From: a virus
Length of the DNA stretch: 33,917 bases
Virus record (IMG/VR): IMGVR_UViG_3300031711_000016
Coordinates: 1-33,917 of that record
Direction: 5' to 3' (one strand)
Numbering within the stretch: the first letter of the stretch is position 1; each line of letters begins with the position of its first letter. Both the position numbers and the translations under genes were made by a program. Under the pieces are notes generated by a model, which worked only from the letters and a program-made list of their open reading frames with translations, was not told the origin of the DNA and searched no databases. Positions 1-33,917 of this stretch are shown here, piece by piece.

Positions 1-60
1 CCCCTCCCCTTCCGGCCGGGGCGCGCCATGAGCGGGGGTGAGGATGCTGAGGCGGATTAA
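1..60 (+). CDS. C-terminal end of a rightward gene cut by the window edge (uncertain)
   Basis: Frame 1 is open from the first base to a TAA at 58-60 and would encode a short acidic tail ending GGEDAED. An in-frame ATG at 28 could alternatively start a tiny peptide. The next rightward gene overlaps this end, as is usual in compact phage operons, so I read it as the tail of an upstream gene. Nineteen codons are too few to name a family. Confidence 0.3.
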   Translation, partial: PLPFRPGRAMSGGEDAEAD

Positions 61-358
61 CCTCTCTGCCGCACTCGGTGGCGCCGTCGATCGGCAGGGC
101 AATGCACCGTGGGTCTGCGACTGCCGCACCTTCGATATCCCGAACACGATTGCCAGTCTGATCCGATATCTGCCAGCGAGCGCCGTGGCGGTAAGCCTGC
201 GGCCGGAAGGCGGAGCGGCAATGGTCGCTGTTGCCGAGAGAGAGGCCCGCCGACGCGGCATGCGCGTCCTGTGGGTGCCGCTCCGCCAGCCCCACGGTAG
301 CGGAAGGAACGGCGCGGACATGAGCGGGAGTCGCGCAGCGAGACGAAAAGAAAGGTAA
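38..358 (+). CDS. Hypothetical protein, 106 aa
   Basis: I do not recognise this family. The protein starts at GTG 38, or possibly at ATG 44, which has the purine-rich GGGGTGAGG just before it. The middle reads as an ordered small domain with a Cys pair (WVCDC, about residues 26-30), a hydrophobic helix and a segment rich in Ala, Val and Arg. The tail is basic (SRAARRKER). It overlaps the preceding reading frame and is followed 7 nt later by the zinc-ribbon gene, so the two are probably co-transcribed rightward. Function is unknown. Confidence 0.55.
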   Translation: MRMLRRINLSAALGGAVDRQGNAPWVCDCRTFDIPNTIASLIRYLPASAVAVSLRPEGGAAMVAVAEREARRRGMRVLWVPLRQPHGSGRNGADMSGSRAARRKER

Positions 359-365
359 TGGACTG

Positions 366-734
366 ATGGGCTTATTCGATAGCGTAATGGTGCCATGCCC
401 CAAGTGCGGCGCCTCTGTTGAATTTCAACATAAAGACGACGACTCCGGTATGCGTGTTTACTCACTCGAAGACGCGCCAACCTATATATTGACAGAGATA
501 TTGAACGAGCCAGAATATTGCGAACGTTGCGGACAATGGTTCGCACTAATTGACCCCGACTTCCCTCCGGGCGCCCCACCCCGACCAAAGCCGTCGATAG
601 TGCGCGTCCGAACGCCCGATAACCCCACCACGCATCCCCAAGGAATGAAATGGTGGCCCGATGCCGACAGGTTTTCGTATGCCGATGTCGATGAAGCCGA
701 CCGACCCGCGCCGCCGCCCGCCCCCAGAAACTAA
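366..734 (+). CDS. Small zinc-ribbon protein, 122 aa
   Basis: Residues 1-60 form a likely zinc ribbon: CPKC at about residues 11-14 and CERC at about 52-55, four cysteines spaced as in treble-clef or ribbon folds. The C-terminal half is Pro-rich and probably disordered (GAPPRPKP, PAPPPAPRN). The ATG at 366 has AAAGG upstream. Base composition is noticeably AT-richer than the neighbours in the first 200 nt, which hints at separate acquisition. Such proteins occur as accessory genes in phages and plasmids, but the role is unknown. A hairpin follows directly after the stop. Confidence 0.7.
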   Translation: MGLFDSVMVPCPKCGASVEFQHKDDDSGMRVYSLEDAPTYILTEILNEPEYCERCGQWFALIDPDFPPGAPPRPKPSIVRVRTPDNPTTHPQGMKWWPDADRFSYADVDEADRPAPPPAPRN

Positions 735-738
735 AACG

Positions 739-763
739 CCCCCGGCGAGGTGATCGCCGAGGG
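739..763 (+). terminator. GC-rich hairpin after the zinc-ribbon gene
   Basis: CGGCGA (743-748) pairs with TCGCCG (754-759) around a 5-nt loop, and the flanking C and G runs can extend the stem across one bulged A. There is no T-run, so it is at best a weak or factor-assisted terminator, or a processing site, between two rightward genes. Confidence 0.4.
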
Positions 764-809
764 CGGGGTGTGGCGGTGCGCGTGTCGCGGCCCGGTTTAG
801 AGGCGCTAA

Positions 810-1016
810 ATGACCTTTGAGACCATGATTGCGGCGTCGATTTCACTCGTCGGATTTGGCTACTGCCTTTCCATCCTCGGACTTATTCAAGCGATCGACA
901 AGGCGGGCGTGGGTAGGGCGCTTTGCCACTGCACCGCCGCGACGGGATTTGCGATGGGCGCCGCAGGTTTCCTCTTGCCGGCAATCCTAGTCATACTAGA
1001 TCAATTCCCCGACTAG
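810..1016 (+). CDS. Small two-helix membrane protein, 68 aa
   Basis: Two hydrophobic stretches (about residues 6-27 and 41-63) separated by a short polar loop containing KAGVGR predict a helical hairpin in the inner membrane. ATG 810 is preceded by AGAGGCGC, an acceptable ribosome binding site. It is the last rightward gene at the left edge and converges with the leftward late genes, whose last stop is at 1063. The topology would suit a small holin or superinfection-exclusion protein, but nothing in the sequence decides this. Confidence 0.55.
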   Translation: MTFETMIAASISLVGFGYCLSILGLIQAIDKAGVGRALCHCTAATGFAMGAAGFLLPAILVILDQFPD

Positions 1017-1062
1017 CGGGCAGCGCATCACCGGCACTCCAGCGTCCATCGCGCTCGGCCCG

Positions 1063-1311
1063 TCAGCCTCCCGCCGCCGCTCCGAACGCAATATCCCGCT
1101 CCGCCCGCAATTCGTCAAGGCGAGCCCGGATCACGTCAGCGTCTTCGCACGCGACGATCCGCCGAGCCGCCGAGCCGCGGTCGCTCTCGATCCTGTTGAT
1201 ACAGGACAGCGGCGAGCCGGCGTCGGTATCATCGCCGCGGGCGGTGCCGCAGACCGTGCAGCGAGAACCGGGACCGCCGGGCCAGACGTGCGCGTTGATG
1301 ATGGTGGTCAC
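1063..1311 (-). CDS. Small putative metal-binding protein, 82 aa
   Basis: The GTG start at 1311 gives MTTIINAHVW, followed by RCTVCGTARG (a CxxC pair) and a third Cys in PLSC, which together look like a small metal site. The C-terminal half is helical and charged. It is the last gene of the leftward late run, 15 nt after the lipoprotein gene. I know of no assigned function. The conserved-looking N-terminal half makes coding likely. Confidence 0.55.
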   Translation of the reverse strand: MTTIINAHVWPGGPGSRCTVCGTARGDDTDAGSPLSCINRIESDRGSAARRIVACEDADVIRARLDELRAERDIAFGAAAGG

Positions 1312-1326
1312 GGCGCGAGGCCAGCG

Positions 1327-1602
1327 CTACCAGGTGCATTTACTCCCGGCAACGGCGCTGGCGATCGCCAGACCGCGCGCAAGCCCTGGATCGCTCGCGT
1401 GGGCCGTATTCGCGTTGATGCCGGCCTGGATGGCACACGCGGCCTGAGCGGCATCGGACAGCACCACAGGGGCGGCCTGGGCGATGCTGATAGCAGTGCT
1501 GAGTGCTCCGGCGCCACCAATGCCGGCAGCGATTGGAACGGCACCACAGCCGGCGAGGGCGCACAGGCCTAGGGCCGCGGCAAGGCGGGTGATCGTCTTC
1601 AT
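1327..1602 (-). CDS. Small lipoprotein, 91 aa
   Basis: The N-terminus has a type II signal peptide: a basic start (MKTITR), a hydrophobic core and the lipobox LAGC at about residues 16-19. The mature part is Ala/Gly-rich with a Cys pair. The start has AAAGGA upstream. It lies directly after the holin-like gene in the lysis region, so it could be an outer-membrane spanin component or another envelope protein. It is not proline-rich like classic o-spanins, so that assignment is only a possibility. Confidence 0.65.
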   Translation of the reverse strand: MKTITRLAAALGLCALAGCGAVPIAAGIGGAGALSTAISIAQAAPVVLSDAAQAACAIQAGINANTAHASDPGLARGLAIASAVAGSKCTW

Positions 1603-1688
1603 CGGGATTGGTCCTTTCGAGAGGGTGAGTGTGTAAGGATTCCTTACAGACTCGATTGTGCCGGCCCGCGCGAGGCGGTCGGATGGGG

Positions 1689-2063
1689 TTAAGGCGCTGG
1701 CGTCGGCCGCTCGGGCTCGACGGTCTTTGGCGCCGGGACCGGTTCCGCAGGCGCGGTCGTCGTGGTAGTCGCGCCGGCATCCGTCTCAGTCTTCGTGGTG
1801 GTGACGACCGGGACCGCTGGCGCGCTGGTGGCGAGCGCAGCCTGTCCCGCCGCGATCGTGTCGTCCTTCTTTTGGCTGCTCGAACTCGAGCCGAAGTAGA
1901 AGCCGGCCGCCAGCATGCCGAGCTGCAATGCCCCGGTCATCATGGTCGTGCGCAATGTCGTGTCGCCGACAAAGCACGAGGCGATCACGGCGCCCGCAAA
2001 GATCATCAATGACAGCGCGGCGATGCCCGGCACAATCCACCACGGTGTTTCTGTTTTGCTCAT
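1689..2063 (-). CDS. Holin-like two-TM protein, 124 aa
   Basis: Two predicted membrane segments (about residues 8-30 and 41-58) are followed by GSSSSSQKKDD, a motif of the kind (GSS..S..KD) that ends the last helix of several phage holins and holin-like proteins. The rest is a low-complexity Ala/Thr/Pro tail, which is unusually long for a holin. The ribosome binding site AAGGAGG is excellent. With the endolysin two genes upstream, a role in membrane permeabilisation is the best inference. Other holin candidates exist nearby. Confidence 0.65.
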   Translation of the reverse strand: MSKTETPWWIVPGIAALSLMIFAGAVIASCFVGDTTLRTTMMTGALQLGMLAAGFYFGSSSSSQKKDDTIAAGQAALATSAPAVPVVTTTKTETDAGATTTTTAPAEPVPAPKTVEPERPTPAP

Positions 2064-2086
2064 GCGGTTCCTCCTTGTGCTATAAT
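2056..2086 (+). promoter_or_regulatory. Possible extended -10 promoter pointing rightward
   Basis: TGCTATAAT (extended -10, hexamer 2081-2086) lies 19 nt after a weak -35 candidate TTGCTC (2056-2061). Transcription would run rightward, antisense to the 61-aa and endolysin genes. AT-rich hexamers are rare in this GC-rich DNA, but a single match is weak evidence. Confidence 0.25.
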
Positions 2087-2280
2087 CGCGAGCGTTGCTG
2101 CGGGGCGGCGTGGAAAGCAGACACGCGGGGCAAGCCCATCGCCCCTTACGAAAAGTGACCGTGCCCTGGTTGGGCTGGGCGTGCGGTCTAGGCGGTTAAA
2201 CGATCGGCGAAGCAGCCAGCCGGCACCCGAAAGGGCCTTCCTTGGCAAGCCGGAGTAGCGCCCGGCCCCCGCAGCAACCA
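2064..2280. other. 217-nt gap between holin-like and 61-aa genes
   Basis: No convincing gene is visible. The gap holds the AAGGAGG ribosome binding site of the leftward holin-like gene, a hairpin GGGGC (2127-2131) / GCCCC (2141-2145), and on the plus strand a perfect TATAAT at 2081-2086 preceded by TG one base upstream. It could be a leader or a small RNA locus. Confidence 0.4.
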
Positions 2281-2466
2281 TCACGATGGCGGCAGCTCGC
2301 CCCGCTTCTCCCGCCGATCCAGGCTGCTGTGGACGAACACCGGCACACCGTCGTCATCGAGACGCGGCCCGCACCAGCACGAAGGCGCATGGACGTGCGG
2401 TCGGTAGTCGTCGATCGGCGTGACGTGGCGGGTGCCGTCCCGCTCCAGAGTGGCGCGCCAGGTCAT
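2281..2466 (-). CDS. Small hypothetical phage protein, 61 aa
   Basis: The protein has a compact motif with His and Cys residues (HVHAPSCWCG, about residues 24-33) and ends in a charged tail. Its ATG overlaps the stop of the endolysin gene in an ATGA arrangement, implying translational coupling in the lysis region. The HxH and CxC pairs could bind metal. I do not know a function. Confidence 0.6.
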   Translation of the reverse strand: MTWRATLERDGTRHVTPIDDYRPHVHAPSCWCGPRLDDDGVPVFVHSSLDRREKRGELPPS

Positions 2467-3170
2467 GCGGTCAGCGCGGCGACCGCTTCGTCAACCGACG
2501 CGAAGCCGATCAGCCGCGATTGGTCGACCTTGCCGAGCCCTGGAAATGGCCCGCCGTTGATCGTCCCGTCCGAGAACTGCCACAGCCGCGCTACGCCCAT
2601 GCCGGGCTCGCCGCGATCCGCGCCGTCCTTCGGCATCCGAAAGCCCTTCGGCAGATACTGCCCGAGGTTGTTGGCGTGGTTGCCATACGCCGGGATCATC
2701 AAAACGCAATTCGACAAGATCGCGGAAGGCAGTCCGGCGCCGTTCCCGGTCGGGCCGAAATGGCCCATGTAAAGCAGCGGCCAGCGACCAAGATCTTCGT
2801 GGATCGCCGAGACGAACACCTCCGCCTGCGCCACGGTCATCTGCGGCTTGTTCTGCTCGGCATCGAGCATGACGATGCGCCCCGACAGGTTCGGCCCGTA
2901 GTCGTCGCGCATGGCCGCGAGGAAGTGCGCCGCCTGCGCCTCTGGGTCGGAGCCGTCGCCGAAGTGATAACCGCCGAGCAGCGGAACGCCGGCACTGTAG
3001 GCATTCCATGCGTGGTCGCGCGCCGCCGTGTCCGAGCCGCCCGTCCCCTGGGTGTACTTAATGATCGCGCCGACGCAGCCGGCCGCCGCGGCAGCCTTCC
3101 AGTCAAGATCGTCGGGTAGCTGCCAGTGGGAAACATCGATCACGCGCGCGGTATCGATCCAATCGGTCAT
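2463..3170 (-). CDS. Endolysin, GH25 (Chalaropsis-type) lysozyme, 235 aa
   Basis: This is a peptidoglycan muramidase that would cleave the cell wall for lysis. The first strand IDVSHWQ (residues 11-17) carries the conserved Asp of GH25, and MLDAEQN (about 101-107) holds the catalytic Asp-x-Glu pair. The whole length is one catalytic domain, with no wall-binding domain. There is no signal peptide or SAR helix at the N-terminus, so release through a holin is expected. The start has AGGAG 11 nt upstream. It sits downstream of an XhlA-like gene and overlaps the next small gene by 4 nt. Confidence 0.93.
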   Translation of the reverse strand: MTDWIDTARVIDVSHWQLPDDLDWKAAAAAGCVGAIIKYTQGTGGSDTAARDHAWNAYSAGVPLLGGYHFGDGSDPEAQAAHFLAAMRDDYGPNLSGRIVMLDAEQNKPQMTVAQAEVFVSAIHEDLGRWPLLYMGHFGPTGNGAGLPSAILSNCVLMIPAYGNHANNLGQYLPKGFRMPKDGADRGEPGMGVARLWQFSDGTINGGPFPGLGKVDQSRLIGFASVDEAVAALTA

Positions 3171-3204
3171 GTTTCGTTTACTCCTTTAGCGGCGGGCACG
3201 GCCC

Positions 3205-3507
3205 TTAGTGGACGATCTTGCCCAGCAGCGATGAGCCGAACTGAGTGGACAGCGCGGCAACGACGAAGCTCACCGCACCCGCCGCCATCAGCACCAGCCG
3301 ATTGAGACGATCAAATTTGGCGGCGTTTTCCGCGTGCATCCGTTCCCGGTCAGCGTTCTGACTTTGGAGCGCCTCGCGCATCAGTCGCTTGTCCTCATCA
3401 CACTTGGCGATGTGCGCTTGAAGTATCGACGCCGTGGTGGCGTCCGCGACCGCTGACTTGACGGCAGCAGCAACATCAGTCTCAGTCAGCCGTCTACGAT
3501 TAAACAT
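3205..3507 (-). CDS. XhlA-like coiled-coil membrane protein, 100 aa
   Basis: Residues 1-66 are helical and charged, with heptad-like content, and are followed by one membrane span (about 70-91). That architecture matches XhlA/haemolysin-type phage lysis proteins, which sit beside holin and endolysin. The start has AGGGGG upstream. It lies immediately upstream of the endolysin, which supports a role in lysis or endolysin release. The match is by architecture, not by a diagnostic motif. Confidence 0.65.
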   Translation of the reverse strand: MFNRRRLTETDVAAAVKSAVADATTASILQAHIAKCDEDKRLMREALQSQNADRERMHAENAAKFDRLNRLVLMAAGAVSFVVAALSTQFGSSLLGKIVH

Positions 3508-3570
3508 TCAGGCCCCCTGGCGTATCGAGATTGTCCCCACTGCCACCCGTCTCCGCCTCCCGCCCGCAGC

Positions 3571-3699
3571 TCACGCCGCCGGAATCGTCATCAGCCCTGC
3601 CGCAGCCGTCACGATCAGCGCCGCGTCGAACAGGTCGCTGTGGCCGAATGTCAGCGCCAGGGCAACGCAGGTTGCGATGGAGACGAAGGGCCAGATCAC
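3571..3699 (-). CDS. Very small two-TM membrane protein, 42 aa
   Basis: A GTG start at 3699 overlaps the TGA of the upstream gene (GTGA), giving 42 residues that are almost wholly hydrophobic: two helices around a polar turn GHSDLFD, ending MTIPAA. The tight coupling and clean membrane pattern argue for a real gene that length cutoffs would miss. It could be a pinholin-like or holin-partner protein next to the XhlA-like gene, but size and topology alone do not prove this. Confidence 0.5.
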   Translation of the reverse strand: MIWPFVSIATCVALALTFGHSDLFDAALIVTAAAGLMTIPAA

Positions 3700-3905
3700 G
3701 GCTTTAGGCCAGCCACATACTGCTTCCAGTATTCAGCGGTAGCTTCGCGCTGCTTCACCAGCGCCTGAACAGCAGCCGCGACATGCTCTTGTTGTAACTG
3801 GGCGGCTTGCCATTCCTTGGCTAGCGCCGCTAGAACCTCGTCATCCGCCCGCGCAATCGAGGGGGCGAACGCAATGGCGGCAACAAGTGCGAGACGGCGG
3901 GTCAT
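3696..3905 (-). CDS. Small secreted helical protein, 69 aa
   Basis: The ATG at 3905 overlaps the previous stop (ATGA). The N-terminus is a Sec signal peptide with predicted cleavage after ARA (about residue 20). The mature 49 residues look like a single amphipathic, partly coiled-coil helix rich in Gln and Ala, ending EYWKQYVAGLKP. It resembles the 88-residue secreted protein at 27388-27654, which also follows a secreted fibre-like gene. An uncleaved version would look like an i-spanin. Neither role is proven. Confidence 0.65.
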   Translation of the reverse strand: MTRRLALVAAIAFAPSIARADDEVLAALAKEWQAAQLQQEHVAAAVQALVKQREATAEYWKQYVAGLKP

Positions 3906-4240
3906 TGCATCGTCACTGGGCTGACTGCGCCAGTGGCAGTAGCTGCCACTCCGGCCTGCTCCTGCGACAGCACGTTGTTCTTGATGCCTGTGAAGATGCC
4001 GGTAGCGATTGCGAGAAACGTCTCTGCGTTCGTGCGCGCGCGGCAAACGGGCGGCGTCGCGTTGTCGCATATCTGACCGTAAATCGTCTTGTAGGCGTTC
4101 AGTACGCGAGTGACATCGGCATCGGGGATCGTGACACTCTGCGTCATGGTTCCGGCGCCTGCGGTGGCGGTAAGGGTAAGAGTGCCAGCTTGCGCAACAG
4201 GAGCGGCAAGTAGGGCGAGGGCGAAGGCGATGTGTTTCAT
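3902..4240 (-). CDS. Secreted protein, 112 aa
   Basis: I chose ATG 4240 (MKHIAFALAL) because AGGA lies 8 nt upstream. An ATG three codons earlier (4249) is possible but overlaps the preceding stop. The signal peptide is predicted to be cleaved after AQA (about residue 19). The mature domain is Thr/Ala-rich and has one Cys pair (about residues 58 and 65) suited to a periplasmic disulfide. Its stop overlaps the next start (ATGA). I do not recognise the fold. Position after a tail-fibre-like gene suggests a fibre partner or chaperone, as inference only. Confidence 0.6.
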   Translation of the reverse strand: MKHIAFALALLAAPVAQAGTLTLTATAGAGTMTQSVTIPDADVTRVLNAYKTIYGQICDNATPPVCRARTNAETFLAIATGIFTGIKNNVLSQEQAGVAATATGAVSPVTMQ

Positions 4241-4242
4241 GT

Positions 4243-5517
4243 TTAGCATCCTGTGCAGGCGTTGACTTTGTAAGCTGTGCCGGTTGAGTCGTAGATCGTC
4301 AGATACCCCGCTGCGGTAGTCGTTCCGGCAGTGTAGGCGGTATCCGTTGTGATCTTGCCTTGTACCGGGGCGAAGGCGCTGTCATCGGCGAGGCGGGCTT
4401 GCAGGGTCGTGGTGCTGCGCTTCAGTGCGGGGAAACTTGAAGTCGTGCCGCCGAATTGGAGACGCCCGAAGTCTGTTCCGGCGTTGTTAGCGACAGTTAT
4501 TACACCGTCGCTAGGAGACAGGATTTCGCTTCTAGTTGACCAATAAAATGCACCAGCATTCGGTATAACAATATTGTTCGACCCGATTTGCGGCCCACCC
4601 CCGCCAACAATAAACCCGCTACCTGTAAATTGGGCTCCTGACATATTGGTTGCGACTGTCCACACTCCCGCCGTCGTCACCCCGTAATCGAGCTTGTTCG
4701 CACCCCCGATGAGGAACTGCATGTTCCGTGTAACACCAGTGCCGTTGGCCTTGGTCCCGATGGAGAGGACATTCGCAGTGTCCTGCCAGCCGAACGTGCC
4801 CCACTCGCCGTTGCTGGCGTCCGTGAAGGTGTTGTAGGTGCGGTGAACTTGGGCGTTGGTGGAGTTGCGCTGGGCGAGGATGCCTGCGGCGTCGCGGGCG
4901 AGGGCAAGATCTGTTGTTCCTGTTGAGGCATCAGCGGTCGAAGCAAAAGAAAAAAGACCACTGCTGGACACTTTAACAATTCCGTTTCCGCCAGAAATTA
5001 AAAATGCCTTTACAACACTAGACGCGTCACTGGCAAAAAACTGCCCTGCGCTTGGGGATGTTCCTGCGTAACCTGCTACCGAAGTTGCGGTGGAGAGCAT
5101 TCCGCCAGCCGTTGTGATATTACTGGTTACATTAGCCGTACCTGCCGCTACAACGTTACCGCTTCTATCAACACTGAACTCACTCGTTGTTCCGCTCGCG
5201 CCGCCATAGATGTTGAACAGCTTGGTGCTCGCCCCGCGCGCCGTATCCGTGACGGACAGCTTGAAGACATCGGGCGAGCCGGAGGTGTTGAGTGTCGTGC
5301 TCAGCGCGAAGTCGGAGGTCGCATCGCTGCCGGTGTGAGTGGCTCCTGAGATAACAAGCCCTGAAGTATTGACGGCGGGGTTGATCGTTTGAGTGGCCGT
5401 GAAGGTGTTGGCGGTTAGCTTAGCGCCACTGCCGCCGATCGAAACGCCCTGCGCCCAGGCGGGCGGCGACAATAGAGTAAGAGCGGCAAGAACAGCCCGA
5501 GCGAGGATGCCGCGCAT
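4243..5517 (-). CDS. Tail-fibre-like protein with Sec signal peptide, 424 aa
   Basis: The start at 5517 overlaps the previous stop (TGATG). The reading frame stays open upstream to 5622, but that part is an arginine-rich shadow of the preceding gene. Residues 1-23 are a clear signal peptide ending AWAQ. The rest is repetitive, Gly/Ser/Thr-rich beta-type sequence typical of phage fibres, with phrases such as FSVDRSGNVVAAG and TLQARLADDSAF common in fibre and tail-tip proteins. It ends NACTGC, its only cysteines. A virion fibre with an export signal is unexpected. It may be a receptor-binding protein or an exported fibre-like protein. Confidence 0.75.
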   Translation of the reverse strand: MRGILARAVLAALTLLSPPAWAQGVSIGGSGAKLTANTFTATQTINPAVNTSGLVISGATHTGSDATSDFALSTTLNTSGSPDVFKLSVTDTARGASTKLFNIYGGASGTTSEFSVDRSGNVVAAGTANVTSNITTAGGMLSTATSVAGYAGTSPSAGQFFASDASSVVKAFLISGGNGIVKVSSSGLFSFASTADASTGTTDLALARDAAGILAQRNSTNAQVHRTYNTFTDASNGEWGTFGWQDTANVLSIGTKANGTGVTRNMQFLIGGANKLDYGVTTAGVWTVATNMSGAQFTGSGFIVGGGGPQIGSNNIVIPNAGAFYWSTRSEILSPSDGVITVANNAGTDFGRLQFGGTTSSFPALKRSTTTLQARLADDSAFAPVQGKITTDTAYTAGTTTAAGYLTIYDSTGTAYKVNACTGC

Positions 5518-5885
5518 CACTGTAGCTCCACCGCTTCGTATTTGTGCCCATTGGTCGCGGCGTTGATCGACACCGCGCCCTGATAGGCGCCCGCGGCGCC
5601 GCCGAGATTGATGCTGCCGCACGCCGGCAAATCAGCGTGGTTCGGCGTGCCGCTCGTAATCGTCGCTGTGCCGCCGAGCGACACGAACAGGCTCTCGGTT
5701 GCATCGCAGGGGTTCATGATCCATCCGCCCTTGCGCCCGATATTGGCCGCAATAGTTGCGGGGGTGCCGCCGGTTGCCACTGTGCCGCCACGGTTCACTG
5801 AACTGACCCCACTCGGCGGCTCAGCTCGAGCAACCCCCGCCAAAAGCCCAAGCGCCAGCACGGCGCCGATACGCGCGAGTTTCAT
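5517..5885 (-). CDS. Accessory virion-like protein with signal peptide, 122 aa
   Basis: The start at 5885 has AGAGGCG upstream, and the open frame beyond it (to 5957) lacks coding character. Residues 1-22 are a signal peptide ending ARA. The mature part resembles small phage accessory proteins of beta-sandwich type: NRGGTVATGG, then a glycine-rich strand with IMNPCDATESLFVSLGG, ending GHKYEAVELQ. Two cysteines could form a disulfide after export. It is first of a coupled run with the fibre-like gene. The family resemblance is from memory and should be treated as moderate. Confidence 0.65.
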   Translation of the reverse strand: MKLARIGAVLALGLLAGVARAEPPSGVSSVNRGGTVATGGTPATIAANIGRKGGWIMNPCDATESLFVSLGGTATITSGTPNHADLPACGSINLGGAAGAYQGAVSINAATNGHKYEAVELQ

Positions 5886-5934
5886 TGCAGAACGCCTCTT
5901 GCTAGGATGGGGTGAATGCTGGAAACGCCGATAG

Positions 5935-6186
5935 CCGGGCAGCGCTGATCTGCCCAACTCGACCGCTTACAAGCTGATAGCCGCCACCCTCTCTCTTTGG
6001 GCCGCGACCGCTGTTATCTTTTACCTTTGGACGAGTGACGTGTTCGGCGAGAGCCTTGTCGACGATGTTCTTGGCTGGACAATGGTCATCACCGGAACTC
6101 TCAGCCTATACTTGGCGCACGTAGGCTCAGCCTGGAGTATCGCCTTGGGTCGAGCGTGGCTAGTGGACCGCCTGCGTTGGCCGTAG
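5935..6186 (+). pseudogene. Rightward reading frame for a small membrane protein without a normal start
   Basis: Frame 5935-6186 (stop TAG at 6184) encodes about 83 residues with two convincing membrane spans (KLIAATLSLWAATAVIFYLW and VLGWTMVITGTLSLYLAH) and natural codon use. It has no ATG, GTG or TTG before the first span. CTG 5950 is the only near-cognate. A short frame, ATG 5916 after the purine-rich AGGATGGGG, stops at 5948 in another frame, so one deleted base would join them. It fills the gap between two leftward genes and overlaps the end of the ejection gene. It may be a frameshifted moron gene or start at a non-canonical codon. Confidence 0.45.
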
Positions 6187-8637
6187 CCAGAAGGTTTGAT
6201 TGTTTTCTTGCTTTACTTTTTGTTCCAGGCGCCGCGCAAACCCCGGATTAACGGACTCCTGGAGCTTATACAAAAACAGGTAATCGATCGCGGCCCGCGT
6301 ATAGAACAGGTTGATAAACGGTGCGTTGTTTGCGAGGAATCTCACACCTTCCGCTGCCAGCAACTGCCCCCGCTCTTTATGCGTGCTGCCGTTCTTGATC
6401 GTGTCCAGCATCTGCATGAACTGGTCAGCCGTTCCGACCGCCGGGCCCGCCAGTGTTCCCGCGAGGCCGCCGCCCATGCGATTGTACTGACCGAACAGGA
6501 AGTCGCCGTAAATACCGAGGCCGCCGCCCTGCGCCATCGCGGCCATGACGGTCTTTGCGTAGCCCTGAGCGTCATCGGGCGCGCGCGGGTTTTGCCCCCG
6601 CGCCAACCCCTTGAGCGTCATCGCCGCATATCCGAGAAGCGACGTTGACACCATCAGCCCGACAAGGCCCCCGACATCAATGCCGCCCCCTCGGTTCCAC
6701 TCGCGATTGAGGCTGCGCCGGATCATCGTAATGGGGAACTGCTTGAACTGCACGAGCAGCCGCAGCGCTTCGCCGGCCGGGGTGCCGGGCTTGGTGCCGA
6801 GCATTGATATCGCGCGATCGGCGGCGGTCGGCTCGGTCATGCCCTCGCGGGTTTGCTCGCTGATATAGGTGCCGAGCTTTGAGCGGAGATCGTCGCGCAG
6901 TTGATCAATCTGCCGCGGCGTCGCCCCTTCCGGTAGCAGATGCGCGACCGCCTCATCCGGCAGCGACAGCATTGCTCCCGGTGTCAGGTAATCCCGCCCA
7001 TCGGCCGCTCGCCTTTCGGCCTGGCGCATCGCGTCCCACTCCGGTCCCTCAATCCCGAACCGGCGTAAGGTGAGCTGTAGGCGTCGATCTAAAGCACCGA
7101 ACTCGCGCCCAGCCAGCTCCCCGAGATTATTGGCGACCAGCAGCCCCGTGGTCGTCTTGAAACTGTCGGTCCAGTAGCCGAGCAGATTGGCCCGGTGGAA
7201 GGTTTCGACCAGCTTGCCTCCCATGCCGGGGAAGCCGTCGCCGGCATAAAAGCGCGAGACGATCTGCCCGCGCAGTGTGTCGAGACCAAGCCCCAGCTTG
7301 TCAGCCACTTCCCGCGAGACACCCGTTCGCCGACCGCGAAACGGCGTGGCGATCATGTTGCCCCAGCGGCTGAACAGCGGAACACCGTTCCACCGCAGGG
7401 TCGCCGCGCTCACCCCCATATCCGGCAGCGACGACAGCACAACGCTGCCCAGCTTCGATAGTGTTTCCGCGATCCGAAAGCCTTGGCCGATCTGCGCCAA
7501 GACAAGATAATCAGGGACGGCACCCCGCCCCATCACGGCATCGATAAGCCGGTCGTTCCAGTCCGCCTTGAGTTTTCGCGCTTGGGCAAAGTCGTTTCGG
7601 TCGCGCGCCGTCTTTGCCAGGCTATCGGCCCAATCCTTTGCCATCGCTTCCGGGTTAGGGCCGAACTTGCGCATCAACGCGATGTTGCGGCCGGCGTGCT
7701 CCAGGCTGCGGAAGCTGTTCTCGACGATGCCACCGCGGCCCCATCTCTCGTTGTAATCGAAGAACGAGTCAGCGTCCTTGAAGTGCAGGACTCGTTCCTC
7801 CGACATCTTCCGAGCAAGGTTCGCCGGCCCCTTAAACCCAGCCAGCCAATCACCGCCGCTCGATGAATCGTGAATGCCGCTCACTAGCGCGGCGTAGATA
7901 TCGCCGAGGAACTTCTCGCGATCCTCAACACCCTCAAAGGTCCGCTCGTCCAGCTTCGGCATGATGTCGTCGCGCCACGCCTCAAACCCGCCTTTCCGCA
8001 GCTTCCACTGGTCGTGCGACTGGCGGGTGACGTAGTTCTCGATCTTCCGAATAAACGCCCCGGCATCGTTCATCTTGACGCGGGCAAGCTCGGTGTACTT
8101 GGAAAGGACGCCCGCAATCTGCGCGGCAATCTCGTTTCCGGTCGCCGGCCACTTCTCGGGTTCGTTACCGCGCCACATCTCGCGGGCAATATCGCGCTCC
8201 AGATCCTTGTTGCGCCGCACGGCAGGTTTGAGCATGCCGGACTGACGAAGCTCATCGACCGCGCCACCCAACAGCTCGCCGCTTTGCTGATGCGCTTGTG
8301 CGTCTACCGACAGCCCCCAGCCACGTTCGCCGCCCTCGACCCCAGCCAATGCGGCTCTAAACGTGTCGGCTTCCTTGCCTTCGATTACGCTGGCGTCAAG
8401 TTCGCGGCGGCGCTCGATATTGATCAACCGCGACCGTTTCTCGACCGCAGCCTTGATCCGTTCCTCATCGCCCAATTCCCGTGCGGCACGGATCGCGGCA
8501 TCGGCGCGGGCCATGCCGTCTTTTTCGTATCGCGAGGCGCGGTCAAAAGCGACCTGTAGGATATGCCCGGCTTCCCGGTCATCGATCCGGTCGCCACTCG
8601 CCGCCTTGATCTCGGCAAGGCAATTCTCAAACGCCAT
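6160..8637 (-). CDS. Large internal virion (ejection) protein, 825 aa
   Basis: This is the last of the consecutive large genes after the tail tube genes, where podoviruses encode proteins stored in the head and injected with DNA. Most of it is charged and helical. The C-terminal third contains hydrophobic, glycine-rich segments (about residues 655-675 and 700-735) and the phrase LVQFKQFPITMIRR, which I associate with C-terminal regions of such ejection proteins. That would suit a membrane-crossing channel role. It starts in 1-nt overlap with the previous stop. The assignment rests on position, size and composition. Confidence 0.7.
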   Translation of the reverse strand: MAFENCLAEIKAASGDRIDDREAGHILQVAFDRASRYEKDGMARADAAIRAARELGDEERIKAAVEKRSRLINIERRRELDASVIEGKEADTFRAALAGVEGGERGWGLSVDAQAHQQSGELLGGAVDELRQSGMLKPAVRRNKDLERDIAREMWRGNEPEKWPATGNEIAAQIAGVLSKYTELARVKMNDAGAFIRKIENYVTRQSHDQWKLRKGGFEAWRDDIMPKLDERTFEGVEDREKFLGDIYAALVSGIHDSSSGGDWLAGFKGPANLARKMSEERVLHFKDADSFFDYNERWGRGGIVENSFRSLEHAGRNIALMRKFGPNPEAMAKDWADSLAKTARDRNDFAQARKLKADWNDRLIDAVMGRGAVPDYLVLAQIGQGFRIAETLSKLGSVVLSSLPDMGVSAATLRWNGVPLFSRWGNMIATPFRGRRTGVSREVADKLGLGLDTLRGQIVSRFYAGDGFPGMGGKLVETFHRANLLGYWTDSFKTTTGLLVANNLGELAGREFGALDRRLQLTLRRFGIEGPEWDAMRQAERRAADGRDYLTPGAMLSLPDEAVAHLLPEGATPRQIDQLRDDLRSKLGTYISEQTREGMTEPTAADRAISMLGTKPGTPAGEALRLLVQFKQFPITMIRRSLNREWNRGGGIDVGGLVGLMVSTSLLGYAAMTLKGLARGQNPRAPDDAQGYAKTVMAAMAQGGGLGIYGDFLFGQYNRMGGGLAGTLAGPAVGTADQFMQMLDTIKNGSTHKERGQLLAAEGVRFLANNAPFINLFYTRAAIDYLFLYKLQESVNPGFARRLEQKVKQENNQTFWLRPTQAVH

Positions 8638-11246
8638 CAGCCGCCCCTGACAATGCAGTTGGCGGCACGCTCATACGCAGCGGCGCGGGCGTTCGCGACT
8701 TCAATCTCCGCATCGGCAGCAACGATCTCCGGCGGCTTGGCGATTGCGGCGCGTTCAGTGCCCGCCTGGGGCGCTGTTTCGCCTTGGGGGGCAACTCTGC
8801 CCGCTCCGGCGCTTTGCTCGCCTGCGGCCACCGTGGACGGCTCTGGCGGCATTATCCGCGCTTCTATCTCTGCGTTCTGCTTTTCGATGTCGGCGAGAGT
8901 TTCCGGCTTGGCTCTCGCCGCCTCCTCTGCCGCTAATGCAGTCTCATTTATTTTGACCGGAGACGCGGTTAATTCCCTGACCGCCCGCGCCTGAGTATCG
9001 GCTAATTCAGCGGCTCGATTTCCGACCTGCCCTGGTCCAGCGCTGTCTGTGCCCTGATCTCCAAAGAGGCCCCCCGGCGCGTCAGGTCTTGATCCTCGAA
9101 CTTCGATCCTATTTGCTGCATTGTTCGCGCCATCGCTAACGCCGCCGCCGATGGGTAGCCCTGGCTGCTCGCCTCTGCCCCGCTGGGCCGCGAGTCGTTG
9201 GAGCTCGGCTGGCGTGACGGGAGCAAGCCCGAGGTCGAGCCCTCGTTCGGCACTGACTTTTCTGGCTTCGGTGGCATAGGTTTTCAGCGCCTCAATTATC
9301 CGAGCGGCACCAGCGGCGCGGCGTCCAGCAGGATCATAAAACATCCTCATCCAGTTTTCGACTGCCGGCGAGAGGCGATCGAATGCGTCTTGTTGCGCAA
9401 GATGGTCAGAAAGTCGAACGCCCTTGCTTCGCAGATCGGCCGTTCGGCGAACAGCCTCCAGTAACTCCGCGGTCATATCGACATCTGCCCGAACCCGACC
9501 CGCCTCAATGTCGGCGCGCATCCGCGCCCATAATGGCGAAGCGGAGACAAGGGAATTCGATATTGACTTGATGTCGTCCTGCGTCGCCTCGGCGATGCGG
9601 GCCAGGATCGCAGTGCCATTGCCGCCATCACCGTAGGCGCGTGCCAGCACCGCATTGCGCACTCGCCCCAACCCTTCGGCCGAAAGCCCCCCTTCTCCCG
9701 TGGCAATCATGCCCTGTTCAGCTTGCGGGAGCTTTTCAACAAAGGAGCGAACAAAATCACGGTTTGCCAATGCCCCGAGATCGTCGGGATTGCGGATCAG
9801 CTCGAGCATATCAGGCGTAATCGACCGAGCGTCCGCTAGCGCACGCTCAGGCGCTGACATGGCGAGCGTTGCGGGCCGGTTTGCCGCGATAGCGAACGCC
9901 CGTCTCTCCGAAGGGTTGAGCGGGGTAGTCCGCTGGCGTACTAGAACCGGCTCGTTATATTGCGAAACATCAACGCCCTGCGAAGTAAGCCACTCGCGAT
10001 ACCGAGCCGCGGCATCCCCATCCTGAGCATAAGCGCTGCGGATAGACATTACGCGACCGTTGCCGCTTTCCACCATTCCGTCATCGCCGACAATGGGAGC
10101 GCCCCTATCCGCTTCCGCCGACATTCCCAGCCGCGCCGGGTCGAGCCCAGCGGCCATTTCACGGACCTGTTGCTGGCTTGCCGCCCGGCCGCGATCACGC
10201 GGCTGCAAGCTCACGTCATAACCTGCATCTGCGGATGTTTTCAGATCGCCGGCCTCAACGATAACGGGCGCTACATCAACCGCATTGCCATCCGCCGTTA
10301 CCACCCTATGCGGCGGCATCGCCTGAACGGGTTTGCCAATCAAGCCGACGCCCGGCAAGACGCCCCTACCCGCATCGGCGAGGTCGAGCGCCGGCGCCAC
10401 ATTGACCGGCCTGTCCTCAATGTGCTGCGCTATCGCTCCCTGTAGCAGCGCCTCGCGCGTGTCCGGCCCAGCTTCCTCCAGCCGTTGCGTCAGTGGATTG
10501 GCATAGCGGCCTGCGGCTCTGTCAGCGACGGCGCCGCCGACTACATGCAACCCACCGCCGAGTAGCCCGCCGATCGCGATACTCCGCAACGCATCGCCGG
10601 CCGTGTAGTCTTCGTGCTCCTGCCGCGACAGGCCGAATTCAAGCGGCTGTAGCGCCGTCATCTGAGCCGACCCGCTGGCGGCTCCCGCGGCGGCCCGCAT
10701 TCCCGCGCGCTCGGCGGCACCCATCGTCTCGATAGCGCCACGCCCCAGCAACGAAGCAACCCGCGCCTCGCCGGCAACCGGGATCACCCCCGCCGCGATG
10801 TTCACCGGGTCGAGCAACCCCGCGGCCACGCTTGCCGTGAACCGCGCCGCACCGCCCGTCAGTAGCCCACTTTCACGCCGCGCAATCGCATCCTCGCGTT
10901 CGATCTGCGCCTGTTTGTGATCGTGCAAGTCTTGGGCGACAGATGGCGCGACCGGCTTACCGAAACTGAGTTGCCCCTTGATGCCGTATTGAGCGTTTGC
11001 CGTCTCAGGGTCGATCGGCTGTTCCGGTTCCATCCTGATTTCGGTGCCGAGTTCGCCGACGCCGAGCAGACCCGTATCCGCGCCGGAGCGACCAATCGAT
11101 CGCAGCATGCGCGGGAACAGGTTGGCCGCCATCCCCTCGCCAAAAGACGAGCCAAGCACCTGCCCGGTTGTCGCCGGCACTGCGTCGGCGCCCTGTTCAT
11201 TGAGGCCCGCGTATTCCAGCGGCGCGCCACCGTAGAAACCGACCAT
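8637..11246 (-). CDS. Internal virion protein with DdrB-type ParB-like domain, 869 aa
   Basis: Residues about 345-560 match the DdrB-like ParB superfamily domain: LQPRDRGRAASQQQVREMA (347-365), then GAPIVGDDG and ESGNGR (393-398), which correspond to the substrate-binding motifs of ParB/Srx-type folds. Residues 130-245 are Gly/Ala-rich with hydrophobic helices, and the C-terminal 200 residues are low-complexity and Ala/Glu-rich. It is sandwiched by 1-nt overlaps between two other ejection-type genes, so it is likely packaged and injected. An injected nucleotide-binding or DNA-acting function is inference. Confidence 0.75.
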   Translation of the reverse strand: MVGFYGGAPLEYAGLNEQGADAVPATTGQVLGSSFGEGMAANLFPRMLRSIGRSGADTGLLGVGELGTEIRMEPEQPIDPETANAQYGIKGQLSFGKPVAPSVAQDLHDHKQAQIEREDAIARRESGLLTGGAARFTASVAAGLLDPVNIAAGVIPVAGEARVASLLGRGAIETMGAAERAGMRAAAGAASGSAQMTALQPLEFGLSRQEHEDYTAGDALRSIAIGGLLGGGLHVVGGAVADRAAGRYANPLTQRLEEAGPDTREALLQGAIAQHIEDRPVNVAPALDLADAGRGVLPGVGLIGKPVQAMPPHRVVTADGNAVDVAPVIVEAGDLKTSADAGYDVSLQPRDRGRAASQQQVREMAAGLDPARLGMSAEADRGAPIVGDDGMVESGNGRVMSIRSAYAQDGDAAARYREWLTSQGVDVSQYNEPVLVRQRTTPLNPSERRAFAIAANRPATLAMSAPERALADARSITPDMLELIRNPDDLGALANRDFVRSFVEKLPQAEQGMIATGEGGLSAEGLGRVRNAVLARAYGDGGNGTAILARIAEATQDDIKSISNSLVSASPLWARMRADIEAGRVRADVDMTAELLEAVRRTADLRSKGVRLSDHLAQQDAFDRLSPAVENWMRMFYDPAGRRAAGAARIIEALKTYATEARKVSAERGLDLGLAPVTPAELQRLAAQRGRGEQPGLPIGGGVSDGANNAANRIEVRGSRPDAPGGLFGDQGTDSAGPGQVGNRAAELADTQARAVRELTASPVKINETALAAEEAARAKPETLADIEKQNAEIEARIMPPEPSTVAAGEQSAGAGRVAPQGETAPQAGTERAAIAKPPEIVAADAEIEVANARAAAYERAANCIVRGG

Positions 11247-14173
11247 CAGAAGGGATTGAACGCTGGCGGTTCGGGTGGCGGCGCTTGAGTTGCGAGGGCT
11301 GGAGCGCTGGCGAACTTCAGTTCGATGCGGCTACCGTCCGACCGTCGAACCACCCCCATCGCGCCGTTCCGAAAGCGGCCCATCAGGACAAGGCCACTAT
11401 CATCTTCGTTGTTCGCCCACCCGCCGCTACGAATAGCCCCAAGCCAGATTTCCTTGCGCTGCTCCGGCGATATCTGCGGATTGCCAGGGACCGGACCAAG
11501 ATCGTCTGCTGTAATGCCGCCCTGCATCGCGCGGGCCGCGCGATCAACAACGCTCATCGTTCCCTTTGGCACACGCACCTGGCTCGCGCCGATGCTGCCG
11601 AAATCGTATTTCGAGTTGATGATGCCATCGACCGCGGTCTTTACCGCCTCGCTGTCGCTCTTGCCGCGGAACCCGTAGTAGTAGGCCAGCGCCTGCGCAC
11701 CGTCTCTCACCGTAGCGTAGAGCTGCGCCCCGCCGGACTGTGGTCCGACGCTCTCGCGAAAGTCGGCAAGCGCATCGTCGAGGCCCTTGTCGATCGCCTT
11801 TTGCGTATCGTCAGGAACCGATTTCTTGAGCGCGCTCATGCCGCCTTTTTCAGAGATCAGCCCAATCGCTCGCGACAGATCAGCCGCAGGAACCGTCTGG
11901 TCCGGTCGGTCCATCGTCGCCAGCACCTGATACGTGCCGGGCAGTTTGGCCTTGACGAGATCGCCGAATACCTGCGGCCAGTATTGCCCATAAGATTGCG
12001 CCGTGGCGCTGATAACCTGCCCCGGATTTTGTTTCGCAGGGTCGATGCCGGCGATCTTGGACGCAATCCCGGCAGCCACGCCGGCCGGCAGGATCGAGCG
12101 GCCTTCCGCCGGCACGCCCAGCCGTTCCTGTTCAGCCAAGGCCGCCGTCGCGTAATCGCCGAACGTCTCCGGTTTCTGAGGGTCGATCGCGGCAAATTTG
12201 GTCGCGACGTTTGGGCTGTACTGCGCGACGTAGCCTGCCGGGTCTTTGCCCAATTCCACCGAGCGCTTCTGAATTGCCGCGTCGAGCGCGCCCAGCATCT
12301 TCTTGCGCTTGGCGTAATCCGTCGCTTTTGGGTCGTTCATACCGGCTTCGAGTTGCTGGCGCTGGGCCGACAAGTCTTCGGGAGTCGCCGTGCGAACGCC
12401 CGCCATAACCTGCCCGGCATCTTTGCTGTCTTGCAGAACTTGCAGAATTTCGTCGGCCTTCTCCTTCGGGAAGAAGTGCCGAACCTGCGCGGGGTCATAC
12501 TCGAAATCCTTACCGTCCTCCAATGCGGCAGCGCCGTTCGTCAATTGCTTGGTCAGGGCCGCCCGGTCGTTCGCTTGCGCCGCCTGAACGTGGTTGTACC
12601 GCTGGCGCAGCCCCGCCATGACGGCATCAGCCCGAGCCTGCGTGATCTCTCCGCTATCGGCTCGCGCCTGTACGCGAGCGGTCATTGCGTCGATGTCGGG
12701 CAGAGCGGCAGCCGCAGGTGCTTGGCTTGCCTGGGCTGGGGCAGGCTGCCCGACGAGTTGATCGGGTTGCGCTGGGGTTGCCCCCGCCGCTTGGTCGGCG
12801 GTCGCGACAGCCCTTGCATCCATAGCTCGGTTCCACGCCGAGACAGTAGGGTAGGTATTTCCATCGACCGTGACGGGCGCGCCTTTGTCGCCGGGCTGGG
12901 TATACTGAGCCATATCGCCCGGCGCCCACGTGACCTTCGCCGCGGTGCCTGGGGGCGATTGCATGTATTCCCGCGTGGACGCCAGCCGGCCGGCGTAATT
13001 GCCGTTGTTGATGTTCCTGTTGGGCTGCTCGAATTGCATCTGTGCATCGGTCAGGTCTTCGGGCGTCTTCGCGGCATTGACGGCGGCACCTTCCGGCCGG
13101 CTGCGCAACTCGGCCAGCGCAAATTTCGCCTGAGCCTGCCAGTCCGGCTTGACGGTGCCAGCTTCCTGGCGCATCGCCGCCAGCCGCGCGCCGTTGTGCC
13201 CGTAGAGGCCGTAACCGATACCGCCATCGTGAGTAACGTCGGGCCGGAAGCTCGATTCCGAGTCCGCTGCACTTGTCAGCATCGCGGCCTCGTTTGGCGT
13301 GGCGCCAATCGAGGTCAGGTAACTGTAGTGAGCGCTGGCGTTCAATCCGCCCCGGTTCCCCGCGTAGCCTTTGTCCGATCCTCCCCACATCGAATTGATG
13401 TCGGATTGAATCCCGGCCTTCTCTGCCTTGGCCTGTATTCGGGCTCGCAGCCCTTCAGCGTAGATCGGATCAAGATCGGTTTCGTGCTGGTCAAGAAACG
13501 ATGTCGCCGCGCCCGGGTCACCCGCGTTCGCCAAATGCTGCGCTCGACCGCCGATCAGCTGTTTCTCGGCATTCTTCCGAAACGCCAGCGCATCGACTGC
13601 GGACATAGCCCCTGAAGCCTGCCCAGCCGTCGCCAAGTCGTTGATGCGCTCGCGGGCATAGTCGAAACCGCGCGGATCGTCCGCCTGTGCTCCGGCGCGA
13701 ACCACGCCCATCCCCTGTTCGGCGATCCCCGCTTTGTATTGGTCGTGATAAATCCCGGTGTTGCGAAGCTGCGCGCCCTTGACGCCGGCCATTGCGTGCT
13801 TCTGGTTTTCCGCCAGCCACAGTTGTTGAGCGGCCGGGTCGCTGATCTGCGCTGCCGCCGCCTGCAATTGCGTCTGGTACTGGTTCCCCAGCGCGGTAAT
13901 CTTTGCCGGGTCCGTCTCAGCTTTCAGATTGCCGTCAAGCTCGGCCGCAGCGGTGTACCAATTGGCATCGGCCAAGGCGCGCTGCATCTTGACCTGCGCC
14001 ATATCTTCATAAGAACCGACCGTAACGGCGGCCTGTCCTGCTTTTTGCAGCCCCCCACCCAGCGCCGACATACCCTGAGCAACCGGGTCTTCTTGCGGGA
14101 AGGACGGGACGCCGGTGGTTGCGCGGGGGTCGTTAAATCCTAGATCGGCCGCAGTCGGGATTCTAACGGCCAT
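11246..14173 (-). CDS. Internal virion protein with phage lysozyme-like domain, 975 aa
   Basis: Residues about 282-405 match a phage-tail lysozyme-type domain: SYLTSIGATPNEAAMLTSAA, then DSESSF with the likely catalytic Glu at 306, then GIGYGLYGHNG. Local wall cleavage during DNA entry is the known job of such virion-borne enzymes. The flanks are long, helical and Gln/Ala-rich, as in T7 gp16-like proteins. No cysteine was noticed. It overlaps neighbours by 1 nt at both ends. The N-terminal MAVRIPTAADLGF is typical of this position in related podoviruses. Confidence 0.8.
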   Translation of the reverse strand: MAVRIPTAADLGFNDPRATTGVPSFPQEDPVAQGMSALGGGLQKAGQAAVTVGSYEDMAQVKMQRALADANWYTAAAELDGNLKAETDPAKITALGNQYQTQLQAAAAQISDPAAQQLWLAENQKHAMAGVKGAQLRNTGIYHDQYKAGIAEQGMGVVRAGAQADDPRGFDYARERINDLATAGQASGAMSAVDALAFRKNAEKQLIGGRAQHLANAGDPGAATSFLDQHETDLDPIYAEGLRARIQAKAEKAGIQSDINSMWGGSDKGYAGNRGGLNASAHYSYLTSIGATPNEAAMLTSAADSESSFRPDVTHDGGIGYGLYGHNGARLAAMRQEAGTVKPDWQAQAKFALAELRSRPEGAAVNAAKTPEDLTDAQMQFEQPNRNINNGNYAGRLASTREYMQSPPGTAAKVTWAPGDMAQYTQPGDKGAPVTVDGNTYPTVSAWNRAMDARAVATADQAAGATPAQPDQLVGQPAPAQASQAPAAAALPDIDAMTARVQARADSGEITQARADAVMAGLRQRYNHVQAAQANDRAALTKQLTNGAAALEDGKDFEYDPAQVRHFFPKEKADEILQVLQDSKDAGQVMAGVRTATPEDLSAQRQQLEAGMNDPKATDYAKRKKMLGALDAAIQKRSVELGKDPAGYVAQYSPNVATKFAAIDPQKPETFGDYATAALAEQERLGVPAEGRSILPAGVAAGIASKIAGIDPAKQNPGQVISATAQSYGQYWPQVFGDLVKAKLPGTYQVLATMDRPDQTVPAADLSRAIGLISEKGGMSALKKSVPDDTQKAIDKGLDDALADFRESVGPQSGGAQLYATVRDGAQALAYYYGFRGKSDSEAVKTAVDGIINSKYDFGSIGASQVRVPKGTMSVVDRAARAMQGGITADDLGPVPGNPQISPEQRKEIWLGAIRSGGWANNEDDSGLVLMGRFRNGAMGVVRRSDGSRIELKFASAPALATQAPPPEPPAFNPF

Positions 14174-14928
14174 CAGAGAACACCAAACCCACTCGTCGGG
14201 ACGCCGCCAACCTTGGAGTAATACCGCAGCGCCGCGCGGTTCGTCGCAAAGCTCGACAGCCCGTTGAGGATCGTACCGCCAATCTGGAACGGCAGGGCAT
14301 CCGCAGCCTGTTGGCCTTTGAACAGCTGAATGCCGCTCTGATAGGTGTCGTTGCGCGCCCGACTCTGCCCTTCATACAGCGAGGAAAGCGCGTTGTATCC
14401 GCCTTGCTGCGCTATAGCCCCTTCGTTCGTCAAAACGGTCGGGTCGGTCGCCCCAGCGCCGGACGATGCCGACAAGGCCCTCGCCCGCGACAGCACAAGA
14501 TCGGTCTTGCGGTTCTGAGTAAGCTGTTCCCGCTCCGCCGCCGCCGCGTCGTCGTTCGCCTTGGCCTTCAGCGCATCGGACTCGGCTTGCGCAACCTTTT
14601 CCTGATAATCCGCGTTCCGCGCTTGTGCGCCGGCTTGCAGGATCGTCCCGCCCAGCGCGGCGCCCGCCCCAATCGTCGAGAGGCTGGGAAGCGTCAGACC
14701 GGCGCCAGCGACCGCCGCGTCCGCAGCGCCGGCCGTGAGCGCGGTTGCGCCGAGCGATGTCCCTGCCACCGCTGGCGCCGCAAGAATCGCCGCAGTCTCC
14801 GGTGCCGCTGCCGCCGCGGCACCGCCGGCGCTAAGCAGCGCAGGGAGCGCGATTTCCTCAAGCCCGGTATGGCAAAGACTCGGTGGCTCATACTCGAGCC
14901 AGCGCGGCGTGATCAGATCAGGACGCAT
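14173..14928 (-). CDS. Internal virion protein (gp14-like position), 251 aa
   Basis: I chose ATG 14928, which overlaps the end of the GNAT-like gene by 16 nt. The open frame further upstream (to 15027) is a shadow of that gene. The N-terminal 110 residues are Ala/Gly-rich and hydrophobic. The middle (about 110-160) is a charged helix rich in Lys, Glu and Ala, and the rest contains YNALSSLYEGQSRARND. Size, order and helical character match the smallest ejection protein of T7-like phages, which precedes the lysozyme-bearing one. Sequence identity to gp14 is not evident by eye. Confidence 0.65.
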   Translation of the reverse strand: MRPDLITPRWLEYEPPSLCHTGLEEIALPALLSAGGAAAAAAPETAAILAAPAVAGTSLGATALTAGAADAAVAGAGLTLPSLSTIGAGAALGGTILQAGAQARNADYQEKVAQAESDALKAKANDDAAAAEREQLTQNRKTDLVLSRARALSASSGAGATDPTVLTNEGAIAQQGGYNALSSLYEGQSRARNDTYQSGIQLFKGQQAADALPFQIGGTILNGLSSFATNRAALRYYSKVGGVPTSGFGVL

Positions 14929-15296
14929 CGCCAGACCATCCGCTCGCACTCGATATCCGGCGCTTCCTGGAAGCCCAATAGCCGCAGCCAGCGATCGGAC
15001 TTCGCAATGCCCTCGTGACGGTAGCAATGCACCGCCTTGATGCCCCGAGCCCTCAAATCAGCAAACTCAGCTCGCACAAGCCGGGTCAACGCGATCGCCG
15101 ATAGCGGCTTCCCCGAAGGTACTTCGAGCCACGCCCAGGTGCGCCCGCCGCCGTGGCTGAACCAACCGATACCGATCACCTTGCCGTCGCATTCGAGCGC
15201 ATAGCCGCACCAGGTTTCGTGATAGCGCGGATCCGGCTGCCGGCCGGCGAGCGCCGCGAAATCATCCCTTGTTGCGGGGCGGAGCAGGAGGCTCAT
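14913..15296 (-). CDS. GNAT-fold protein, T7 gp13-like, 127 aa
   Basis: The sequence follows the GNAT acetyltransferase plan: LLLRPATRDDF at the start, a beta hairpin VIGIGWFSHGGGRTWAWLEV, a central helix, and the terminal RWLRLLGFQEAPD. The usual acetyl-CoA loop (R/QxxGxG/A) is not clear, so it may not be catalytic. GNAT-like proteins occupy the same place, between tail tube and ejection genes, in T7-like and BPP-1-like phages and are thought to help virion assembly. Its start lies 35 nt inside the previous gene. Confidence 0.7.
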   Translation of the reverse strand: MSLLLRPATRDDFAALAGRQPDPRYHETWCGYALECDGKVIGIGWFSHGGGRTWAWLEVPSGKPLSAIALTRLVRAEFADLRARGIKAVHCYRHEGIAKSDRWLRLLGFQEAPDIECERMVWRCVLI

Positions 15297-17991
15297 CGTC
15301 CGGTTCGTTCGTGCTGATCTGTAACGCCAGACCCATCATCGTCGCGCAATAGGGGCCTTGCACCTGCATGCAAAGGCGGGAATCGGCATCCCAGCCGCCA
15401 TTGAACGAGCTTGGGTTAGCGTCGTAGGCCGTCAGCACCTGTCCCGCCGTTAAAGCCGCGCCCCGATATGTCGCCGGCAACCCCGTCATGTGCGTGAAAT
15501 CGCGGCCGATCCGAACGCCCTTCCACGCCACATCGGCCATCACCATACCGACGCGCGCCAAGCGCTTCTGTTCCGTCAAAGCCGTTCCGCGCTCAGCCGC
15601 ATAGGCCAGCTTCGATGTCTTCAACTGCGCCGTGGCCGAGAGGCCGACGACGACGTTTGAGGCCGCGGCCGCAAGCGTGATTGAGCCGCCCGTTACCGTC
15701 ATCGTGCCGGCAACCGGGGCGCCATCCGCCCACACCACCACATCTTCGCCTTCAAGATGATCGATGCCGGCATTGATGGTGCTCACCGGGGCGCCGGTAT
15801 AGACGAAGTGACTATCGATCAGAGCTTTGCTGAGCGTTCCGCCCTGGCCTTCGCTCCGTTTGGTCAATTTCTCGATATACCGAACCGGATCGCCATCGAT
15901 GGTGCGGAGGACGATAAAATAAACGTCGTCTTCATCGCCGCCCGGCAAGACCGCGACACGCTCAATTGCACCATTGGGCGTCGTAACCGGCGTCCACGCC
16001 CGCACCTCATCGTCGCGATCATAGGTCAGCACTGCGCATGTCCCGTCGCCGAGCGCGAACCATAGCCGCGTATCCGGTTGACGCTGCACCGCGAGGTCAA
16101 CAACCCCCGCATTGCACATTTCCTGCTTGAGACGAGTCAGCTCCTGCGGCCGATAGTCCCCACCCTGCGGATCGTAGAGGAGTTCAAAGACGCGCTTCCC
16201 ATTGCGCTCGACAAAGACCCCCATCGTATCGACCCGTAATCCGCGCAGCCGCGCAACGCCCTGTGTCCCACAAGCCCTGGCGACGAACGCGGTCGGCGTC
16301 AGCGGCTCATCAAAAGCCGATGCGCGGATCGAGACTTCCTGCGCAGCGGTCCCGGCGATCAGGCGCTGCAGCGACAACAGAAAGCGCACCCCGTCCAAGC
16401 CGCCCGTCGCTATCGTGCGGTTGATCGGGCCGCTATCTCCCGTTATCGTGTCATCGAAAGAGCCAAATCCGTCCGAAACCGATAGCTGTACTTTGATGCT
16501 CGGCGACCACGCCAGCCGGCCGTCATGCAGCGCCACCGCGGCGGGCCAGCCTCGGTAATCCGACCACTCGCCTTCGGCCCAATTCGTCGTCGCGTCGGTC
16601 GCGCCAACCTGCTTCAAGACATCGGCCGAAGCACTAATTCCGCTAGAGACTGCCGTAATACGAACAATGCCGGTCTGCGACGCTCCCGCGTAAGTCAGCT
16701 CAGCGTCCGCCGTGCCGCTGGTGTAGGCGCTCATGTTCAAGCGGTAATAGACGATCTGGTTGTCGAGACCGTCGTCGTAGGTTTCCGTGGTCGGGACCGT
16801 GTAACTCTTGACCGCAGACCACGACCCGACATCGCCAATCGATCGTTCCAGATCGATCGTCCCGACGAACGTACCCGTGATCGAAACGCCAACGCCGCGA
16901 GACGATGTGCTCGGATCACCCTGATTAAGATTTGATAATCCCGCTACCCGCACCGCTCCGGTCGCCTGCGCCGCCCCCGCAAGGGCCGCTGCCGCGGCTT
17001 GCGTCGAGTGCGTCAGCTTGAACAGCGCCCCAACATGCCCAGGCTTGAACACGGGATGCGACGCGGCGAGAGTGACCGGGCCATGCACATCGTCAGCCGC
17101 GATCGTCGTCGACCCGGTATTCGCGGCGCGGAACGGCCCGTCATTGACGAGATAGAGCGCAATCCCCCAGGATCTTGAGTCCGACGCGCGCCGCTCAATC
17201 CGGCGCTGCTGAACATTCGAGGCGACAAAAATCACATCGCCGGACTGGTCGTACTGGATCGTGTCGAAATCAGCCTTTGTTGACCACGGCACCGGCAGGC
17301 TTACTGCCCCGGTGCTTTCAATCTCGATACTGTCCACAAACGCCGGGAAGAAGTCGTTACCTCCCAGCCTGATCCAGAAATCCCCACTTGGGGTAAGCGC
17401 CAGGCTGTATGTTCCCGGCAACAGAACGGCATCGATGTAATTGTTGTCCCCCTGCGTTGAGCCAACCTGGAGAACAACGGTGCCGTAGCTGACAACTACC
17501 CGCAATCCGTGCTCAAGGTTGAGATCGCCGCCTGCCACGCTCACCTGTTGATCGCGATAGGCGAAGTTGGCGCCGGTGCCCGTCAGGCTCAGCTTCCCGC
17601 TGTCCCAAGCCGATGTTGCGCCGGACTCGTCACTGTCCGTCCATCCGGTCAGATCAGTATCGAAATCGCCGTTGTTGATGTCGGTCGCCACCGCGACACG
17701 GCTCAACCACGCGTCATCGATCAGGAATTGCAGCCCGGCCGATGTCGCGACCAGCAGCGCCTTCGTGGCTTCGTCAAAGGTAAACTCGCCGAGCCAGCCT
17801 TGCGCATTACCCGGCACCCCGGCGATATACGCCGTGCCGGGCCGCGTCATTGCCGGACCCAAAACATGCGGGAGAAAGTTGGATTGTGTCTCACAGGCTA
17901 CCCGGAGCTTTGCAAGATCAACCCTTGCGAGCGCAAGTCTCGATATTTCGCCGGCATTGAGGCTGGCGAATAGCGTTTCGATTAGAGCCAC
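15262..17991 (-). CDS. Tail tubular protein B-like (nozzle), 909 aa
   Basis: The N-terminus LFASLNAGEISRLALARVDL and the following NFLPHVLGPAMTRPGTAYIA are the familiar opening of podovirus tail tubular B/nozzle proteins. Length is a little above T7 gp12. The body is beta-rich, and the central block AEGEWSDYRGWPAAVALHDG is typical of the family. In the virion it would close the tail below the A ring. It starts 6 nt after the repeat-containing tail protein, so the two are co-translated. Confidence 0.85.
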   Translation of the reverse strand: MALIETLFASLNAGEISRLALARVDLAKLRVACETQSNFLPHVLGPAMTRPGTAYIAGVPGNAQGWLGEFTFDEATKALLVATSAGLQFLIDDAWLSRVAVATDINNGDFDTDLTGWTDSDESGATSAWDSGKLSLTGTGANFAYRDQQVSVAGGDLNLEHGLRVVVSYGTVVLQVGSTQGDNNYIDAVLLPGTYSLALTPSGDFWIRLGGNDFFPAFVDSIEIESTGAVSLPVPWSTKADFDTIQYDQSGDVIFVASNVQQRRIERRASDSRSWGIALYLVNDGPFRAANTGSTTIAADDVHGPVTLAASHPVFKPGHVGALFKLTHSTQAAAAALAGAAQATGAVRVAGLSNLNQGDPSTSSRGVGVSITGTFVGTIDLERSIGDVGSWSAVKSYTVPTTETYDDGLDNQIVYYRLNMSAYTSGTADAELTYAGASQTGIVRITAVSSGISASADVLKQVGATDATTNWAEGEWSDYRGWPAAVALHDGRLAWSPSIKVQLSVSDGFGSFDDTITGDSGPINRTIATGGLDGVRFLLSLQRLIAGTAAQEVSIRASAFDEPLTPTAFVARACGTQGVARLRGLRVDTMGVFVERNGKRVFELLYDPQGGDYRPQELTRLKQEMCNAGVVDLAVQRQPDTRLWFALGDGTCAVLTYDRDDEVRAWTPVTTPNGAIERVAVLPGGDEDDVYFIVLRTIDGDPVRYIEKLTKRSEGQGGTLSKALIDSHFVYTGAPVSTINAGIDHLEGEDVVVWADGAPVAGTMTVTGGSITLAAAASNVVVGLSATAQLKTSKLAYAAERGTALTEQKRLARVGMVMADVAWKGVRIGRDFTHMTGLPATYRGAALTAGQVLTAYDANPSSFNGGWDADSRLCMQVQGPYCATMMGLALQISTNEPDDEPPAPPRNKG

Positions 17992-17997
17992 GATCTA

Positions 17998-20061
17998 CTA
18001 ATAAATCGCGTTCTTGTCGCGGAAGGCGCCGCGTGCGTAGCGGCCGGAGACAAACCGGCTGGAACTCTGGTAGGGCGGCAAGTCCTGCTGATCGTCGAAC
18101 TTTTCCGCCCCTTCCATCGCATGCTCGTAGAGCTTCAGCTTTGCGGTCGCGACGCCAGCCATTTTCGGGTCCGCGTTGGCCTCGGTATATTCGAGATAGG
18201 CCAAGACAGCCTCACGCACATGCGCCGGCCATTTCGTTACGTCGAGCCCGAGCCGAGAGATGTACCGGATCGTGATCGGGGTCCGGTTGGCGTGAATCGC
18301 CCCACCTTCCTCGCGATAGTCAACGTCTTCGCGGTAGGCGTAGAGGCCGCTGCCGTACAGGAAATAGACCCAGATGGTTTTAAGGTGATCATCCGGCAGG
18401 ATAAAGCGATAGCCATAGCTGTCCGAGACCGTGCCGTCGCTGCCTTCCGCCGGCAGCGGATCGCTCGACTCGGTGAGGCTAACGGTCTTGACGGCAAATC
18501 GCCACCGGCCCGTTTCGACCATCATCTGTGCCGCGGAGCGGAACCGCCCGTCGAGTTGAAACCGCAACCACTGATCGGGCGCGCGGCTATAGAGAGCCAA
18601 GGCTTCGTCAAGCAGCCGCTGATACACAGCTCCACGCGTTCCTGCGGCGGCAGTCCGGTCTTTCGGATCGGTTGCGGCATCAGGGAGAGCCCGCATTTCA
18701 AGATAGGCGAGCACGGCCTGGTCGACCACCTCCGGCCACAGCGTCGTATCGAGAGCCGTTGTCGAGACGTAGCGCGCGGTAAACGCCGCCGCGTCCGTGC
18801 TCCAGTCGTTTGCCGACTCCCGTATATTGATCGGCCGCTCGTTGCCGTCCCAAGGGATAAACAAGGCATGGGTGCGCAGCCAATCGCTCGGTAGCGCATA
18901 CCTGTAGGGCAGCCCCGCAGCAGGGTCGGTCGTGAGCTGATCGGTCTGGCTGCTGTAGCCCACCTCTTTCAGCGCCCACCACCAAAACCCTTTCGAGATG
19001 ATGGCACGACGGGCTCGATCGAACTCGCCGGATAGCTGGTAGCCAAGCCACGGGTCCGGAGGCTCGGCTTCACTGTCTAGCGTATCCTTAAACGCGTCCT
19101 TCCACGCCAGACCATCGGCTTGCTGATCGGCCGCGTCAGCCAGATTGGCGCGGTCGAACTCAATCTGCCGCAGCACGGCCCGCATATAATGCTCGGGCCA
19201 GTTCCGCGTGTCGTTCGTCAGGGTGTGGTCGATATACTCGGCATAGAACGATGTGACATCGGTGTACCAAATGGCGTCGCGCTCGCGAACGTCGAACGGC
19301 ACTCGCCGGCCATCGCTGGTAAGTTGAAACAGCGCTCGCGTGCGTGACCATGCGGCAGGGGTATCGACACTTCGGGCAAACCCGCCCCCCGGCGTAGCGG
19401 CGGTCGTCATCAGCACCGGCGCCGGCATGGCGAAGCGCCAGAACCCGGCATCAACCATCGCCGCCGCGATCCGCGCAAAGGTGCCGTCAAGCTGCGCCGC
19501 GAGCCACGGATTTTCGGGCAGGGCGTCCCGCGTCACCGCTTCCGCCAGGTGTTGCGAGAACACGGTGGACATGCGGGAGGCGGCTGAACGCTCGCCAGTG
19601 ACACGCTCGGCAACCTGAAACGCGAGATAGGCCGCCGCGGCGCGGGCGAAATGCTCCGGCCACGGGTTGTTCGCCAAGGCGGGATCGAGAAAATCAGTCG
19701 AGACGTACCGGATATAGACAGGCGCGGTGTTGTTGTTCGCCGAAAAAAGCAGCCCCTGCTCGCGCACATCAACCGGCCGCTCGCTCTTGTCGGCGAGCAC
19801 GAACAGCGCATGTGTGCGCAACCAATCAGTCGGGCGGCTGTAGGCCGAATCAAACCCCGGCAACGCGCCCATGCTGGTGCTGAGCGCTACGGTTTTGAGC
19901 GCGAACCGCCACGCCGCATGCCGCAGCACGAAGGAAACCGACTCAGCCCAAGCGTCATCGAGGGCGTACCGGCTCTCGACATCATCGGTAATGACATCAA
20001 GGCGCGCGTCGGCGAGTAGCCGAAGAGCGTCCTGATAGATACTGAGTTTGGTAGCGGCCAA
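17998..20061 (-). CDS. Tail tubular A-like protein with four tandem repeats, 687 aa
   Basis: The chain contains four divergent copies of one unit of about 155 residues. Each has a WRF(A)-type strand (near residues 51, 207, 359 and 519), a (D/A)W-RT-ALF motif (79, 237, 393 and 558), a (R/E)Y(V/I)S-type strand (118, 275, 430 and 599) and a WPEH-type helix start. Each unit is about the size of the core of T7 gp11, normally a separate protein of about 200 residues forming a ring under the portal. Position directly before the tail tubular B gene supports the name. No cysteines were seen. It starts 1 nt after the previous gene. Confidence 0.78.
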   Translation of the reverse strand: MAATKLSIYQDALRLLADARLDVITDDVESRYALDDAWAESVSFVLRHAAWRFALKTVALSTSMGALPGFDSAYSRPTDWLRTHALFVLADKSERPVDVREQGLLFSANNNTAPVYIRYVSTDFLDPALANNPWPEHFARAAAAYLAFQVAERVTGERSAASRMSTVFSQHLAEAVTRDALPENPWLAAQLDGTFARIAAAMVDAGFWRFAMPAPVLMTTAATPGGGFARSVDTPAAWSRTRALFQLTSDGRRVPFDVRERDAIWYTDVTSFYAEYIDHTLTNDTRNWPEHYMRAVLRQIEFDRANLADAADQQADGLAWKDAFKDTLDSEAEPPDPWLGYQLSGEFDRARRAIISKGFWWWALKEVGYSSQTDQLTTDPAAGLPYRYALPSDWLRTHALFIPWDGNERPINIRESANDWSTDAAAFTARYVSTTALDTTLWPEVVDQAVLAYLEMRALPDAATDPKDRTAAAGTRGAVYQRLLDEALALYSRAPDQWLRFQLDGRFRSAAQMMVETGRWRFAVKTVSLTESSDPLPAEGSDGTVSDSYGYRFILPDDHLKTIWVYFLYGSGLYAYREDVDYREEGGAIHANRTPITIRYISRLGLDVTKWPAHVREAVLAYLEYTEANADPKMAGVATAKLKLYEHAMEGAEKFDDQQDLPPYQSSSRFVSGRYARGAFRDKNAIY

Positions 20062-20523
20062 CTACGCCGCCCGCTTGCGGGCTTCCGCCGCTTCTGCGAG
20101 CCGGGCCGCAGCATCGATCGCAGCCGCCTTGTCGGGGTGCCCATGCTCGACCAATTCGTCGCCGAACATGACGCGCCACCTGTGCACGGGCCCAGCCCAT
20201 TCATAGCGATATCCGCCGGTATCTACCGCAGGCTTCTCGGCAACAGCCTCCGCCTCGTAGGAGCGCAGCACGCGCACCTGCGCCCACAGCTTTTGCACGC
20301 TGGGGTCGACCGCGATAACGCGGAGATCCATGTCAAGGCTGCCATCTTCCGCGACAACCTCGATGCGGTCGTTGGCTTTCAACCGCGAGGCGATGTGGAC
20401 CCAGTAATTCGGGTCGACGACGTGCTCGCGCGTGACGCCGGGCGGCGGAAACAGCGAGTACCAGCCGGTCGCGTAATCGCGTATCGCGAGCTTATTGGGC
20501 AGCAAATGAGACGGGATCGGCAT
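20062..20523 (-). CDS. Virion-associated hypothetical protein, 153 aa
   Basis: The protein has a mixed alpha/beta N-terminal two-thirds (HVVDPNYWVHIASRLKANDR) and an Ala-rich helical tail. Its stop is immediately followed by the start of the repeat tail protein. Its place between capsid and tail genes suggests a head-completion or small structural role, but I do not recognise a named family. A terminator-like hairpin lies just upstream, so it may be expressed less than the capsid gene. Confidence 0.6.
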   Translation of the reverse strand: MPIPSHLLPNKLAIRDYATGWYSLFPPPGVTREHVVDPNYWVHIASRLKANDRIEVVAEDGSLDMDLRVIAVDPSVQKLWAQVRVLRSYEAEAVAEKPAVDTGGYRYEWAGPVHRWRVMFGDELVEHGHPDKAAAIDAAARLAEAAEARKRAA

Positions 20524-20553
20524 AGAGCACCGCGAAGTTGTGGAAAGGAGAGA

Positions 20554-20569
20554 CGGGGCCGAAGCCCCG
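20554..20569 (-). terminator. Hairpin with TTCG loop after the decoration gene
   Basis: On the minus strand CGGGGC, loop TTCG, GCCCCG forms a 6-bp GC stem with a stable tetraloop, followed by a pyrimidine tract TCTCTCCTTTCC. It closely copies the hairpin at 20889-20904. It is likely a partial terminator or mRNA-stabilising element setting expression steps after the 93-aa gene. Confidence 0.6.
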
Positions 20570-20580
20570 CCATGTCGTCT

Positions 20581-20862
20581 TTAGGTGGACGGCACCACGC
20601 CGGTCTGCGCCATCGTGCATGCCGGCGCCGAGGTGCAGGTCGCGATTGCTGCGAGCGTCACGGTCGGCGGCGAGGCGTCGGTGTCGATGACGAAGATCGG
20701 ATCGCCGGCGCGCACGCCCATATCGTAGGCGTTCGAGATGTAGCCGGACGCCTTGACGGTGGCGAAGTCGTCGGTCGAAGAGTAGAACCAAAGGCTCTTG
20801 CCATTGGTGCCGCCAGCAAATGCCCCGGTCACCCGGAACAGGTTGTTTTGATCGTAAGCCAT
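20581..20862 (-). CDS. Probable capsid decoration/accessory protein, 93 aa
   Basis: The small protein begins MAYDQNNLFRVTG and has beta-type sequence: NGKSLWFYSSTDDFATVKAS, then a segment with VRAGDPIFVIDTD. This pattern is common in small proteins encoded right after podovirus capsid genes. It ends with a Cys pair in TCTSAPACT. The ribosome binding site GAGGAGG is near ideal. It is isolated between two almost identical hairpins, which suggests high, separately tuned expression as expected for a protein present in many copies. The decoration role is inference from size and place. Confidence 0.6.
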   Translation of the reverse strand: MAYDQNNLFRVTGAFAGGTNGKSLWFYSSTDDFATVKASGYISNAYDMGVRAGDPIFVIDTDASPPTVTLAAIATCTSAPACTMAQTGVVPST

Positions 20863-20888
20863 TGAAGGCCCTCCTCGAGAAAGGAAGA

Positions 20889-20904
20889 CCCCGCCGAAGC
20901 GGGG
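20889..20904 (-). terminator. Hairpin with TTCG loop after the capsid gene
   Basis: On the minus strand CCCCGC, loop TTCG, GCGGGG is followed by TCTTCCTTTCTC, a pyrimidine-rich tract. It sits just after the major capsid stop. With the twin at 20554-20569 it brackets the 93-aa gene. It may act as a leaky terminator or 3'-end stabiliser. Confidence 0.6.
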
Positions 20905-20926
20905 CCTAGATGACTAAGGGACCGCC

Positions 20927-21775
20927 TTACGACAGGCCGCTATCGTCGTGGACGAACTTCACGATGCCGCTGTTCTGCAGCTTCACCGCGCCATGGAAGA
21001 TCGAAGCGCGCGCCCAGGAGGTGTGCTGCTTCTGGTCGTAGCCGATCATGGCGTCGATGCCCATCGTGGACTCGGCGTAGCCGATCGCGTCCATGTGCCA
21101 AGCGAGGCACGTTGCCGAGCTCGTCCCCTTGCCCGTCAAGCCCCCGTGCTGGCACCAGTTGATGCCCATCCAGTTCTTGAACCGGCCGAGGATCGGCACG
21201 CCCTCTTCGACCGTCGACTCGCCCGCGAAGCGCACATAATCCGCGCTGGCGAACGACGTCATGTCGGTCATATACGACCAGCACGCCGGAGTGACCGCCG
21301 CGAACAGCTTCCCCGGCGCATCGGTGCCGACATCGGCATTGCCGAGCTTGGTTGCGATCTGATTGGCGACGGTCTTGCTGACCACGCCGACCGAGCCGAG
21401 CGTAACGCTGCCGGTTTCAAGCGCTGTGATGATGCGCGCGTCCTGCTTGCGATGGATAACGCCCATCGAGTTTTCGCGCATCAGCCTGATCTGGTCGCCC
21501 TGCGCACGGAAGATGTCGAAGTTCGTCTTCTCGTTCAGGTCGTGATCTTCGGCGAAAGTCACCGTGACTTGGGTCTGGCTGTCATCGCTTGGCGGGATGA
21601 GGCCATTGGCGCCGCGCGTCACCGCGGTACGACCGCCGGAGCCGGCCACCAGGAACACGACGCTGCCGCCGCGGTCCTCGGTGTCCGTCCTTACGGTCGG
21701 CACCAGAACACTTTTGCGCCGCTCGAATGCGACGACATACTCTTCGCGATATCTTACTTGGGCTGCAACAGACAT
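20927..21775 (-). CDS. Major capsid protein, 282 aa
   Basis: The gene lies directly after the scaffold gene and before the tail genes. The opening MSVAAQVRYREEYVVAFERR (an early strand and arm) and the beta-rich middle with TVTFAEDHDLNEKT fit an HK97-fold capsid protein of the size seen in BPP-1-like podoviruses. The C-terminal part GIDAMIGYDQKQHTSWARAS is typical of the A-domain end. The start has GGAG at good spacing. Its own 170-nt leader and the terminator-like hairpin after it suggest high expression. The subfamily is not certain by eye. Confidence 0.8.
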   Translation of the reverse strand: MSVAAQVRYREEYVVAFERRKSVLVPTVRTDTEDRGGSVVFLVAGSGGRTAVTRGANGLIPPSDDSQTQVTVTFAEDHDLNEKTNFDIFRAQGDQIRLMRENSMGVIHRKQDARIITALETGSVTLGSVGVVSKTVANQIATKLGNADVGTDAPGKLFAAVTPACWSYMTDMTSFASADYVRFAGESTVEEGVPILGRFKNWMGINWCQHGGLTGKGTSSATCLAWHMDAIGYAESTMGIDAMIGYDQKQHTSWARASIFHGAVKLQNSGIVKFVHDDSGLS

Positions 21776-21945
21776 GACCCGTGTTCTCCGTTATTGGAGG
21801 TTTCAGGGGCCTTCGTTCAGGGTGCCGGCTGTCACGGATCGCGGGGTGCCAGGCATAGAGCCGGGGCCGCTTACCGTTTAGCGGGGCGTCACTTCAGGCT
21901 GGGTTTGGTGAGTGCCGGGCCGCTTGCGCGGGGTGCCGGCGGGGA
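21776..21945. promoter_or_regulatory. 170-nt capsid gene leader with repeated GTGCCGG motif
   Basis: No gene is evident. GTGCC(G/A)G recurs near 21822, 21846, 21912 and 21933, read as CCGGCAC on the transcribed strand. A CCGCT/AGCGG hairpin lies around 21868-21885. This is the largest gap inside the head genes and precedes the most abundant protein, so a promoter, processing site or stabilising leader is plausible. Confidence 0.4.
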
Positions 21946-22959
21946 CTAAGCGGCGGTGCGCTGGTTTCTTGCTTCGCGCGCCGTTAGTGTTTCGTAGATC
22001 TGGGTGAGACGGGTATCTTCCTCGCGGGTGAGCCGGCCAGTTGCTGACTTGGTGAGGAGCGCCTTCTTCTCTTCATCGAGAGAACGGCCGCCGCCCCCCG
22101 CGGCATCGCCGGCAATCATCGCCCCTTCGGTCGCATAGGCCGCGGCCATATCGTACAGGCCGCGCTTGAACGGTGCATAATCCTGCACCCGCACGCCGTT
22201 GGGCAGCCGCAGGTTCATCACCTCGGTAATGGCGCGCAGGGTTTCGTGGTCGCCGCCGAAATGGCGCTGCAACAAATCCTCGGCCATCGCCTCGTTCTTG
22301 CGCAGCTCGGTCGGCGTGAATGTCTTGCGCAGCTCGGCCATGTTCTCGATAACGGCTTGCTGTGCGGCTTCGGCCTGCGCCTCGCGCACCTGAGCCGTGT
22401 GAGTCATTAAATACTCGAATGCCGCCTTGGCCGCCGCAGGGGGCTGATTGCGCTCGTGCATGAACTGCGCGAAACCGCCGAGCACTTCCTTGTCCGCGTC
22501 GGTTGCCTTGTACTCTTCGGGAAAGGCGAGCCCGTATCCGTCCGGCGTCTCGGGAATGCCAGCGGCTTTGCGGTACGCCGCGACTTCTTCCGGTTTCGCG
22601 TCTTCGGCCAGGGCCGGCACGGCGCGATGCTGCGAACGGTCGCTGAGCGCCTTCTCAAGATTTAGGTTCTTCTTCCACAAACCATCGACGCTGCCGTAAC
22701 GCTTCAGGTTGCGCAGCTGTGCTTCGTCGCCGTTCGCCAACCGCTCGCGCCAATCCTCCGGCCATCCCGACTTGTTCTCGTCGGCTGCGGCTCCCGCGCC
22801 GTCGTCAGTGGCTCCGCCGGCGAGGATATTGCCCTCGCCAGCGCCTTCCGTTGCACCGGCATCGCCAGCCGCAGTGCCGCCGGCGCCCGGCTGTTCTTCG
22901 TCACCTTCGGCCAATAAAAAACCGCCCGAAATCAGGGCGGCCAGACGATCGAGATACAT
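21946..22959 (-). CDS. Capsid scaffold/assembly protein, 337 aa
   Basis: Residues 17-62 are acidic, Gly/Ala-rich and probably disordered. The rest is charged helix with a conserved-looking block (AAGIPETPDGYGLAFPEEYK) typical of podovirus scaffolds and capsid assembly proteins, and the C-terminal end is basic and helical. It sits between the Bbp19-like gene and the capsid gene, as scaffolds do. The start has GGAGAACCC just before ATG 22959. A perfect terminator-like hairpin lies within codons 7-15, an oddity listed separately. Confidence 0.85.
   Translation of the reverse strand: MYLDRLAALISGGFLLAEGDEEQPGAGGTAAGDAGATEGAGEGNILAGGATDDGAGAAADENKSGWPEDWRERLANGDEAQLRNLKRYGSVDGLWKKNLNLEKALSDRSQHRAVPALAEDAKPEEVAAYRKAAGIPETPDGYGLAFPEEYKATDADKEVLGGFAQFMHERNQPPAAAKAAFEYLMTHTAQVREAQAEAAQQAVIENMAELRKTFTPTELRKNEAMAEDLLQRHFGGDHETLRAITEVMNLRLPNGVRVQDYAPFKRGLYDMAAAYATEGAMIAGDAAGGGGRSLDEEKKALLTKSATGRLTREEDTRLTQIYETLTAREARNQRTAA
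22916..22940 (-). terminator. Intrinsic terminator-like hairpin inside the scaffold start
   Basis: Read on the minus strand, CCGCCC, a 7-nt loop, GGGCGG is followed at once by TTTTTT: a 6-bp GC stem and U-tract that meet the textbook pattern. It encodes residues 7-14 of the scaffold protein (AALISGGF). When the scaffold start is well translated the hairpin would be masked; when it is not, transcription could stop before the capsid gene. Confidence 0.6.
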
Positions 22960-22969
22960 GGGTTCTCCG

Positions 22970-23290
22970 CTACGTTGCCCTATTCCTGCGCCGCTGCCGC
23001 TCGGCCATCGTGCGGGCAGGCGGCTCGGCCTTTGTCTCCGGTATCGGCGTCTCGACGATCCGCATCAGCCACTCGCCGACGAAGCGCCGGCCCTCGCGCC
23101 AGATCATCATGTCGCGCCCTTCCGGCATGCCCGGCACGAACGACAGCCGGCGCTGGCCGCAGAGCTGGTCGATGATGAACCGCCACGCGATTTGATGCGC
23201 CGGGTCAGCGGCCAGTGCCTTCAATGCGCCGCCGACCTCGCGCGGCACAACCAAATGCGCGTCGTTCTCGATCTCTTGCAGCGACGGCAT
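22970..23290 (-). CDS. Bbp19-like phage protein, 106 aa
   Basis: The pattern is a helical domain with a hydrophobic first half (DPAHQIAWRFIIDQLC), then a central Phe with a polar loop, then EGRRFVGEWLMRIV, and a basic tail. It matches the Bbp19-like family found between portal and scaffold genes in BPP-1-type podoviruses. The role is unknown, but it is consistently within the head assembly module. It begins within 1 nt of the portal stop and ends 10 nt before the scaffold start. Confidence 0.7.
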   Translation of the reverse strand: MPSLQEIENDAHLVVPREVGGALKALAADPAHQIAWRFIIDQLCGQRRLSFVPGMPEGRDMMIWREGRRFVGEWLMRIVETPIPETKAEPPARTMAERQRRRNRAT

Positions 23291-24990
23291 CAGACCGGGC
23301 CGTAAGCCCCGGAGCCGTCATTGGCGCCTTGCCGTACCTGCTGCAATTTTGCGGCAGCCTCGGCGCCCGTATTCACGACATCGGCCGCCTGACCTGCGGT
23401 GTTCAGTGCGTTCACGATGCCGGCGCCCTGCTGAGCGGCGGCGATCTTCTGGCCGGTCACATCTTCGTCCGGCGTCCAATCAGCCGGCGCGCCCGTACCC
23501 TGCACCGCGCTCCGAACGATCTTCACGGCATCCACCGCATGCGCGGCATTCGGGTCGATCTGCATCGCGCCAGCCACGATCCCCAGCGCCTGCTGGGCTT
23601 GGTTGACCTTGTTCTTCTCGATCGCGTCTTGCAGTGGGTTCTGAAACGCGAACACCAAATCGCGACCCGAGAGCGGGCTTCTTGCCAACTCCAGCGGATG
23701 CCCGAAAGCGTGCATTTCGATCAACACTGCGAAAATCTCGTCGAGCAGGACAGCCATGCCGGCTTCCCACGGCTCGAACAGCGGGATATTCGCCCGAATG
23801 AATTCTTCGACCAGTTGCGCCGTCTCGTAGGCCGTCTTTGCCTGTGTCGGCAAGGTCAGCTTCGTGAGATACCATGTATCCCGCAACGCCAAGGTGGTGC
23901 GGTTGATCAGATCGATGCCGAGCGCCGGCTTGAAACCATCCGGGAACAGCGGCTCGATCGCCGGCCCCATCACTCGCTCGTCATACCCAGTTCCGTCAAT
24001 CCAGGTGATCTGCGCCGCGCCGGTCCTGATTTCTCCGGTGATCCCTTTACGCGACGCCTTCAACGGAGGATCGAGCGCCTTTTCGCCCGCTTCCAGCAGC
24101 ACCCGCGCCATCGTCTGAATGCCGCGCCCATCCGGCAAGGCCGTCATCGCCGCCGGGGAATACCCGTATTGCGATCCCGGTATCGTTTCCCACCGATCCA
24201 CGATGTAGCGGAACCGTTCGCTCGGCCGCTCCGACAGCATCATCTTGTGTTCGCTGTCGTAATACAGTGACACCCACGGCTGCTTAGGGTGCTGGTCTTT
24301 GTACCCCTCGTATTCCTCCGCCAGCATCATGACGTGACAGAGCTTGAATTCTTGGTCCGGCGTCTTGTCGAGCGCGCGAACGATGCTGCTGTGCAGCTCC
24401 GCCTTCGGGAATTGCTTTTTGATGTGGCGCGCGCTCGCCTTGAAGCGCCGCGCCATAAAATCCTGCCTCACGCCGGTTTCGTCGTCGAGCCACGCGCAAT
24501 CGCGCTGATGCCAAGTGCGCTCCAGCATGTGCCGGCGCCCCTTGCGGTCAATCGTCGTCTCGACCGACTTCACCGCGTTGCCGAACGTCACCATATCGTG
24601 ATCGGCTTCTTTTTCAGCGCGCACAAACCCGGTTGACGGATCATAGATCGCGGTGCGGGCGATCTCGTTCATTTGGTCTAGCAACCCCTTGATTGCGGGG
24701 TCGCCATTCATCTGCTGGTCGTTAAGTTTGGCCCTGAACCACTCGCGCCCGCCGGGGCGCAACATCGCCGCTCGAGCATCGCCCAATTCGCGACAACAAC
24801 GGATCGGCTCGCTGTCCATCAAGTCGAGTGCGAACTCCTCGCCTAGCGCGCGTTCGACCGTGAAATCGGCGCGCTGCGGCCGGAAATTAAGCGCGATCTC
24901 CTGATTGAGCGCGTCGAGATTGGCCTTCTTATCGAACAGCCGCTCTTCGCGCCGGCATAGTTCCTTTGCGTTGTCGTCGGCCACTGGCAA
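23290..24990 (-). CDS. Portal protein (T7-type head-tail connector), 566 aa
   Basis: Features of the T7-type head-tail connector family include an N-terminal helical part with CRREERLFDKKANLDALNQE, the block MDSEPIRCCRELGDARAAML (residues 58-77), the clip/stem region WETIPGSQYGYSPAAMTALP, and a C-terminal helical crown ending GSGAYGPV. The dodecameric ring would be the DNA gate at one capsid vertex and bind the terminase. Length is close to T7 gp8. It lies downstream of small head genes and just before the Bbp19-like gene. Confidence 0.9.
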   Translation of the reverse strand: MPVADDNAKELCRREERLFDKKANLDALNQEIALNFRPQRADFTVERALGEEFALDLMDSEPIRCCRELGDARAAMLRPGGREWFRAKLNDQQMNGDPAIKGLLDQMNEIARTAIYDPSTGFVRAEKEADHDMVTFGNAVKSVETTIDRKGRRHMLERTWHQRDCAWLDDETGVRQDFMARRFKASARHIKKQFPKAELHSSIVRALDKTPDQEFKLCHVMMLAEEYEGYKDQHPKQPWVSLYYDSEHKMMLSERPSERFRYIVDRWETIPGSQYGYSPAAMTALPDGRGIQTMARVLLEAGEKALDPPLKASRKGITGEIRTGAAQITWIDGTGYDERVMGPAIEPLFPDGFKPALGIDLINRTTLALRDTWYLTKLTLPTQAKTAYETAQLVEEFIRANIPLFEPWEAGMAVLLDEIFAVLIEMHAFGHPLELARSPLSGRDLVFAFQNPLQDAIEKNKVNQAQQALGIVAGAMQIDPNAAHAVDAVKIVRSAVQGTGAPADWTPDEDVTGQKIAAAQQGAGIVNALNTAGQAADVVNTGAEAAAKLQQVRQGANDGSGAYGPV

Positions 24991-24998
24991 TCAGGGGC

Positions 24999-25421
24999 TC
25001 AATCGGCGCTCGGGCGCGGCACAAGCGCCTTGACGGTCTCCCGCGCGATCACCATTCGCGCAGTCACCCGCAATTCCTCGCACGAGGACATTTCGTCGTC
25101 GAGCCAGACCGCGCCGTTCTGACCGGCATCGCCAGCCGCGAGACGCCGCGCCGCTTCAGCATCCTCCGCGGCGATGATCAGCTCGACCGGAACGCCGGTG
25201 AAGTGGAACGGCGGCTCCTGATCGTTGACCGCCTGGAGCAGCCATATCGGCATCGCCGCAGGTTCGGGCTCGGGTTCGGGCTCGATGGGATCTTCTTCCG
25301 ACAGAGCGGTAGCGGCCCTGAACGCCTCGCCGCGCTCAGCATAGCCTTCGGGCTCACGCCCCTCGGCGATCTTCTGTTCGGCCTCGGCCAATCCCGCGAT
25401 GCCAGACTTTTCGTCTTCCAT
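24999..25421 (-). CDS. Head-module hypothetical protein, 140 aa
   Basis: The N-terminal half is acidic and includes a pure Glu-Pro run (EPEPEPEP) encoded by a 12-bp direct repeat around 25261-25287. The C-terminal half looks folded, with FTGVPVELIIAAEDAEAARR and a final basic helix. The start is supported by GGAGG. It lies directly upstream of the portal. I do not know a family. The length of the Glu-Pro run may vary by slippage. Confidence 0.6.
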   Translation of the reverse strand: MEDEKSGIAGLAEAEQKIAEGREPEGYAERGEAFRAATALSEEDPIEPEPEPEPAAMPIWLLQAVNDQEPPFHFTGVPVELIIAAEDAEAARRLAAGDAGQNGAVWLDDEMSSCEELRVTARMVIARETVKALVPRPSAD

Positions 25422-25432
25422 TTCCGCCTCCG

Positions 25433-25627
25433 TTAAGCCACGCCGAGCTTTGAGCCGCTATAGTCGCCGCCGGCGCCGGTCAGGATCGTCGACGCGCGGC
25501 CGGTGCGCTGCGTTGTGTCCTGCGCCAGCCGCTTGCGTTCCAGAATGGCCGGGTCATACAGGTCCGGCATCTGCGCGACCGGCGGTGTTGCGGGCAACGG
25601 CTTGTCGCCCTTGTCGAAAAGAGACAT
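25433..25627 (-). CDS. Small pre-portal phage protein, 64 aa
   Basis: The ATG at 25627 shares a base with the previous stop (TGATG). The protein has a short basic/Pro-rich start (MSLFDKGDKPLPATPPVAQM), a charged middle with LERKRLAQDT, and RTGRASTILTG near the end. This is the recognisable layout of a short protein found just before or near portals in many podoviruses and siphoviruses. Function is not established. A longer in-frame extension upstream is a shadow of the neighbouring gene. Confidence 0.7.
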   Translation of the reverse strand: MSLFDKGDKPLPATPPVAQMPDLYDPAILERKRLAQDTTQRTGRASTILTGAGGDYSGSKLGVA

Positions 25628-26043
25628 CAGCCGTAATTGCCCGCCGCCAGGGTCAGCGGCACATAAACGACGCCATCGATCTCGACGCAGACCTTGAACG
25701 CCGTCTTCGCGCTGTCCGTGATCGAGAGCTGATAGGTGCCGTCCGCGATGTTTTGCACCAACAGCGCTTTCTTGGCGATCAGCGCCGAGAGCACCTGGCC
25801 GGTTGTCCCTGCGGTCTTGTCGGTCACCGCGCCTGACGCCGTGGTGGCGGTGACGCCGACGCCCGTCGCGCTGTCGCTGAGGTACAGCAGGAACATATGC
25901 GGGCCAGCCGGACGGCCAATCCGGTTTCGGATTGTCAGCGTGACCAGCGTCGCATTGCTGCCATCCGTCGCCGCTACTGCGGTGACATTGTGCGGGCGAA
26001 AATGTACCCACTCGTCACTGTTCGGTCCCGGTGCTACCGCCAT
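25627..26043 (-). CDS. Putative small structural protein, 138 aa
   Basis: The protein is beta-rich and Ala/Thr/Val-heavy with one Cys. It contains HMFLLYLSDSATGVGVTATT and ends YVPLTLAAGNYG, features of small virion decoration or fibre-base domains. Its position between large terminase and the small pre-portal protein is typical for head accessory genes. It could be a head-fibre or decoration protein. No family-specific motif is recognised. Confidence 0.55.
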   Translation of the reverse strand: MAVAPGPNSDEWVHFRPHNVTAVAATDGSNATLVTLTIRNRIGRPAGPHMFLLYLSDSATGVGVTATTASGAVTDKTAGTTGQVLSALIAKKALLVQNIADGTYQLSITDSAKTAFKVCVEIDGVVYVPLTLAAGNYG

Positions 26044-26067
26044 ATCCTGCTCTCCTTTGATGAACCG

Positions 26068-27387
26068 CTAGCGTGCCCAGCGCTTCTGCCGCGCGTAACC
26101 GACGCTGGCCTGTGTCTGTAATGGTTGCCGGTCAATCTCCGGCTCCTGATAGGCGACGCACATCATCCCGAAGGCGTCCGAGCCGTGGCTCGACCAATCG
26201 TGGTCAGGCCCAAGCCCGATCTCGCGCTCATCGTCCGAGCGTTTTTCGTGATACCAGCCCAGCGCGTCTCGACCCGACTCCGTAGTGGCTTCGTTGAACC
26301 ACACCATCGGGAACCGGCGCCGCGCCGCCTCAATCCTCAATCTCGCGGCGCCCTTGCCCTGATTGGGGATCACGGTCACGTCGAAACCAGCGTGACGGAA
26401 CGCGCTGTTAAACGACACGTCATGCACGCGGTCGTTGGTCTCGCCATCGTGCGGCAGGAAGATTTGCGCCTTGCCCCAGCCTTGCTCACGCAGCCACTGG
26501 ATATGCACCGCGAGCGGCTGACCGACCGCCTCGTAATAGTCGAGCACCCTGATTTCGCGACCGATGAACTGCGCGATCCAGATGGCGAAGGCGTCAGACT
26601 TGGCCCCCGTGCCGCCGATGTCGCAATACGCGCGCACCGACATCAGGGGGTCGGCGGCGACCCGGCATATCCGGCCTGACCGTCTCGCGTCCGCTAGCCC
26701 GGCCGCGTAATAAGCCCCGGCATGGGCGGTGGCATAACCACCCTCCCAAATATGCTCATACTGTTCGGGGCGCTTCTCTTTATCCTCGCGGCGTTGAGTT
26801 TCAAGAATGGTCGGGAACCACGGGTTGTCTCGCCAGTTCATCTCGACGATCTTGGACTGCGACGGCGTGTCCATCCGAAAGCGCTGATTGGTAGCGCTGT
26901 TTTTTCGCTCCGGGTTCCACGTTACCCAAATCTCGGCGTTCTCTTCACGAACACTCGGGATCGCCTTTACCCACGCCGTTTCGGACACAGGTTCGGCTTC
27001 ATCGACCCACAGCAGATGAATGCGCGCTTTCGATTTCACCGAGTCGAGGTTGTGCCGAAGCCCGATAAACGAGAAGTCTATGCGCCCGTCTTTAGTGCGG
27101 ATGAACTTCTCGCCAATGTCGTACCTCGCAGAAAGCCAAGGCTCGCTCTGAATAGCCGCCTTGACCTCGGCCATCGAACTTTCATCGAGCGAATTCTGAA
27201 ACTCCCGACCGCAAACGATAACCCCGGATGCCCCACCCTCGGCGCAGCGGAACCCGTGCACCGCGGCCATCTTTGCGAACGACCGCGTTTTGGCCGAACC
27301 ACGGCCGCCGTAGGCCCCACGATACATCGCCTCGCCCGAAAACACCGGCACGAGCTTGGCCGGCAGGGCGAGTTGGATTGCCCCCAT
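26068..27387 (-). CDS. terL: Terminase large subunit, 439 aa
   Basis: This is the packaging motor that cuts and pumps DNA into the head. The ATPase domain shows Walker A GGRGSAKT (27-34), Walker B LLWVDEAE (125-132) and the coupling motif VTWNPE (155-160). The nuclease domain shows the acidic residues expected of an RNase H fold: D256 in CDIGGTG, D314 in PHDGE and D396/D404 in the C-terminal DHDWSSHGSDAFG segment. The layout fits the PBSX/Terminase_3-type family. It starts one base after the stop of the 88-residue secreted protein, so it is probably coupled to it. Confidence 0.95.
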   Translation of the reverse strand: MGAIQLALPAKLVPVFSGEAMYRGAYGGRGSAKTRSFAKMAAVHGFRCAEGGASGVIVCGREFQNSLDESSMAEVKAAIQSEPWLSARYDIGEKFIRTKDGRIDFSFIGLRHNLDSVKSKARIHLLWVDEAEPVSETAWVKAIPSVREENAEIWVTWNPERKNSATNQRFRMDTPSQSKIVEMNWRDNPWFPTILETQRREDKEKRPEQYEHIWEGGYATAHAGAYYAAGLADARRSGRICRVAADPLMSVRAYCDIGGTGAKSDAFAIWIAQFIGREIRVLDYYEAVGQPLAVHIQWLREQGWGKAQIFLPHDGETNDRVHDVSFNSAFRHAGFDVTVIPNQGKGAARLRIEAARRRFPMVWFNEATTESGRDALGWYHEKRSDDEREIGLGPDHDWSSHGSDAFGMMCVAYQEPEIDRQPLQTQASVGYARQKRWAR

Positions 27388-27654
27388 TTACTTCGTCGGC
27401 TCGAAAGCCCACAGCGGCTTTGCGTATTCGGCCCAGCCTTGCTCACGCTTCTTGCTGTCGGCCAGATCGCGAGCGAGCTGTTCGTTCTGCTCCTTCAACA
27501 GCGAGACATAACCACCGATCGCCTTCAGCATGTTCTCGTACTGCGTGCGAGCCGCGCCGACCTGGGCCGCAACGTCGCGCTCGGCAACCTGCGTGTCGGC
27601 CGCGTGCGCGGCTCCGGCCCCCGCAATCAGCAGTGCCGCCAGAAACAACCGCAT
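27388..27654 (-). CDS. Small secreted helical protein, 88 aa
   Basis: A Sec signal peptide (MRLFLAALLIAGAGAAHA, cleavage after AHA) is followed by about 70 residues of amphipathic helix rich in Gln, Lys and Glu (YVSLLKEQNEQLARDLADSK), ending with aromatic residues (WAEYAKPLWAF). The ATG overlaps the tailspike stop (TGATG) and the stop abuts the large terminase start. It parallels the 69-residue protein at 3696-3905 in layout and ending. It might be a partner of the exported tailspike-like protein or an i-spanin-like factor. The role is unknown. Confidence 0.65.
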   Translation of the reverse strand: MRLFLAALLIAGAGAAHAADTQVAERDVAAQVGAARTQYENMLKAIGGYVSLLKEQNEQLARDLADSKKREQGWAEYAKPLWAFEPTK

Positions 27655-30191
27655 CAGTTATACACCCACGCGTTCTCGAGGCAGACCACCGAGCGCTGTT
27701 TTGCGCCATCCGCGGCGGCGTAAGCAGACAGGTATGTCGGGCTTGTCTTGCCGTCCGATACCGTGGCGATCGATCCGGCCATCGCGGAGTTGCAAGTCGG
27801 GATCGCACTGCCGCCGCTGCCCGCGTACTGCGTCTGCGGCTGGATGAGCTTGCCCGAGATGACGCCCGCGCCTCGCCCATTCAGCCCGAAGGCGTGGAAC
27901 GATAGATCATCATCCATCGCCCACGCGCCCGCCATCGAGGCGTCATTTGCGGTCACGCGAAAAATCAACTGCGCGCCGGTGTGGCCGCTCGACCAGTCCT
28001 GCGTTGTGGAGCCCTCGATACGGGCAGCCTCGGTCATGTGGCCGTTGGTCGTGTCGTACTGGCCGTAAAAGCCGTAGTACCCGAGAATGTCGCCGCTCGA
28101 TACGGCAGCCAGAGACCCATGCGTACCGCGGGTGCGGCCGAGCATCATCGACGCCGTGTGGCTTGTGCCGTAGGCGACGATGTTGCTCGCCACGTTCTGC
28201 TCATCAGGTCCGTCGAGCAGGCGGGCGAAGGTCTGCGTCACCATGCCGTTGAAATTGGTCGAGTTCGCCAGGGTTGCGCCCGAGTAGAACGTATCAACCA
28301 GCGGCTCGACCGGATCGCCACTATGGATGCAGACACGGGTCGTCTGGCACCAGCGGTTGCCGAAGCCGGTATCGATCAGCGCCGTGGTAACGCCGTTGAG
28401 CGCGCCCGTGCCGTAGACATCGTTAAACGAAGCGCCGTTCGCGAAGGCGATGCCAACATAAGTCGTGGTTGTGCCGCCGCTTTCGACATACGGGCGATCG
28501 AACTTGTTGCGCGAGGCACCGTTCGCCCCTGTTCCGACCAAAATGTCATAGGCCGTGTTCTGGAAACTGATGCCCGAGAAATCGTTGTCGTCGCCGTTTG
28601 CCAGCACCAAGCCCATCAACAGGCAAGACGCCTCCTTCGGCGCGATGATGCTGTGGTTCAGCTTCTCGGTGCCGTCCGACTTGGTGGTGTCAACCAAGAT
28701 GCCGACCGGGGAGAACACGCACGTCGCCTCGCCGATTGTCGTCCAACGGCTGCCGACAACCCCGCGGTTCCAGCGCGTATAGGTCAGGTTGTTTAGATTG
28801 TTCCCCAGCAAGGTGACGTTTGCTGTGGGTAGCACCTTGTCACCAAGGCTGTCGGTATAGGTCCAAGGCGGCGAGAAGACGGCCTCCTGGCCCGTTAGAT
28901 CACTCGGCCCCGTAACATTCCAATGCGTCGCGTCGACCTGGCTGCCGACTGTCGAGTATCGATTGCTCGACCGCGCGCAGCTTTTGCAGAGGATGACTTG
29001 CCCAGTCGCGATCGTCCCTTTGTTCAGCGTGTTAACGGTCATCACGCTTGAGGTAATCGAGATATTTGCCTCGGCGCTGCTGGCAATCGACCCGGCGCCG
29101 TAGCTATCGAAGTCTTCAAGGATCGTGCGCTGAGCGCCGGCGATCGTCAGGTTGGATCCCGCCAGACCGCCGCCATCCATGACGCAATTCTTGATCTGCG
29201 GCCCGCGCTGGATCGCGGCTGTCGGATACGCGTCGCCAAGGGTAACGGTCGTCATACCGTAGCCCACCGCCGTCCGGTGGAACGTGGCGGCCTGCCCCAT
29301 GCAAACCATCTGCAAGCCAGGCGGGATCGTCAGCGACGTGAAATCGAGTTCCATCGGATTGTAGAGCACGAGACCCGACGACGCGGCGTAGTTGATCGCC
29401 TTCTGGATTTGCGCCGTGGCGTCCGAGCCGTGCGAAGGCGGCCCGAAGTCTCGCATATCAAGAAAGCTCTGCGTCGTTATCCACGACGTACCATCGTCCG
29501 CATCCCGGCAATGGCCCTTGTCGCTGACAAACCCGTTGTCGGCACAAGTCCCACTCTTGTTCCAGAACGTCAGCGCCGGCGCGTCGCCTACTGCACTGGC
29601 ACCGCCCCGGATCGCGCGACTCGCCGTCGCGCCTGAGAGCGCCGCCAGGGCCGTATCGGTGCTCACCCACGGCAGCGCCGCGACCGAGGCCGCCCCGACC
29701 GAGCTCGCGACATACCCGACCGTCGCAACCTGCGTTGACCCAGCGCCGCCCGAGGGGGTCGGCGCAGTCGGCGTGCCGAGCAACGCCCAGCCTGTCGCGT
29801 TTGCCGTCGCGATCGTGGTGCCGTCTGCCGTGACCTGTAGCGCCTTCGCCGCCTCGCCGTAGCTCGCCCACGACAGCAGCGGGTTGCCGCTCGTATCGTG
29901 ACCGAGGCCCAGAGCGTTATACGCGCCGGTCGTCGCCGCGCTGTTGGTGCTCAGACCGAGCGCGTTCAAGTCGGTGATCGAGAACGGATTGAGGCCCTTG
30001 CCCTGCGCGTCGCCCGCCAGGCCACCGGCTTTGCCGTAGCGACCGTTGGTCAGGAACTTGAGTGCGTCGCCGGGCACGAGGTCGGAGCCGTCCTGATATG
30101 CGGGGACACGCTGGGCATACGCTGGCACAGCAACAGCCGCACCCAGCGCAGCCGCGAGCACCCCGCGCCCGAGATAGCGAAGCAGGTTCAT
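27654..30191 (-). CDS. Tailspike-like beta-helix protein with Sec signal peptide, 845 aa
   Basis: Residues 1-26 form a strong signal peptide (basic start, long hydrophobic core, AYA before Q). Residues 30-175 resemble N-terminal linkers of phage tail proteins. From about 243 the phrase FLDMRDFGPPSHGSDATAQI followed by an Ala-rich helix is the opening of pectate-lyase-type right-handed beta-helix spikes, which bind or degrade surface polysaccharide. Twelve cysteines, several closely paired (CADNGFVSDKGHC, CKSC, CQTTRVC), would suit a disulfide-forming compartment. It starts after its own hairpin and AGGA site and is coupled to the 88-aa gene. Confidence 0.8.
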   Translation of the reverse strand: MNLLRYLGRGVLAAALGAAVAVPAYAQRVPAYQDGSDLVPGDALKFLTNGRYGKAGGLAGDAQGKGLNPFSITDLNALGLSTNSAATTGAYNALGLGHDTSGNPLLSWASYGEAAKALQVTADGTTIATANATGWALLGTPTAPTPSGGAGSTQVATVGYVASSVGAASVAALPWVSTDTALAALSGATASRAIRGGASAVGDAPALTFWNKSGTCADNGFVSDKGHCRDADDGTSWITTQSFLDMRDFGPPSHGSDATAQIQKAINYAASSGLVLYNPMELDFTSLTIPPGLQMVCMGQAATFHRTAVGYGMTTVTLGDAYPTAAIQRGPQIKNCVMDGGGLAGSNLTIAGAQRTILEDFDSYGAGSIASSAEANISITSSVMTVNTLNKGTIATGQVILCKSCARSSNRYSTVGSQVDATHWNVTGPSDLTGQEAVFSPPWTYTDSLGDKVLPTANVTLLGNNLNNLTYTRWNRGVVGSRWTTIGEATCVFSPVGILVDTTKSDGTEKLNHSIIAPKEASCLLMGLVLANGDDNDFSGISFQNTAYDILVGTGANGASRNKFDRPYVESGGTTTTYVGIAFANGASFNDVYGTGALNGVTTALIDTGFGNRWCQTTRVCIHSGDPVEPLVDTFYSGATLANSTNFNGMVTQTFARLLDGPDEQNVASNIVAYGTSHTASMMLGRTRGTHGSLAAVSSGDILGYYGFYGQYDTTNGHMTEAARIEGSTTQDWSSGHTGAQLIFRVTANDASMAGAWAMDDDLSFHAFGLNGRGAGVISGKLIQPQTQYAGSGGSAIPTCNSAMAGSIATVSDGKTSPTYLSAYAAADGAKQRSVVCLENAWVYN

Positions 30192-30212
30192 GCCGTGTCC
30201 TGGAAATGGAAA

Positions 30213-30230
30213 AGCCGCCCGAAAGCGGCT
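30213..30230 (-). terminator. Terminator-like hairpin upstream of the tailspike gene
   Basis: On the minus strand AGCCGC, a 6-nt loop, GCGGCT is followed by TTTCC, giving a U-run of four with the last stem base. It lies between the 69-aa gene and the tailspike start, so it may end the small-terminase transcript or reduce read-through into the exported module. Confidence 0.5.
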
Positions 30231-30251
30231 GTTATCGCGCTATGGTTGTGT

Positions 30252-30267
30252 CCGCTCGGTGGAGCGG
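30252..30267. other. Second hairpin upstream of the tailspike gene
   Basis: CCGCTC (30252-30257) pairs perfectly with GAGCGG (30262-30267) around a 4-nt loop. On the plus strand a TTTTT follows after a 6-nt gap, so it could stop rightward transcription; on the minus strand there is no T-run. With the neighbouring hairpin it makes a structured boundary. Confidence 0.35.
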
Positions 30268-30282
30268 GAGCATTTTTGTAAA

Positions 30283-30492
30283 CTAGCGGTTGGCTTCAGC
30301 CTCGATCCGCTCGATGATGCGGCTCTTTACGTCTTCGCCAAGACAGGAGGCGTCGCGAACAGCTTGCTTAATCCTCACGTCAAACGACGCCCTCATCATC
30401 ACCATAAGCTGCGAGTCTGGAACTCTCACGATGACATCGGGGGCATCTATCTGCCCGCAATTAGCTGTCAGCGTTTGGCGGTAGCTCATCAT
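30283..30492 (-). CDS. Small protein, possible ribbon-helix-helix, 69 aa
   Basis: The second half (LMVMMRASFDVRIKQAVRDA, then GEDVKSRIIERIEAEANR) follows the strand-helix-helix rhythm of Arc/MetJ-type DNA-binding proteins, though the match is loose. Two adjacent ATGs (30492 and 30489) could start it, with a weak purine-rich site upstream. It lies 34 nt after the 81-aa gene and just before the hairpin pair. It may be a regulator of the downstream module or an unrelated small protein. Confidence 0.45.
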   Translation of the reverse strand: MMSYRQTLTANCGQIDAPDVIVRVPDSQLMVMMRASFDVRIKQAVRDASCLGEDVKSRIIERIEAEANR

Positions 30493-30526
30493 CTCTCGCC
30501 CTTCGGCTCGACCGGCACTTGCGTAT

Positions 30527-30772
30527 CTAGGGTTGGGGCGGGGTTATCCTCTTGACCCGGCCCGACCCCCACGTGGCATGATCGTGGTCGCTCTTCGCTT
30601 GCACGATCTGATCTACGGCATATCGCCCATCAACCTCAGCAAGAACCTCACGCCTCAGCGCCGAAAGCTCTGCCGACAAATCACTGATCCGCTTAAGCTT
30701 GTCTCGCAACTCGGGCGACAAGTCGGGCAATTGCCGCAACCACGAAACGCCTTGCGACTTCACCCGATTCAC
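30527..30772 (-). CDS. Small helical protein coupled to the small terminase, 81 aa
   Basis: The GTG start at 30772 overlaps the stop of the small terminase gene (GTGA), a strong sign of coupling. Residues 17-48 form a charged helix with coiled-coil character (LRDKLKRISDLSAELSALRR), and the last 25 residues are basic and polar. No family is recognised. It could assist terminase assembly, as inference from coupling only. Confidence 0.55.
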   Translation of the reverse strand: MNRVKSQGVSWLRQLPDLSPELRDKLKRISDLSAELSALRREVLAEVDGRYAVDQIVQAKSDHDHATWGSGRVKRITPPQP

Positions 30773-31227
30773 TCCCCCGCGCCCTTCGGCTCGACCGGCA
30801 CCAACTCGATACGGGTGATCGTCTCAAGCGGACCACCATTTGGCCCGGTGTGGGCTACCTCGGTCTTTTCGCCATACTTCTTTGGCGCCATCTTTGCCAT
30901 CAACCAGCGGCGAGCATCGACGCGTAGCTTTGAGCGCTGAATGTGCTCATGATCAAGAACCGTGACCTCGCGGCCATCGATCTCGCGCTTGATCCAATCG
31001 TTCGTGCCGTCGTCAGCAATCTCAATGATTTCCTCAGCGAAACGATCGGCCTGCAAATCTTTCGCGCGCGCATATTGTTCACGGAAAGCCTCGTCATCGC
31101 GCGCCCAATTCACTATTGCCGATGGGCTCGCGACGCCAAGCTCTTTGGCGATCTGACGTAGTGTAAACCCCTCAGCGATGCGCTCACAGATCATCTCGGC
31201 GTTTTCTGCTGACCGAATAGCCGTCAT
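30769..31227 (-). CDS. terS: Terminase small subunit, 152 aa
   Basis: Residues 1-50 contain a helix-turn-helix (EGFTLRQIAKELGVASPSAI) for recognising the packaging site. The middle is helical, and RSKLRVDARRWLMAKMAPKK followed by YGEK is a signature of small terminase subunits of this type. The C-terminal part, with GPLETITRIELVPVEPKGAGE, probably contacts the large subunit. The start has AAGG upstream. Unusually, the large subunit gene is 3.4 kb downstream, separated by two small genes and the signal-peptide module. Confidence 0.85.
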   Translation of the reverse strand: MTAIRSAENAEMICERIAEGFTLRQIAKELGVASPSAIVNWARDDEAFREQYARAKDLQADRFAEEIIEIADDGTNDWIKREIDGREVTVLDHEHIQRSKLRVDARRWLMAKMAPKKYGEKTEVAHTGPNGGPLETITRIELVPVEPKGAGE

Positions 31228-31272
31228 TGCCTTACCTTGCGCTCCCCCACAATAACCACGCCCCTCACCACC

Positions 31273-31884
31273 ATGGATCGCTTCTCACAGCTGCTCGACA
31301 TCTGGAACACCGGCCGCGAAGCGGAAGCAGAAGACCTGCCGACGCTTGATGATCTGCGTGCGGAGAAGTGCGATTTTCTGGTTAACGCCGTCCTGGGCAG
31401 AACGAATGCGCTTTGTCTGTTTTGCGCGATGTGCTGCGGTCGAAGCGATGTGATTTGGGTGCACGACGCTCGGGTCGAACACGCCACCCTTGTGGATGCG
31501 GACCGTTTCGCGATGGCCGCGATGCGCTGCATTTATCCACCGCACTGGGCCTATTGGACAGGCGATTACCGCGAGTTTCTTGCGCAGGCCGAGGCAGGCG
31601 GTTTTGATCTTGTTGTCGCCGATCAGCCACACGTTTTCGGGTCTGACGTAGCGCTCGATTGGCTGCCTCACATCGCCAAACTCGCCGCACCACGCTTCCG
31701 GTTCATCGCAAACTATTGGCCCGAAACCGTGGAAAATTTGGGGGCCGCGCCAGATGATATGGCCGGCCTATCGAGCGCGCTGAGCGAGCGCGTCGGGCTA
31801 ACGGCTCATTTCCGCGAAATGCTCTACCGCGGGCGGGTTGAGAAGGTCGATCTGTATTGGGCTGTCATCGACATTGAGGCTTAG
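31273..31884 (+). CDS. Methyltransferase-like protein on the opposite strand, 203 aa
   Basis: I chose ATG 31273; a TTG twelve codons upstream is possible, and neither has a clear ribosome binding site, so leaderless translation is possible. The order of elements resembles a class I SAM-dependent methyltransferase: acidic strand end TLVDAD, then TGDYREFL, then FDLVVADQPH, a position where such enzymes have a catalytic D/NPP-like motif. A glycine-rich SAM loop is not obvious (VLGRTNALCLFCAMCCGRS), so it may be degenerate or another Rossmann-type protein. It is the only clear rightward gene between early and late leftward runs. Confidence 0.6.
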   Translation: MDRFSQLLDIWNTGREAEAEDLPTLDDLRAEKCDFLVNAVLGRTNALCLFCAMCCGRSDVIWVHDARVEHATLVDADRFAMAAMRCIYPPHWAYWTGDYREFLAQAEAGGFDLVVADQPHVFGSDVALDWLPHIAKLAAPRFRFIANYWPETVENLGAAPDDMAGLSSALSERVGLTAHFREMLYRGRVEKVDLYWAVIDIEA

Positions 31885-31959
31885 GCTTAGCGCGTTCAGC
31901 CGACAATGATTTGATGATGCTCCCTTCTTGCGCATCGGCGGCCCGCTGTCAACCACATT

Positions 31960-32448
31960 CTACCGTCCGTAGTGCTCCGCCAACATATCGAGACCCGCCT
32001 TAAACACGCCCATCATCTCTTTACGGCTCCGGCCCATGTACTTCGACAGAGCCTCGACCGTAATCTCGCCGCCGTGGTCGTAGCCCAGAACCACGGGGAG
32101 CACGATCGGCGATATAACCTTACCCAGCGCTTGCACGGCATGCTGATAAGCAGCCGTCGCATCGATTTGCGCCACACTATACCCCGGCACCCCACCGCCC
32201 GCACCGGATCGCCCGCTATCGTTGACGCCGCAAATCCCGAACTCGTAATCCCGCCGCAGCCTTGTAGCCGCTTCGTACTGCTCCGAGGTGATCAGGTCGC
32301 GCGCAAGATAGCGCTCGATCGGCGGCTGCACGCGGCGCACACGGATTCCAGCTCGAGCCGGTTCATTCTCTGTGTCGGGCGCGAATTGCTCAACCAGATC
32401 GCCGTGATATTCACGCGTCCCCGCATTCTCCGTCGTAGTAACCATCAC
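31960..32448 (-). CDS. DUF6456-like putative regulator, 162 aa
   Basis: The GTG start at 32448 overlaps the previous stop (GTGA). The C-terminal 105 residues resemble the DUF6456-type domain of alphaproteobacterial regulators: YEAATRLRRDYE, then a Gly/Ser-rich loop, an Ala/Gln helix and a final HTH-like SKYMGRSRKEMMGVFKAGLD. It closes the early gene run before the late genes, where phages often keep a late-gene activator or antiterminator. That function is inference from position. Confidence 0.6.
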   Translation of the reverse strand: MMVTTTENAGTREYHGDLVEQFAPDTENEPARAGIRVRRVQPPIERYLARDLITSEQYEAATRLRRDYEFGICGVNDSGRSGAGGGVPGYSVAQIDATAAYQHAVQALGKVISPIVLPVVLGYDHGGEITVEALSKYMGRSRKEMMGVFKAGLDMLAEHYGR

Positions 32449-32591
32449 TTACGCTCCACCACAATCAACCCAGCCTTCGCCCACTCCGCGATATCGCTGT
32501 TCCGGCAGACCCCAAGCCCGACGCCGGCGACGATATCGCGGGGTGACAGCGTGCCGGGGAGCGGGCTGGCGGTGAGTAGGGTATCGGACAT
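32445..32591 (-). CDS. Small hypothetical protein, 48 aa
   Basis: The ATG at 32591 gives a 48-residue protein with a compact hydrophobic core (SPRDIVAGVGLGVCRNSDIA) and a short basic end. Its stop overlaps the GTG of the next gene and it starts 4 nt after the previous stop, so it is part of the early operon. The open frame upstream to 32675 is a shadow. Function is unknown. Confidence 0.55.
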   Translation of the reverse strand: MSDTLLTASPLPGTLSPRDIVAGVGLGVCRNSDIAEWAKAGLIVVERK

Positions 32592-32595
32592 CGGA

Positions 32596-32856
32596 TCATT
32601 CCAGCCTTTGCCAGTTGAGGAATTCGACCGATCCGTCATCGGCCTTGCGATAGGTCGGCATGATGAGCGGTGCAATCTCGCCTTCCGTCACTTCGGGAAG
32701 TTCGGCGCCCTCGACCAAGACGGTGATGTTCTCGCCATAAACTTCCGGGGCGACGCGGATGCCGCGGACTTTCCAATCGGCAGACAAGCGAAGCATCTCT
32801 GCCAGCAGTTCGCCCGAGACAATGAAGCGCGCGCCGTGTCGAACGCCGCTCATCAC
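32596..32856 (-). CDS. Hypothetical early protein, 86 aa
   Basis: GTG 32856 and ATG 32853 both overlap the stop of the HU gene, so coupling holds either way. The small alpha/beta protein contains FIVSGELLAEMLRLSADWKV and a beta-rich second half ending VEFLNWQRLE. I do not recognise a family. Its place between the HU-like gene and the regulator suggests an early or DNA-metabolism role. Confidence 0.55.
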   Translation of the reverse strand: MMSGVRHGARFIVSGELLAEMLRLSADWKVRGIRVAPEVYGENITVLVEGAELPEVTEGEIAPLIMPTYRKADDGSVEFLNWQRLE

Positions 32857-33134
32857 CCGTTCACCGTTGCCGCCAGCCTCCGCGCCACCCGAAACCGCAC
32901 CTTGCGGCCAGCCGCAATCTCGATCGCCTCGCCGGTCCGCGGGTTCCTGCCGGTACTCGCCTTCCGCTCGGCGACGGCGAATATCCCGAAGCCGTGAAGG
33001 CGGACCTCGTGCCCGTTGCGCAGGGCGATGGCAATCGCGTCAAGCACATCAGCGACTAAGCCCTCGGCTTTGGCTTGCGACAGGTCATGTGCCAGCGCGA
33101 GACGAGTGGCGATGTCGGATTTGGTGGTGGTCAT
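32853..33134 (-). CDS. HU/IHF-family DNA-binding protein, 93 aa
   Basis: The full HU fold is present: N-terminal helices (KSDIATRLALAHDLSQAKAE), the strand with HEVRLHGFGIFAV, the DNA-intercalating arm GRNPRTGEAI (about residues 62-71) and the closing VRFRVARRL. It would bend and coat phage DNA in the cytoplasm and could help replication or packaging. The ATG at 33134 is supported by GAGGAG. Reading further upstream gives an Arg-rich extension without coding character. Confidence 0.92.
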   Translation of the reverse strand: MTTTKSDIATRLALAHDLSQAKAEGLVADVLDAIAIALRNGHEVRLHGFGIFAVAERKASTGRNPRTGEAIEIAAGRKVRFRVARRLAATVNG

Positions 33135-33166
33135 GGTTGGCTCCTCGGTTGTGAAGGGTCGCGGGC

Positions 33167-33727
33167 CTATTCGGCCGCCTCGGCCGCCGCCTCGGCGGCG
33201 CCGGGTTCGTCGGCATACCGCTCGACCAGCGAAATTATCTCCGCGCCAGGCCACAGCGCCTTTGCCTTTGCCACAGCGCCGACGCACTGCAGGCCGGCGA
33301 CGAGCGCCGCGACCTCATCGGGGGTCAGCCAGATTGCCCGGTCGCCGTGAAGGTCCCTGACCCGCGTCTCAGCGGCTCGTTGCGGCCCAATGGCGACCAT
33401 CACGCCGCCCGATTGCCCGAGGAGGTACGCGTCGTCCTCCAGCGCCGCTCGCTCGGCCGCCGCGACGGCAGCGGCCCATCCGCGACACATAGCGGCGCCG
33501 TGTTCGGACACATCAGCGTCCTGGCCGCATACCAGTGCTTCGTGGAAAAGGGAGATTTGGTCTTCGACGGCTTCGGCGAGCGGCATATCCACTCTCCGCA
33601 ACGCCCGCAGCGTCCAGCGGGACTCGAACGCAGCCGCAGCAGCCGAAACGCGGCGCAGCATTTCCTCGGCGACAGAGCCACGCGAGGAGGCCGGGCGCGT
33701 CAACCGAGTTGCTGGCAACGTGCTCAT
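33167..33727 (-). CDS. Hypothetical protein, 186 aa
   Basis: A mostly helical, Ala-rich protein with an Arg-containing N-terminus, a central segment DQISLFHEALVCGQDADV, and a low-complexity Ala-Glu tail (AEAAAEAAE) encoded by a GGCCGCC-type repeat. Its start overlaps the stop of the partial nuclease-like gene (ATGA), so it belongs to the same early operon. I do not recognise a function. The tail could vary by slippage. Confidence 0.55.
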   Translation of the reverse strand: MSTLPATRLTRPASSRGSVAEEMLRRVSAAAAAFESRWTLRALRRVDMPLAEAVEDQISLFHEALVCGQDADVSEHGAAMCRGWAAAVAAAERAALEDDAYLLGQSGGVMVAIGPQRAAETRVRDLHGDRAIWLTPDEVAALVAGLQCVGAVAKAKALWPGAEIISLVERYADEPGAAEAAAEAAE

Positions 33728-33915
33728 TCCACATCACCCCGAAAAACGACTGCGATCCCGGCTCGTTTAAAGGTTTCAATAAACTGCTCTCGCGTCGCCC
33801 CGATCCCCGCATACTCACCGACAAACAAGATCGGCCGCCCCCGAGAACGCGTTCCACGCATCTGCCTCAAAACAGCAGGATAGTCATCACCAATCGAAGG
33901 TTTTATTTCGATCCA
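33724..33915 (-). CDS. C-terminal part of a possible PDDEXK-type nuclease, cut by window edge
   Basis: Sixty-three residues end at the TGA at 33724-33726. The visible start WIEIKPSIGDDYPAVLRQM has an E-x-K pair on a strand followed by a helix, the second half of a PDDEXK active site, and then a strand ILFVGEY and a final helix/strand. This would suit an early phage DNA endonuclease, but the first half with the upstream Asp lies outside the window. The frame is open to the window edge. Confidence 0.5.
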   Translation of the reverse strand, partial: WIEIKPSIGDDYPAVLRQMRGTRSRGRPILFVGEYAGIGATREQFIETFKRAGIAVVFRGDVE

Positions 33916-33917
33916 GA

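Follow-up and report, generated by a model that had tools for sequence, protein, structure and literature searches.

A spike with a predicted Sec signal peptide encoded between the terminase genes of a tailed phage suggests that some phage spikes may mature outside the cytoplasm

The usual view is that tail fibres fold in the cytoplasm and are assembled onto the virion there. The tail fibre gp51 of Burkholderia phage Bcep1 (Naesvirus) carries a clear Sec signal peptide, noted by its annotators as a 'possible signal peptide domain'; its gene lies among baseplate and tail genes, not between those for the small (TerS) and large (TerL) terminase subunits. The host-binding tail fibre gp19 of Sinorhizobium phage phiM5 has no signal peptide, and its annotation reads 'detected in phage particle proteome'. 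That TerS and TerL can lie kilobases apart has been reported for Bcep22-like phages (Lessievirus: Bcep22, BcepMigl, JC1; PMC9144972), but the interval of BcepMigl holds small genes and no exported spikes, and the fibres of this phage show no convincing signal peptide. Exported phage-fibre-like trimers with a signal peptide and variable tips have been described as the MAT fibres of Bdellovibrio (PMC10769870); these are host-encoded and used by the bacterium, and are likened here by description. Podoviruses of the HTVC010P and vB_PaeP_Tr60_Ab31 type have portal, tail and internal virion proteins like those studied here, but no spike module before TerL, and the tail fibre of Tr60_Ab31 is not exported. 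In the open literature, a scope that leaves out most subscription journals, we found no paper on signal-peptide-bearing phage fibres, and no virion proteomics was found for any such fibre.

The window, which is the whole stretch of DNA analysed, is a 33.9-kb fragment of a tailed phage from a virus record. Its late genes, which occupy the minus strand, run from TerS through small ORFs, the spike, an 88-aa protein (cc88), TerL, a 138-aa ORF, the portal (PF12236), a 337-aa ORF, the capsid (PF19821), tubular tail proteins, internal virion proteins and a second exported module (module B) to a GH25 endolysin (Table 1). By sequence, the portal and internal virion proteins place the phage with podoviruses of the HTVC010P/Tr60_Ab31/BPP-1 type, and a portal search of viral contigs found nothing of its own lineage. 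The original prediction had put a signal-peptide-bearing spike and an exported 88-aa protein between TerS and TerL, and this arrangement was borne out together with the coordinates, the cysteine count and the translational coupling towards TerL: the spike stop and the cc88 start share one base in TGATG, and the cc88 stop abuts the TerL ATG.

Table 1. Features of the terminase region and of the second exported module, in window coordinates.
Feature	Position	Strand	Basis
TerS, terminase small subunit, 152 aa	30769..31227	-	PF20901 E 3.2e-38; phrog_1482 E 7e-40
22-bp perfect direct repeat	copy 1 30497..30518, copy 2 30780-30801	.	repeat search
81-aa ORF, 4-nt overlap with TerS stop	30527..30772	-	no family match
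69-aa ORF	30283..30492	-	no homolog found
Second hairpin upstream of spike	30251-30268		
Terminator-like hairpin AGCCGCTTTCGGGCGGCT-TTT, just upstream of spike ribosome-binding site	30213..30230	-	such sites no more numerous than by chance
Spike/fibre-like protein, 845 aa, 12 Cys, ATG start	27654..30191	-	predicted exported; fibre repeat, C-terminal cap
Spike Sec signal peptide, residues 1-26 (predicted)	30114..30191	-	inspection; heuristic scan
Spike C-terminal cap, last ~50 aa	27657..27806	-	profile match E 3.2e-5 over 11,490 ORF segments
cc88, 88-aa exported helical protein	27388..27654	-	signal-peptide scan; AF2 helix
TerL, terminase large subunit, 439 aa, ATG start at 27387	26068..27387	-	PF04466 E 1.7e-20
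Module B, exported 122-aa protein	5517..5885	-	signal peptide
Module B, exported fibre-like protein, 424 aa	4243..5517	-	signal peptide; TGATG-coupled to 122-aa gene
Module B, exported 112-aa protein	3902..4240	-	signal peptide
Module B, exported 69-aa helical protein (cc69)	3696..3905	-	signal peptide

The spike opens with MNLLRYLGRGVLAAALGAAVAVPAYA, followed by QRV..., a textbook Sec signal peptide in which inspection predicted cleavage between AYA and Q. Its n-h-c pattern and the small residues at -3 and -1 were found by inspection and by scan, and all the cysteines fall within the mature part. A tail-fibre repeat, GTPTAPTP..STQVATVGYVASSV, begins at residue 139 and is of the common GTPTAPTP...TQVATxxYVxSS type. 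In the C-terminal cap, C800 and C837 align with a conserved cysteine pair of exported spikes in related phages, and this two-cysteine cap is the only part that the spike has in common with the relatives carrying exported cassettes. Since the cap is present too on a non-exported, N-anchored spike in the contig of one of these relatives (L034), it is by itself no sign of export. Residues 245-277 align in register with the start of the relatives' pectate-lyase-like spikes, a weak similarity short of significance (full E 3.4, custom profile). The resemblance of the mature start QRVP to the relatives' QQVPDP starts was set aside as too short to count. The protein had been described as a beta-helix spike; its spike- or fibre-like nature stands, whereas the beta-helix is not established, as no match was found in Pfam, PHROG, NCBIfam or PDB. 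The AF2 model from the single sequence reached pLDDT 34 and was left unused. Residues 27-273, the first ~247 of the mature chain, had no homolog among 50,697 phage records at E<=1; tblastn found none of the spike in phages, nor were any found in viral contigs, with either the whole protein or its C-terminal 206 aa as query, or in seven genomes holding a TerL relative.

The partner protein cc88 begins with MRLFLAALLIAGAGAAHA, after which the predicted mature part starts with AD; these 70 aa were modelled by AF2 as a single helix over residues 2-59 (pLDDT 87), in agreement with the secreted helical protein originally proposed. Its likeness to the small helical proteins of relatives was weak (z 0.7-3.6). 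On these features the window protein is spike/fibre-like and very probably exported, and the case that the module is exported through Sec is a strong one. As for the hairpins attributed to the module, two are present upstream of the spike, but terminator-like sites in the region were no more numerous than by chance (7 versus 5.6+-2.5). The spike leader folded only slightly better than its shuffles (z -1.6), and no Rfam match was found in the region.

Signal peptides were sought with a home-made n-h-c heuristic in every reading frame and from every start codon of the window. The scan flagged the spike, cc88, the four genes of the block 5885-3696, one lipoprotein, and three implausible matches (one internal TTG start and two antisense frames). 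The four-gene block, module B, was absent from the original prediction. Each of its genes overlaps or almost touches the next, and the block sits behind the phrog_684 internal virion protein, which is the position of the tail fibre in Tr60_Ab31 and the canonical tail-fibre slot. The 424-aa fibre has segments in common with L177 and MW202444, and cc69 resembles a small exported protein that L019 encodes ahead of TerL (z 6), the sole convincing pair of this kind. Membership of the 122-aa protein in the small exported family of the relatives' cassettes was rejected (profile comparison probability 0.2%). The phage thus has two modules for export, and in each a fibre or spike is paired with a small helical protein. 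Every fibre seen in the window's late region had a signal peptide, but since the record is only a fragment, a non-exported one may be encoded beyond its ends. Exported proteins contained 1.17 Cys per 100 aa versus 0.37 for non-exported virion and packaging proteins (3.2 times; Fisher p 5e-4), and the corresponding values in relatives were 1.47 versus 0.66.

The lipoprotein ORF (1327-1602, minus strand) is small, has the lipobox LAGC and is a possible o-spanin. The small partners could on this account be i-spanin-like lysis proteins that merely lie beside exported fibres, a reading that concerns the partners only and is compatible with any view of the spike. Both cc88 and cc69 have an N-terminal hydrophobic stretch and a periplasmic helix, and cc69 adjoins the endolysin region. 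We consider this unlikely: their AxA-type sites suggest cleavage, similar proteins lie between exported fibres and TerL in L019, L024, L025 and L051, away from lysis genes, and one phage has two such genes.

Several other features of the layout were recorded. TerS ends 577 nt from the spike, with the 81-aa and 69-aa ORFs in between. The 22-bp direct repeat encodes VPVEPKG of the TerS C-terminus, flanks the 81-aa ORF on both sides and is likely the scar of an earlier duplication or insertion event. The tubular tail protein A homolog (phrog_394; 17998-20061, minus strand) is a single 687-aa chain with four tandem copies (pairwise z 15-27; repeat 1 versus HTVC010P gp12, z 13), versus one ~200-aa copy in relatives. 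TubeA is the ring to which fibres attach, and an excess of fibre genes has been considered in connection with a lineage of Rhizobiales phages that has dual tubeA (PMC10386132). Three four-copy chains could make a 12-subunit ring of three-fold symmetry. The 909-aa tail protein at 15262-17991 (minus strand) is ~200 aa longer than its family phrog_376 (712 positions) and probably has an inserted domain. A virion-region protein at 8637-11246 (minus strand) contains a ddrB-like ParB domain (PF18763, E 8e-36) and resembles parts of very large phage proteins.

Relatives were collected with TerL as the search handle, which gave 80 viral loci at 61-78% identity and 80 genome loci. ORFs of 200 aa or more in 67 non-redundant viral loci were scored for a strict signal peptide, which was present in 24 of 133 within 7 kb upstream of TerL versus 2 of 180 on the downstream side (p 4e-8). 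Among the loci in which TerS was visible, it abuts TerL in seven (L012, L028, L043, L046, L058, L067 and L077), as it does in Tr60_Ab31 and EBPR podovirus 2. All six TerS-TerL gaps above 2.1 kb (2.6-6.4 kb) contain exported ORFs, namely spikes and glycan-active-looking proteins, and gaps of 0.9-2.0 kb contain none. Within the cassettes the genes come in an approximate order: first one for a ~120-aa protein, then those for a ~300-aa PF09206-matching protein and at least one spike, followed in some by a DUF5010-like protein and in some by a small exported helical protein before TerL. A ~395-aa exported family with Tat- or Sec-like starts also occurs in these cassettes (L054:8647-9840, L014:4936-6123, L024:5771-6946); the L014 member has weak DUF5010 similarity, and these proteins are possible glycoside hydrolases. 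On the TerL tree, a quick tree with SH-aLRT support only, all exported-cassette loci and the window fell in one supported 25-row clade, and the cassette label required 6 changes versus 12.3 when shuffled (0 of 500 shuffles as low). The portals of the cassette relatives are of another kind than that of the window; TerL and the slot upstream of it were therefore probably swapped between lineages of phages.

This comparison agrees with the original view that the terminase genes are normally adjacent or close, the interval being closed in many relatives and open with other exported proteins in one clade. The mobile moron that had been proposed was not sustained. Presence or absence at one site was found among relatives, but there was no composition shift across the spike module, no promoter-like site for it in a scan that covered the sigma-70 type only, no terminator between cc88 and TerL, and no repeats around the spike and cc88, the neighbouring 81-aa ORF alone being bracketed. 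Placement before TerL is a clade-wide habit of this TerL lineage rather than a unique mobile insertion. These findings bear as well on lysogenic conversion or superinfection exclusion, in which an exported spike would be displayed or retained in the envelope of a lysogen and block or alter receptor glycans. Lom of phage lambda, which is exported, is known to have its gene between tail genes (PMC12309495), and an integrase-like gene on the L034 contig, recognized by inspection, means that some cassette phages may be temperate. Nevertheless, a module with neither a promoter-like site of its own nor a terminator before TerL should be silent in a lysogen, and no outer-membrane anchor was seen, which makes this explanation improbable.

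A degenerate DNA search for DMY[PQ]DAxNA, the mature start of cassette spikes, returned 47 sites in 42 viral loci, 46 of them directly behind a signal peptide; the motif was absent from 385 alphaproteobacterial genomes. The bodies that follow vary widely in size and content, which reads as the mosaic pattern of receptor-binding proteins. In L070 the TerS-TerL slot has no spike, and an exported spike and an exported fibre occupy the tail-fibre slot. The L070 fibre has a signal peptide ending in AFA, and the part behind the cleavage site, QVPTTNYGWLKPTIGASANTWGNNLNGDLDGIDST, matches the N-terminal module of phiM5 gp19, which stands at the extreme N-terminus in three other phages. This match is the strongest clue that an exported fibre is a virion fibre to which a signal peptide has been added in front. 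The gp19 protein itself is unrelated in sequence to the window spike. The body of Bcep1 gp51 is related to the exported fibre of L024 (32% identity) and has no direct sequence relation to the window spike.

The same data speak to whether the hydrophobic N-terminus is instead an uncleaved virion anchor of a spike assembled in the cytoplasm. Virion fibres do bear their anchors N-terminally, but six proteins of the window, small ones included, have the n-h-c pattern and an AxA-type site, 46 of the 47 motif-bearing fibres have the signal-peptide pattern likewise, the virion module of L070 lies after the hydrophobic stretch and not inside it, and neither the anchored fibres of BcepMigl and Tr60_Ab31 nor the non-exported spike of the L034 contig have such a stretch. 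An anchor is therefore very improbable.

Ordinary, non-exported virion fibres are encoded too on the contigs of the cassette relatives L024, L008 and L034, so that the exported ones are extra there. The ordinary fibres of cassette phages (L172:6807-8342, L174:357-1817, L170:12427-13200) have a common N-terminal WSPIDxSN..PDGWPEGM...VNNSARAMMG module and a tail-fibre-like C-terminus. The presence of separate virion fibres would suit free effectors, by which the spike and cassette proteins would be released, directly or at lysis, from an infected or lysogenic cell to act on polysaccharide of the host, its neighbours or a biofilm without ever joining a virion. So would the relatives' cassettes, where spikes occur side by side with exported proteins of ArabFuran-like and DUF5010-like type and with pectate-lyase-like domains. 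On the other hand, both the window and L070 have an exported fibre where a tail fibre normally lies, with no further fibre seen; in L070 that fibre keeps a virion-fibre module right behind its cleavage site, and the conserved mature N-terminus DMYPDASNA suggests a docking partner. Moreover, a soluble enzyme that lysis sets free would have no use for a signal peptide, except where it acts earlier or depends on oxidative folding. Release as free effectors, the chief alternative, is somewhat unlikely.

We favour a periplasmic route for virion-type spikes, to which we assign a probability of roughly 45%. Very probably the spike and cc88 would be expressed along with the late genes, by coupling to TerL, and leave the cytoplasm through Sec. 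The spike may then fold in the oxidising periplasm, where its cysteines, including the conserved cap pair, would form disulfides, and the small exported helical protein may go along as an assembly partner or adaptor. At lysis, mature spikes would encounter the newly made particles and dock, and would then act in receptor binding or glycan degradation. Support for the periplasmic route comes from the confinement of signal peptides to two modules (apart from the lipoprotein and the implausible matches), the lack of a signal-peptide-less fibre in the late region, the cysteine enrichment of exported proteins, the cap match, the skew at TerL and the clustering on its tree, the motif starts behind signal peptides, the phiM5-type module of L070, and Bcep1 gp51. 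The ordinary virion fibres of cassette relatives are the main counter-evidence and fit free exported proteins as well, and the free-enzyme-like PF09206-like and DUF5010-like exported proteins also count against it. As the N-terminus of the window spike has no relative, docking is argued from other phages.

Together, the repeated occurrence of exported spikes at the same spot in related phages suggests a maturation outside the cytoplasm for some phage spikes. A little more tentatively, some tailed phages may route receptor-binding spikes through Sec, lock them by disulfides in the periplasm with a small helical partner and complete their virions only at lysis, with the genes arranged as exchangeable cassettes before TerL. 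If recurrent, such fibres would show that the periplasm is open to phages as a folding compartment; folding there would permit tips stabilised by disulfides, would hold spikes separate from particles until lysis, and would amount to a second assembly route for tail fibres. If the proteins are free enzymes instead, this clade of phages has cassettes dedicated to the secretion of glycan-active proteins before a packaging gene.
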